In this document: piece after piece, positions 1-64,000 of the stretch
How positions within the stretch are numbered: the first letter of the stretch is position 1
Layout of the letters: every line of letters starts with the position of its first letter
Assembly: GCF_020520425.1 (NCBI RefSeq)
Contig: NC_079487.1
Coordinates: 126,316,385-126,380,384, forward strand
DNA from: Spinacia oleracea
Taxonomy: Eukaryota; Streptophyta; Magnoliopsida; Caryophyllales; Amaranthaceae
DNA: 64,000 nucleotides
Direction: 5' to 3'
Notes under the pieces: model-generated
Database searches by the model: none
Told to the model about the DNA's origin: nothing
Seen by the model: only the letters and a program-made list of their open reading frames with translations
Program-made: the position numbers and the translations under genes

Positions 1-202
1 AAACTTGACTAATTGGTTTCAGCGTTTAACTAATTAGTTAAAGTGCATGCATAAAAGTGGTCTAACCGTTAGACCGTCTTTCCTAAAGGTTTGTAATATA
101 AGATAAGAGCTGAGGTCTTTTTGGTAATCACGCTTTTGGTGTCCCCCGCGTAAAATACCAAAATACCCTTTAGCTCAGATATTCTTCTCCAATTCAATTG
201 TG

Positions 203-1638
203 ACTAGATTTTAGCCCGTGCGATGCACGAATTCTATTAAATTGTTATGTTTAAATAAAAATCCTATGTATATACCACTTTTATATATTAGATTAGATTA
301 GTTTTTGATTTTGCATTGAATTTCATTTTAGATTTTTTTTTATTATGAAAGTGTTTGTTTTTGGATGAAATTGTATATGCGTAATATTAATAAATAATTA
401 ATAAAAATATCTACGTGAAAGTTAATCATTTCTTTACGTGGAACTCGAATTTTTTAATTCAAAATTAATTTTGAAATCTTATTTTTCATTGGCTGAAACC
501 ATTAGATTTTTCTATGTGGCGCTCTAATATTGGATTAATGTTTGATTTTAAATTAAATTTTATTTATTTTATTTTAGATTATTGTTTGATTTTGGATGAA
601 TTTTATTTTAGATTTATTTTTTAATTATTAGAGTGTTTGATTTTAGACGGATTTGTATATATTAGTAATTAATTAATTAAAATATCTACGTGGCACCTAA
701 TTAATTATCTACGTGGAAATCGATTATTTTTTTAATTATTAGAGTGTTTGATTTTCGATGGAGGTGTATATATTAGTAATTAATTAATTAATTAAAATAT
801 CTATACGTGGCACCTAATTAATTATCTACGTGTTACTTGATTTTTTAAATTAAAAAAGAAATTAGAAATATTATTTTTCATTGGCCGAAACCATTAGTAA
901 TCCTAGGTGGCGCTCTAATATTTCAGAAAATATTTCTCCATTGGCCGAAACCATTAGATTTTTCTACGTGGCGCTCTAATATTGGATTAATGTTTGATTT
1001 TAAATTGAATTTTATTTATTTTATTTTAGACTAGATTTTAGCCCGTGCGATGCACGGATTCTATTAAATTGTTAAGTTAAAATAAAATTATTATATTTAT
1101 TAGATAAGTGTTTGATGTTGGATTGATTTTAATTTTATATTTTATATTTTTAATTGTTAGAGTGGTTGATACGTAGTATTCGTAATTAATTAATAAAAAT
1201 ATCTACGTGTAACCTAATGATTTATTTACGTGGCACTCGACTTTTTAATTCATAAATAATTTTGAAATTTTATTTTTCATTCGCCAAAACCATTAGATTT
1301 CCAACGTGACGCTTTAATATTGGATTAGTGTTTGATTTTTTATTGAATTTCATTTTAGATTAGTGTTTTATTTTGGATTGAAATTTATTTTAGATTAGTG
1401 TTTGATTTTGGATAAAATTTTATTTTTGATTTATTTTTTAATTATTAGAGTGTTTGATTTTGGATGGAGTTGTACATATTAGTAATTAATTAATTGAAAT
1501 ATCTATGTGGCACCTAATTAATTATCTATGTGGCACTTGATTTTTTTAATTCAAAAATAAATTAGAAATCTTATTTTTCATTGGCCGAAACCATTAGTAA
1601 TCCTACGTGGCGCTCTAATATCTCAGAAAATATGCCTC

Positions 1639-1674
<36 letters not shown>

Positions 1675-2575
1675 TTAATATTCGTAACAATAAACATTAT
1701 TTCTTATTAAAAAGAAAGCATAAGAAATTAATTTTCTCAAAATAAGTCATCAACCTCTCATCTTCTATGCACTCCTTATAAATAAATCTACTAACAACCA
1801 TTTTCGTTATATCTTAGACAATCAACTCTATATAAATAATACTTTAGTTCTTACTGAAAGTTTATGCTTTAATATGTGATTAGCCAATTACATTGCGAGA
1901 AAAAAAAATGTGATTGCGTAAGAAACCGTAAATCAATTGAGCATAAAATATGTGATTAGCCAAGTACATTGCGAGGAAAAAAAAAGTGAAACACACTATT
2001 TATATATTAATTTTCTTTATTGTAATACTACAATTTAGATTTTTCGTCATATAACAGGTGTATTACATTGTTTCACTATGTAAATGCTTTCACAAATTCT
2101 TATTTACATGGGTTGTACGATAAATATTGTACACCGAAGTTAAAGTTAATGTAAAATGCTTAAAAGTTACCCTGGTATACGTAAAGGTTATCTATTTTTT
2201 ACTGATAATATTTTTCATTTTAATAAAAAATACTTCTTCAAAATAACTAATAATGTATAAAATTTATCATTTAGCCCTTTAAAATGTTAATCTATCAACT
2301 TATATTTTAATAATATAAAAGTTAGAGAAAATTGGGTAAAAGTTAGAGAAAACCGGGTAAAAGTTATGTTGGTGTACAATAAATTTATTGTACACCTAGT
2401 GCATGCAAGACCTTTTGAAATGTTTTTAGCTAGAGATTATATCTAATTTTTTTTCATATGAACTTTTTGAACAATTTTTTCTAGCGTACTCCTATTATTT
2501 ATTACGATTAGTTGTCATAACGTAATTTTTAATTTTTATAATCTCGCACGCATAGCGTGCATTTAAGACTAGTTT
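203..2575. repeat. Tandem AT-rich repeat block of an unclassified transposon family
   Basis: The same 5' segment, with CCCGTGCGATGCACG, begins at about 203 and again at about 1,031, followed in both by ATTCTATTAAATTGTTA. Within each unit short modules recur, such as TTGGCCGAAACCATTAG and CTACGTGGCGCTCTAATAT. A related segment in the opposite sense (GCACGCATAGCGTGC) stands near 2,545-2,560. It resembles a dimerised non-autonomous DNA transposon, but I cannot assign a superfamily. A (TA)n run is at about 1,639-1,670. No gene is visible in 1-2,600. Confidence 0.55.
2092..2415. mobile_element. MITE copy 1, family with TGTACAATAAATTTATTGTACA ends
   Basis: A block of about 320 bp with inverted-repeat-like ends (left TTGTACGATAAATATTGTAC, right GTACAATAAATTTATTGTAC). 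A second copy lies in the opposite orientation at 20,541-20,850. Homology runs from CACAAATT..TTATTTACATG through GTGCATGCAAGAC in both copies. Superfamily unknown. Confidence 0.6.
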
Positions 2576-2599
2576 CTCAATATTCTAATGTCTAACCAC

Positions 2600-3600
2600 G
2601 TAAACTGTTTAGGAATTACTAATACTATAATAGTTTATTTCAAACTCAAACTCATGATGAACAATTAAGTCCTCTAAAAAAATAATGGAGTATAATTTGT
2701 TAATTTAAGCACCACTTGTGGATACTCCGTACTATACCATAATAATAGGACTAATTGGTTTATTGAAGTTTGAATTAATTTGAATGACACTAATGATTAG
2801 ATAACAATTAGTCATACTAGAGCCATTATAGGGTACAGACTGGCAGAGGTTGCAGGCATCAAATTTGATTTTACTCTATTATCACAAATTAAAATGCTCA
2901 ACACATGTTTAAAATCAATGAGGTATATTGACATACTAGAGGAGTTAAGACTTAAGACTAAGCCTGTATACAATCGGTAAGTTACAAGTTCAATTCTTTC
3001 TTCCACCATGTATAATGTGTATTTCCATTTTTGGCTCATTTGAGCCAAAACTAAAATAAAAAATAAACACATGTTTAAATGAACTTAGTATATTCAATTT
3101 GTCAACTTTGTTAGTTGGAGCAACCTTAAACCATTTCAACACAAACTCAATACATTTTAGGTCTTAAACAAATTTTGTTCGCCCTAAATAAACGGGGACC
3201 TCCGTCACGAAAAAGAGCCGTATCCGTCCCAACTGATCCGTTTGATAAGTCTATCTCCACGGGACCATAACAGTAACGTCAGTGTCAAAGCGTCGGGCCG
3301 AAAGGAGGAAACTGCCCTGAAAGAAAGGGCACAACTAAACCAAAGCCTACAACTCGAAAAAGTGAGATTAGTTTTGAGGAAACTAACTGTTTAGTAGCAC
3401 AGACGCAGCCCAAGTGTTCTGACAGTGGTCCAGATTCAACCCACTTGGGCTCTCATGGACAAAACTAATTGTTGTTTGTGTCCAAATCTTCCAGTTTCAA
3501 AGATCTGAACCCATAATATACTTCCTCCGACCAAATTTAATACAGTAAATCACATCAAATTTAGGATGTTTGAAAACATAATAATGTGTAGTACATTAAG
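2600..3600. other. Intergenic, no gene recognised
   Basis: AT-rich DNA. A more GC-balanced stretch at about 3,180-3,450 has no coherent reading frame or RNA family that I recognise. The open frame at 2,812-3,072 shows no protein family features. Confidence 0.5.
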
Positions 3601-3925
3601 GGAACAATGTCACATTTATATACCGCGAAAGCAGCATGAATAGAAGGTGATGAAGCATATAAGCAGCATGAAACCAAGTCACTTCACAGTTGGAATTCAT
3701 TACACCAATCTGAACCAGAGAACAAACTGACTATTTGGGCAAAAAAGCTATACATAAAATCTTCCCTTTCTTTCTTCCGCGTTTTCTCATCTACACAGCT
3801 AAAACCTAGAAGTCTGCAGCATTGATAGTATAAACAATGAACATAACAATGAGGAAAAAATAGGGCAGTGCATGTCATTTTTCACAATTTACCACTTTCG
3901 ACATCTGATCTACTCTCCTGGAAAT

Positions 3926-6900
3926 TCAAACGGATGGGAAGAACTTGTTAAGGTTAAAGGGCAAGGAGTAGAATTCTTCACTTCTTGTGTCACCCTTGAA
4001 TGATCTGAACTTGTCCCACCAATGCGCCCCTCTGTCTTTTCTGGTTGCACTGTCTTTCTTACGCAGAGTAACGTCCAAGAAAAATGCCAACACTCCCGCT
4101 ACAAATGGTTCCGAGGAGAAAGGCACATTTATCATGTCGTTGAACTACATGATCCCATAAACAATCCAAATTATTACACAAAGATTAAAACAAGACAAAG
4201 ATCGTGAAGCGGAAAAGGATAGTAGTTTGTACTAACCCATCTGGCATTTGTGTGGACTGGACCATATCCCTTCACTACTGTGTATTCATTGAAATATTGT
4301 GGTATAGATAAGCCCATGAAAATAGAGAAACCGAGAACGAATTTTGTTCGGAAGCTGTTTAAGTTGCAGAATTGAAGGAAACCGAGACCTGCTGAACCTG
4401 CTCAGATTGCACGATAATGAAGAAAAATCAGATGTGTTTTAGCTAGAATCATAAATAAGGAAGCTTAAAGAACGTACCAACATATGCAAAGAACAGGCAA
4501 TACAAAGCTGCCACCATAGGTGCTGGAATTGAGGCAAATACAGCTCCAAATTTACCTGTCATAGTTAATCTAAACGTTACAAAAATAATAAAAACTGGAA
4601 AGAAAAACATCTGAGATAAACAAAAAATTTACCAAGTACAGAAAAGAAGATCATGAATCCTGCTGCTATTTGTACCACCCTTCGACTGCCAACACGTGTT
4701 AGAGCCAGCAAACCAGCATTCTCCCTATGTTGCAAGACAATAAGTTCATTGTCAATCTTCTAGGTTTAAGCATAATGTAAAACTACCTCAAAAAGAACAA
4801 TGGTAAAAAAAAATATAGAGCGCTAGTATGTGCATAGCATAGGATGGGTTTATCAAGTCTTACACTGATACCGATGCAGCATTGCCAGTTCCGAATAGTC
4901 CACACAAAAGAATGCCTACTCCCTGAGTCCAAGACAAGCCAGTGGAGAGGAGAGACCAAAAGAGACATAATACACACACGAGGGAGTCAGTAGCACATAG
5001 ACAATAGCAGAAACTTTGATGCACTTTGCATATGGTCCTATGGAAAACATTTTCAAGATTATTATTAATCATTTTTCAAATTTATGATTTACACAAAAGT
5101 ATAATCACCTGCCAACCAATTCCACGGCTAAGAATAGATGGTGGCACAGGAGTTGCACTTGCATATCTTGATACCGCAATGAAGGCACCAGTAGACTACA
5201 ACAGAATAAAGGAAGAAGAAGGTGAGACAATTAATTGAGAGTGAACTACATGGTTGGGCATAGCAATAAAAGGTGAAGTGTGGTAAATTAAGAATGAACA
5301 ATGATTTGCGAGGATATTATACGCATTTAAGGTTTAAGAAGTGTGTACAAACCTCCACAAGACCAACAAAGGAAGCCATCATCATTGCAAATGCTTCTCC
5401 AGCGTCAAAAGTTGGAGCTCCCCATTGAAATGGATATGGAACACTTATCCTGTACACAAGTGCAAACTGTAATACTCCGTATTCAACATTAATTTATAAC
5501 CATTTGATTATTTAACCACCCAGTCCAATTATAAGAGTTTTCTAGCTAGTGTAACTCCTCTGTAGTTGGTTAAAGAGAAGTTAGGTTTAGAACAAGCTTA
5601 TTTTTTAGAGCTTGGTAATTGGATTTTCCTTTTGATCCGGCATTACAGCATCTACCAATCATTATTTCCGATTTCAAGTCTACTATAGCCTAAGATGAGG
5701 AGATATTATAAACTCTGTTTCCATATACAAGAACAAGAGACAGGACCTTACCATGAAGCACCGCTTATAATTCCAGCACGATCAGTTCTGCAACTCAATT
5801 GTGTTGTTGGTGACCTGTTCTTATAAGCACCTCCAACTGTCAGTATGTGAGCATAAAGCCACACAATGGCAACGGAGAACAGGACAGCAAAGCGATCAAA
5901 TATATGCCGTTCACCGCGCATCAGATGAGGTAAGTACTGCAAAGATAACCATGAACTTAAATTTACACTGATAACTATATATAATCTGTATAACTTTTAA
6001 TGGCAATGCTCATAGAAGAATTATCTTCACATACAAGGTAAAAAATAAATAAGAGTTATGCCATTACACATCAGAAGTTACCTGTGAAAAGATAAGCAGA
6101 ATGACAATATGCGGAAGCCCTATCTCAACACATTTGGCAACCTATTCATCAAATAACATAAGGACGATATGGTTAATAACAGTCATCAGTTAACTCCTTA
6201 TTAAGAAGTTTGTACATGCAGCTTTCTAGATACAAACACTTACCCCAGGAAAACCCAATTCATACAAGCCAAATCCAGTAAGAGCTACCAAAGGAACAAC
6301 AGCCAAGGGACTTAAGAACCTAACAAGTACACAACACATTTACAAGAGAAGATAAGTTAGAATTCTCTGTCGCATTAGAGATACAAACATTAAAGATCTT
6401 AAACGGGTCGATAAAGAACTATGGTGCAAATTTTACATGCTTCCCAAGCTATAAATTAGAATTTTCGGCCCATAATTATCCAATCTCATGAAGTAAAAGT
6501 TGAAAGGAAACTTTTTGGGCAAGAAAATTTTAGATTACCTTGCTACATTACGCCACAAACCACTAAATCCGAGAATAATTTGAAGGATTGAAGCAACAAT
6601 AAGCGATCCTTGAATTCCCCGAATTATCCTATGAAATTTCTGCAAAATGTTCCAATTATGTAGTTAAATAGCAATCCAACAATTAATGAGCATATCTAAG
6701 CCCAAAAAGGGCAAATATCATCAGATTCATCACTCAATTACGGTTCTAGTAACCGAACCTCTTGAGGATCCGCAATGCCACTGTAACGGGCAGCCAAAAC
6801 AATAGAGATTGTTGTGGGAACATAGGTATAGGAAGCCCCAATGACAGCTGGCAAACGAGTACCAAACAAGGACTGTAACAATGTGTTTATACCAGCAACA

Positions 6901-7807
6901 AATAGCAAGGTTTGGATCATCCTAGCTTTCTCCTCCTACAAAGAATTACCACATAACTTCAGCTTGAATTAAATACTGCAATTCGAAACCACGACAGCAT
7001 AAGGAATTAAGGATGAAATAAGTACTTTTCCACCTCCCATCTGGGGAACCAAATAGGTAGGAATGAGCACAGTTGTCCCTAACATCACCAAATAATGTTG
7101 AAATCCAAGTAAAATTGCCTCGGCTGCAAAATTAGCATATTTCCAACAAACTACAATTAGCATTAACTTTCATAATCCACAAAAACATATGCAATCTATG
7201 AACAATATTCATGGGATTAATTTGTACTATATAAATCAACAAGTGCAACAACAAAATAAAAGTATTGAAATGTCCAAGTGTTTGACTCCGCTATTTTGTG
7301 AAATCCATTCAATGATTTTGGTCCAAAAGTGTCCGAAAATTCATATCCATGATAAATTGTGGAGGATCCGACACTGATACTTGAGCTAAAAACTGTAAAT
7401 CGCTAAAATAATGATCCCAAGTAACATACTGTAATAAAAGAGAATATCTAGGACCACTAGGCACTAGTAACAAGTAAGAATACAGATTATACAGTATATC
7501 AGAAATGAAATTAACGTGTTAAGAAGTCACAATCAAAAGGAATTAAACCCCACAACGAAATTCCAGAATTCAAAAGACAAGAGATCTTCACAATTGACTA
7601 CAGGTCTACAGAAACTATTAAATACTTCATATTCAAACAAAATAAAAATAAAAATAAAATAGAGAGAAACTAACGCCAAGGTGGTGGACTGGTAATACAG
7701 TAAGAAACCCCAGGAAGCTGATCCTTCACTGGATGCGGCTGCAGTTCATCTTGCTTTGGCTGTGGACCTGCTCCACCACCGCCGCCACCACCTCCTCCGC
7801 CTGCCAT
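3926..7807 (-). CDS. NAT6: Nucleobase-ascorbate transporter, NAT6-like (xanthine/uracil permease family)
   Basis: Predicted 12-TM membrane transporter of the NAT/NCS2 family; plant members are placed among purine/pyrimidine permeases, but the substrate here is inferred. Exons by splice signals and continuous frame (minus strand, first to last): 7675-7807, 7026-7123, 6759-6935, 6539-6639, 6244-6319, 6082-6141, 5752-5936, 5353-5449, 5109-5195, 4864-4922, 4633-4724, 4478-4555, 4237-4397, 3926-4144. They sum to 1,623 nt, or 540 aa plus TGA. All introns are GT-AG. Visible motifs: QHYLVMLGTT near the N-terminus, the NAT signature ENAGLLALTR at about residues 359-368, FDAGEAFAMM before it, and the plant C-terminus EEFYSLPFNLNKFFPSV. 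I recall Arabidopsis NAT6 as about 532 aa and very similar. The extra length is mainly a 10-glycine run after MAG. The start is the first ATG after a long untranslated leader (to about 8,150). No breaks seen. Confidence 0.95.
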
Positions 7808-8169
7808 CTTCTAGAAATACCACTATCTCTCAGCGAAAAACCCAGAAAAAACACCAAAATCAAGAGCAACCCCAACAAAAATAACGAGAAATCTAACAAA
7901 ACCTCAGAATTTCCTAAAATCCAAACTAAAGAGGGAAAATAAAATGTAATGCAGCTTAATAAAATTGAAACTTACAATTTTGCAAAACTTGGGAAAGAAG
8001 GAAAAAGAAGACATACAAGAACTTTTGTAGGGGGGGGTGGAAATGGTGTGGGCTCACTTTTGAAGAGGACCCCACTTTGTTGTGAGATTAAGGGGAGCCA
8101 ATGGTGTGAAAATGGAGAGAGAAAAAGTGAGAATTCATTGATGAATTAGGGAGAAGGGTGGGCTGATCG

Positions 8170-8660
8170 AGTTTAGTAGTCCAAAAAGCAAAGAAAAGCA
8201 AACCAACATTGGAAAAAAATTGTATACCTCTCTGCACCCCCAAGGAATCATTGTTCTTTTTTTCAATTACCTAAATTTAATGCCTAATTATGGTGATAAA
8301 TTTGAGAATAAGTGTTTTTTTTATTACATACGGGTAACGGAGTAGGAAATAATTTTGACCAGTCTTTTTTTAATGATCTTATAAATATATGAAATGTGAT
8401 ATTGCATATTGTGATAAATAATAATGGACACGCAATTTAAACCCTAAATTTAATTTGTCACATCTCGAGTTTTGATCATTTAAAATATTTATCGGATTTA
8501 TTTATTTAGAAAAATGTACTACTCGTACTACATACTCCGTATTAGACCGCTAACTAAAAAATTTAAATAGCTTGACAAACAAGCCTAGTGAGTAGTGAAT
8601 GAACTGCTCTAGTACGTATACGTAACATACAATATTCAACAATTGATTGGGAAACAAACC
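8170..8660. other. Intergenic, upstream of the NAT6-like gene
   Basis: Probable promoter side of the minus-strand transporter gene. AT-rich, with a 'tactccgta' MITE-like word near 8,530. No gene or clear regulatory box that I can support. Confidence 0.4.
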
Positions 8661-8668
8661 AACATAGA

Positions 8669-8862
8669 GTTGGCTCAAGTGGTAAGCAGCTTGATGCCGC
8701 TTAACGGATGTCTCGAGTTCGAGTCTCGCCGTATGCAGAAACTCTTGTTGGGAGACTCACCCACCATAAGCAAGGTGTGCGACACGGATCGATCCGGATA
8801 TAGTCGGGGGCATGGGCGGATGCATAGTGTAAGCTGGGTAGACAAATGTCTACCCAGTTTTT
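8669..8862 (+). mobile_element. tRNA-derived SINE
   Basis: Short element with an internal Pol III promoter. A-box-like TGGCTCAAGTGG stands at about 8,672 and B-box-like GTTCGAGTC about 35 nt downstream, followed by a tRNA-unrelated body ending in CTACCCAG and a T-run. Box spacing, length (about 195 bp) and T-tail fit plant SINEs. The target duplication is not clear. It is not a tRNA gene: no acceptor stem closes. Confidence 0.8.
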
Positions 8863-8879
8863 TTAATTGAAAAATCATT

Positions 8880-10540
8880 TTAATAGGCTGAGTTTAAAAA
8901 AAGAAAAATAAAACACAAATTTGTTCAATATAAGAGTCGATCGAACCATGGCCAAAGGGGGCAATATCATTGCTAGATTTCCTTGCTAACCACTCTAGCA
9001 ACTTGCCTTTATGTTTCTATGTTGCATATTAAATATATAAACCTTATGTTTAGTTCGTCCAGTATTTGAAATTCCATTTTTTATTTTTATTTTTTTCGGG
9101 AATGACACGTCATATTCTAATCTGATTTTTTAATTTCTACTTATTATATTTTTAAAGTTTTGTTGTTATTTGCTTCTATAACACGGAGTACTCCGTATAC
9201 ATTTATCTTGTATAATCTTTAAAATCTTACAATTTATAAAATAAGAGTGAACGGTGAAATTGGTAAATGTTATGTAAACATTGTAATAGTACTCCGCAAA
9301 TTGTCATTTTCATTGTATCTTTTTAAAAAAAAATTATAGTTTCTATTTCTTTTAAAAGTGGCTACCCTGTTTCAAAATCTTGGATACGCCACTGGTCGAG
9401 GGTAAGCTCCGATGAACCGGGTGTGCTATGCGTTAAAAAGATTGGGAAACAAAACCGTTGATTGTTGACAATATTATGCGCGAAATAAGATGTACTTTGA
9501 ATAACATCCATACTTATATTATGCTCCACTAACTCAATAAGTATATTTTCTTGATCCAACGTTTGCAACATTATCATTTCTAATCATACCAATGACCAAT
9601 CATGTTATAATATTAGATATTAGAGCATGTTTTTATATAGTTTTTTAATAATTGAAATGGAACCACGATTTTCATTACCTAATGCATGTTTAAGATGAGA
9701 GGTGTGTTAACACAATTCATTTCATAATTAAGGATAACTATTGTTAACATTTGTTACTTTTCTCAACTCTATGATGACGGAATTGGTATATTCTCCTCGA
9801 TCCCCAATATGATACAAATGATTCATTTTCTAAGTAACTAGATAATGTCTTAAATTCTCCATTTGTGCTAAAGCATGCATGTTTAATACGGAGTAGTTCG
9901 TACTTCAAGTAGCTAGGTAACTAATGTCCAAAACTCTTTTTTGTGCTAATTATTAATTAATATATCTTCTTTGTGTCATTCCCATTTTATTAGATGCCTG
10001 ACCCGGACTTGTTTAACATGTCTAATATCTTCATTTTGCACTTCGTATTCCATATATAGGAATCCATACCTTTATATTAGACTTTTCTTTATTTGATTTC
10101 TTATTTTTTTTTTCTTTTTCCCCTTCAATTACGTAAAGAAAAAGTTAGCTAAAAGCTATGCATCTCCGACACCGTCACATATACTCCCTCTTTTCTGCTT
10201 AGTAGTATGTTACTGCGCTGCTAAGAAAAAAAAAATACTTCGTAGTAAAAGTAAAGTATAAATTTAGGTGTATTATTTACAGTTGAGGTAACAGTAATGT
10301 TGATCCCATGGAACACTCCTTTACACTCAGGTCAAGAAAGAGCAAGTAAAAGATCGAACTTGTTTTACACTTTTACCTTTACAATGAGTAAAATAGGAGT
10401 ATATAATCGAAAAGGCTACATATACCCTCAGGGTATGAACCGTATGATACCCTTGACTGTGATTGGTCTAAAATTTTAAATATATAATCGTATGTACGGG
10501 CTTTATTTATGTTCTTCCCCCGCTCCGATACTACAGAGGT
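8880..10540. other. Intergenic, repeat remnants only
   Basis: AT-rich DNA without recognisable genes. A short TE-tail-like piece (CTTGGATACGCCACTGG) is at about 9,378. Open frames here show no family features. Confidence 0.4.
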
Positions 10541-10550
10541 TGTTTTTTCT

Positions 10551-10764
10551 CATATCAAATATGTGTGGAAACACACATATCAACTAAAAGACAAATAGCT
10601 AAAAGACAAAAAAGGAAGTACCATTCATGTAAAAAAAAGTACCATTCTGTAAAAAAAAAGTACTATTTTTGTTTTAAAAAGTACTACCATTTAATTTATT
10701 TTTTGTTCTTTTTTCTATTTTGTCTTTTGTTCTGATATGTATTTGCCCATACATATTTGATATG
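10551..10764. mobile_element. MITE with about 45-bp terminal inverted repeats
   Basis: The left end CATATCAAATATGTGTGG and the right end (minus strand) CATATCAAATATGTATGG are inverted copies. The similarity continues to the AAAAGACAAA words on both sides, giving arms of about 45 bp around an A/T-rich core with repeated AAAAGTAC words. The target duplication is not obvious, so the superfamily is open. Confidence 0.75.
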
Positions 10765-11560
10765 CGCTTGTACTTCCTCGATACTACATGCCTTCTGTTT
10801 TTACTTTGCCAGATTTCAGTAAATTGTTCTGGCGGAGTTACTTTTCTAATCCTCGAGGCTGTCGGGCCGGAATATATATAGTTACAACGACAATCAAATT
10901 TGTATAGAAGGAGTATTCATCTTATGTTATAAGGAAAAAAAACTATTGTATGATCGAGACAATTAAATAATGATTAAAAGAGTGTAAAGGTAAAGCACGT
11001 GAGGGGGAATAAGGAAATCCTCAACTTCAAAGAGCCCCTAATAGGATTGATCTCACAACCGCATCAGATCGAACTGTTACCACTAAGGCAAGTCTTGCTT
11101 GATATGTAAAGATAAAAAATTTAAAATTGAATATTACTACAAAATAATTAAATTCATATGAGTACATATGTAATACGAAGTAACAATATTTAATGTACGA
11201 ACGAAGCAAGAGTGTGGATTGGAGATTACAACATGATTCTAACATAATGTCGAGAATTCGAGATCAAGAGAGGTCACACAACTAACATGCACAAGTATAC
11301 GCTGTACAGTTTGGAATGAGTGAGTAAGTGAGTACGTAAGTGAGTGTAGCCAAGTATTCGATCTACTAATTAATTAATTAATTCATTAATATTGTTGCTG
11401 CTTTTTGGAAAGCATTCTGCCTTTCACGTTGCGCCTTCGTTGCATATCATCAGCATGATTTGCTTTCTTCTTACTATATATTATATATATATGTTGCTTT
11501 TCCATGGGTTCTTATATCATGCATATCTCACTTTTATTTCTAATCATCTTCAACCACAAC

Positions 11561-11624
11561 ATGGATGATGATGATGATGATGATGATGACGACGACGACG
11601 ACGACGACGACTACTCATTCTCTT
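11561..11624 (+). repeat. Compound (GAT)8(GAC)8 microsatellite, open as ATG-Asp16
   Basis: ATG is followed by eight GAT and eight GAC triplets, then TAC TCA TTC TCT TGA, giving a 21-codon micro-ORF of methionine, 16 aspartates and YSFS. It is most simply a compound trinucleotide repeat; translation is not shown. Confidence 0.8.
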
Positions 11625-11686
11625 GATCTTTGTACGTTTAATACTTTAATTAGCGAGTACTACATATATGATCACCAATAATTACT

Positions 11687-11800
11687 GTAAGAAAACGACT
11701 TAAACAAAAGGTAAGAAAATCAACTAGGAATACTCTTAATTAAGTAAGAAACGACTTAAACAAAAGGTAAGATTATCAATTAGGATTAGTCTTAATTAAG
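11687..11800 (+). repeat. Two-copy tandem repeat, about 58-bp unit
   Basis: GTAAGAAAACGACTTAAAC... is followed by a second, slightly diverged copy with the same order of words (ACGACTTAAACAAAAGGTAA, then TCTTAATTAAG). No gene is seen in 10,770-12,800 apart from this and the microsatellite upstream. Confidence 0.65.
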
Positions 11801-12837
11801 CGAATCTCTATTAGTCTATTCTAGGAAGATTAATAAGTGAGTAATTTTTTTTCAAGGAAGGAAAATAATACATAGCACATTAGAAGCCTTTTGTTCGGAG
11901 TCACTCCTAATAAATCACTACTAAAAAAACATTTTCATTCGAGGGTAACTTCTAAGAAATCACTACTGAGAATTGAAAGTATTCCTGTGTCTCACTTCGC
12001 TTTACATACTCCAGACAATCCCAAATAAACCAACACTTGAAGTTAAAGCAACGAATTTTTTCCAATATCGGTATCCGATCCTAATATGAATATTCATCAT
12101 GGAATCGGACCCAAACTTCAAACCTACCCACAATTCCAAATTGTTCCCTAATCAAGAGCTAGAAGAGTACGCAAAGGGAGAAAGTGGTTCACATAAATAC
12201 ATTTTCTACCATGAAGAATCTAGTAATCTAACTACTGAAAACATAGTCCAAATGTTATATGTTCGCTAGATTCATATTTCTCTCGTAGATTTCAGTGGTA
12301 AAATGTTAGGAATCGGGGTTTACGAATAGAAAATAATAATTCAGGGACTCCTTAGAGAAAAAAGAAAAAACACAACGTTTTTACTTTTTAGTAACACTGT
12401 AACATGGTGACATAGTGAATTGGTAATAAATTTTTAAACTCCTCTGTTTTCCTCCTCTCCCCATTTTTTTTCTTTTCAAATTATTCTGAAACGACGTCTT
12501 TTTACCTTTCCCAACATCTCATCCTTATTTCTATGGGGATAAATCTGGACTGACAAAGGAAGGGGAGCGTAAACAGAAGAGACATATGTGACATTAAACA
12601 AAACAATTTTCCAAGCCATTTTTGAGACTACAATTACTTTTATAAGATCTTCGATTGATGCCACCCCTCTTGACATGAGCTATAAGAAGAAATAATGCGT
12701 GAAAATCAGCATTCTTCGTTCATTTAAGCTTCAGCAGCATGTGGACCAAGGTAACACATTTCTAGAGAGAGCCCTTCTAATGCATATCTTGGTGCTCTTC
12801 CGCCAGCAGAAACACGTATCAGTGTGGTTGGAGATGA

Positions 12838-15800
12838 TTACGAATGAGACCCACGAGCATGTAGCCTCTTCCTTTCAAGTTCAAGCTAAGGATGAAAAGA
12901 AAACATGAAGTCAGAACAGAGGTAAAATGACTGCAAAGAAGTATGGAGTACCCTTACAATTCAGAAATCAAAGGTTGGTCTGGGTTAGTCTTACCACTTT
13001 CCTGACACGCTCATTTGCTGCCGGGGTACCTCCAGAAACAGACTCCGGAAAGTATGGACTACAAACTCGGACTTGATCCATCACAACTATAACAGTCTTG
13101 TCCCAGCGCACAGGAAGCCTGCATATACATACCATAATTGAAAATATCCCATTAGAAGCTGCAAAATGTTTCTACACTGTCATATGACACAAGAAAGGAT
13201 TCAGAATGAGACATTGTATGTCTGTATATGTCTTAGCCAGAACATTTAATACCAATATATCAACATCCAAGCAGTGTTGGAGGTACTGGAAGGAGCTTAA
13301 TTAACAAAATAGAAGACAAGGAAATGGTTCCATTAGAAATTTAGAATCAAGCTAATTGGAAGAATTCACTGCCAGCATGATTATGAAAGAGTTGACTCAG
13401 CAATGATATCTTCTATGAAAGAGTTTATAGCATGATTTGCTATAAAGACTATGAAAGAGTTGACTCTGCCATGATATCTTCTGTGAATTATATGCAAAGA
13501 TTGCAAACACCAAAACAGGTTTTACGATAGCAAGTAGTAAGAGTGTCATCGCAACGTAAAAGGAACCTCAGACAGTAGTCAGACCACGACATCCAGTGCA
13601 AGTCCAAAGTAAACTTTAATCTGATAAAAATATTGAAATAGTGATTGGGAAAGATGTATAGATGACATAAAGGCAACTTTGTATTTTGCTGCAAATCAAG
13701 CAATTGGTTTAGAAGGATTTTGTGAGAATAGGTGCCATTTAAAACAACCCACTAGAATAGTGTAATAGCAAGTTGGTTTTAGCTATCACAGATTATCCCC
13801 TTTTTCTCTTTTTTGTTAAACATTAGGATTCTGGGATCATCAAATGATCAGAGTTATAAGGGAGTATATCAATTTACTTACGAAGTAAAAAATAAAAAAC
13901 CACCACCCTAGCCTAGACTTTTGTGTGCAAAGAGGTTCTTCAAGGAATGTCAGATTAATTTTCTCTACCATTTCCCTTTTTTCTGTTTCGAATCTACATA
14001 CATGTATGAGATTTATTCTTCTAAAAGAATATTATTTTCTTTTTTGGGAAGGGGAAAAATGTATGTACAAGTTTTCAACCAATGTGATCGAAGGAAATAT
14101 TAAAATGGTTGTGCTTCTTCTCTTTAGTACAAGTATAAATCACAGTGCACAAAATTATTATTCTACAATGACAAATAACTACAGAAAAAACAGTCATTCT
14201 TCTATATCTATTTCTAGCACTATGCCCAATAATTTTCCTTGAACAATCATCTAATATACTAGTAATATGTCTAGGTTACCTATAATTCTATCTTCTATAT
14301 ACCCCAAAAATGTCTCATGAGCTCGATGTATGATAGATGATTTAAGGTCTAGTATCACCTCAACTCTTAGTTGTTACGAGTCAATTACTTTAAGCATCCC
14401 ACCAATTTACCCCCATTAAGCCTTGGGTAGAACCGTAGAAGGGTAAGGATATAAAAGAGGTGATATGTTCATGGTCTTAGTGGCTAGTTGAAAGTCAATA
14501 GATTCTCAAGAGGCTTCTTGAAATTCAAAAACCTTCCCTTAGCTTGTTACATGACTTTTTAATAAACTTCCAAAACAATCACACCAAGAGTCCTTTTATC
14601 GAACACAGTCAACCTTCAGCCTGGTCTCATATGTAACCCCAATTGTTGATCAACCCAAGTGTAAAAAACCCTGTTGTGGATCTTCAGAAGAGCATCGGTA
14701 ACATGCGTCATAGCCAATGGGTATTATTTTCAAAAATATTCTTTGCACTCTTCTCTTAACATGAGTCATTCCATTCACCAATGTATACCACATTTCAGAA
14801 AGCTAGTGAGAAAGCTAGACTTGGCTTTATGTTTTATATCCCACTATTGTCCAAGAAAAGCCAGAATATCTATGAATAATAACTTCTCCACAGTAGTCAA
14901 CCTTATACTACACTCCCGCCGTTCCACAATACTCGCAACTGTTGACCGGACACATAGTTTTAGGAGGAGAGTTGAATATTCAAGGAAATGAATAAATTAA
15001 GTTGTAAGGAAATGACTATGTTATTGTTTCACAAGAACAATGAGTCCTTTACTTTTGTTGGTGTGAGGGGGGTGTTTGGGGTATCATTTTTTTAATATTG
15101 TTGCACAACTTACTAAATATTTGTGAGGACCATTGGAGAGGGGGAAATAATAGCATAAGTGTGATCCCTCACTAGTGTCGAAAGCATTCAGGAACGGGGC
15201 CAAAAAAAGGCAAGTGTTGCAAGTATTCTTGAACGGAGGGAGTAATACATAGAGTCTAGCCCATGCACTTGGGTGACATTAAGTGAAACTTGGAGAATTC
15301 CATCCACTTAAATATATTTCCTTTGTTTGTATTTAATCTACACACTTTTAACTTACTATTTTTAGACAATGGGCCTATCACTTACTCTCACATAAACTAC
15401 TTTACGCGTGATCTCTCTCCTAAAATTGTATAGGAGCCTTGATTTTGATGAAGGCAAGTCTGTGGATAAAATAAAAACAGAGGGAGTACTAGTTCCCCAG
15501 TTATGTAAACCTTTAGATTACAATATTTTTCCCGCCAATTCAAGATCTTATGTCAATAATTATGGTCCCGGAGTAGTGGAGACCTGAAAGTTTTGGAGGG
15601 ACTTTGCAAATCTTTGACTTCAATCATATCAAGAAATTACATTAGGCACAAAGCAACCATCCAAGCATGACTTGTATGGTTGAGGTTAAATCGAGGATTA
15701 ATATCAAGAAATAAACATGTTCACCCCAATAGGCCCAATTTGCATCAAGATTCTAATATATACTCCATAAGGATCTCAGGGGGGTAATCCTAGTGTCAAT

Positions 15801-18800
15801 TCTTACTAGTGCTAGAGGCCAGCAAGAATCTAGAGAACCTTAGTGGTTTTTAGGTGACACTTAGAGATCTCCAGCCCCTTCTGAAACATTACAACTTAAT
15901 AACTTATCAGGTACCCATTTGTACGGTTTATACCTTCAGAAATCAGAATACATTTTATTCGAGAAAATCAAGATTTTATATCATCTACCAGTCCCAACTC
16001 CCAATTAGCGGAAGACCTGAAGATCCTAGATGCCTATTGGGACCCGCGAGATTTATTCCTTATTAATACCATGAAATTCCATAAGCCTCAAGGCACCCTG
16101 TAATCGACTGGAAATGGGGGGAAATTAGATGACTGGTTGTACTAGTGCTGCAATTAAATCATACACTATTCAGCATACAATCCCAGGCTTTCGAGTGGCT
16201 GGACACTCCCCACTAAAAAGCTAAAACAAAACAAAATAAAACTCTCATCATTTTCATCCCGTCTTCCCTCTCACTGAGCCTTCTCTATATATAATTCCTA
16301 GTTGCCTTCCCTCTCACTGACCCTCCTCTATATATAATTCCTAGTTGCCTTCCTCCTCAAGCTAAGAATAACCAACTTATTTGTGTTTAGAGTGCGTCTT
16401 TCCCTATACGTCTATACTTGATGCATTAGTGCATTACACACCCTTCCAATAATGACTTGTGAGGTTCTGCTGGGGTAAGCAGGACCTAATATTATAAAGT
16501 TAGGAAACAAAAATATTCACTCCAACTTACATCAAGATTCTAATATACTCCACAAGGAACTCATAGGTGTAATCTATTTTTGGTGTCATTTCTCAGTAGT
16601 CTAAGTCTCTATGAGGCCGCCATGACCCCAGAAAACCTTAGTGCATCCCGTAACTCCATGCTTACGCTTTTTATTCATTCCTCCTCAATACAAGATGCTC
16701 TTAGCAAGCTACAAGGCCTACAACCTTACTGATGGGCACATAAAGGAGGTTGCAACAGGTTAAGATGTCTACAACCTTACCCAAAACCAAGGGATAGTCA
16801 ATCTCCAAAAACCATTAAACCACATAATATAAAGAAAAAAAAATTGAGAAAACTTCACATCTCTGACAAAATCCATACTCTTCTAGTCTTCTATCAAACA
16901 TCTTGTAATCAGAAATATATAAGCCCGCCAAGTTCCTATTTTACTTGATGTGGCCAAGGTGGTAATTTGATGTTCTCTAGTCTGATCTCCACTTGGGAAA
17001 GGTTGAGATAATCAAAGAGCTTGATTCCAAGTAACCCTTCCATCCCTACTTCACACTTGCCTTAGCACAAAGAGAGGGAGAGAGAGAAAGACACAGAGAG
17101 AGGGAGAGGGGAGAGAAACTTTACTAGGAAAGGCAAGTCACAAGTATGAAAATTTTTGGGATATCCATTTTAGGCAAGTGTGGGATGGAGGGAGTTTTAA
17201 AAGATGCAGTCAAGGAACTTTCAACAATTTGGTCCAGCTGTCCTATCAAAATTCATAAACCTATGTATTCAAATGGGTTTATATCTAATAGAATAATCCA
17301 ACAAGAACAAACAAAAAAAAATGTCCTCCATCTGAGACTCTGAGAGGAGGCGAAATGAAAGTTAGTTGAGAGACTGAGACATGCAAGTGGGCAAACTTAT
17401 ATGTCTCATACTATAAGCTCCATCCAAAAGTACCACCGTGCTATTGAATGTCGTTTCAAAGAAGGGCAGAACTTTCTTAATTAGCCAGTGTCTACAACAC
17501 TCCAACGTCAAGCTTCTAAATCATTCACTTACGTTGACATTAAAAATACATGAGCTAAAATTATACCCCTCAAAACCCCAATATAAAATGATTTTGATCT
17601 AAAAAACTACCAGTGGGAACAGCAAAATTACACATTAGACTTCTTCAATTTCATGACCTGCTTCCATTGAGAAATCCCGGAAGCATTTAATTCTTTCAGT
17701 TCGAGACTCGTATGCAAATTACAGTAATAACCCCTAAGAGAACAACTTTTTCCTAGGTCCATTCACAACTTCACAAGCTCGTGAAGTTTCCTTCAAGGCT
17801 AAAACATCTACCCAAGAATCCAAAGAAGGAAATAATAACAGCCATTCAAAATATTCCAGGCATTGTTCTAGCAATAGGAGAATATTTAAGTTAACCCCTA
17901 GTCAACATCCCTAATTGTCCTAGTTCCTAAAATCCTACCATAACTTACATATATACTACTTTAGAATGCAAGGTAGAAAATACTAGTGCACTTTCATTTT
18001 TACTTATTGAAACATTGACACCAAAATTTACCAACTAGAGAAGGGTTTTAAGTTATGTTGCTAAAGCCGCCTATCTAAGGCTGTTTAATGACGGAGTAAG
18101 GCATTCAAGCTATCAGCATTTATCTGGTCCGGTCAATTAACAAACCGTACTCATCAACCTCTCAAAACCCGACCTTCAGCTCAATTCTCATGAAGTACCA
18201 ATAATTATAAAAATGCACTCATATCAATTTAATAACAAAAATTCAACACTCTAATTTCACATCAATAAAGTAAGGATTAAAGGGCACATTACGTTTTCGA
18301 CAAAGCATCAAAAATGTTCTGAGCTTCAGCCGTCACTCCCACTCCAATCCTCTCCGCTTCAATTTCCGCTTGCCTTCAAAAACAACAATTAACAACAAGC
18401 CCACCAAATCAACATAGGAAGCTAATATTAACCCCCCAAAACACCCACCAATAAAGGGCAAAAAACCTGACCTAATAGCAGATTCTTCTCTAGCTTGAAG
18501 AGAAGAAAGATCAAGATAACAGTTCTTTAGATCAAGAGGATCTTCAGCTTGGCGCAAAAATGTGAATTCTTTGATGTAATTGGCCTTCAATAACCTCAAA
18601 TTCTTTCTAGGTCCCGATTTCGAACCCTCTTGTGAAACCCCAGGAAAAACCAATGTTAAGGAGCTCCAAAAAATCAAAACCCAGATACCAATTGACAAAT
18701 TAATCACGCCCGGGATCAATTAGCATAAAAAAAACACAATGAAATTGGAAATAAAAAAAATTGAAATTGAGGAAGGATATGAAGGACGAGAATGTTGGAA

Positions 18801-18913
18801 GCTCGATCAAAGGTGATGACTTGGGCTTCAAAATCGTCGCCTAATGTAGTCTTGATCGAGAGTACACATCCGATTGCAAACTCTTCGGTTACTGGGTCCA
18901 TCATCGTCGCCAT
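12838..18913 (-). CDS. LSM12: LSM12-like protein (Lsm domain plus AD domain)
   Basis: Probable RNA-associated protein of the LSM12 family. Exons (minus strand, first to last): 18781-18913, 18472-18631, 18293-18373, 12995-13118, 12838-12885. They sum to 546 nt, or 181 aa plus TAA. The Lsm-like part is about residues 8-70 (EFAIGCVLSIKTTLGDDFEA, then the short loop to GPRKNLRLLKANYIKEF). The AD-type helical part follows (NCYLDLSSLQAREESAIRQA, GVGVTAEAQNIFDALSKT, LPVRWDKT, GGTPAANERVRKV). The C-terminus is LELERKRLHARGSHS. Intron 1 is only in frame as an AT-AC U12-type intron (see separate entry). Intron 4 is about 5.2 kb and carries MITEs and tandem repeats. The start ATG has a short untranslated leader. 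No break is seen. Open frames that read through introns 1 and 2 are not the real product. Confidence 0.92.
13385..13492. repeat. Local tandem repeat in LSM12 intron 4
   Basis: Words such as TATGAAAGAGTTGACTC and ATGATATCTTCT recur two to three times with small changes. It lies inside the 5.2-kb intron and has no coding sense. Confidence 0.6.
14911..15242. mobile_element. Stowaway MITE in LSM12 intron 4
   Basis: The left end CACTCCCGCCGTTCCACAAT and the right end (minus strand) CTCCCTCCGTTCAAGAATAC are inverted relatives with the CTCCCTCCGT core of Stowaway ends. TA dinucleotides flank both ends (14,909-14,910 and 15,243-15,244). About 332 bp. Confidence 0.8.
15305..15489. mobile_element. Stowaway-like relic
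   Basis: The right end reads AACAGAGGGAGTA. The left end is a decayed TTTCCTTTGTTTGTATTTAA. Inverted ends are of the Stowaway type but weak. Confidence 0.45.
15720..16640. repeat. Dispersed duplication inside LSM12 intron 4
   Basis: The stretch near 15,735-15,850 (CATCAAGATTCTAATATA...AGAACCTTAGTG) recurs, diverged, near 16,530-16,650. A separate two-copy tandem repeat of about 51 bp (CTTCCCTCTCACTGA..CTATATATAATTCCTAGTTG) spans about 16,260-16,355. A GA-rich tract lies at 17,071-17,115. No exon is needed in this interval. Confidence 0.6.
18632..18780 (-). other. U12-type AT-AC intron in the LSM12-like gene
   Basis: On the minus strand exon 1 ends C|ATATCCTT, which matches the U12-class 5' splice site consensus. 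The branch-like element TCCTTAAC lies at 18,655-18,662, about 23 nt before a terminal AC at 18,632-18,633. Joining at these sites restores the frame SNILVL-Q-EGSKSGPRKN. I found no GT-AG pair that gives this family-typical junction. Confidence 0.88.
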
Positions 18914-19309
18914 TGTTGCGCACTTTTTTCTGCAACTTTATCGTGTTTTTCTGTAAGAACTGCACTGGAGAATAGAGTGGGGTTATGTTATGTTGCGTGA
19001 GAACTGAAGAGGAAGAAATTAAGAAAGGTTTGTGACTATTAGGATTTTTTTATCTTCGTCTAATACAATACCTTGTTCAAAGATCGGATTGAATCGGATT
19101 GGACCGGAGACAACCAATCCAATCTCCGGGTCAAAAATTATAATATTCCAATCTCTAATTCAAACCCTCTAAAATTTGTGTCATTTGTTCTAGGTTTTAT
19201 TTGTTTTCTAATATATGTGGGAATTGGGATAGTGTTGATTTAACCTTGTGATAGTTAGGTTGCAGCTTGCAAGGCACAAATTTTGCTAGTTATACCTATG
19301 AGTTTGGTG

Positions 19310-19425
19310 TATATGAGCCACAAGGGCAATATAAATTACAAATGGGGGTAGGGGGATTCGAACCTGAGACCTATTGTACACAGACCCTCAGTCTTAACCA
19401 CTAGGCCAAGACATCATTGGTTTAT
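19310..19425 (-). mobile_element. tRNA-derived SINE fragment, minus strand
   Basis: On the minus strand TGGCCTAGTGGTTAAG (A-box-like) is followed by GGTTCGAATCCCCC (B-box-like), then a body including TATTGCCCTTGTGGCTCAT. The same body recurs near 41,860, so this is a dispersed family and not a tRNA gene. Confidence 0.75.
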
Positions 19426-19637
19426 ACCTATGAGTGATAGAGTGCTAATGGTATTGTAGGGTTTTTTTTTTTTAATCGTTCATTGTACTTTGTTTTTCGT
19501 AAAATTGTATATGTTGTATTTTCTAATTTCGAAATGCAAGTTAGGGAAATTTGATGAACCCCGATTAGAACTCGTCAAAGACCTAAACTTTGTCCGGTTA
19601 ATCGAAGAGGATATACGATCGACTTTCATTTACATCA

Positions 19638-20321
19638 TTTGACATTTGTAGCTATTTTAACACTGGAAAAAATAAAAGGCACGCAAACTATTTAATTTAT
19701 TTTTTGGTATAGTGAGAACCACAAAGGGCAATGCCATAAATGGTGTAAACGAGATTCGATCTCAGGTCTTGGGTACCACTCCTTGAAGATTTTACCACCT
19801 AAATTAAATGACATCTATACACAAACCATTTTATAAATAACTGAATTCGATATGAAATTGAAGAATAGAATAGCTAAAATCTTACATAAGACTTAAAATG
19901 TTGGAGGATCAATTAATGTTGATGACTTGTACTCCAAATTTATAACACAACGTATCTTGATTGATAACACAACGTAGTCTTGATTGATAACACACACTGT
20001 GACGTAATTTTGCAATCAAGACTATGTTGTTTATAAATTTGGAGCACGAGTCATCAAAATTAATTGATCCTCCAACATTTTAAGTTTTAGCTAATTCTAT
20101 TCTTCAATTTCATATGGGATTCAGTTATTTATAAAATGATTTGTGTATAGATGTTATTTAATTTAGTTGGTAAAGTTTTAAAGGGGTGATATCCAAAACC
20201 TAAAATTGAATATCGCTTAAACCATTTGTCGCATTGTCCTTTTACTCTCTCTACACAAAAAAATAAAATAAAATATATTGCTTTTACTTTCAGTGTTAAA
20301 AGGAGCCACAAATGTCAAACT
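19638..20321. repeat. Long inverted repeat, arms of about 310-325 bp
   Basis: Left arm about 19,638-19,962, right arm about 20,008-20,321. Matching blocks in inverse order include TTGACATTTGTAGC / GCCACAAATGTCAA, ATTTTATAAATAACTGAATT / its complement near 20,120, TGTTGGAGGATCAATTAA / TTAATTGATCCTCCAACA, and CCAAATTTATAA / TTATAAATTTGG. The arms differ by scattered substitutions and small indels. A SINE-like piece is included in both arms. The short loop carries a duplicated CTTGATTGATAACAC. A transcript would fold into a very long hairpin. Confidence 0.85.
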
Positions 20322-20540
20322 ACCGTGAATATATGTGATTATTCAAAGGAAACATTTAAATTCTCCGAAGAAATCAACCCATTTCATGTTTTTTTTTTGT
20401 CGGTGGAGGTGATTTCAATCCCACATTTCCACTACGTACGCACTTATGCAACAAAGTTGCAATTGGCAAATGGCAAGCATAAATTGGATTGAGTTTCTAT
20501 ATTTAACAAAAATTCTAAGACCTTTAATTTTCTTTTAATC

Positions 20541-20850
20541 AACAAAAGTCTTGCATGCACAAGGTGTACAATAAATTTATTGTGCACTAACATAACTTTT
20601 ACTCAGTTTTCTCTAACTTTTATATTATTAAAAAAAAGTTAATAGATAAACATTTTAAAGTGTTAAATGGTTAATTTTATTCTACATTCTATGATTTTGA
20701 AGAAATATTTTTTATTAAATGAAAACTTATATTACTAAAATGTAGATAACTTTTACGTATATAAGGGTAACTTTTAAGCACTTTACGTCAACTTTAATTT
20801 CGGTGTATAATATTTATCGTACACTTCATGTAAATAAAATTTGTGTTTAA
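20541..20850. mobile_element. MITE copy 2, inverted relative to 2,092-2,415
   Basis: Reads as the reverse complement of the copy near the left edge: CTTGCATGCACAAGGTGTAC at its left, CGTACACTTCATGTAAATAA at its right. Same internal order of words. Confidence 0.6.
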
Positions 20851-20859
20851 TCAAAGCAC

Positions 20860-22020
20860 ACAAAAGTTAATTAATTATCCATGTTAGGGTGTTAGGTTGG
20901 TTCGTATGATATCACGTGTTTGTGTTGATTAAAAGGTCTAGGAGAAAATTGATATCCATATGATTATTATAAATAATGATGGGGACCTTTATATTAGGTG
21001 TATCAATTAAATGTAGTGTAAGTTCTCAACACCTTTTTGTTTTTCCTTGGACGAGATCTCAACAATTGCTTTCTTTGGTTTCTAGCAATGTCATGTGTGC
21101 TTCCTTTGTGTCTTTTACCACGAGAGACGCCTTAATTTGCACAAAATTTGAGCGTAGTTTGCGACCCAAAATTGTATATTCAACAATGCCACTTCTTCTT
21201 ATGGATTAATATTTGTGATTTGTCAATCACTTTTATTTTCATGTCTAAAATAATATCAATACCAACCAATACGAAGAAACGGCACACAAGTGATATATGA
21301 TTATAGGACAGAAAATTTAGACTTGTGGTTTGCACTTTTTCGATGATGTTTCTTAAATCTAAGTTATCTATCGATGTCTTGCTTGGATGTCAATATTAAA
21401 TGATGATAATGTTTTTTATGTTTGATTTTCGTAATTTATGGGTTTTTACCAAGCGGGCAATATATATTTAAATTATTTTACCTCTTACTTTTAATATAAT
21501 CTTAGGTTGAAAATTGTTTAGTCCAAAGTATTTTCTAGTATTTTGTTGTTAATTTTCAAAACCAAACGTGATTGTTATAAATATAACTATTTTTTTACAT
21601 AATGGTTTAATCTAAATTATACGTTTTTCAAAATCATAAAACCAAAATTGGAAAGTGACCGTGATACAGAATGAGCCTTATTGGCATTCACTCACAAGGG
21701 ATATGTACTACAAATATACGTGGAAAGCTTGTGATTGGATCTTATTTTTGGGTTTACGACTCAATGCATGTCTACATTAATTATTGCTGGCTTTCATAGA
21801 TTCCAATCGAGAAAACAAAATTATTAAAATAAAAAAAAGGCAATTCATCTTACAGTTTAGAGAAGTCAAAGAGTGGTTAGATTTAGCAATGGTAGCATTG
21901 CTAGCATACATTGCATACTTAACAACAATGCAACATGCACCACGTTCTTGCCTGTCTTGTCTTAAAATACCATTCGTATTGTCGAATACTTTGCTACTAA
22001 AAACAACTAGCTACATTATT
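20860..22020. other. Intergenic, nothing recognised
   Basis: AT-rich DNA. The open frames at 20,976-21,209 and 21,784-22,056 have no family features. Confidence 0.4.
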
Positions 22021-22025
22021 TTTAA

Positions 22026-23500
22026 TTTTTTTTTTTTTTTTTTTTTTTTGACATAAGCTCAATTTTGCATAAATAAAAGAGTTTACAAACTAAAGTCCTT
22101 AATTATGGACCATTACATTTACTACAAAACAAACTAAAAACATAAATGCTAAGATATCGTGCTCTTCTCGGTTGGTATCCCGATTGTTGAATTGACTTTG
22201 TTTACATTGCCACACTGAAAGTAGCATGCCAAAGCCTTTCTTGATGCTTTTTTTGTGGAAGACTGGGATATTGGGACAATAACTTGGAGGTTCCCTTAAG
22301 ATACTGAAACAATTAAAATCCAAAGAAAGAAGTAGAAGAGTAGTAATGACACAAGCCAGTTGCAAAGGACTTGTGATTTGCTCACAAGAGGCATGAGTCA
22401 CTAAAAGTGACTCAAAAAGCATGCTATTAACAGCAGCGCTAAGATATAAGGTTTTGAAAGCGACAAACACAGTCATCGCTAACCTAAAATGAGAATTAAC
22501 ATAAGTTAATCCCATAAACGACCTAACAACCAAGACCCATGTAAACCTGAACCCCCTCCCACACATATCTCCTTTCCTCGGCATAGCACCCAAAACAGAG
22601 CCTCCAATGTTGCTAACACTCATTCCCTCAAATTTCCTATTACCTAATCCCAACACATCTACTCCAATCTTCCAAATTAGGACATCCCACATAGGACTCC
22701 CCATAAACATCCAAGAACTCAAAAACCCATCTTTAATTAAACCTACAACAATCTCAAATTGGTAAACAACCAACCTACACACAGAAAAGCAAACCAGAGC
22801 TATCCAAAGCAATCTACATTCAACTGCATACAACCTATGCACCCACCATAAACACATAAAAACAACCAAATAAGATAACAAACCCATAATCATTGAGGTT
22901 ACTAAAACAAGAGGAAATTAAAAGCCTTAAATTGAATCCCGGACCTAACCTTTACCTTTATCGGCAAGATCGGGATTTTCCCGACACTACAAGACGACGG
23001 CGATTAGGAAACCTTTAGAAAACAGAGACTTAATTCCCAAATACCAAGAATACAACCCAAACCAGAAAATCTATCCCAAACAATTAAACCCTACCCCTAA
23101 AAATTAACCTTTACCTGAAAATAAACACCGGCGGCACTTTACCTTTACCGATGATAAAAGCGGCGGCGATTAGGTGGTAGGTGGAATAGATTAGGTTGAA
23201 ATTCTGGACCAATAACCTCCGAAACGGGTGAGCCGAAACCCTAGCTTGGTTGGATGGCGGCGCAAACAGAAGAAGCACACTAAAACAACTCCGAATTAAA
23301 ATTTACCAGATCCGATAAGAAGAAGCACACTAAGAGGAGGTAGAAGCTTCTCTTTCGACCAAGCTTGGCTCCGTCTTCTTCTTCCCCGCCAGAAACACGA
23401 AGCTACACCGCTAACAATAGGGTAGCAGGCTCGCCGGCGGCCGATTAGCGAGTCGTGGCCACCAGCGAGCCGGCTAATGTGGCGGCTAGGTTTAGGGTTT
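22026..23500 (-). mobile_element. Poly(A)-tailed retroelement or retrocopy with an unrecognised ORF
   Basis: On the minus strand the unit begins near 23,500 with a GC-rich leader (CCTAAACCTAGCCGCC) and ends with GAGCTTATGTC plus a 24-A tail at 22,026-22,049. This is the layout of an LINE-type retrotransposition product. The leader includes a short tandem duplication (GAAGAAGCACACTAA twice, near 23,270 and 23,315). Superfamily and autonomous partner are unknown. A clear target duplication could not be confirmed. Confidence 0.55.
22099..22893 (-). CDS. Hypothetical 264-aa ORF inside the poly(A)-tailed unit
   Basis: Open from ATG to stop with no interruption. The N-terminal 60 residues are hydrophobic (LLSYLVVFMCLWWVH, LLWIALVCFSVCRLVVY), then GSPMWDVLIWKIGVDV, a middle hydrophobic stretch, and a basic C-terminal part (HKKSIKKGF). 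I recognise no domain. It lies downstream of a long leader and upstream of the A-tail, so it may be the coding part of a retrocopied transcript, or a chance ORF in a transposon. Not assigned a function. Confidence 0.35.
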   Translation of the reverse strand: MIMGLLSYLVVFMCLWWVHRLYAVECRLLWIALVCFSVCRLVVYQFEIVVGLIKDGFLSSWMFMGSPMWDVLIWKIGVDVLGLGNRKFEGMSVSNIGGSVLGAMPRKGDMCGRGFRFTWVLVVRSFMGLTYVNSHFRLAMTVFVAFKTLYLSAAVNSMLFESLLVTHASCEQITSPLQLACVITTLLLLSLDFNCFSILREPPSYCPNIPVFHKKSIKKGFGMLLSVWQCKQSQFNNRDTNREEHDILAFMFLVCFVVNVMVHN

Positions 23501-23519
23501 TAAAATTTTGGCCATATAA

Positions 23520-25057
23520 AAAAAATGTTAAAAAAATTTTAGGTCTTTCTACGTTATATCCTTGTATTTTATTGATTTATACGTGTTTTTTTTTTTTTAA
23601 ATCGTGATTTTAAATGTTGAGTTAACAACAAAGATAAGGTAAATTATACTTCATTATAGAGAAACCTTTATTTGTTTTAAAAGTAAATGATTTTTTAAAT
23701 ATTTGGCTAACAATAAGGATAGGTTGATTATATTTTACAAGTATCGATGGACAACCTCATATGCATGAGTACACACATGAGTATAATATAGAAAAACCCA
23801 AGTGCTACATTTTTCCTTTTGTACGAAGTATAATCGCTGACGTAAACGGTGTGGTGGGAACTAAGAAATCGTGAAAATGCACTACCTTTTATAGTGTACC
23901 CAACCATTGGTCATAGCTTGTTTATAAGGAGGGAGAGAGCATTATAAGCAATGACGAAATACAGAGTAATGGAGTATGAGAGATAAGAAGTAGGGAAGAG
24001 AGAAAAGCAAGACTTGGTCATACTCATGAGTCATGACCCATGACCAATACTAATTATTGGGCATAGGATGTAGGGATGACAAGTGGAAATAAAATTGTTT
24101 AATTTTATTTTATTTAATTTTGGTGCTTTCTTTGGGCCTTCCTTCACGAGCAATTAAAAAAAGACCGGGAACGAGAGTTGACCATGAGTAAAATATAAGG
24201 GAGGATTTATTTTATTTTATTTGATGACCAATTATCTTTGGCCATCCACTAGTTTTACTCTTAACATTAGCTCTTATTCTTTTGTAGTCTCTTTTTTTAA
24301 TTTTATTTTCATGCAAAAACATAGATGATGTGACACTAGCTCAAAATCAGAGCTAGAACTAGCTGCTATTTCACAAATTTCTCTTACAAACTACTCCGTA
24401 TAAATAAGAGTCCTCCGTTATTAAATGGGCTACTCTTTTTTTTGAAGGAGAAAAGTTCGTGCAAATGTCTACGTGTCACGACGTCACGTGGTGCTCTCCC
24501 GATCCATAAGTTCATGCTATAACCCATTTTCGTTTAAAAACAATGAGAAATATAGTTTGCAAAAGATTCGAACGTATACCTCCGTTTTCAATCATAACGC
24601 ATTATTCAATTGAGCTATAATATTTTACATATTATCTTTGCAAAATGAACATTATATTATAAATTAATAGTACTCCGTATTTGTTTAAGGAATGTATTTT
24701 GAGAATACGAAACCCTTTTAGCAATATTGCGAGAAATCGTTAAAAGTTACCCCAACAGAGATAAATAGATTAGTTGGCCAAACCCACCCTAAATTCTTGG
24801 TTTTTATTTTTACTTTGACTTCATCAGATCCCCATCACTCTCTCCACTCTCTTCTCTGTCTCACCGTCTCCCCTCAAATGCCAATTCATAGAAATAAATC
24901 CTGTAAAAAAATCCAGTGAGATATAAATAATCCACCACCTTCCCATTATTATTTCAGTAATTCACCATTTTCATATTTTGCTGGAACCTTTCTGCAGAAA
25001 GTAGAGAGAGAAAGTGAAACAGGGGACAAAATAGAGAAGAAAAAAAGAAAGATTCAA
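23520..25057. other. Intergenic, upstream of the TBL gene
   Basis: AT-rich with a 'tactccgta' MITE-like word near 24,671. Two ACGT-core boxes are at 24,471-24,492. CT-rich leader-like DNA precedes the TBL start from about 24,830. No other gene is seen. Confidence 0.4.
24471..24492 (+). promoter_or_regulatory. Clustered ACGT-core boxes (ABRE/G-box-like)
   Basis: ACGTGTC and GACGTCACGTGG stand within 22 bp, about 570 bp upstream of the TBL start codon. These match known bZIP/bHLH-type ACGT boxes. Use in this gene is inferred only. Confidence 0.35.
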
Positions 25058-26931
25058 ATGGGAAATCTTTGGAAAACCCAACAATCTCATCAACAATCTT
25101 TAACAAAGAAAGTATTGCCTTATGTTCTTTATGCAATACTTCCATTAGCTCTCCTCCATTTTTACCTTTACCCGTCTCCTCCTCCTCTTCTAGAATCTTC
25201 TTCGGCTAAACATCAGTTTTCTAATCTCACTCCTATTTCTGAAGGTAATTAAGATATTTTTCTCATTTTTAGTATGAACTTTGATTTATTATCAAAAGAA
25301 GATGATATTTGGGGGGAAAAAATTTGAGTTTCTGGGTTTTGTGTAATGCTGATTAAAATTTGTTATGTATTTTTGTTTTGTTGACAGGGCAAAAAAGTGG
25401 AAATGGGGTGTTGGATTCAGTGTCAGAACCTCCTAAAGGTGAGATCTTAAGCTGGTTTTTTGGATAATTAATGCTTAATACTGTTGCTTTTGGATAATTA
25501 ATGCTTAATTTCAACTTTTGAAATTCTAGGTTTTGTGTGTTTGAGCAGAAAAGCTGATTTTCTTTGATTGTTTAGAAAATTTCCAAATCAATTTGGGATT
25601 TGTATATATTTAGTCCCATAAGTTGACCTGAAAAGTTGATGAAATGTAATTTTCTGTTTAACAGAAAAGGAAAATGTGAATCAGATTCTATCTTCACCGC
25701 CCCCAAAAGGTTAGATCTTTTAAATCAGAATCTTGTTGAAAACATTACCTAATTCGATTTCCTGAGATTTTAATTTATACCCATAGTTAAAAGTTTCCTT
25801 TTTTCATCAGAAGAACAAATTAAAGCAATTCCATCAGTTTGTGATTATACAAATGGGGAATGGGTACCAGAAAAGAAGGGTCCTTTGTATAATGACACAA
25901 GTTGTAAGACAATTAAAGCTGGTCAAAATTGCTTGAACCATGGGAGGTCTGATAAGGGTTATCTTTACTGGAAATGGCAGCCAAGAGAATGCAAACTTCC
26001 GAGGTTTGACCCTCGATTGTTTTTGCGAATTCTTGAAGGGAAACACTTGGCTTTTGTTGGGGATTCAATGGCAAGGAATCAATTAGAGTCTTTACTATGT
26101 ATGTTAGGGTCGGTTTCCCCTCCGAATTTGGTTTACTCGAATGGGGATGATAACAAGTTTAGGAGATGGCATTTCCCTTCTCATAATGTTAACGTTTCAG
26201 TGTACTGGTCACCTTTTCTTGTAAATGGGATTGAGAAAACTAATGATGGGAAACAAGATTACAATAGATTGTTCTTTGATGCTATTGATGAAAGGTGGGG
26301 ATCTGATCTGGATTCGATTGATATGGTCGTTTTGTCAATTGGTCATTGGTATTTACATCCTGCTATATATCGTGATGGGGATGTAGATCTCGGGTGCCAC
26401 GCTCTTGATAGCAGCATGAATTGCACTGAGGTTGAGTTCTATGATGTGTTTGCCAAGGCTTTTAACACTAGCCTAAAGACCATCATTGAAAGGAAAGTGG
26501 GTTCAGAAGGAAATGGTATAGATGTTATTGTGACAACATTTTCACCACATCATTTCGAAGGGGAATGGGATAAGTTAGGAGCTTGTCCGAAAACAAAGCC
26601 ATACATGGAAGAGGAGAAGTCTCTTGATGGAATGGATGCTCGTATGAGGCAAGTAGAGGTCGAAGAAGTTGAAAAGGCTAAGATTATGTTAAATGCTGAT
26701 AATAATGCTTTGTCTAAGGTTAGGTTAGCAGCATTAGATGTCACCAAGTTGGCATTGTTGAGGCCTGATGGCCACCCGGGTCCTTACATGCATCCTAACC
26801 CTTTTGCCGATGGGGTTAAGGATCGTGTTCAGAATGATTGCGTGCATTGGTGCTTGCCAGGAGCAATAGATACATGGAACGAGATCATGCTCGATGTTAT
26901 GAAGAGATGGCACATATCATCAATGAAATGA
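25058..26931 (+). CDS. TRICHOME BIREFRINGENCE-LIKE polysaccharide O-acetyltransferase
   Basis: Golgi type II membrane protein of the TBL/PC-esterase (DUF231) family, expected to transfer acetyl groups to cell-wall polysaccharide. Sequence feel is of the TBL19-27 group, which includes xyloglucan acetyltransferases, but the substrate is not decided here. Exons 25058-25244, 25388-25438, 25665-25709, 25811-26931; 1,404 nt, 467 aa. Residues about 18-37 form a signal anchor (VLPYVLYAILPLALLHFYLY). The TBL domain starts at VCDYTNGEWVP. The GDS box FVGDSMARNQ is at about residues 178-180, and the C-terminal DxxH box DCVHWCLPG at about 436-439, so both catalytic motifs are present. Exons 2 and 3 are only 51 and 45 nt, share phase 1 and end in similar PPK-coding codons. 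No break seen. Confidence 0.95.
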
Positions 26932-28020
26932 GAACGATATTACATCCAACTCAATTGGAGGATTTCTTATACTCTTCTTCTTTGGTTAATTACTAGTCAG
27001 CATGTGTTACAAAAGAGAGATTTACAGATATATTTATGGTTTCAGGCCAGATGATATATGGTGGTCTAGGCTTATTGTTATCTTCCTCCTTGTGATTGTA
27101 TGTATATAACAACAACACAGAAGTGGCAACCAGAAAAGGGCCTAAACAGAAAAGCATCCAAAGTCCAGCCGTCTTTTGCAGGATATGCAAGACCACAGTT
27201 GAAGGACTTTGCTATGGATCTGTTTATTTTCATGGCAAGATCTTGTGATGTGAACTATTCCTACATATGTAATCAAATAGTTGTAGAACTCAGCTTGCTA
27301 ATTTTTTGATTAGTTTCTTACAGTTTGCTACGTTATGGAGTTATAGTTGAACTAATCGACTGGTCCTTTACTTTCGACACTTAAACATGTTTCCTTTGAG
27401 TACGATATATCTATTAATGATAATACTAGTAAGATATGCTCTACTATATATGACCATTGGTGAGGAAATGGATATTTATTCGCTTACGGCACAGATTTTT
27501 GAAGCAACAAAAAGATTCACCCATTGGTCAAATTCAACTGTACAAGTGATGTCTAAGTCCAACAGAAACTGGTAACTCTAGCAATACCAACAACTGCAGG
27601 TGTCTGTGTACCGAAAATTTATCAGATTCTAGTGTATTATTTTGCTAATTTAGAGATTTGTCAAAAAAAACCAGGTTGAAAAATCAGTTGGTAGCCTGAG
27701 AATCTGAGTTTGTTTTTTTTTTTTTTTTTTTTTTTTTTTTGGGCTGAGAATTTGAGTATTAGATTTCTGTTGGGCAGAAGCCATATTGTTTGAAGTTTAG
27801 AGTACTGGAGAAGTAGATAAAATCACATAGTCCCACGTCGAAATTTTAGGAATTTTTTTTTTTGATGGAGGATAGACCTCAATATAATTTATGTCTTGTA
27901 ATGGTTACTGCTAATCTTTAATATACTGTTCCTAGCTTGCATCAAACAAACAAACAAACAAACAAACAAAAAAGATTAGAAAACCTTAGTTGTCTCTGTA
28001 ATCTTCGAATTCCTTCAATG
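26932..28020. other. TBL 3' flank and simple repeats
   Basis: Probable 3' UTR of the TBL gene for the first few hundred bases. Then a T-run of about 27 at 27,713-27,740, and a (CAAA)n tract at 27,943-27,972. A USE-like GTCCCACGTCG is at 27,830-27,840 (10 of 11 to RTCCCACATCG), probably the displaced promoter of the U6 remnant at 28,025. Confidence 0.5.
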
Positions 28021-28024
28021 TAGT

Positions 28025-28075
28025 GTTTCTTCGTAGACATCTGATAAAATTGGAATGATCCAGAGAAGATTAGCA
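28025..28075 (+). pseudogene. Truncated U6 snRNA copy
   Basis: Matches the U6 5' half: CTTCG loop, GACATCTGATAAAATTGGAA, CAGAGAAGATTAGCA. It stops at about half length and is followed by unrelated A-rich DNA; no T-run terminator. A U6-like USE lies 195 bp upstream of its start, where about 65 bp is normal in this cluster, so about 130 bp including a (CAAA)n tract seems inserted. Confidence 0.85.
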
Positions 28076-28695
28076 AAAACAGTTAATATTTTTTTGCCAG
28101 AATTCTTTGTCCAGAGTTACTGGATTTAGCTTTAGTTCCAACAGTTTTAATTCGCTGGATGCTGTCTTACAGATTAGTTCCAACAACATTCTGTTTTCTG
28201 TTTTGAATTAAAAATCCAGCAGCCTTGTTATATTACAGCTTAATGGTAATGACTGGCTATTTTCTCGCTTCATTGTGCATATTATTTACATTGAGCAAGA
28301 TTTACAAACAGTCTAAAGGTTGGGTTTCAGAGCTTTTGCAGTGCCAAAGATGGTTTTGGTCCAAGGCTTTTGAAATTGAGAGATACAATTACTGCAATTA
28401 CCATCCGACTAACTGGGCAGTTGGTCACTCGGACAGGGGCGCACAAAAGTCTTCACTTGAAAGTTGGAAACACAAATCTTCCCCCATGCTGCAAAGCCTA
28501 TTATTCTAAATACATGTTACATTTACATCTGAGTTTTAGTGTATTCTGATAAAAAGAATATCTGAGTTAATATTTCTTATGGCATTAGACTGTTGCTGAG
28601 TTATCATTTATCGTGAATCTCACATTAAACTATTGGAGCTATGTTGTCGGAAGTTTGAGACACTGTGTCTCATAAAGGGGTGTCTGACTGTGATA

Positions 28696-28739
28696 ATACC
28701 TTTCTTGGCCTTCTGGCTAAGATCAAGTGTAGTATCTGC
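28696..28739 (+). pseudogene. U2 snRNA 5' fragment
   Basis: ATACCTTTCTTGGCCTTCTG continues as GGCTAAGATCAAGTGTAGTA, the U2 5' end with the branch-site-pairing GTAGTA. It ends after about 44 nt and joins a U3 remnant in the opposite sense. Confidence 0.9.
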
Positions 28740-28747
28740 ACCCATTA

Positions 28748-28825
28748 TGAGTTTCCGTCTATTGAGAATTCAAGGCTACAGACGTACAATCCTACAGAAC
28801 ATATCGTGTTTAAGTAGAGATCATT
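28748..28825 (-). pseudogene. Decayed U3 snoRNA 5' fragment
   Basis: On the minus strand it follows the U3 5' region (compare the intact copy at 55,717): TGTTCTGTAGGATTGTACGT corresponds to the box A region, then TCTGTAGCCTTGAATTCTCA. Many substitutions; only the 5' third is present. Confidence 0.75.
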
Positions 28826-28959
28826 GTATTTCTGAATGTTATTTGTGTAAAAATCTTTCTCCATTTGTTAGAGGTCTAACGCCCACCTTTCAAATCCTCT
28901 GGTTACTTCATTGGCTTAACTTACTTTTAAGTTCTAGAGTTTTGCTTTCAATGATTAAT

Positions 28960-29080
28960 GGAAGCTCCCGTAAAGGAACTCCCTCCAAAAATAAACGTAT
29001 GCCACTATATACAACGAGCACACGGTATTCTTTAGTAAAAGGCGAAAGAATAGTTCGCTATGTGCTCACTGCATGGCTGC
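28960..29080 (-). ncRNA. U5: U5 spliceosomal snRNA gene, copy 1 (best promoter)
   Basis: Core RNA of the U5 snRNP, which holds exon ends during splicing. On the minus strand the invariant loop 1 CGCCTTTTACTAAAG is present, closed by a long stem (GAGCACA / TGTGCTC). Downstream are the Sm site ATTTTTGG and a 3' stem (GGAGTTCC / GGGAGCTTCC). Length is about 120 nt, in the usual range; the 5' end is estimated from the TATA distance. The promoter lies at 29,107-29,157. This looks functional, and it is the leftmost complete gene of the cluster. Confidence 0.9.
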
Positions 29081-29106
29081 GTAAAGTTGTAATATGATCC
29101 CTCAGT

Positions 29107-29157
29107 TATTTATATTACATTCTAGCTTGGACAATATTTTCTTGACCGATGTGGGAT
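29107..29157 (-). promoter_or_regulatory. U5 promoter: USE and TATA, Pol II spacing
   Basis: The USE on the minus strand is ATCCCACATCG (29,147-29,157), a perfect match to RTCCCACATCG. TATAAATA is at 29,107-29,114. The gap is about 32 nt, the Pol II-type spacing of plant snRNA genes. Confidence 0.9.
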
Positions 29158-29188
29158 TCCTCTCTACTTTTCCTCTATTCTTGGTAGC

Positions 29189-29551
29189 AGGGGTGAGCAA
29201 AAAGTCAGGGTATCCTGAATTGGAATCGGAACTTGTTAGGAACATGCGGTTCCGGAACAGAAACCCGTAATTTTTGGAAAATATAAATATAGAATTACAA
29301 CTTAAGCTCAACTATAAAACAATCAAAGCCTAAAACATTAAGTAGATAGTTTTTCAATAAAATATCCATAATTTATCTAAAATTTTAAAATAGCAGGGTA
29401 CCTTGAATCGGAATCTATTGCAACAGGTTCTGGTTTCAGTTCTCATTTTCAGGAACCTATTGCAACAGGTTCCAGTTACCATTTTAAGAAATATGTTGCA
29501 ACAGGTTCCTGTTCCATGAATATTAACAGGGTACCTTATTATGCTCACCCT
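29189..29551. mobile_element. hAT-like MITE with GGGTGAGCA ends
   Basis: The left GGGGTGAGCAAAAAGTCAGG and the right (minus strand) GGGTGAGCATAATAAGGTAC are inverted relatives. Inside, GCAACAGGTTCC-type words recur three times (about 29,418-29,510). The target duplication is not certain. Confidence 0.6.
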
Positions 29552-29751
29552 ACTTAGTAGGAGTTATTTTCAGCATGAAACTACAACACATAAACTCCTC
29601 AAACTTAGTGGGGTCCTCATTCTTGATATGTTTTCTCAGGGAGATCCAATAGATAAATCCCCAAACATATAATGTACGAAGCATAAAGTGTTGGGGTTTA
29701 TTTGAGCCAATATTAGAAGATTGTACTAATGACACCAATTTGATATTCCCA

Positions 29752-30024
29752 CTTTTTTTTTAACTTAGTTCTCTTTTTGTATTGTTTTTTTTTTTATTAG
29801 TCTCTTTTATAATCTCTATTGATATGTCCGACATTTTTTTCTCATTATACCCTCATAATATATATAATAGTCCACTTCTTTACTCCCAAGCAAACATTTA
29901 TCCCTAGTAAACTCCTTTATTATTTTTCTCTCTTATTCACATGAGTTAGATTTATATGACAAATATTGAATTGCCTTATATGAAAAATGGAGTAATATTA
30001 AAAAACGGAGAGAGTATTTTTCAT
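29752..30024. mobile_element. Stowaway-like relic
   Basis: The right end AAACGGAGAGAGTA and the T-rich left end are a weak inverted pair typical of decayed Stowaway elements. Confidence 0.35.
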
Positions 30025-30110
30025 AATAATACAATAAACACGTCACAAAAAATTAGTTTCAAGTTGTTGACTTTTCTAGGGCATGGTTCATTGGTTCAAA
30101 AAAAAAATTA

Positions 30111-30240
30111 GGCCATGTTCTTTTGATTTATGTTTTTATTGAACTGAACTGAACTAAACTAAACTAAATGTAATTGAAATGAACTTAATGGAACTGGATG
30201 ATTAAATAATAATAATAAATAATAATAATAATAATATAAC

Positions 30241-30275
<35 letters not shown>

Positions 30276-30481
30276 CAGTACTTAAAGATGAACATTGCAC
30301 CATAATAATAAATAATTAAATAAAACTATTAAAGACGAAAATGAACACAACGTTGTTCTTTTGAATGGAACTGAATGAAGCTGGACTAAATGGAGCTGAA
30401 CTTAACTTAATTAAATTAATTGATTTAAACTGAATTAACATAATGAAACTGAATTGAAGTGAACTAAAATAAGTACAAGCC
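30111..30481. mobile_element. Tourist-like (PIF/Harbinger) MITE
   Basis: Flanked by TTA on both sides (30,108-30,110 and 30,482-30,484). Left end GGCCATGTTCTTTTGA; right end (minus strand) GGCTTGTACTTATTTT. The interior has GAACTGAACTGAACTAAACT repeats and an (AAT)n tract at about 30,205-30,272. About 371 bp. Confidence 0.7.
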
Positions 30482-30529
30482 TTAGTCTAGTTTAGTGTAT
30501 ATAGACTAGTTCCATTTAAAAATTAGTTA

Positions 30530-30915
30530 CTCCATCCGTACCTAAATATTTTTCCCATTTCCTTTTAAGGTATCTTAAAATGATCTTTGCATTAATTTTC
30601 TTTCCTTTTAATCTACTCTTTGTAATTTTAACCTTGTAATTCTATTGGTTTATAAATAAAAGACCTTGTAATATCATTGATTGATTTAAGTTTGGATAGA
30701 TTAATGAGTTTACATTTTTATTTCTTAAATTCTATTGGCTCAAAATCTTACAATTTTTTAGGTTTTTTGTGAAAATGAAATCTAAAAGCAACACTTCACC
30801 ATAAAAGTATATCAATAATAGTTAATATTGCAATGTTTATTTTTTCTCAATAACCGCCCAAAAATAACAAACTGAAAAAACATTCAATTACGGAGGGGAT
30901 ACCGAGTAAACCTTT
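30530..30915. mobile_element. Stowaway-like relic
   Basis: Left TACTCCATCCGTACCTAAAT and right TTACGGAGGGGATACC resemble Stowaway ends in inverse orientation. The interior is AT-rich without genes. Confidence 0.45.
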
Positions 30916-30939
30916 TCATCGAGGGAGATAATTTGCTTA

Positions 30940-31177
30940 TAATAAAGATTTGCAACGACGAGCTCATTGTCCATGGAAAATTCAAATGCTTATGGACGAC
31001 ATTCAACAACTGATCTCTAATTTCGACAGCCATAATTCAAGACATGTATATCGAGAAGCTAATCGAGCTGCTGATTACGTAGCATCCCTTAGCCATCACA
31101 TTACAAGCCATTTAGATGTTGGTCCTTTTATAGATAACACATTTTCTTATTTTATTTCCTTAGATAGGTTAGGATAG
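30940..31177 (+). pseudogene. LINE-derived RNase H fragment
   Basis: The frame reads DIQQLISNFDSHNSRHVYRE then ANRAADYVASLSHH. This is the C-terminal part of the RNase H domain of plant LINE-type polyproteins, with the HVYREANRAAD block. No reverse transcriptase or upstream part is nearby, so it is a short fragment of a non-LTR retrotransposon. Confidence 0.75.
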
Positions 31178-31340
31178 TCTTGAGAGAAGACTATCCAAAC
31201 TTGTGTGTATATTTCCTTATTTAAAAAATAAACCTTTTCCATTCCTTTACAATCCTCCTCCAAAACCAGCGGCAACTCCTAAAACAATAGCAAAACCACT
31301 CTCCAACTGTCAAAATCTGCAGTCCAGAGCTCTCTCTACA

Positions 31341-31690
31341 ATGGCGTTTGGGATTAGAATCTTCACACTAAGAACCAGCGACACTGTAACCCAACCAATT
31401 CTCGACGCCGACAACGGCGAAGTGCTCATGCACACTCAACCTTCCGTCTATATTGTCCTCGGAAATCGCTCCCCCGAATCATCCGGCACTCTCTACATTT
31501 CCTCCAAGTATTTTCTCTCTCCTCTGCTCTGTTATTATTTATCCTTTTATTTCGAATGCAAATAATTGAATTTTTTCTGTGGGACTTTGAAGGTTATGCG
31601 GTGGATTTCGTTTCAATTTCGCTTCATAATCGACCCAAAAGGCCTAAAGTGACAACTCTGGGAGCATCGCCCTTAAATTGTTTTTGAAAT
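31341..31690 (+). pseudogene. ICln (pICln) gene 5' fragment
   Basis: ICln is the methylosome subunit that chaperones Sm proteins during snRNP assembly. The first coding exon, 31,341-31,510, encodes MAFGIRIFTLRTSDT, ILDADNGEVLMH, QPSVYIVLGNR and GTLYISSK, matching the family N-terminus (PH-like domain start) and ending at a possible donor. After 83 nt GYAVDFVSISLHN follows at 31,591, which belongs to the second exon of the family. The linking RVIWLSDVDKAK-type segment is missing and the frame does not join. Nothing resembling the rest of the protein (acidic C-terminal part) was found. Most likely a broken 5' copy; a distant functional locus is expected elsewhere. Confidence 0.7.
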
Positions 31691-31834
31691 GAAATGAAAA
31701 AAACAAAAAGTACCCTGCCTTTTCGTTTTCCTCGATCATTACATTGACATTTGAAAAGACTAGACAATAGTCGCTGTGTCACCTTTGATCATCCTAAAAA
31801 ATGTTATTCCATAAATTACAAAATTTGCACAAAT

Positions 31835-34300
31835 TTCGTTCATTTTACTTCAATTTCGAGAGGAAAGAGAGAAACACATTCTCAAATTAGCTTATTTTGC
31901 TCGTTGAATTGAAATTTGGATTAACTTTTGCTAAATTTTGTTCTTAATGACCTAGGTAATCCACCGCTTTTTTTCTGTCGATTTTGTGAAATTGTGGGTT
32001 GCAAATTTGTAGAGTATTTTTATCTAAGAAAACAGTTTGTAAAATGGATATGATGCGTTACCTTTTCTTCTCATTGTATATGAATTTTGCTTAATTTTAT
32101 TGTGATTCGATTGTTTTAGTAGTTTATTTGAGTTGAGATTGTTACATCCTTAGATACATAAGTAGTTTCTCTTAAGATTTAGTGAAGATATGAAAAGCAT
32201 ATATTCCAGTAAGCCCCTTAAAATCGTCCATCTTGGTGCTTTGGGCTTTGGCATAATTCCACCGATTTCGTCCCTTTTGTTTTATTCGTGTCATTGTCTT
32301 ACAGGTTAAAACCCTAGAAAAGTTCAACAAATTTTATTGAATGCAATAAAATCTTTAAGAAGCTTGTCTTAAAACCCTAGAAATGGGAGAAAAATGTCAA
32401 CAAATTTATTGAATGCAATAAAATCTAACTTTTTTTTCCACATGGAATGAGTCTAACATACGAAACAAGAACAACAAAACATGACTCTTAAACAGAAGTT
32501 TGATCTCGGGGCACTTGTGTGAAAATGAATTAAACACAAGTGCACCAAAATGGAATCATGGAACCTAGTTGCCGCAGATTAACCAACAACTTCTAGGGCA
32601 ATGAAATTGTTCAAGAAGTCAAAAGAGAGCGCATGTCCTTAGTAACATCCACCTCTATCAAGATTCAGGTTGGTTGGTGAGCCTAGTGATAGGAAACTAT
32701 CTAGTTTGGATGAGTTGGAGGCTATTCAAGGGCAACTGGCTGCCAACCATACTGATTTGACTCTGCAATGTAAGGAAAAGCAAAAATGTTATCGAGTATT
32801 CATTTGATTTAATGACTTTACAAGTTTAAGTCAAGTGCCCACCTTTCCATCTCGAGCTTTGGGGTTTGTTAATAGCTATTTGTAAAATCTTTAACTATTC
32901 TGGGAACTTGCTACTATAGACTCTCTAGTGAAGTGCTTATGATTTGTCCCGAAGCTATAGGGAAGAAACCCCATTAGCCATTGGCCACTACTTGATATCA
33001 GTAACTGATGGTATATGATGTTATGGGTTGTTGGACAATCTTTATGATTCAAAGCTTTTGAATCCTATCTCCTTAAGGTTTGGGGATGTCTCTTGGCCAC
33101 TTGAGTTTTCTTGACAAGTGCAAGAGCCAAGAGATTGAGTTTTTTATGAGATATTTTATTAGATAACTGTCAACACTTCATAGGATATCTCCTGAACTTA
33201 AGAACTTAAAATTAGCATAGAACCTAGGCTAGAACTCGACTGGTCTCCATACTTCTATGTTTAAGGCTGATATAAAGAGTAAACGTAAATGAAGTACACT
33301 TACATATTTTTTACATTTTTTCTTTTGATTGATAGTGTAACACTTGGTGTTTGATGAGTGTCACTTATGATGTATGATGTTTCTTTAAGTTTGGTTACAT
33401 TACGATGTTATGTGTGAGTGTGTGACATTACTTTGTCGTTGGTGTTTGGGACTGCTTCTTCTATTTTTTTTCCTTCAGAAATTGTAAATTAGTTTTTGTT
33501 CATGCATCACCACATATTGTAAATCAAAGGTTTTAACACAAACTTCGATAACAGACCAGAAAAGTTGTAGCTGGTTTATAATTTTCAATTGCTGATCATA
33601 TATGTTGCCAAGTTGATGGCAATTCATTTTCTGAAAAACACTGCTGATAGATGCTCTAGTTTCTGAGTGGATAACCTTAATTAACTTTTTTTTTGGAGAG
33701 GGACCTCAATTTACTTTCTTCATAACTTCATTAATGGATGCATGACTGATAAGGTGAGGTTACTGGATCCTTAGTTGCCGTCGGCTCATGGCTAATTTGT
33801 TAACGGGGTGATGGCCATATGTCATATTGTTGAATCAAAACTAAGTGTTCGGTTTGTAGTCTTACAAATTGATTTTCTCATAAGAAAATGACATCAATGC
33901 ATTATTAGGTAAAAAAGCGTGTTTTTGTCTGTTCCATATGGAGCCTTTCCTCGCTGTGATTCAGAAGCCATTAGACTAACTTAACCACCCTAAAGACCAG
34001 TTTCAGTCGCGGGACAGTCTTTCTTAACACATTTTTCTTGTTGAAATGTATGCAAGACATTCTCTAAGTTAATAACCGATCTATCGTTTAGGCCAGTGAC
34101 TAGTGGCATTGTACTTCCACTTTTTTTTGTACATTCTTTTTTGTATCTTTTTCTGACGCCATTGTCTGACTATCTTACTCAAGAAAAAAAGAAAAAGGAA
34201 GAGAGGATCCTTAATCTACTACGGAGTATCAACCTATACTTCCTCTGGAGCTATATATGTATAGATCTGATAAATTTGGAAAATTTCGGGTAAGTAAGCA
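31835..34300 (+). repeat. Segmental duplication A1 (partner 45,925-48,540)
   Basis: Shared order of words with the partner: AAATTTCG/TTC..TTTACTTC, GAGGAAAG, AACTTTTGCT, AGGTAATCCACCGCTTT, then matching stretches around 32,320, 33,000, 33,590, 33,780 and 34,080-34,300 (compare 46,540, 47,200, 47,760, 48,010, 48,350). Diverged, with many indels. Non-coding; the first 120 nt resemble a 5' UTR exon ending at AG|GTAATC. Confidence 0.75.
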
Positions 34301-34561
34301 TGATTTATGTGTAAGAATGACCAGATGAAAATGATGCTATAAAAGCCATGTTTTGATCACCATTTGTGGCTAGTCATCGGTGCAAAAAACTTCTTTTGCA
34401 TACAAATGACCAACTACTCGGATTATTTTGATCACCATTTGACATTTGTGACCAGACTCAACGCCCACCTCAAACACACAGTAGACATGGGTTTCTTCCC
34501 CAAGTTCCTCCACAATTTATTTTCCAGTGCTTGGAGATGAAAATTTTCTTTTATGAGTGAT

Positions 34562-34692
34562 GGAAGCTCCTGTTAAGGAACTCCCTCCAAAAATAAACGT
34601 ATGCCACCGAATGCCACGAGGCCCACGAGCACACGGTATTTTTTAGTAAAAGGCGAAAGAATACTTCGCTTTGCGCTCACTACATGGCTGCG
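34562..34692 (-). ncRNA. U5: U5 snRNA copy 2, diverged
   Basis: The minus strand keeps loop 1 CGCCTTTTACTAAA and the Sm-like ATTTTTGG with the 3' stem. The stem side differs from copy 1 (GCGCAAAGCGAAG) and there is a short CGTGG..-type insertion between stem and Sm site (about 131 nt in total). The USE position carries only CTCCAACAACA (34,722-34,732), and a proper TATA is not evident. Probably weak or dead. Confidence 0.75.
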
Positions 34693-35186
34693 TGATGAGG
34701 ATAATAACAGGTGTTCTTGACTGTTGTTGGAGTTTTCTGCCTTTCCCTTATACTTTATCTTATTGTGAAATTTTAGCTACTGAACATATTTTGTTGTTAT
34801 ACCCCATAAACTAAGGGGAATGATTCTACCGGGTGACAATGCCGTTTGTTGGATGTTGCTTCTTAGAAATGTATATTGGACATGCTTTTTTGGATAGAAG
34901 ATTTGTTTCTGAACTTCTTGGTTGTACACTTGAGTTTCTGCTTAATAGGAACATGAAATACCGTTGGGCCATTAGGGCTGCAAGTGGCAGATAAAGAGAT
35001 TTCTCTGGCCCTTTAAATAGAAAGAGTTTTGTACAATCATTGTGTTGAGAAAATGACACCAGAATCTGGACCTTCAAAAGGCTACAAATGTAATGGACAG
35101 ACTAAACTATGCAGGAGCAACTTGGTGACTTCAATCATTAATTTTGCAGGTAGAATACTTCTTGAGGCAAATATTATCTGAATTGG

Positions 35187-35347
35187 ACAAGGGCCGCGCG
35201 AACGCAAGCCCCCACTATCACAAATTATGACGTACACTCTTCCTCTTGGGAAGATGTTAGGCAGACACCCCTTTAAAGTGCAATGGAGGCCACCTACCTA
35301 GGCCATGAGCCTTGTTGATGGCACATTGACCTCGTCCAGGTAAGTAT
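35187..35347 (-). ncRNA. U1: U1 spliceosomal snRNA gene, copy 1
   Basis: RNA of the U1 snRNP, which pairs with 5' splice sites. On the minus strand it begins ATACTTACCTGGACGAGGTC, the invariant 5' splice-site-pairing end. It continues through GGCTCATGGCCTAGGTAGG, CTCCATTGCACTTT (loop II) and the Sm-type AATTTGTGATAG to the 3' stem GCCTTGCGT../GCGCGGCCC. About 161 nt, standard. The 5' end is fixed by ATACTTACC and a TATA 26-32 nt upstream. It is colinear with copy 2 at 53,235 and looks intact, with a few differences (GTGTCTGCC for GTGCCTGCC). Confidence 0.94.
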
Positions 35348-35372
35348 CTTTCATTAAATTCCATGCTTTCAT

Positions 35373-35422
35373 TTTATATCTATGTTGCTCTTCTCATTTC
35401 CTTTATTTTGTTGTTGTGGGAC
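35373..35422 (-). promoter_or_regulatory. U1 copy 1 promoter (USE and TATA)
   Basis: Minus strand GTCCCACAACA (35,412-35,422), a partial USE match (RTCCCACA conserved), and ATATAAAA near 35,373-35,379. Gap of about 32 nt, Pol II type. Confidence 0.7.
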
Positions 35423-35481
35423 AAAAACCAAATATCATATGATGTAAATCCTAAGACAACCCCCTGAATGTAACAATCTAA

Positions 35482-35698
35482 TACTTCACATGTTTATTTT
35501 ATCACAATTGCCAATACAATATTTCAATCATTAATATCTTAAATACCAGTAGTAAAAATTATAAAAACATATATTATAACAAGACCCACGTTACTATTTT
35601 TTTTTCTTAAGTATAAATCACAATTGATAGTCAAAGTAGATTATATGAGTAGTGTCAAAAGTCAAAATGTGTCAACTAAAAAAGAGCGGAGTAAGTAG
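35482..35698. mobile_element. Stowaway-like MITE shared by both U1 segments
   Basis: Left AATACTTCACATGTTTATTT, right AAAAGAGCGGAGTAAGTA. The better kept sister at 53,531-53,793 has ACTTCCTCTGTTC and AAGAACGGAGGAAGTA. Being at the same place in both segments, it was inserted before the duplication. Confidence 0.7.
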
Positions 35699-36957
35699 GT
35701 TGCAATTTCAAATTCACTTTATGTGATACATGGTCATCGATTCTCATGCTTAAAGGAGAAACATCTCCAAATACTCAAATTATCGAATCCTTTAGAGAAA
35801 CTTTATCAGGATGGTCTGGATGGATTTTAATCATGCATTTGGGAACAATTTTGATAAAATGTTATGTTAAGAAGTCAAGAAGGTGCTTTTGGTGTTGAAT
35901 TTAGCTGACATTACCATCTAAATTCTAGACATTATTTTAATGATTTTCTTAGTTAGACATTACTATATGATTCCCAGAATTTTCTAACAGTCTTCCAGAA
36001 TAATGGGGCGACAAGGCAATGACATAAAATGGTGTTAGGATTACAATCCCGGTATAGTGGTCCATTATGGTGTTCTAATAAGTATGGAGTAAAAGAAGAA
36101 AGTACCCCCCAAAACGAAATGAACAAATATAATAGAGAAAAAAACCCTTCAATGATGCGGGTTTTAGGCCTCATAGCCTCGGCTTATTGAACAGGACCGC
36201 AGGGTTCACCGAATTGGGTCGTGTTTTGGAATACACAAATCCTGTTATCAAAACGGGGCCCGGTACCATGTTCCCAGTAACCTTCAATGAAATCCATGTT
36301 CCTTCTCACTTGACATGCCTTTTGCATTTCACTTTGGATTGATTGTGTAGAACTTGGTGTTCTATGAGTCTCGCGTATGTTGTACGATGTTTATTTAAGT
36401 TAGAGTTGGTTACATTATACTGTTTTCTGTTATGTATTACTTTGTTGGTGTTCTGGAATACTTCCTCTAAATTGGTGGCAATTCATGGTTTTGCTCATGC
36501 ATTGCCTCGTGGTATAATCAAAGGTTTAACACAAACTTGGATGTGAAACAAAAAAAGTTGTAGCTGGTTTAGTGAATCATTTCAGTTGCTGATCATACAC
36601 GTAGCCAAGTTGGTGGCAATTCATTTTTCCAGAAAACACTGTTTCGTAGCTGCTCTAGCTTTTGCAATCTGCAGTCCTTCCCACCTCTCTGAAAAATCAG
36701 ATGTCAAGTTATCGGCATATCTTTGTCAAGTGCGAACCGGAAACTGAGAGGATAAGTGGAAAACCTTAATTTACTTCCTTCTAACCTTCGATAGAGAGGT
36801 AGTGACTGCATGAATAATTGGGTGATCCGAGGTTAACGTATCCTTAGTTGTCATCACTGGTTTACTAATAGGGTAATGCCGTAATGGGCTTAGGCCATAT
36901 TGTTGAATCAATGTCAACTGTGTTGTTTTGAAGCCTTACTAACTGATTTTCTCATAA

Positions 36958-37850
36958 GAGCATGTTTATCAAACACCTTGGTTTTGGTCTTCAACCTAAT
37001 AAAATATACTTAATATTTTTCCATTTCTCTCTCCCTAACACCAAACTCAACACCAACAACATTTAACAACATTTATCAAACACCAAAAATATCATCTCTC
37101 CCCTACATTATCTATACCCTACCTACATTTATATCTCTTGATATTGTTATGGATAAGTATATAATCAAATTATTAGTGGCATAATTAATCGTTATTAATT
37201 AAGTTAGTGGCATATTAATTATTTATTAATTAAATTTAATAATCAGCTAATAAATATTTAATGAAAAAATACTTAAAAATTAAATTAAGTAAAAACTTCA
37301 TTTGTTACGTATATAATTTATTTCAATAATAAACTTAACTTGTTACCTAAAAACTCGGTCGTTACAACCTTTAAATAAGTGATATTGCATACTACTAACA
37401 TATAACTAATCAATCACTAGTTTGTCTACATTTTTGCCATACATTTTCAATAGGGCTTTCCTTAAGAGAAAATTAAGATTTTTTTGTGTGATCTAAAGTG
37501 GATCAACATTGGTGTCTATTTATAGAGCATAAAAAAATATAGACATTTATAATTTATTTATTTTTTTGAGTTGTAATATTTATTTTATGGGCATTGTAAA
37601 TTTGCAATGGGTATGTATTTTTAACACAACAAATCTATGTCATAAATCACATTGCAATTAAAAAAAAAAGGATAACCATTAATTTTGGTCTCCAAGCAAG
37701 ATTTTGGTTTTCCATTTGGTGTTCATAAACACCAATTTTTTTGGTTTCATTCTCTCTCTATCTTTCTCACTCATCTATCTACCTCTTGTATTATTTTTTA
37801 TTCACTTCTCTCTCCTAAACACCAAACTAAGGTGTTTGATAACTATGGTC
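36958..37850. mobile_element. Tourist-like (PIF/Harbinger) element with TAA target duplication
   Basis: Left end GAGCATGTTTATCAAACACC, right end (minus strand) GACCATAGTTATCAAACACC, 17 of 20 matching. TAA stands at 36,955-36,957 and 37,851-37,853. The sister segment near 54,985-55,005 (CTCATAAGAACCTGAC) is the empty site. About 893 bp, no transposase ORF seen, so non-autonomous. Confidence 0.9.
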
Positions 37851-38054
37851 TAAGTACCTGACGTCAATGCATTATAGGGTAAAATGTGTGCTTGTAGATA
37901 TTTTGTTTGTTCTCTATGAGTCTGTCCTCTCTATGCTTTAGAAGCCATCAGACTTAACGGACCTAAAGATGAGTTTCAAATTGTTTGATACGCTTTCTGA
38001 AGGTTTATCACTTATTGAAATCTATGCAAGCCATTTCCTTAGGCCAAGGCCCCT

Positions 38055-39588
38055 CACTACAAGAAAAACCCGTTTTTGCGACCGACTACTGCGACTACCA
38101 AAAAATTCAGTCGCAAAATTAAACGTTGCGACGGAATAAACCTAAGAGACTAAAATTTGCGAGTACTTTTGTGATGGTCGCTCTGTAGTCGCTAAATTGC
38201 GACTGTCTTTAATTCTTGCGACCGAAACTTCAGTCGCAATTATTTGCGACTGAATTTGGCGACTGATCTTTATGTCGCAATTATTTTACTTTTTGAAAAA
38301 TATAATACGGAGTATATTTTAATGTTTTAGTATTTCACTTTGATGGGCTTCACCAGCCACGTTTCACCAACTTGTTTCTCCCTCTTCCTCCTAACCTCAC
38401 AATATAACAAAAAAACCCTAAATTTTCTCTCACCTACCGCCCCCCTCTTCATCTTTCTCACTGTTTTGAACAAAGAAAACTCTCAATCTCTGATAAAATT
38501 TCCACCTTACCGGCCACCTTTTCTCTCTCCCTTCTTCACTCCCCCCCCCATCACTGACGTTTGCTTCTATTTTCTTCATCCCACCTCTGTTTTAGTTTCC
38601 TGCTGCTCTTTTCCGCCGCCGCTTCCATTTTCCACCTCGTTTCTCCGTTGCACCATTGAGTTTACGCCGCCGCCTCAGGTGAAGGATGCCCATCTAACCC
38701 CAGGTTCAATTTTGGATTTCGATTTTTAATTTTTTTTAGTTGATTGTTTTTTATGTCAGGTTGTTATAGATCTGTTTTTTTCATTTAGTATAGATAAAAT
38801 GGTAAAAAATTTATAATATGATGATGTTATTTACTCCTACTTCACAACTATAGTTTAGAGTTTTAATCTTTTAAATCTGTAGGTTTTTAATTAATTATGT
38901 ATTGGGATTGAGTATGATTTGGAAATTGTAATGTAGGGGTTCAATTGAAAAGGATGAACACAAGTTGTTTGCTGGGAGGAGTCGGATACTGTAGAAGATA
39001 AGCAATAGAGATTGGCGAAGAATTTCTGTTCAGCGAATTGTGTCACTACTATGCGGGGAACTGGAATCTTTCATTTGTTTGATGTGTTGTAATAATTTAG
39101 AAGATCTATAAAGAGTTATGTTTGAAATTCTTAATTTTTCTTTGCAAGTTAATTTAGATTGAAAATATGTTCTCCGTGTTTCACTATTTCTTTGACTGGG
39201 AAACTTATTTCAACTTAATTCGCTCCTAAAAAGGAAATTAGCAACTTCATTAGTTGCTGATTTTTGTTTTTTTTTAAAATTTTTTTAAATCAAATTTGCG
39301 ACTACCAGGCCATCGCTAAATTACAGAAATTAGTCGCAAAAATTTGCGACGGGAAATCTAATAGTCGCGAAAAATTGAAATTCAGTCGCAAAAAGTAGTC
39401 GCAACGCCGTCGCTAATCCGTCGCAATATTGCGACAACACAAAAAATAGTCGCAAAAATGAAATAGCGACGAGGCTTTCTGCGACGATCCAAAAAAACGT
39501 CGCCTCAGTCGCAATTCCATTTTTGCGACGGAAAATCTTGATTTTGTGACTACTTTTTCAGTCGCAAAATCACGTTTTTCTTGTAGTG
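38055..39588. mobile_element. CACTA (EnSpm) element, non-autonomous
   Basis: Ends CACTACAAGAAAAACCCGTT and (minus strand) CACTACAAGAAAAACGTGAT, with CCT target duplications at 38,052-38,054 and 39,589-39,591. The subterminal regions are packed with GCGAC/GTCGC motifs in both orientations, as expected for transposase binding. 1,534 bp, no transposase. The sister segment at about 55,220-55,245 (AGGCCAATGCCTCTCTTCC) is empty. Confidence 0.94.
38340..38930 (+). other. Non-repetitive insert inside the CACTA element, 5'-UTR/exon-like
   Basis: Between the GCGAC-rich ends lies CT-rich, C-rich DNA with ACCCTAAATTTTCTCTC, CCGCCGCCTCAGGTGAAGG and similar, open for 129 codons. Composition looks like a captured 5' UTR and first exon of a plant gene. 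No protein family is recognised, and the ORF may be chance. Confidence 0.4.
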
Positions 39589-39693
39589 CCTCTTCCACTT
39601 CCATTTAGTAATTTTTCATCGGGCATTGTCTTACTTGGGGAAAAATAAAATAAAGAGGATCCTTGAAGTAGAAAAAGGGGGGTTGTGAAGGAA

Positions 39694-39765
39694 GTCTGTC
39701 AGACAACCATGTGAGCATCCCAAGCTCACAAAGGGGAGCTAGGGAACGATCATCTACAGAACACA
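39694..39765 (-). pseudogene. U3 snoRNA 3' fragment
   Basis: On the minus strand TCTGTAGATGATCGTTCCC (box C region), GTGAGCTTGGGATGCTCACA (3' hairpin) and TTGTCTGACAGACTTC (box D) match the 3' third of the intact U3 at 55,494-55,717. The 5' two thirds are missing. Confidence 0.88.
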
Positions 39766-40146
39766 ATGGTCCATTATGTCACTGAGTCCATTATCTTAGT
39801 TAGTTAGTTACTCTTCTAGTTAAAAGAAGATAAAGCTTTTAATTGGGTATTTTGTTGAAGATAAAGCATGTTTGTTGAGTTAGTATTTCATTGACTGCAG
39901 GATGGGTCCTCTTTTATTTTGGCTGTTGCTTAGTCGCAGTATGTTTTCTGTCACTAGATTTTTGTTCCATCCATCTGTTTTTAATATCTTACTTCAACAA
40001 AGTAAAGCTAGGATCCTTACTTACTAGTTTAATGAAGCTGTATGTGTTGAAAAGCACTAATTGTTGTTGTTTGAAATGTCTCTAAAATTGTTTAGGTTGA
40101 ATTACAGGCTTAAAATTCATTTGGGAACATTCTGCCTTAAGGGATC

Positions 40147-40346
40147 GTCCCACGTGTCAAACGTTGACTCTGTCTCACATATGCAAGCGAAGTTTGAGGC
40201 TGGAATGCCAGAATTATTTATAGAGGTATCTGGCTTTCTGCCTTTTTGCTGTAAGATCAGTGGTAGTATCAGTTATTCCGCTCTTTATCAGTTGAATAGC
40301 TGATATTGTGATACATGAGTCATTGACACACAATGATGTTAAAAAA
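40147..40346 (+). pseudogene. Decayed U2 snRNA with promoter remnants
   Basis: From 40,228 the order of U2 is still readable: TTTCTGCCTTTTTGCTGTAA for the 5' end, GTGGTAGTATCAGTTATT for the branch-pairing region, CTTTATCAGTTGAATAGC, and ACACAATGATGTTAAAAAAA for the Sm region. Many changes and no 3' half. A USE-like GTCCCACGTGT (40,147-40,157) and TTATTTATA (40,213-40,221) sit at nearly the normal places. Confidence 0.75.
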
Positions 40347-41183
40347 ATACCAGTGGATTTTTAGGTGTAGGGAGCATCACCAATGTATTGCATTACTACA
40401 TGGTATTGGGTTGCTTGTCGTACGGTCGTACCCAAATAAGTCTAAACTCGGGGCTTGTAAAACAGTTTAAAGGTGTTATGCTGTTAAAAAATACCCTAGC
40501 TCTTTTGACATCCCAAGTAGGCTTGCTTGTCTTCTTTATGCGCATACCATTGGATGTGTAAATATACAATTGTGTTAGCTTGGCTAGAAGACATACTCCG
40601 TATGCTTAATGCTTTGGAGTAACATTTAAGATCAACATAGGAATGTATGGTGCAGAGGTGTTTTTTTAGAGATTTGTGTTGCTCACACCTCTATTCTCCC
40701 ATTATTCTTAAGAAGCCATGAGGAGTAACATTTAAGATCAGTTTTCGAACGACCAAAAAAAAAAAAAATCTGTTCAAGACGTTTACCCGTCGAAGATAAT
40801 TCCTAGTAGTAATTAACTTCTTATCATAATTAGTTGAGTCAAATACTTTACCCCATTCATAGCCACGCTTACTCATTTACTTTTTGCTCTCTACCTTTTC
40901 ACCTTTGTTTAAAATTGTGTCATTTACTCTTGGTCTCATGGAGCAAATAAATTGAGATGGAGGAAGTATTAGCATGTGTCTTTAGTTTTTGAGCTATATG
41001 AGGGCTATGAATCTTTTCTTTTATATTTTGAATACTCCTAATCAATGAAACATGATTGTTGCACCCTAAAACATAAACGAAACATGATTGTTGTGCAATA
41101 ACTCATGATGCCATGCAGATTTTTACTCTCTTACAACTTCTGCCTTGCATATAGGAATATGGGAAATGTTCTGTGTTTTAATT

Positions 41184-41234
41184 ATCCCACACTGAGAGCA
41201 GAAATAGAGGGCTGGAGTAACCAGAAGATAAATA
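41184..41234 (+). promoter_or_regulatory. U2 copy 1 promoter (USE and TATA)
   Basis: ATCCCACACTG at 41,184-41,194 (9 of 11 to RTCCCACATCG), and ATAAATA at 41,228-41,234. The gap is 33 nt, Pol II type. TATA begins 31 nt before the RNA start. Confidence 0.85.
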
Positions 41235-41258
41235 CAGGTTTTTGAAAATGAACAAATC

Positions 41259-41454
41259 ATACCTTTCTCGGCCTTTTGGCTAAGATCAAGTGTAGTATCT
41301 GTTCTTATCAGTTTAATATCTGATACGTGGACCAATGGTCCACAATGATATTAAATTTATTTTTTAAGGGGAAGTCCCACCACAGTAGCTTGCTGCTGGG
41401 GTCTTCAAGCGTTGCCCATGCGTTGCACTATTGCACGGGCCTGGCGCACCCCAC
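41259..41454 (+). ncRNA. U2: U2 spliceosomal snRNA gene, copy 1
   Basis: RNA of the U2 snRNP, which pairs with the intron branch site and with U6. It begins ATACCTTTCTCGGCCTTTTG, then AAGATCAAGTGTAGTATCTG with the branch-pairing GTAGTA, CTTATCAGTTTAATATCTGA (stem-loop II), the Sm site in ATTAAATTTATTTTTTAAGG, and 3' hairpins to GGCCTGGCGCACCCC. 196 nt is the usual plant length; the 3' end is estimated from it. No damage seen in conserved parts. Confidence 0.95.
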
Positions 41455-41855
41455 TAATTCATCAAATATTTCTAGGCTGAAGAAGCCAGTCAATCCTTGC
41501 TTCCATTCTCCAGCTGTATTTCGATGTATCTTTCGTTGACTAGATTGGTGGTGCTTTGAAAAGGATTTCAAGCAACATGGCTGTAACTTTCGTTCATGTT
41601 AAACTGGATTTTAGTTGTATTCACCACAAAGTAGTGTGGCCAAGTAGTGATCGCAAGCTGCTTAGAATGACAGGTGTTGTTTGTTTCAGTATTTGAATCT
41701 TTCGTGCTGAACTTCCCCTCTGTGGTGATCCAACTTTTCTTGTATCTTGTGTGAATGGTTCAGGCATCTGCAAAAGGGAAATTTAAAACTCCTAGCTTCA
41801 TGTTTATAATTGGCATTGCACAGCCTTAAAGTTGCATGGTTTTTTTTGTGTGTGT

Positions 41856-41965
41856 GTGCGCGCAAATGAGTCATAAGGACAATACAAATTAAAAATTGTG
41901 GGGTTTGAACCATTGACTTGGCCCTATGTCTCAACCATTAGGCTAAGACCTCATTGGCAGTTGTC
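41856..41965 (-). mobile_element. SINE fragment, same family as 19,310-19,425
   Basis: On the minus strand GAGGTCTTAGCCTAATGGTT (A-box-like part), GGTTCAAACCCCAC (B-box-like), then TTTGTATTGTCCTTATGACTC. Preceded on the plus strand by a (TG)n(CG)n tract at about 41,850-41,864. Confidence 0.65.
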
Positions 41966-42168
41966 TATTCTTGGTTAGTGACAAATTAGATAATTTTCAT
42001 AATGCGTAAGGGAATAGGAATAGGCATAGAATATTTTTAAATCTTTTAGTGAGTAGTTTAATTGAAAGTTTGGTCTGATAAATGGTAGTCTGGGATCTTC
42101 TGGGGTTTCAAATTATTCTTATCAAGTTGTTGAGGATTAAAAATAGGCATATAAGTGTAGAACTGTCT

Positions 42169-42630
42169 ATCCCACATTGAGAACAATTGAGGGTGATGTT
42201 TTGCAAATTACTAAGGCTTGTCTTTTCTGAGATACTCGCTCAAACCGGTGCGGAGTTTAAGATACTTGAATTGACTTATTAATTTAATGGGTGTTAGGTA
42301 ATAGTGAGTTATTTTTTTTAATATAGTTAGTGGGAAATGTGTAAGGAGTGGTGAGTGGAGGGTGTGAATTTTAAATGATTTTTTTTAGGGAATAGGGGTG
42401 TAGGTAGGGTAGTAGGTAAATGTAAGAAATAATATAATATTTGTAAAGATTTCCATTTATAGAAACGGTGTAAGTATTAAGGGATGACCCGAAAAAGAAA
42501 GCGGTGCGAGTATTAAGGGACGGAGGGAGTATGATAAAATTGGAACAATACAAGGAAGATTAACATGGCTCCCTCTCAAGGATGACAACTGACAAGCACA
42601 AACTGAGAAATGATCTAAATTGTTTTGGCA
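42169..42630 (+). pseudogene. U6 snRNA pseudogene split by a MITE
   Basis: A USE copy ATCCCACATTG is at 42,169-42,179. The U6 5' end GTCTTTTCTGAGA starts near 42,220. The RNA resumes at 42,532 with TGATAAAATTGGAACAATAC and runs, diverged, to about 42,630. A 295-bp Stowaway element separates the two parts. No TATA or T-run terminator remains. Confidence 0.85.
42235..42529. mobile_element. Stowaway MITE inside the U6 pseudogene
   Basis: TA target duplication (42,233-42,234 and 42,530-42,531). The right end on the minus strand is CTCCCTCCGTCCCTTAATAC, the left CTCGCTCAAACCGGTGCGG. About 295 bp. Confidence 0.85.
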
Positions 42631-43219
42631 AAGTTTGCTGGATTTAGTTCTAACAGTCTGAATTTGCTGGATGTTTTGAATTTTCTCTGGATGTAGTTCC
42701 AACAGTCTGAATTTGCTGGATGTTTTTTTTATTTTTTTTTACAGATTGAAGGAATTGAACCGGGTGACACAGAACACACACATGTGCAGCCTTAATAGCT
42801 AGCTGCCTACCAATGACTGACCCGGCAACCCGCACAAGTGCAGCTCTAATAGCTAGCCGCCTACCAAGGAAAGCTAAGCGGAAGGTAAAATACTATAACC
42901 CTCAGATGATATTTCAACCTTACTAGTCTGGAAACAAATAATACTGCCCACGAACAATAGTATGCCGGTTATCAAAACCAACGCAATACCAATTGTAAAT
43001 CAATGACTTGTTACGTCATGGAGAAAAGCAGCCTTGCATCAGTGCATGATTGGCAGTTGTAGCATAGTGTGTTTGGATCGTTTCCCCGTCTATTGCAGTC
43101 GACATTGTAATTGGAGTATTCATCGGCTTCACCCAAACTGTTGGACTTGTGTACTCAAAGTTACAATCTTGCGGGGGCTTGCAGCAACCCGACTGTCAAC
43201 AACACTTGAATCTAGTTAA

Positions 43220-45290
43220 ATTGCAGTATGAATGTATGATAGCTAAATGATTATATAGTAAGCCTAATTTGGGAAAGCATAATTCCAGGATTCTAGCCTG
43301 TCTTATTCCTCCAATTTTACTACGGAGTAGTGTATTCACAGTACTCAGTAAGTGTAATATCATACATGTTACGTAGTAATTGCAATTATGATCGTTTTTT
43401 TTTTTACTCTATACCTCGTAAGCATCCAAGGATCTTTTGTGAAACTCGTCAAGGGTATCCCGTTGATATATAAGTAGTACGTATGAATCAAATTGTAGCA
43501 CTCATACCCGGAAACAACAGCAAGTTGCCAAGTTGGTAGTCATATTATCCCAGTTTATGAGCATCATTGTCCCTGTTCTGCATCCACTTGGAGTATGACT
43601 CTACGCCGTACTCGTATGATCTCCCCGGTATAGACCTTCCTCCCCTTTGGCTTAGAAACTTGCTATTTTGGTTAAAGAAACTCAAATTACTTTATGAATA
43701 TTAAGATCGATGGATACCAATTAAGAACATATTACTTTGAGAAATGATCTTCAAACATAGATAAAGAAAGACAATAAAGAGTGTTAAAACTAAGAAAAAC
43801 AATACTACTCTCCAATACCACTTCAAATGTTGGCTTTAGGGTAACAAATATAAAAAAGGAAACATGCACAAGAAAAGGGGGCAACCGTCAAGTAAAGCAC
43901 GATGCTCATGAACAGTGACTAAGGGGTTTCTTTCTTTTTTTAATGGATCATATTTTTGTTATGTTGTTTTGTTTGGCCTGGAAAATAAGGATCCATAGAC
44001 AACAAGGAAATAAGACAAAGAAGTAGGATATGCTCAAAATGCTACCTAAATGTAACTAAACTACTATATAGTCCACACATAAATGTCTAGTTGGCATTAA
44101 ACATGTGCAAATAACAAGCACATCAAACATCGTTAATTGTTTTACCTATATAACACCGGTTCTAGGCTTAAAACCTCTAACATTCTTAGCTTTATTATCC
44201 AAGTTATAACCGCTATGTCAATGACATTATATTAAATTTTTCAAGAAACATTTCGTAAACTATTCAAAACTGCTACAATGTTAGCGTTTAAAATGTAGAA
44301 TCACTAACACCATTAGTGTTTTTAAGCAAATGACTGCTAACATCATTAGTGGGTCTATCTTCTATAAAATAATTGACGCTGCAAAATCGTTAATGGTTCT
44401 CCACTGTACCAAAATTTTAAGATAATACGAACTTTTTAAGCAATCACATGTGAACGTACTTAAATACACTTTTTTTTTAAAGGGAAGAGAAGTAGTTTTC
44501 ATACTGATGTAATCAAAGAGTTAATTTTCTTTTAAGTTTAATGTGGCAACCTTGTATCATATGCACAATAATTTCCTTTTAAAAAAAGAAAATAAAAAAA
44601 TATCTTTAGTCTCAAAAATACCAAAAGTCTTACCAATGAGGTTGTGGTTTAGGGGTTAGGACCTGAGACTGGTTATTTTTGGTACAGGACTTCATCCATT
44701 TTTAAGTACTTACTAGTGTTTGGTGTCCAGGCGATGTCACGGGTTACTAATTTGAATACTCCGTATCATATATGTAGTGTGTTCTATGTATTATGTAAAA
44801 AAATTGGTGTATATTATACACTTTGATGTTTCAAGTTATATATATTTATGTGCAATAAAGCTCATATCTAATGGTTGACTAAGATGGTAAGAAATCAACT
44901 TTTCATTTGATAGATCTCATGTTCGAATCTTATTGCGGTAAGTTTATGATATATGTTATATTCCTTGCTAATCAGATGACGTGGCGTGTTATAGTGCTTG
45001 GATGATTAATTATTGTGACAAAAAGACAATTTGAGTAAGTGTTGAGATCATCAGAGAAATAAAAACTTCCGATTACAATAAGTGTAACTCTTATTAAGAA
45101 AACAACTGGTTCAAATCATAACTATTTATAATTTATACTTTCGGTTTTTACTTGCACCATTTTCCTTTTATGGAAATTGATATTAGTTGCACCATTTTCT
45201 TTTATGGTATATTTTCACATAATTTTGGTGTATTCACACAGTAAGTACCCACTTTACTCTTACTCGCATTTCACATCTACCTTTGTCATC
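43220..45290. other. Intergenic with SINE pieces
   Basis: AT-rich DNA without recognisable genes. SINE-like pieces stand at about 44,633-44,700 (ATGAGGTTGTGGTTTAGGGG) and 44,871-44,945 (ATGTTCGAATCTTATTGCGG as B box). 'tactccgta' words mark MITE debris. Confidence 0.4.
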
Positions 45291-45294
45291 TAAC

Positions 45295-45808
45295 TTTTGG
45301 ATAAATTATTTTTTACCATCTAAAAAAATAAAAAATTTGTTCTTTACCACCTAAAAGACTAAAACTTGTATTTTACAATCATAAAAAATCACAGAACTTG
45401 TTTTTTACCAAATGAAAAATGAAAAAATAGATCAAAATGCTATATATGGGGCTACAATAACGGTAATATTTTTAATATGTTATCTTCTTCCACGATTTTA
45501 TGTATAACTCTCTTCTTTTCCCCCACTTTCTTATCTTCTATGAATTCACACAACTTTTCACCGCCATTAATTCATAAAAGTAACAAAATTTAATGGAAAT
45601 AAAGAGAGAAGGGTGAAAGAGTTAAAAAAATCACAATGGGAGTGTAAAATATTGGAGGGAAATTGAATTAGATAGACACTCATAAATATTTCATCTATAT
45701 TTTCATTTTCAAGGGGTAAAAATTAAGTTTTAATTATTTTTAGATAGTAAAATACAAATTTTAGTTTTTAGGGGGTAAAAAACAATTTTTCGACTAAAAA
45801 ATCGGAGG
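45295..45808. mobile_element. Foldback-like MITE with ends of about 100 bp
   Basis: Left TTATTTTTTACCATCTAAAA..ACTAAAACTTGTATTTTAC and right (minus strand) TTGTTTTTTACCCCCTAAAA..ACTAAAATTTGTATTTTAC are long inverted relatives. MULE-like or unclassified; target duplication not clear. Confidence 0.65.
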
Positions 45809-45924
45809 ACTTGTATTCCAAAAACCCCCGGCCTCCCGCCTTCTGACAAGACTCACAATAGTCTCCCTGCATGCTCTAATGTTCATCCTTAAAAGTGTTA
45901 ACCCCGTAATCAAATTCTTGCACA

Positions 45925-48540
45925 AATTTCTTTCAGTTTACTTCAGTTTTCAAGAGGAAAGTGAGAAATATTATCCCAAATTTGCTAATCTTGTTCGTCG
46001 AATAAAAATTTGGAGTTAACTTTTGCTCATTTTCCAACTATCTATCATGCATCAATTGTTCTTGAGGACTTAGGTAATCCACCGCTTTCTCTCTCCTGTT
46101 TTTAATTTATTTGTCGATTTATGTACTTTTAATTGCCAGTATGTGAAATTAGGGTTGCAATTTTTGTAAAATATAATTATTTCTGAGAAAAAGATTATAA
46201 AATGTTTATAAATTATGATGCGTTATTTTTTTCCACATTGTACATGAATTTTTCTGTGGGGTTTACATTTTTTAATTTGAGATTGTTACTTAAAACGGAG
46301 TAAGTAGTTTCTGTGTGTCAAGATTTAGTGAAGATGTGAAAAATACATATTCCAATTTTCAAATGAAAGCGCCTTAAAATTTCCATTTTGGTGCTTTGAT
46401 CTTAGGCATAATCCCACTTTGATGCCCGTTTGTTTTCCCAATTTGACAAAGTCCCAAAAGAAAAAAACTACCAAAACCACGAAACTTGATTCAATCCCAC
46501 CTTTATTTTATTCCTGTTGTTGTCTTAAAACCCTGGAAGGAAGGGGGGAATGTCAATAAATTTATTGAATGCATTAAAATCGATAGGAAGACTTATATTT
46601 TTGGATTTGGAGCGAAACCAACATAAGAAACAAGAACAACAAAACACGGTTGCTTAAGTCGAATGTTTGATGGCAAGGCACTTATGTGAAATACTGAGTA
46701 TTTTTTAATGCAATGGCTCCAAAATGGAATCATTGAGATAGAGGATGCCGAACCTCATGACATCAAAGTGGAAGTTGTCTTTGTTTTCCTCTCCGCCTTT
46801 ACATCATCTACTGTTTTACACTCTAGGAGTTCATATATTTTTTGTTCATTTAGCCAAGGGGCTAGTAGATAAGCTCCCAAGGATAAGAATATCGTAGCAC
46901 ACCTTCGCTCCGGAGCATTTATAAACTTAGCTTCCCTTATTTTAGTATTTATGCAGATTAATCACTAGACATGTTCCTGAGTATTCATCTAACTAAATGA
47001 CTTCTCATAGTTGAATATCAAGTGTTCACCTTCCTGTCTCGAGGTTTGGGGTTTGGTAATCTCCAGCTATGGTGTAATAATCTTGAAACTTGCTACTCTA
47101 ATGAACTGCTTATGATTGGTCCTGAAGCTAATGGGAAAAGAATATAGTTGGTCTTCATCCATTACTTCCAATTAGCCAATTACCACTACCTTACATCAGT
47201 AACTGGTGGTATTTGATTTTGTAGTTTTTTATACAATCCTTACGATTTAAAGCTCCTAAATCCCATTTCCTTAAGGTTCGGAGGATGTCTCTTGGTCATT
47301 TGAGTTTTCCTAACAAGTGGAAGGGCCAAGAGATTGGAATTTCTACGGACATTTTATCAGAAAACTGTCTACACCTTCATAGGATATCTGCCTGAATTTA
47401 AGAATTTAAAATTGTAGCATAGAACCTAGGCTAGAATTTGACTGTTCTTCTATGTTGTGTACTTATATATGTTTAAGGCTGGTTTAAAGGGAACGGATAT
47501 GTTTCCATGTTGGTTTTTTTATGAGTGTCACATATGTAGATATGCTGCATGATGTTAAAGTTTAGGAAATTGATCTTTGAGTATCCTGCACTTAGCTTAT
47601 GGGGAGCTCCTTTAAGACTGCTTTTTTTTTTTCTTTTTTTTTTTCTTCTAAGATTAAAAATTAGTTTGTGTTCATGCATCGCCTCATAGTCTCATACTGT
47701 AAATCATAGGTTTTAACACAAACTTCGATGAGAAACCAGAAAGGTTGTAGCAGGTTTATGATTTTCAATTGCTAATCACAGACGCTGCCAAGTCGGTGGC
47801 AAATTCATTTTTCCAGACAACATTGTTGATAGATGCTCTAGCTTCTGCAATTTGCATAACTACCACCTTTCTGAAAAACTAGATGAGTACATATATCAAG
47901 CTACCAGCATCTTTGTTAAGTGGGAACCAAGGACCTTAATTTACTTTTGTTTTTTTGGAGGGGGACCTTAATTTACTTTCTCCACAACTTCAGTAATGAC
48001 TGCATGAATGATAAGGTGAGCTACTGGATCTTTAATTGTCATCGGCTCATCGCTAATTGCTAACGGGGTGATGGCCATATGTCATATTGTTGAATCAAAA
48101 TTAAGTGTTCGTTTTGTAGCCTTACAAACTGATTTTCTCATAAGAAAATGACATAAATGCATTGTTAGGTAGAAAAGTGTGCTTTTGCTTGTTCCATATG
48201 GAGTCTTTCCTTGCTGTGCTTCAGAAGCCATCAGATTTAACCACCCTAAGATCAGTTTCCGTTGTTGGACACTTGGACAAGCTTTCTTAAGAGTTATTTC
48301 TTATTGAATTCTATGCAAGATATTTCCTCAATTGGTAACTGATCTGTTGTTTAGGCCAGTGACTTGTGGCATTATATATACTTCCACTTTTTTTTTATAT
48401 GTTTCTCTGATGCAGTTGTCTAATTGGCTTACTCTAGGGGGAAAAAAGAACAGAGGATTAATCTATTATCAACCTATGCCTTCTCCTCTAGAGCTATATA
48501 ATATATACATCTGATAAACTTGGAAAGTAAGCATGATTAA
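45925..48540 (+). repeat. Segmental duplication A2 (partner 31,835-34,300)
   Basis: Colinear with A1 at many places. It also includes a small U5 remnant at about 47,597-47,618 (CTTATGGGGAGCTCCTTTAA), the 3' stem of a U5 gene. No intact gene. Confidence 0.75.
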
Positions 48541-48997
48541 TGTGCAAGAATGACCAGATGAAAATGAAGCCATGCATTGTATTACTGGCTTACTGTATAA
48601 CCCAAGCACTCCCAAGCAATTTATTGCTGTTGTTTTGTTATTTATGCATCTTCTTGAACCTGATTTTCTGTGGCATCCTCTACAGACAATTCTAACAAAT
48701 GGTCATATTCGATAGAATTAGTCCATCACCTCAAATGGTGAACCATTCAATACTTCCCTTCAGCTGTTATGGCAGAGTATTTTGTGGGCTTTGTTTAAGA
48801 ATTGGCACACCATTGAATTTATTCGGTTGGTGGTGTACTTGGAAGATTGGATTAAAAAAAAAAATTAAATGATAAGGGAGGAGGTTAAGATGAGATGTAG
48901 TTGGCCTTGGTAACCTGAAGTTTTTTTTTTCAGGGAACAAACTACTTTGTGTTAGGTTACTGGAGAGTTGAGCTTTTGGAAAGTAACATGTTCTATT

Positions 48998-49040
48998 ATC
49001 CCACATTGAAAGTGTACAAAGGTTCCTTTTTGTTTATAGT
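48998..49040 (+). promoter_or_regulatory. U6 copy 1 promoter (USE and TATA, Pol III spacing)
   Basis: USE ATCCCACATTG at 48,998-49,008 (10 of 11) and TTTATAGT at 49,033-49,040. The gap is about 24 nt, the Pol III-type spacing. TATA begins 30 nt before the RNA start. Confidence 0.9.
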
Positions 49041-49062
49041 ATTCTTGCATCAAATAAGCATT

Positions 49063-49082
49063 GTCTCTTCGGAGACATCTGA

Positions 49083-49114
<32 letters not shown>

Positions 49115-49164
49115 GGCCCCTGCGCAAGGATGACACGCACAAATCGAGAAATGGTCCAAATTTT
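49063..49164 (+). ncRNA. U6: U6 spliceosomal snRNA gene, copy 1
   Basis: Catalytic-core RNA of the spliceosome, a Pol III product. GTCTCTTCGGAGACATCTG, GATAAAATTGGAACGATACA, the ACAGAGA box within ACGATACAGAGAAGATTAGC, then GGCCCCTGCGCAAGGATGAC and AAATCGAGAAATGGTCC agree with plant U6. It is followed by the T-run terminator at 49,161-49,167. About 102 nt. Complete, with promoter and terminator: the best U6 of the window. Confidence 0.97.
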
Positions 49165-49535
49165 TTTGGGTCTTTTCTGCCTATTCCCTGGTTACTTTCT
49201 TTTGCCTGGAATCTCAAATATTTTCTGTTTACAGCAAACCTTGTTCAATCCTCTGAAGTGTATTCAGTATTGTTGCAATTCTTAACTGGAACCGTATATC
49301 CTGTGCCATGATATACAAGACTGTTGGCACCTGATTTCTCTTGTATTTGTAGAAAGTGCTGCGGCAAATAACTGAAGTCGATAAATGCTCCAAATTATTT
49401 CCTTGCCGGCTTTCTTCTCCTGGAATCTGAATTTCAAATGTTTATGCTGTTTACAGAAAAACTTATTCTCTCATCTGCAATGTCTTCATTCTTGTTGCAA
49501 ACCTTGATTCAGGTACCTTATTTTTTTGCTATGAT

Positions 49536-50043
49536 ATGGTGATTTCTCTTATATTTGAAGAAAGTTTTGCTGCAATGGAATCTGCCTCTTCCCGCACTCT
49601 AAACAAAAGCCCAACACGAGAATATGAAGGGTATGTATACAGCCTTTCGGATAAAGTTTATATTTCTCATAAATGTAATATTAATTTATGGGGGACTGTT
49701 TTAGAGGGAGCCAGGGAGGTATCCATCACAGCCTACAAGGTTTCAATACTCTCATGGTATGTTTAGTAACTAACCATTTTTTTTGTATCTGGAGTAGTAA
49801 ATTTGTTAATGACATTGATCACTACAATAGCGCGTCAAAAACTGATTTTTCAATAGTAATGCTTATAATTGTAAATTTTCCTGTTTTGTAGTGGTCTATT
49901 GGTAATGCCACATGTAAAATATTGGTTGTCTCGCATAGAGAAGTGACAACCGAATCTGAAATGAAAGAAAAGCTAGAGGTATGTGAGATTAAATGTAGAA
50001 TACCTTTCAAGCATCTGAGGTATATATTTCCGAAAGAAATCAT
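49536..50043 (+). other. Exon-like open stretches of unknown identity
   Basis: Two short stretches look exon-like: ATGGAATCTGCCTCTTCCCG..GAATATGAAG before a GTATG donor (about 49,572-49,632), and WSIGNATCKILVVSHREV.. between TTTTGTAG and GTATGTG (about 49,891-49,979). Frames do not join cleanly and no family is recognised. Possibly remains of a gene or chance. Confidence 0.2.
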
Positions 50044-51079
50044 GTTGCACTTTATTTATTATTGTCCATTCTATGAACTTTGCCTCTCAATGGTGAAAAG
50101 AAAAAAAAAAAAAACGACTATTTTATCTCCTATAATTATGTGGGCAAAGCTTTTGATAACTAATGACATGGATTACTTTTTTAGTTGAATTTGAAGTCGG
50201 AAGTGGGACAGTATTCTCTTTCTGCTGAATTATATTTTGAGTTGAATTTGAATGCCGAGTTATGAAGTTGCATATCTTTTTGGCTTAATTATTGGAGTAC
50301 TAGTTGAACTTGGATTAATTACTTAATTATACTATTTGAACTTAGATCTCTTGTGGAGTACAGTTCCTTCTGATTCTGAAGCGACTGTTCTTTGCTAGTA
50401 ATGGGTGGAATCTGATAATGTGTTGAAGTCGTGAAAAGTGCTTATTTGTTTGAACATTTTATCCCCTTGATATTTGGTTTGGGAGGGGGTGTCTTTTTGC
50501 TGATTTATCTTGAAAACAGCAAGAGCAGGATATTAGGTTTTCTAATGACAAATTATTGGATTATTGTCCCTTCAAATTTCTTCTGGCCTGAGTACGAAAA
50601 TTCAAGATGATTGCAGAGAAGTTAGGCTTGACTTTTTCTCTTTTGTGCTATGTGTTTGAGGCTACTAGAGATAGGGTATGGAAATGAAAACTCCGTTTAA
50701 CTCTGTTTCTTCATAATTTACATGCTTCTTGGACCCCTCAGATAATATCTCTTACTATCCCTCCCTTTCTCTCACTCTCAGAATTTCTCATCCAAACACA
50801 CGATAAATATACTCTTCATGTTTTCGTTAGTTATTATCTTAGTAACAGAATTACGTAACCTGGTCTGTGGTTGTGCCATATAAGTGTTTGGTCTGCCTAA
50901 GTAGTACATTGATCTAACCATTATTGGACAAAGTTTATTGTAAAAGCATGACTTCAATGTAACATAGGGTGGAGAAGTGTGTTTATAGAGACTTTGTCTG
51001 TTCTCACAGAGCCTTTTCCCGTCATGCCGAAGAGTTATGAGAAGAACCACATATCTGTCTTAAGGATCAGTTATAGTCG

Positions 51080-51612
51080 TTGTATCCCATAATTTATTGC
51101 TGTTGCTTTGTTATTTATGCTTTTTCTTGAAACTTGATTTGCTGTGGCATCCTCTACAGACGATTCTAACAAATGGTCATATTTGATAGAACTAGTCCAT
51201 CACTTTAAATGGTGAATCATTCAATATTTCCTTCACGATTAGAATTGGTGCACCATTAAATTTGCTCGGTTGGTGGGGTGTACTTGGAAGATTGAATTAA
51301 AAAAAACTAAATGAAAGGGAGGAGGATAAGATGAGATGTAGTTGGCCTTGGTAACCTGAAGTTCCTTTTTTCAGAGGATAAACTACTTAGTGTTAGGTTA
51401 TTGGAGAGTTGGGTTTTTGGGGGAGTAACATGTTCAACTTAAATCCCACATTCAAAGTACATAAAACTACCTTTTTGTTTATAATGTTCTTGCATCACAT
51501 AAGCATTGTCTCTTCGGAGACATCTGATAAAATTGGAACAATACAGAGAAGATTAGCATGGCCCCTGCGCAAGGATGACACGCGCACAAATCGAGAAATG
51601 GTCCAATTTTTT
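51080..51612 (+). repeat. Tandem duplication C2 with U6 copy 2
   Basis: Partner of 48,600-49,165, colinear up to and through the U6 gene. Confidence 0.9.
51508..51610 (+). ncRNA. U6: U6 snRNA copy 2, slightly variant
   Basis: Same as copy 1 except GGAACAATACAG for GGAACGATACAG, a 2-nt longer GACACGCGCACAAA, and a shortened GTCCAA before the T-run (51,607-51,615). The promoter has USE-like ATCCCACATTC and TTTATAAT at normal spacing. The ACAGAGA box and the U2/U4-pairing parts are kept. It may be transcribed; the insertion makes normal function uncertain. Confidence 0.88.
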
Positions 51613-52302
51613 TTTGAGCTTTTGAGCTTGATGTTTTCCCATGTGCAAAGCTTTTGGTTCCAGGTTATTGGAGCAGTGGCTTACTCTCAATACTTTAAAT
51701 GATACTTTTTTGTATATATTTGTTTCCAGTATACTCGTATCTATCGGTCTATCCAACGGTTTCTTGGTGGGAACAGACAATCTAACCCTTTTCTTCTAAT
51801 TACCAGTGAGGGCAGTACTGCAGTTGGCCAGTTGTACTATCAGTGATGAATATTGAAGAGAATGAGGCGCTTTGGACAGAGATGATGCAAAAAACTTGAG
51901 AAATAGTTTAGAATATCAGATTTTGGTCCCTCCTTGTCTCTCCTCTTTTTGTGAGTTTCTTTTCCCTTTACTATGCTTGAAGTTTATTTTCTAAATAACT
52001 CGTCACTTACATTTTTCTGCTCTTTAAACTCGTATCAAGTGCTTAAAATTGTCACTACTTATGACATGGTTTCACCAGGGACTATACTCTTGTTGAGTAG
52101 TATGATGCCTTAGAGGCTGCTGCAAGGTTGCTACGTATTAGTTACTACATGTTTACTTACAAAAGCTTATTAGTCTGATTTTCTGTGATTGAGTTGGCGC
52201 TCAAATCAAAGTTTACCTGTAAAATAAATTTTGCTCTTTTGCTGCAAAACGAAAAACAAGCTTTAGGTGAGGGGACAAAATAAATCGAAATAATGAAAAG
52301 AA

Positions 52303-52395
52303 GCATGCCTTTCTGTCGTTTTGCTAAGACCCAGTAACCTATACTTATTTTCCTTCAAAAAAAAGTAACCTATACTTATTCTTATCAGATAACAG
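52303..52395 (+). pseudogene. Decayed U2 snRNA 5' part
   Basis: GCCTTTCTGTCGTTTTGCTAA for the U2 5' end, then an AGTAACCTATACTTATT word twice, then CTTATCAGATAACAG for the later loop. Heavily changed, with a 3' part missing. It lies 80 bp before the U5 copy 3. Confidence 0.65.
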
Positions 52396-52472
52396 TTCTT
52401 GAAATTGATCTTTGATAAACAAAAAGATGTAGAGTTGATAGTTGTTTATAAGAATCTTGCTCTTGGCTTATG

Positions 52473-52595
52473 GGAAGCTCCTTTAAGGAACTCCCTCAAA
52501 AAATAAACGTGTGCCACTTAATGCAGCGAGCACACTTATACTTTTTAGTAAAAGGCGAAATAATAGTTCGCTCTGTTGTGCTCACTGCATGGCTG
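52473..52595 (-). ncRNA. U5: U5 snRNA copy 3
   Basis: The minus strand has loop 1 CGCCTTTTACTAAA and stem GAGCACAACAGAGCG / GTGTGCTCG, with Sm-like ATTTTTTGAGG and 3' stem. Loop 1 is intact, but AAGTATAAG replaces the AAGAATACCG side after loop 1, which weakens the stem. A USE-like CTCCCACATCA (52,627-52,637) remains only about 14 nt from a weak TTATTATCC box, so the promoter looks shortened. Function doubtful. Confidence 0.78.
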
Positions 52596-53234
52596 CGTGA
52601 TGAGGATAATAACAGACTTTTTTGACTGATGTGGGAGTTTTATGCCTTCCCCTTATATTTTATTGTGAAATTTTAGCTACAGATCATATTTTTTGTGTAA
52701 TACTCCGTATTCCCTTAAAACTAAGAGATTTCTTCACTCGCTGTCTGAAGGGGGAATGATTGTACAGGGTGATAATGTCATTTGTTTGATGTTGCTTCTT
52801 AGAAATGTGTCTGAAGTTCTGAACATAGTTTTTTAGATAGGAGATTTGTTTATGAACTTCTTGCTTGTACACTTGAGTTTCTGCTTAATAGGAACATGAA
52901 ATATATTTGGCCGAAAGTGGCGGATAAAGAGATTCCTCTGGTCCTCTAAATAGAAAGAGTTTGTGCAATCATTGTGTTGAGAAAATGACACCAGAATCTG
53001 GAGCTTTAAAATAGCACATGTATCTGGAGATTCCTCTGGTCCTCTGGTCTCCCAACTTGATATGTCAGAACATGTATTGCTAAAAATGTAATGGACAACA
53101 GTCACTGTTTACAGAATTACAAAACCTAGTGGACCCTATAAAATTAGGCACATGCAGGAGCAACTTGGTAACTTTAATCAATAATTTTGCAGGTAGAAAT
53201 GTAGAATACTTGTGACAAATATTAACTGAATTGG

Positions 53235-53395
53235 ACAGGGGCCGCGCGAACGCAGGCCCCCACTATCACAAATTATGACGTACACTCTTCCTCTTGGGAA
53301 GATGTTAGGCAGGCACCCCTCCAAAGTGCAATGGAGGCCACCTACCTAGGCCATGAGCCTTGTTGATCGCACATTGACCTCGTCCAGGTAAGTAT
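53235..53395 (-). ncRNA. U1: U1 spliceosomal snRNA gene, copy 2
   Basis: Minus strand ATACTTACCTGGACGAGGTC, GCGATCAACAAGGCTCATGG, TTTGGAGGGGTGCCTGCC, then the Sm-type AATTTGTGATAG and the 3' stem GGGGGCCTGCGTTCGCGCGG. About 161 nt. It keeps more canonical residues than copy 1 (GGAGGGGTGCC). TATA ATATAAAT at 53,420-53,427 lies 25-32 nt upstream of the 5' end. Intact. Confidence 0.95.
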
Positions 53396-53419
53396 CTTTC
53401 AACAAATTCCATGCTTTCA

Positions 53420-53470
53420 ATTTATATCTATGTTGCTCTTCTCATTTCTTTTATTTTGTTGTTGTGGGGC
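53420..53470 (-). promoter_or_regulatory. U1 copy 2 promoter
   Basis: A degenerate USE GCCCCACAACA (53,460-53,470) and a TATA box at 53,420-53,427, with a gap of about 32 nt. Confidence 0.65.
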
Positions 53471-53530
53471 AAAAACCAAATATCATTTGGTGTAAACCCT
53501 AAGACACACATCTGAATGTAGCAATCTAAT

Positions 53531-53793
53531 ACTTCCTCTGTTCTTTTTTAGTTAGCACATTTGTTTTATTACGTTTGACAATGCAATATTTCAATGATTA
53601 ATATCTTCAAATATCAATGGTAAAAATTATGAAAACGTGATATTATAAACCTATACAGTGAAACAATTATAACAAGACTCACAATACTACATTTTTTCAC
53701 AATACTACATTAATCACAATTGGTAGTCAAAGTAGATTATATGAATAGTGTCAAAAGTCAAAATGTGTCAACTAAAAAAGAACGGAGGAAGTA
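53531..53793. mobile_element. Stowaway MITE, sister of 35,482-35,698
   Basis: Left ACTTCCTCTGTTCTTTTTTA, right AAAAGAACGGAGGAAGTA. Also related to 60,327-60,585. Confidence 0.75.
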
Positions 53794-55493
53794 GGTTGTA
53801 GTTTCAAATGCACTTTATGTGATATATGGTCACCGATTCTCATACTTTAAGCAGAATCATCTCCTAATTCTCAAGTTATCGAATCCTTTAGTGTTCCTTT
53901 CTTTCCAGAAAGAAACTTTATCAGGTTGGTATGAATGGATTTTAATCATGCATTTGGGAACAATTTTGATAAAATGTTATAAAGTCAAGAAGGTGCTTTT
54001 GGTGTTGAATTTAGGTGACACGACCATCTTGAATTCTAGACATTATTGTAATGAACTTCCTAGTAGACATTACCATATGATTCACAGATTTTATTTAACA
54101 GTGTTCCTGATTAATGGCAACGAGCCAATGGCATAAAATTTGTCGTTAGGATTACAATCCCGTTATAGTGGTCCATTACGGTGTTGTAACAACAAGCCTA
54201 GGCTACAAGAAAGAAATGAATAAGTATAATAAAGAAAAAACCCTTCAATGATGTGGGTTATAGCCTAGGCTTGTTGAACTGGATTGCAGGGTTCACCAAA
54301 TTGGGGATCGTGTTTTGGAACACACGAATTCTGTTCTCAGAACGGGGGTCGGTACCATGTTCCTTCTCACTTAACATACTTTTTGCATTTCACTTTGGAT
54401 TGATTGTGTAGCACTTGGTGTTTTACGAGTCTCGCATATGCTGTACGATGTTTCTTTAAGTTGGAGTTGGTTACATGATGTTGTTCTCTGTTTTATTACT
54501 TTGTTTGTGTTCTGGAATATTTCCTTTAAATTTTTCTGAGATTGTAAATAGTTTTGTTTATGCGTTGCCTCATGGTATAAATCAAAGGTTTAACACAAAC
54601 TTGGATATGAAACCAAAAAATTGTAGCTGGTTTAGTGAATCATTTTAATTGCTGATCATACAAGTTGCCAAGTTGGTGGCAATTCATTTTTCCAGAAAAC
54701 ACTGTTTGTAGCTGCTCTGGCTTCTGCAATCTGCATTCTTTCCCACCTCTCTGAAAAATCAGATGTCAAGCTATCGGCATATCTTTGTCAAGTGTGAACC
54801 AAGGACTGGGAGGATAAGTGGAAAACCTTAATGTGAGCTAGTGACGGCATGAATAATACTGTGATCTGAGGTTACTGGATTCTTAGTTGTCATCACTAAT
54901 TTACTAATGGGGTAATGCTGTAATGGCCTTTAGCCATATTGTTGAATCAATGTCAAGTGTTTTGTTTGAAGCCTTACTAACTGATTCTCTCATAAGAACC
55001 TGACATCAATGCATTATAGGGGGAAAAAGTGTGATTGTAGAGATCTTATTTGTCCTCTATGGAGCCGTTCCTCTCTGTGCTTTAGAAGCCATCGGACTTA
55101 ACCGACCTAAAGATCAGTTTCAAATTGTTTGAGAGGCTTTCTTAAGGTTTATTTATTACTTGTTGAAAACTTGAAACCTATGCAAGACATCTCCTTTCTT
55201 GGGGTGTCCACTTGAACCCTTAGGCCAATGCCTCTCTTCCACTTCCACTTCCATTTTGTATCTTTCATCTCATTGTCTTACTTAAGGAAAAATAAAATAA
55301 AGAGGATCCTTAATCTATTAACAGCCTATGCCTATCTGTTGGAGCTATATTGTATATCTGATAAACTTGGTATAATTTTGGAAAATAAGCATTATTGTTG
55401 TGCAAGAATGACCGTAGTTCAAAGATGAACATGCGTAAATAATGTCTCTTAATCTCTCTCCTCTTCCTCGAGGGGTATAGGATTGGAGAAGAA

Positions 55494-55717
55494 GTCTGTC
55501 AGACAACCATGTGAGCATCCCAAGCTCACACAAAGAGGAGCTGGGGAACGATCATCTACAGAATACAGTGATCCCCAAAGATTAATGGTAGCCGTTAATC
55601 ACGCTCAAATCACACATGGTCATAAGTCATCCACCAGACTTGGTTTTCTGTCTCCTTAGAACTCAAGGATACAGAGGTACGATTACTATAGAACAGATCC
55701 TGTTCAAGTAAGGACGT
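55494..55717 (-). ncRNA. U3: U3 snoRNA gene
   Basis: Box C/D snoRNA that guides early cleavage of pre-rRNA (small subunit processome). On the minus strand the 5' part ACGTCCTTACTTGAACAGG, GATCTGTTCTATAG (box A region), CGTACCTCTG, TTCTAAGGAGACAGAAAACC, then GAGCGTGATTAACGG (box B region), GTAGATGATCGTTCC (box C region), GTGTGAGCTTGGGATGCTCAC and TTGTCTGACAGAC (box D). About 224 nt, near plant U3 length. Promoter at 55,741-55,782. All boxes can be read, so it is probably functional. Confidence 0.93.
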
Positions 55718-55740
55718 GCTATGTTATCTATTTACTTCAG

Positions 55741-55782
55741 CTTATAAAGAACATATATTAGCATCTTGAGTCATTGTGGGAC
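55741..55782 (-). promoter_or_regulatory. U3 promoter, Pol III spacing
   Basis: Minus strand GTCCCACAATG (55,772-55,782, 9 of 11 to the USE) and TTTATAAG (55,741-55,748). The gap is 23 nt, as in U6 genes; plant U3 is known as a Pol III gene. Confidence 0.85.
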
Positions 55783-55847
55783 TTCTTCCACCAGTTTTTT
55801 TAAAAGGAAATATCAAGATTATCAAATTGAGCTATAGAGTTCCCCTT

Positions 55848-55903
55848 GTCTCTTCTTCATTAGGATGGCCCTTGCACAAATCGAGAAACGGTCCAATTTT
55901 TTT
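55848..55903 (+). pseudogene. U6 snRNA, internally deleted
   Basis: GTCTCTTCTTC (5' end) joins directly to ATTAGGATGGCCCTTG, then AAATCGAGAAACGGTCC and a T-run. The middle, including the ACAGAGA box, is missing. Confidence 0.85.
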
Positions 55904-55904
55904 G

Positions 55905-56600
<696 letters not shown>

Positions 56601-56974
56601 CAAGAAGGTGCTGTTAGTGTTGAATTTTTCTGACATGACCATCTAGACATTGTTGTAATTAACTTCCTTGATAGGCTTTATACGGCAGAAAATAAAGGAA
56701 GAAAAAGTTGAATTTAATTGATATAGAAAATGTAAATGATGTTCAATCTATTGAGAGTCTTGATTAGTTGATTCTCTCCCTCTAAAGTTCCATTAAGGCT
56801 CCCTCAAAAATAATTAAATTAAGGCAGCTCAAATAAATCTATTAAGGCAAACGGGGGGAAAGGGAATACGGAGTACTGTTTTACGTATATAGGGAAATAT
56901 CTATATATATTTTTAAATATACATGACGTCGTGGCGCCATGTCATACGCACTTGATTTGTTTATTGTGTCCGCA

Positions 56975-57562
56975 TAATGAGTCGAGCCGAGTAATAACTT
57001 TATCGAGCTAAGCTTGTTAAGAAATATTTGTGATCGAGCCGGCTCGAGCTTGAATGAGCTTTTATTTTTTTTGTTCGTGCCAAGCTCGTTTAATAAAATA
57101 CTTGCTTGGGCTCAGCTTGAGCTTGCTCGTTTGTATTTCGAGCTCGAGCTCAAATCAAACGAGCTTTGCAACTCAAACTTTTTATAGACTATTGAGATTC
57201 TAGATGTGTTCTAGATGTATAATTCCTAAAATTTGTTTTTTTTTTACCATATTAAACATGGACTTTGCTATTATACTAATAATATACATTTTACAATTAA
57301 ATTTATATTATTTTATTAAAATATCTTACGAGCTATTAACGAGTTATAAATGAGCTACTAACGAGCTATAAACGAGCTACTAACGAGTTATAAACGAGCA
57401 TTAAAAAAGTTGTTCGTGAACACAAATGAGTCGAATGGGATATTGTTCCACTAAAGCTCGTGTAATAAACGAGCCTTAAATATTTGCTCGAGCTCGTTCA
57501 ATTGCTTAATGTCCGAGCTTTGACCGAGCTTGTTCGCGAGTTGTTCGCCTCATTTATAACTA
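56975..57562. mobile_element. hAT-type MITE rich in GAGCT/ACGAG words
   Basis: TGTCCGCA stands at 56,967-56,974 and 57,563-57,570, an 8-bp target duplication. Ends: TAATGAGTCGAGCCGAG and (minus strand) ATGAGGCGAACAACTCG. The interior has direct repeats such as CGAGCTATAAACGAGCTACT. About 588 bp, no transposase. Confidence 0.8.
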
Positions 57563-58296
57563 TGTCCGCACCCAAAAAAAAAAGTTGCTACCTATCATTG
57601 AACCCATGACCTCTCATTTGTTAATGCTAAGTTTATCCATCACTCCAAAGATACAACTTATGACTCTAAAACAATGGAAAAAGAGAGAAGTCGTTCTTTG
57701 AATGTATAAAAATTTAATGCCCCAAATTTATGTACTCCGTATTTGAGTAACAACTTATGATAATAATTTTTTTTCTTTATTTATTCATTTAATATATCTT
57801 TTCTAGAAATTTATTTAGATTAACCATACAATCATGAAATTAACAAAGAAAAGAAAAGGAAAAAAAATGTTGCCTTTTCTTTTAGCTAATCAAATATGTG
57901 TTTTTTCCTCTAAAAATATAATTCGTAACTTAATATATAATTGTAATTAACAAATTTCTTATAAGTTCCAAGTAAAGTAGTAAAAAATAAATAAAGTTTT
58001 GCACAAATTAAGAAAATTACTCCCAATTTTATTCACTGATTGTTGTTTAACCAATTTTATTCTTAAACTACATATATAATGAAATTCATATTATTCTCAA
58101 ACTGCGTATATAAAGTAATTTATAAGAAATTTGAAATGAATAAAAAATCAAACTATATGCAACACTCCGGGGCATCTGCGCCACTAACTAGTTATTTCTT
58201 GAATCCCTCTATACCTAACATCCCCTTAGTACTTAGGGTAGATTTTGTTAAATATCATAAAGGTATTCATTATGTAGCTGATTAGTTCTTCTGATA

Positions 58297-60000
58297 GTTG
58301 TTAAGAGACACGAGATTAGCAGTAAACGTCTTAGCCTTTTCGAATATTGATATAACATATATATAATACAATGTACACAATCCTAACACCACATAAGCTC
58401 CTAAACCTAATAACATTAAGAAACTTTACATAATACAAAACTCTGGAATTATATTTATAGTATAATTCTTAATACTCCCCCTCAAGATGGAGCATGTAAA
58501 CATGAATGCCTTGAATATAACTAAATAACATATAATCTGCCTATGAAGATTTGAAACCAAAAGCCCGTAAGGCACTAGAAAACTTCGCAAACCTCTATCT
58601 AGGAGCGTGTCTTAAGCGATATAAAGACTTACGCAACCTTTAGACCTTCCCAGGAATTGGATGACTGTATCCCGGTGGAAATTGCATATAAACTTCTTCC
58701 TCCTGATCACCATGTAGGAAGACATTATGAACATCCATCTGATGTAAATTGTACCTATTTTTGCTACAGGAACAAAAGTTTCATTATAATCAATAACCTC
58801 AACTTGGCCGTTGCCAAACACCACCAGCGTCCTTTAAGACGTTCCACTATTGACTTGTCCGTGTATTTTATTTTATACACCTAACCATTACCAATAGCTT
58901 TCTTACTTTCTTACTGGGAGGAAGGTCCTCTACTGGCCATGTACCACTGCGCTCAAGAGCGTAAATCTCCTCTTGCATGCCTTACGCCAACTTGGATGTT
59001 TCATTGCCCCCTTAAAAGAAGGTGGTTCCTTCCCATATGTAATAGTTGTTAGAAAACATTTATGCTTTTCAGAAAATTTATCAAAATCAACCTAACAAGC
59101 TAGGAAAAGGTGTACCCGAGGAATGTGATGGAGGAGGAACAATTGATGGAGAAGGGTCTATATTTTCGACAATAGCAGTATTAGTTACATAACCTCGAAG
59201 TTTTGTTGATGGAGTTTTCTTACGATGACCACGACCTGACGACGCTTCCATATTATACTCAACATTATCCGTGCTCCCCCTTGACGCTAGAGGAGTAGAC
59301 GCATCACAATCGTATGCACCAATACGAACCGACAACGATGATGGGGAAGTGGGCTTCTCTGAATTATGCTGATCAATGCCCATAGGCACGCTGCCTGCAG
59401 CAGGTGCAGCAGCTACATCACTCGCTGCAACAGTAGGTATATACTGCCTGCAGCAGCTGTATCATGCACTCGCGTCAGCAGCCCGAGCGTCTGCCAGACT
59501 GTGTGCAGAATGTTGCACGGCCTTCTTGCGTGTGTAAACTTGCAGAGCACCCTGCTGCCTCGTTACAGCACTCAAAGCTGCAGTCTCCATATGCCCAGCA
59601 GGCACGTGCCTTCAACTGGGGATGCAGTACCTGTACGGACCAGATTGTCGCCCAATATATCCTGCCCCACATTACTTACGTCGTCGTCTTCCCGCAATAT
59701 TGGTTGACTAAAAAATTGTTCCCAAAAATCTCTCGTATCATCTGGAAGTGACTCAATCCACGGAAAATTATCTTCAACAAACTGCACATCACGACTTACG
59801 AAGAACTCATTTGTTTCCAAATCTTAAAGACGCCAATACACGACAAGGCTAAATCGTTTAGGATTGTGTACATTGTATTATATATATGTTATATCAATAT
59901 AGGAAAAGGCTAAGCCGTTTACTCCTAAACCTAATAACATTAAGAAACTATACATAAAACAAAACTCTGGAATTATATTTACAGTATAATTCCTAATATT
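58297..60000 (-). mobile_element. Ty1/copia LTR retrotransposon fossil
   Basis: Related terminal repeat pieces lie at about 58,297-58,472 and 59,830-60,000 (shared CCTAAACCTAATAACATTAA and AAAACTCTGGAATTATATTT), with a purine-rich tract beside the left one. Between them, on the minus strand, are pieces of a copia-type polyprotein (integrase C-terminal/linker region and start of the reverse transcriptase). Much of the interior is missing. Broken in several places; an old, dead copy. Confidence 0.8.
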
Positions 60001-60326
60001 CCATCAAAAAAAATATATAAAAAATGGCGCTTTGTTGAGTTTGTTTGCCGGTGAATAGTTAATGGACTTAAGCTAGATGTACTTCAATCTAAAACGAGAA
60101 TTCTGATGTAATCCACTAATCCTTCGATATTTGAATGGAGCATGTAGTCCTTGATCCCAAATCTATCGTTAACTAATCCAATTACTTAATAACATATGTT
60201 TAGTCCTTTCTTTTTAAGTTGTATTTATTCCAGGAGGACTCATTGTGACTTGTGAGCATTGGTGTGTATGTTAAGCAAAGCAAGAGTTGCGACTGTATTT
60301 TCAGAATTTGGATTCATAAGTCATAT

Positions 60327-60585
60327 ACTTCTTCCGTTCTTATTTAGTTGACACATTTCTTTAGTCACGTTTCCCAATGCACATTTTTTATCACTAATAT
60401 CTATCATTATGTAAAAGATAAAATTATAAAAAGTTGATATGAAAATATTTATCAAAACAAGTTTAACAAGATCGCACATGACTATATTTTACCCTACGCA
60501 TAAATAACAAAATCCATTCAAAAGATGGTGTATGAATAGTTCTAAAGTCAAACTGTGTCAACTAAATAAGAACGGAGGAAAGATT
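60327..60585. mobile_element. Stowaway-like MITE
   Basis: Left ACTTCTTCCGTTCTTATTTA, right AATAAGAACGGAGGAAAG. Same family as 53,531-53,793. Confidence 0.7.
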
Positions 60586-60599
60586 TGACGTTTTAGTCT

Positions 60600-61880
60600 T
60601 GATAGTTTGACCTTACTAATATTGGAACTTACTACTCGTACGTCACTATGATTTCTGACCTTCTGGGTTATTCAAACTTTTCATTTAGCTCAAATTTCCT
60701 AGTTGGAACCTGGGCACTCCGACATGGATGCGGAGTTATGGACAGTTGGGCACTTGCCACTTCTCTTTTGGGTAAAAACACTATATATTTTAATTATTTA
60801 GCTGGTCTGACACTTATCATACGTACTCGTGTGATATCTGATACGGGTTACTGGGTCATAGAGCGGAGTGTGTATGATCACTGCTGAGGCATTGCTATTT
60901 GATAAAGGAGAGTAATTGTTTTGTACCAGTTAGGAAATTGCTATGTTCTAGTTATACATTACTCCCTACCTCTCTACAAATTCAAATCGACTCCACATAC
61001 TGTTAGCATCTTGGTGAGTGCAGGGAACCAGGGACTAAAAGGATATCCTTGATTTACTTTCTTCAAACCTTCATCCTTGGAAATCTCGTTGTTCAAATAT
61101 TTGGTCTTTAATAAATTCAGTAATTGACCCTTGTGATATGCTAATTAGGGGTCCACATCACGTTAGTGTTTGATCATTTCATGTACCTTTGCTGTGTATT
61201 TGCTCGATTGTGGCGTGTCTTGTGATTCTTGAGCAGTTGAGCATAGGATAGAAGCGTGACTTACAAGTGTGTAACTAGGAGAGTTGCATCAATATATTTC
61301 CTGTTGGGCAATGTCAGATCATAGAATTTTCATGCTTTTAGGTTTTCCTTGTTTTACAAAAAGCACCTTCACTGAATCGCTGATTCTAGATTTGAGTATA
61401 AGATCCAAAGCAAGACTTGTTGTTCTATGTAATGGTTTGAAATCACTAACTCAATCTATGTTGTTCATATACTTGGTTTCAAATTTCAAAGCCTTTAGCT
61501 CGTTGTCTCTTACATATTTGTGAGATCATTGTTCGAAATGTGGGGTGTTAAGCAACTGAATTCACATGGTATTTGAGACTGAAAGATGTTGTATTAAAAT
61601 TTCAGGCTCGTGATTCATTCGTTTACTTTTTTACAGCGCCAAACAACAACTGTTCAAGTACAACCCTTATCAAGACCAATCTGAGGAGGTTCTAATGTAA
61701 GCACCCTTACTCTTAAGTGATAATTCTGATAAACCTTTCTCCATTTGTTCACCAAATACACAAGATTCCATGACTTCTGGATCTGTTGTTAATACATTAT
61801 TTCATCCATGTACTCCAGAATCCAAACATCAGAATAATAATACTGAGTTCCTGAAGTGCGATGTGGACAAAATCTGAAAA
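60600..61880. other. Intergenic within the snRNA cluster
   Basis: No intact gene. Some stretches resemble flanks of other U2 units. An exon-like piece at about 61,608-61,699 has two open frames and is not identified. Confidence 0.35.
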
Positions 61881-61889
61881 TAAGGAGTT

Positions 61890-61941
61890 GTACCACATTG
61901 AAAATATAATAGGAGATTACAGTAACTACAGGAAATAAAAG
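61890..61941 (+). promoter_or_regulatory. U2 copy 2 promoter
   Basis: GTACCACATTG at 61,890-61,900 (9 of 11 to the USE) and AAATAAAA near 61,933-61,940. Gap of about 33 nt; RNA start 32 nt further. Confidence 0.8.
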
Positions 61942-61965
61942 CCAAGAATTGAGTTTGAACAAATC

Positions 61966-62162
61966 ATACCTTTCTCGGCCTTTTGGCTAAGATCAAGTGT
62001 AGTATTTGTTCTTATCAGTTTAATATCTGATACGTGGACCAATGGTCCACAACGATATTAAATTTATTTTTTAAGGGAGAAGTCCCATCACAGTAGCTTG
62101 CTGCTGGGGTCTTCAAGCGTCGCCCATGCGTTGCACTATTGCATGGGCCTGGCGCACCCCAC
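61966..62162 (+). ncRNA. U2: U2 spliceosomal snRNA gene, copy 2
   Basis: Nearly identical to copy 1 at 41,259: same 5' end, GTAGTA branch-pairing box, stem-loops and Sm region. Differences include GTAGTATTTG for GTAGTATCTG, CACAACGATA for CACAATGATA, an extra A in GGGAGAAGTCCC and CGTCGCCCATG for CGTTGCCCATG. About 197 nt, with a good promoter. Likely functional. Confidence 0.94.
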
Positions 62163-62949
62163 TAATTCTATATCAATATTCTTATAAAATAGTTGTATTT
62201 TACAGGACATGAAATTTCTACTGATATATCTTAATTTTTACAGAATAGTACTTCATCTTAAATTTGTTAAGTTCAAGGGACTGTTTTCAGAAGCTTCTGT
62301 TCTTTCCCATGTTTGATTATTTACAAGAGTATACTTTTATAGATTGTATTTGCAATGTTTTATGGCTCCAAATGAAAAAACTAGATGTCTTATTAATTAT
62401 GGGAAGTTTTATGTTTAAGATGGTTTTCGTTTAGTAAACATATCATAACCAAGTCAATATTTGGAATCAAGTAAGTTAACTAGAAGTAAACATTTTGATG
62501 ACATAATTCTAAAGAACTCTTTATCTAACTCTTTATCTTATACTCGTAATTACGTTGTTGAGGAAATTTTAGGCCCCTTTAGAAGGTTCAGTTCCACATT
62601 TCTACTCCCATCACAAAATTCTATTTAAACTTAGCAATTTGTAATTTTATGATTTTTTCAAAGCGTTCAATTGCATCTTTTGTTATATCTATTTCTGGTT
62701 ATTACATACATTTACAAATCAGCAAAAAAGAACAAAACCGGTATTACAGTTGTATAAAAATTTCAGTGGATAAATCCAACACGATGCTGTTGGTGTTCTT
62801 ACTGTGAATAATACCTGTTCGATTTTTATTATTGTTAGGTTGTAGATCTTGTGTGCTTGCAGAATTGAGTACATTTGCATCAATATATCTTAATATTTCA
62901 GCCCCATATTGGTTAGTTTTATTTATATTGTCACACTCATCAAAGTATT

Positions 62950-63040
62950 CTCTCTTTGGAGACATCTGATAAATTTGGAACAGTACGGAGAAGGTAGCAT
63001 GGCCCCCAAGCAAGAATGACACGCTCGCGAGAAATGGTCC
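62950..63040 (+). pseudogene. Decayed U6 snRNA
   Basis: CTCTCTTTGGAGACATCTGA, AATTTGGAACAGTACGGAGA, GGTAGCATGGCCCCCAAGCA, then GAAATGGTCC. Small deletions, a changed ACAGAGA box (ACGGAGA) and no T-run terminator. Confidence 0.88.
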
Positions 63041-63175
63041 GTTTATTCCTGTATGCAAACGTTTTAATTCGCCAATAATACAAAAGTTATATCACTTTTC
63101 TAACTGTGCTGCTAATTATGCAAAGACATCTATTGAGAGAATGAACTCACGAGTAGTAAGTGGTTAAGTGGTTGA

Positions 63176-63233
63176 TTTATTGTTTTTTATTCAATTCTCT
63201 CTTAAACACCAAAAACTGGTGTTTGATAAATAT
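63176..63233. mobile_element. Solo end of the Tourist-like family of 36,958
   Basis: TTTTTTATTCAATTCTCTC..TAAACACC, then GGTGTTTGATAAATATTCTC followed by TTA. It matches the right end of the 893-bp element near 37,790-37,850; the left end is missing. Confidence 0.65.
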
Positions 63234-63877
63234 TCTCTTAGGCAGTATGGAGTTTTATAAACAGTTTTGAAGCTCATTGTTAGGTGTGTGTGCGCGCAAC
63301 CAATTGTACTCAATTGTACGTGAGAGCGTCCAACTTGTGTAATGTATCATTTTGATTAGAGTAATATTCTGTGCATGCTCTGCTGAGGGATTTCGAAGAA
63401 CTCTGTTGATAAATTGATTTCCTAGCTTCTACGTTACTCTTACCTCTGTGAATAATCAGACGACTCCACGTAGCATAGGAAGACCAATTCATTCATTTAA
63501 GTTCGCATGTGGGTAATGGGTTCATAATGAAACTTTCAGAACCTTTGTTGAGTATAAACCAAGGACTAAGACTCTAAGAGGATACCCTAGTAAATATGTT
63601 TGGTTTTAATTTTAAAGGGAGAGGGAGGGGAGGAAGCAGGAAGGAGTTGGCTTGCTAATTCTTTCCAGTTCAATTCCATTCCCCCAATTTATAACAAGGT
63701 AGAATAGATCCTGATTTCTCCTTTCCTTCCCTAAATTCTTCATCCAAAATCCACTTCATATCTTCATCTGTCATTGTAGTGTTGTTGATTGCCATTTTCA
63801 GAACATGATGCCAAGAAGATAATACTTGTTGCTTCTGCCTTGCATCAGTACATCATGGGAAATCCTCTACAGTTAGT

Positions 63878-63928
63878 TACCCACATTTGCAGGTCAAATA
63901 AAGGGTTGAAATGACCAGAAAATAAATA
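63878..63928 (+). promoter_or_regulatory. U2 copy 3 promoter
   Basis: TACCCACATTT at 63,878-63,888 (partial USE) and AATAAATA at 63,921-63,928. The gap is 32 nt and the RNA starts 25-32 nt after the TATA box. Confidence 0.75.
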
Positions 63929-63952
63929 GAGGTATGTGAAACTATACAAATC

Positions 63953-64000
63953 ATACCTTTCTCGGCCTTTTGGCTAAGATCAAGTGTAGTATCTGTTCTT
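63953..64000 (+). ncRNA. U2: U2 snRNA gene, copy 3, cut by the window end
   Basis: ATACCTTTCTCGGCCTTTTG continuing to GTGTAGTATCTGTTCTT, the first 48 nt of U2, without any change from copy 1. The rest lies outside the window. Confidence 0.95.

Follow-up and report, generated by a model that had tools for sequence, protein, structure and literature searches.

A mixed U-RNA gene stretch in spinach as a probable decayed unit of strand-sorted arrays

Results

Genes and remnants at the locus

The stretch 52303..55903 belongs to a 64-kb piece of spinach DNA, analysed as a whole and referred to below as the window. The following features lie in and around it, those with a full stop having no strand assigned:

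51443..51507 (+): promoter of the U6 at 51508, USE (2 mismatches) at -65, TATA-like element at -28, Pol III spacing
51508..51612 (+): U6 opening the repeating unit, 105 bits, outside 52303..55903
52292..52335 (+): U2 remnant, 5' end only plus promoter-proximal bases, from alignment to intact paralogues
52474-52595 (-): U5 copy, Rfam model 64.4 bits, cutoff 40
53235-53395 (-): U1 gene, Rfam model 140.1 bits, cutoff 69.5
53396..53475 (-): U1 promoter, USE (3 mismatches) at -75, TATA at -31, gap 33, i.e. Pol II spacing
53529..53790 (.): repeat with inverted ends, partly common to unit B (35559-35694), related copy at 60325-60580
54368..55434 (.): block X, a self-repeated spacer separating U1 from U3
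55353..55413 (+): candidate for a second U6 remnant, 80 nt from U3 and tail-to-tail with it, weak, score 25 against a control maximum of 24
55493-55717 (-): U3 snoRNA gene, Rfam model 160.4 bits, cutoff 80
55718..55782 (-): U3 promoter, USE (2 mismatches) at -65, TATA at -29, gap 25, i.e. Pol III spacing
55858..55904 (+): U6 remnant, 3' part, E 6.4e-5, alignment score 54 against a control maximum of 27
56115..56583 (.): block Z, downstream of U6 and closing the unit, a 79% repeat of 51702-52228

The succession U2(+), U5(-), U1(-), U3(-), U6(+) proposed by the initial annotation is borne out, the Rfam covariance models placing U5, U1 and U3, all on the minus strand and all above cutoff, at the claimed positions, and alignment to paralogues revealing the U2 and U6 stubs. 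Neither stub, U2(+) at about 52303 or U6(+) at 55862, is reported by the Rfam models even at E<=1. The U2 stub exceeds its controls by a small margin (score 33, with 500 shuffles and 500 control pieces reaching 30 at most); it is stronger in three of the four sister copies (40, 37 and 39; control maximum 30), the fourth, C1b, scoring 23, which is not above control and is equalled by 41 of 500 control pieces. Concerning the possible second U6 remnant, its copy at 48495 scores 33 against 25 for the control, and the matching place in L017, an inverted copy of the region about 0.38 Mb away, holds a clearer U6 of 63 bits.

The repeating unit is larger than 52303..55903: self-repeats and copy alignment show that it begins with the U6 at 51508 and ends at about 56583. 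That U6 has a T-run at its 3' end and, as read in the sequence, a 2-nt insertion relative to the U6 at 49063.

State of the individual genes

Four of the five cassette members look dead or damaged. Judged from its sequence, U1 is the sole member whose body is intact and diverges slowly and whose promoter elements are also in position. Its body is identical at 160 of 161 positions to each of two sister copies, whose flanks are 92-93% identical; expressed as differences, this is 1/161 sites in the body vs 91/1337 in the flanks (Fisher p 0.0003). The promoter diverges at the flank rate (4/80 vs 91/1337, p 0.37) and the USE carries three mismatches, and the activity of U1 (53235..53395) is therefore a prediction only. 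Gene conversion could be an alternative cause of the slow divergence of the body.

U1 and U3 had both been described as intact, which holds for the bodies of both genes (U3 being complete over 55493..55717, minus strand), but no run of at least four T was found within 80 nt downstream of U3, whereas its full paralogues in L017 and L030 have 7 T each; the cassette U3 is thus probably broken. The U5 copy (52474..52595), previously regarded as nearly intact, cannot be called so: its promoter has suffered a deletion, with a USE-like motif at -42 and no TATA found upstream, and TATA is missing in the same way in 6 of the 15 U5 copies of at least 79 bits. The plant 3' box, exact in many U5 copies and kept so by four of five sister copies, is one base off here; a box with one mismatch often arises by chance, 541 of 2000 background pieces having one, and the 3' box was therefore used for U5 only. 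A functional five-gene cassette at this site is ruled out by the U2 and U6 stubs, the TATA-less U5 and the U3 devoid of a T-run.

Promoter spacing by class

In plant snRNA genes of the Pol II type, the USE and TATA are about four helical turns apart, the USE lying one helical turn nearer to the TATA in the Pol III type, according to the account in PMC9845283. The Pol II distance was found in U1 (gap 31-33 in 12 of 15), in U2 (32-33 in all six rows of at least 100 bits uncut by the window edge, the other 14 of the 20 U2 rows being excluded as weaker or cut) and in U5 (30-32 in 9 of the 15 rows of at least 79 bits, the remaining 3 of 18, below 30 bits, being excluded). The Pol III distance is seen in U6, with a gap of 24-26 in 12 of 12 rows of at least 89 bits; the eight weaker rows of the 20 (below 70 bits) are outside this count and do not show it. 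Both full U3 genes also have a gap of the Pol III type, the third row, a fragment, being excluded. The mixture of Pol II and Pol III genes claimed for the cassette is thus confirmed by measured spacings of both types.

Related units in the window

The window repeats itself with a period of 4.3-4.4 kb, the repeated blocks being about 64-84% alike and interrupted by inserts. Its further features are:

28696..28824 (+): unit A, 5' end of U2(+) fused to antisense U3(-), a chimera
28962..29157 (-): unit A U5, exact USE at -79, TATA at -36, top-scoring U5 of the window
34562..36964 (-): unit B, with U5 34565-34690, U1 35188-35347 and spacer, a paralogue of 52473-55002
39694..39775 (-): unit B U3 3' fragment, upstream of the unit B U1, as in the cassette
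41184..41454 (+): complete U2, USE-like and TATA-like elements
48998..49169 (+): complete U6, USE and TATA-like elements, coming after another X block
61890..62162 (+): complete U2, USE-like and TATA-like elements

In the initial annotation, U2 and U6 were read as broken in the cassette and intact elsewhere in the window. Ahead of the unit B U5 no U2 stub was detected (score 20, with 72 of 500 shuffles scoring at least as high). Block X has other copies at 33297-34340, 36307-38042 (in two pieces) and 47630-48575, and a Pfam search of ten window ORFs found no gene accounting for the spacer blocks, one block X ORF giving a below-cutoff match only. The repeat with inverted ends at 53529..53790 is presumably MITE-like. 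Unlike a homogenised tandem array of the rDNA kind, with near-identical head-to-tail units, the units here are not near-identical, and such a uniform array is ruled out by their divergence.

Copies elsewhere and gene trees

The segment 51091-55434 aligns to L017 at 87% over 4.4 kb, and the alignment then continues through the U3/U6 stretch (89%) and block Z (95%). Two copies on C6 align to most of the cassette at about 90%, without U3. Apparently truncated U2 genes at other loci are not biological, part of each sequence reading N.

The trees of U1 (25 copies out of 42 genome matches) and U5 correspond to each other. The six TATA-less U5 copies adjoin six U1 copies that form one clade with a support of 0.995; the corresponding U5 group has a support of 0.888 for five copies, falling to 0.315 when the sixth is included. 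Likewise, three type-A U5s (0.870) adjoin one U1 trio (1.000). U1 and U5 also alternate along the arrays: with the near-copy C6b excluded and U3 ignored, same-class neighbours occur in 2 of 24 pairs, a number as low being reached in 9 of 20000 shuffles. The intergene gaps range from <0.1 to >6 kb.

Strand rule and genome-wide clusters

At least two snRNA classes are linked at more than one spinach locus. In six array regions, U1, U5 and U3 are always opposite in strand to U2 and U6, in 103 of 103 matches, a count that overstates the evidence because duplicated units are not independent; one U2 gene cut by the window edge is counted twice, and the C4:32.7 Mb region, with two U1 matches only, tests little. 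The count leaves out eight 3-kb loci (L001-L008); four of these (L001, L002, L004 and L006) are not part of the six regions, and L001 and L006 violate the rule.

Genome-wide, 133 of the 159 over-cutoff matches to U1, U2, U3, U4 and U6 fall in 17 multi-class clusters; this count excludes the below-cutoff matches (4 U2, 15 U3) and covers no U5, for which all counts rest on individually examined loci. Most matches to these classes are thus clustered in the spinach genome, Pol II and Pol III genes being interleaved and the polarity fixed in the U6-type clusters: U1 and U6 are on opposite strands in 9/9 clusters containing both, U2 and U6 on the same strand in 9/9. U3 lies within 3 kb of U1 for five of the 14 over-cutoff genes, 0.004 being expected (a limit set after seeing the gaps), all five having U1 downstream on the same strand. 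For U4, the nearest U1 within 16 kb is on the opposite strand in 11 of 11 cases.

The polarity does not hold everywhere, and it is the U1/U2 relation that fails in the U4-type clusters. In two of these, at C1 13.59 Mb and C1 13.84 Mb, U2 and U1 lie on one strand, which is also the case at C2 107.2 Mb; a U5 is opposite to its adjoining U1 at C1 13.85 Mb. Further exceptions concern U3: one 37 kb from array C1b and one below cutoff (40 bits), 8.6 kb from a C2 U1, are on the other strand, and a C5 cluster (6.5-6.7 Mb) has U3 on both strands.

Discussion

Origin of the arrays

Given the gene order and strandedness, the collinear copies, the agreement between the U1 and U5 trees, the promoter spacing and a U1 body that diverges more slowly than its flanks, it appears very probable that the stretch is one decayed unit of strand-sorted spinach arrays, likely arisen by tandem as well as segmental duplication of an ancestral mixed unit, with U1 alone predicted to be active. 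Whole units would have been copied by unequal crossing-over inside the arrays, the strand polarity being inherited from the founding unit. Each gene may then survive or die independently because no gene shares its USE/TATA promoter or 3' signal with another, and a broken neighbour (U5, U2, U6, probably U3) would therefore cost little while others remain.

A different and rather unlikely explanation is that selection holds the mixed arrays together as a shared transcription hub, e.g. a Cajal body anchor, balancing the output of U1, U2, U5, U6 and U3, the polarity itself being functional. The gathering of the over-cutoff matches in multi-class clusters on several chromosomes and the recurrence of the polarity at diverged loci on C1, C2, C4 and C6 would suit it, and a report on human cells describes both an association of snRNA and U3 loci with Cajal bodies and a lower expression of these loci when Cajal bodies are lost (PMC4802181). 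Many array members are, however, dead, the intergene gaps vary widely, and duplication alone predicts the polarity. One could suggest only tentatively that spinach, perhaps its order, supplies its splicing RNAs from strand-polarised super-arrays of Pol II (U1, U2, U5) and Pol III (U6, U3) genes whose polarity and linkage are kept by selection, which would make them the plant equivalent of a common hub for snRNA transcription.

An assembly artefact, with repeats collapsed or mis-joined, is very improbable: two C6 units separated by 50 kb are nearly identical (96-100% in aligned blocks) and could mislead an assembler, but the C1b and C6 copies differ from the cassette by 5-9% in flanking blocks and have private insertions and deletions, which assemblers do not invent. 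The chance pile-up of independently inserted retro-copied pseudogenes, for which the fragments and the U2/U3 chimera might speak, has a negligible probability and is disfavoured by the kilobases of flank common to the copies, the better of which also have correctly spaced promoters and 3' signals, as well as by the uniform polarity in the six examined array regions.

These arrays offer a natural test of positional co-regulation of snRNA genes, of the way in which multigene families are amplified and pruned, and of the quality of individual copies as U6 and U3 promoters for editing tools.

Comparison with known arrangements

Genes for snRNAs are usually catalogued class by class, and class-mixed arrays are therefore easily missed. 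A literature search for mixed plant snRNA arrays found no described counterpart; the suggestion of a new arrangement is partly supported, since the arrangement is real and its order and polarity recur in the genome, but the copy analysed here does not amount to a functional set of five genes.

The Arabidopsis survey (ASRG; PMC545797) describes seven U1-U4 clusters, with 180-300 nt between the genes and U1 upstream, and one U2-U5 cluster with the genes <200 nt apart, its authors proposing cluster duplication. These clusters resemble the spinach ones in linking different snRNA classes with USE and TATA promoters, but they hold two classes each, whereas up to five, including U6 and U3, occur in spinach across tens of kb. 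Multi-class linkage, especially of U2 and U5, is likewise known from fish (U1-U2-U5 and U2-U5 arrays) and Drosophila (U1-U2, U2-U5 and U4-U5), these linkages, as summarised in PMC3464664, containing no Pol III U6 or U3, unlike those of spinach. According to a 2009 statement (PMC2784804), the only small RNA genes known to be directly linked to U3 were those for tRNA, and a U3-U5 linkage was known from no organism other than Euglena. In Euglena, as in spinach, U3 is linked to U5, and the linkages were multiplied by locus duplication; the Euglena U5 is, however, downstream of and convergent to U3 (PMC2784804), whereas U3, U1 and U5 lie on one strand in the arrays described here.

Gene content and order of the cassette

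The five-class order U2(+), U5(-), U1(-), U3(-), U6(+) at 52303-55903, put forward in the initial annotation, proved real, based on Rfam matches for U5, U1 and U3 and on paralogue alignments for U2 and U6. In a cmscan search with all Rfam families, the following genes were over the Rfam cutoff:

52474-52595, minus strand, U5
53235-53395, minus strand, U1
55493-55717, minus strand, U3

The proposed covariance-model check succeeded for these three but not for U2(+) and U6(+), pieces too short to give a match even at E<=1; both had been described as broken, and both are supported by paralogue alignment. In local alignment with intact paralogues, the U6 remnant scored 54 (controls at most 27) and the U2 stub 33, where neither 500 shuffles nor 500 control pieces exceeded 30. 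The stub is clearer in three of the four homologous cassette copies (40, 37 and 39 versus a control maximum of 30), the fourth, in the second C1 array (C1b), scoring 23, inside the control range. Judged from these sequence comparisons, U2 is the weakest member of the order. Shortly 3' of the U6 remnant there is a perfect TA dinucleotide run of ~72 copies (55988-56132).

Repeating unit and copies in the spinach genome

Self-comparison of the window revealed that the U6 gene with its downstream block (51508-52228) is repeated at 55862-56583, with a period of 4.3-4.4 kb, and that the U5-U1-spacer block 52473-55002 is repeated at 34562-36964; the true cassette unit therefore extends from the U6 gene at 51508 to the block end at 56583. 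The spacer between U1 and U3 (54368-55434) has four copies in the window, all <2 kb from some U-RNA gene or fragment. In the repeat at 34562-36964, no U2 was detectable before its U5 by paralogue alignment. Elsewhere, at 28696-28824, the 5' end of U2(+) is joined to the antisense 5' half of U3, a chimera of two U-RNA genes. At 42169-42628, a USE-like motif lies ~350 nt before a U6 body, perhaps split from it by a MITE-like insert; in alignment, this promoter-side part is not separable from chance, 3 of 500 control pieces scoring as high.

The segment 51091-55434 aligns in a single piece (87%, 4.4 kb) with L017, an inverted locus of C1b ~0.38 Mb away, which continues with the U3-U6 stretch at 89% and then, at 95%, with the block 3' of the U6 remnant (56115-56583). 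After this block L017 has an additional U5-U1 pair, absent from the window between 56583 and 56586; its gene order is U6 (partial), U5, U1, U6, U3, U5, U1, and its U2 stub is not above chance in the control comparison. Two C6 copies, ~90% alike from 51030 to 55306, are without U3 and its U6 remnant and continue into the additional U5-U1 pair, a third C6 copy being partial. Of the copies compared, only L017 has retained U3 together with the additional pair. A ~50-kb tandem duplication at C6:15.846-15.917 Mb holds 14 snRNA matches in identical order in both halves.

Concerning the history of the arrays, the U1 tree (25 of the 42 U1 copies) and the U5 tree, both from FastTree, agree, as predicted if linked pairs were duplicated together. 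Six TATA-less U5 copies (support 0.888 for five, 0.315 with the sixth, at 34565) adjoin six U1 copies of one clade (0.995), and three type-A U5 copies (0.870) adjoin one U1 trio (1.000). With a local support of 0.842, the U1 of the five mixed regions stand apart from those at C4 32.7, C1 13.85-13.97 and C2 107 Mb.

Strand polarity and genome-wide clusters

U2 and U6 occupy one strand and U1, U5 and U3 the other in 82 of 82 matches at E<=1e-4 (three arrays) and in 103 of 103 at E<=0.05 (window and fetched array regions, six regions, that at C4:32.7 Mb having two U1 matches only); one U2 gene, cut by the window edge, is entered twice in the polarity count. U1 and U5 alternate along the strand, only 2 of 24 neighbour pairs being same-class, which 9 of 20000 shuffles reach (near-copy C6b left out). 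It should be noted that these matches are not independent, since the units were copied.

Family searches covering U1, U2, U3, U4 and U6 yielded, as lower bounds, at least 42 U1, 42 U2 (38 over cutoff), 29 U3 (14 over), 17 U4 and 48 U6. When matches are merged at 100 kb, 17 clusters of two or more classes take in 133 of the 159 over-cutoff ones; U1 and U6 are on opposite strands, and U2 and U6 on the same strand, in 9/9 clusters having both. Against the polarity, two U4-type clusters (C1 13.59 and 13.84 Mb) and the site at C2 107.2 Mb have U1 and U2 on one and the same strand, a U5 adjoins U1 on the opposite strand at C1 13.85 Mb, and a C5 cluster at 6.5-6.7 Mb has U3 on both strands. A U3 37 kb from C1b also lies on the other strand, as does a U3 below cutoff that is 8.6 kb away from a U1 on C2. 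U4 is opposite to the nearest U1 in all 11 cases, out of 17 U4, with U1 within 16 kb. Separate U1-U4 arrays with the two classes on opposite strands occur at C1:11.86-12.05 Mb, C1:13.59-13.97 Mb and C4:176.76 Mb.

Five of the 14 over-cutoff U3 genes (C5, C2 twice, C1 twice) lie within 3 kb of U1, versus 0.004 expected, the limit having been set after the gaps were seen; all five are on the same strand as a downstream U1, as is a sixth, C6 U3 just below cutoff, and the remaining nine over-cutoff genes are >=10 kb from any U1.

Promoters, 3' ends and predicted activity

The gap between the promoter elements USE and TATA is 31-33 in 12/15 U1, 32-33 in 6/6 strong U2 and 30-32 in 9/15 strong U5, versus 24-26 in 12/12 strong U6 and 2/2 full U3; weaker U6 matches lack the 24-26 gap. 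This corresponds to the plant Pol II/Pol III difference in spacing described in the available part of PMC9845283, so that the suggested mixture of Pol II (U1, U2, U5) with Pol III (U3, U6) genes fits both promoter types. The other 6/15 strong U5, including that of the cassette, have a USE-like motif at ~-42 and no TATA. The cassette U5 has a 3' box one base off the consensus (taken from the available part of PMC5079582), the box being kept in four of five sister copies. No T-run was seen within 80 nt of the cassette U3, as against a run of seven T in each of the two full paralogues read.

The cassette U1 body equals the L017 and C6a copies at 160/161 positions each, whereas the flanks differ at 91/1337 and 107/1352, respectively (U1 slower, p 0.0003 and 0.00005). 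U5, with differences at 3/122 and 6/120, shows no clear slowing relative to the flanks (p 0.04 and 0.17). The U1 promoter (53396-53475; 4/80 differ, p 0.37), whose USE has three mismatches, is no slower than the flanks. Selection and gene conversion are both possible sources of the slow U1 divergence. The prediction for this unit is thus an active U1 and inactive U2, U5 and U6, with U3 probably inactive too.

Known linkages and other features

Mixed arrays with U6, U3 and fixed polarity were not found in the literature searched, in which subscription journals, the outlet of much older plant snRNA work, are thinly covered. The available parts of the sources describe seven clusters of U1-U4 and a single one of U2-U5 in Arabidopsis (PMC545797), U2-U5 and U1-U2-U5 linkages in fish and U1-U2, U2-U5 and U4-U5 linkages in Drosophila (PMC3464664), and convergent U3-U5 pairs in Euglena (PMC2784804), where the authors stated in 2009 that tRNA genes were the only other small RNA genes known to be linked to U3. 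In the fetched spinach locus L010, a minus-strand tRNA match (6523-6604) lies just past the final U5 in the C1 array.

The window also contains an AXY4-type ORF:

25774-26931, AXY4-type ORF, 100% identical to a Spinacia oleracea protein, 97% of the ORF covered

Further features are an LSM12 LSM domain ORF (18719-18937, minus strand), AT-rich direct repeats of ~100-144 nt, tandem and dispersed (377-1642), a reverse-transcriptase-like (RVT_3) fragment (30932-31174) and a below-cutoff retroelement SH3-like match (59575-59823).
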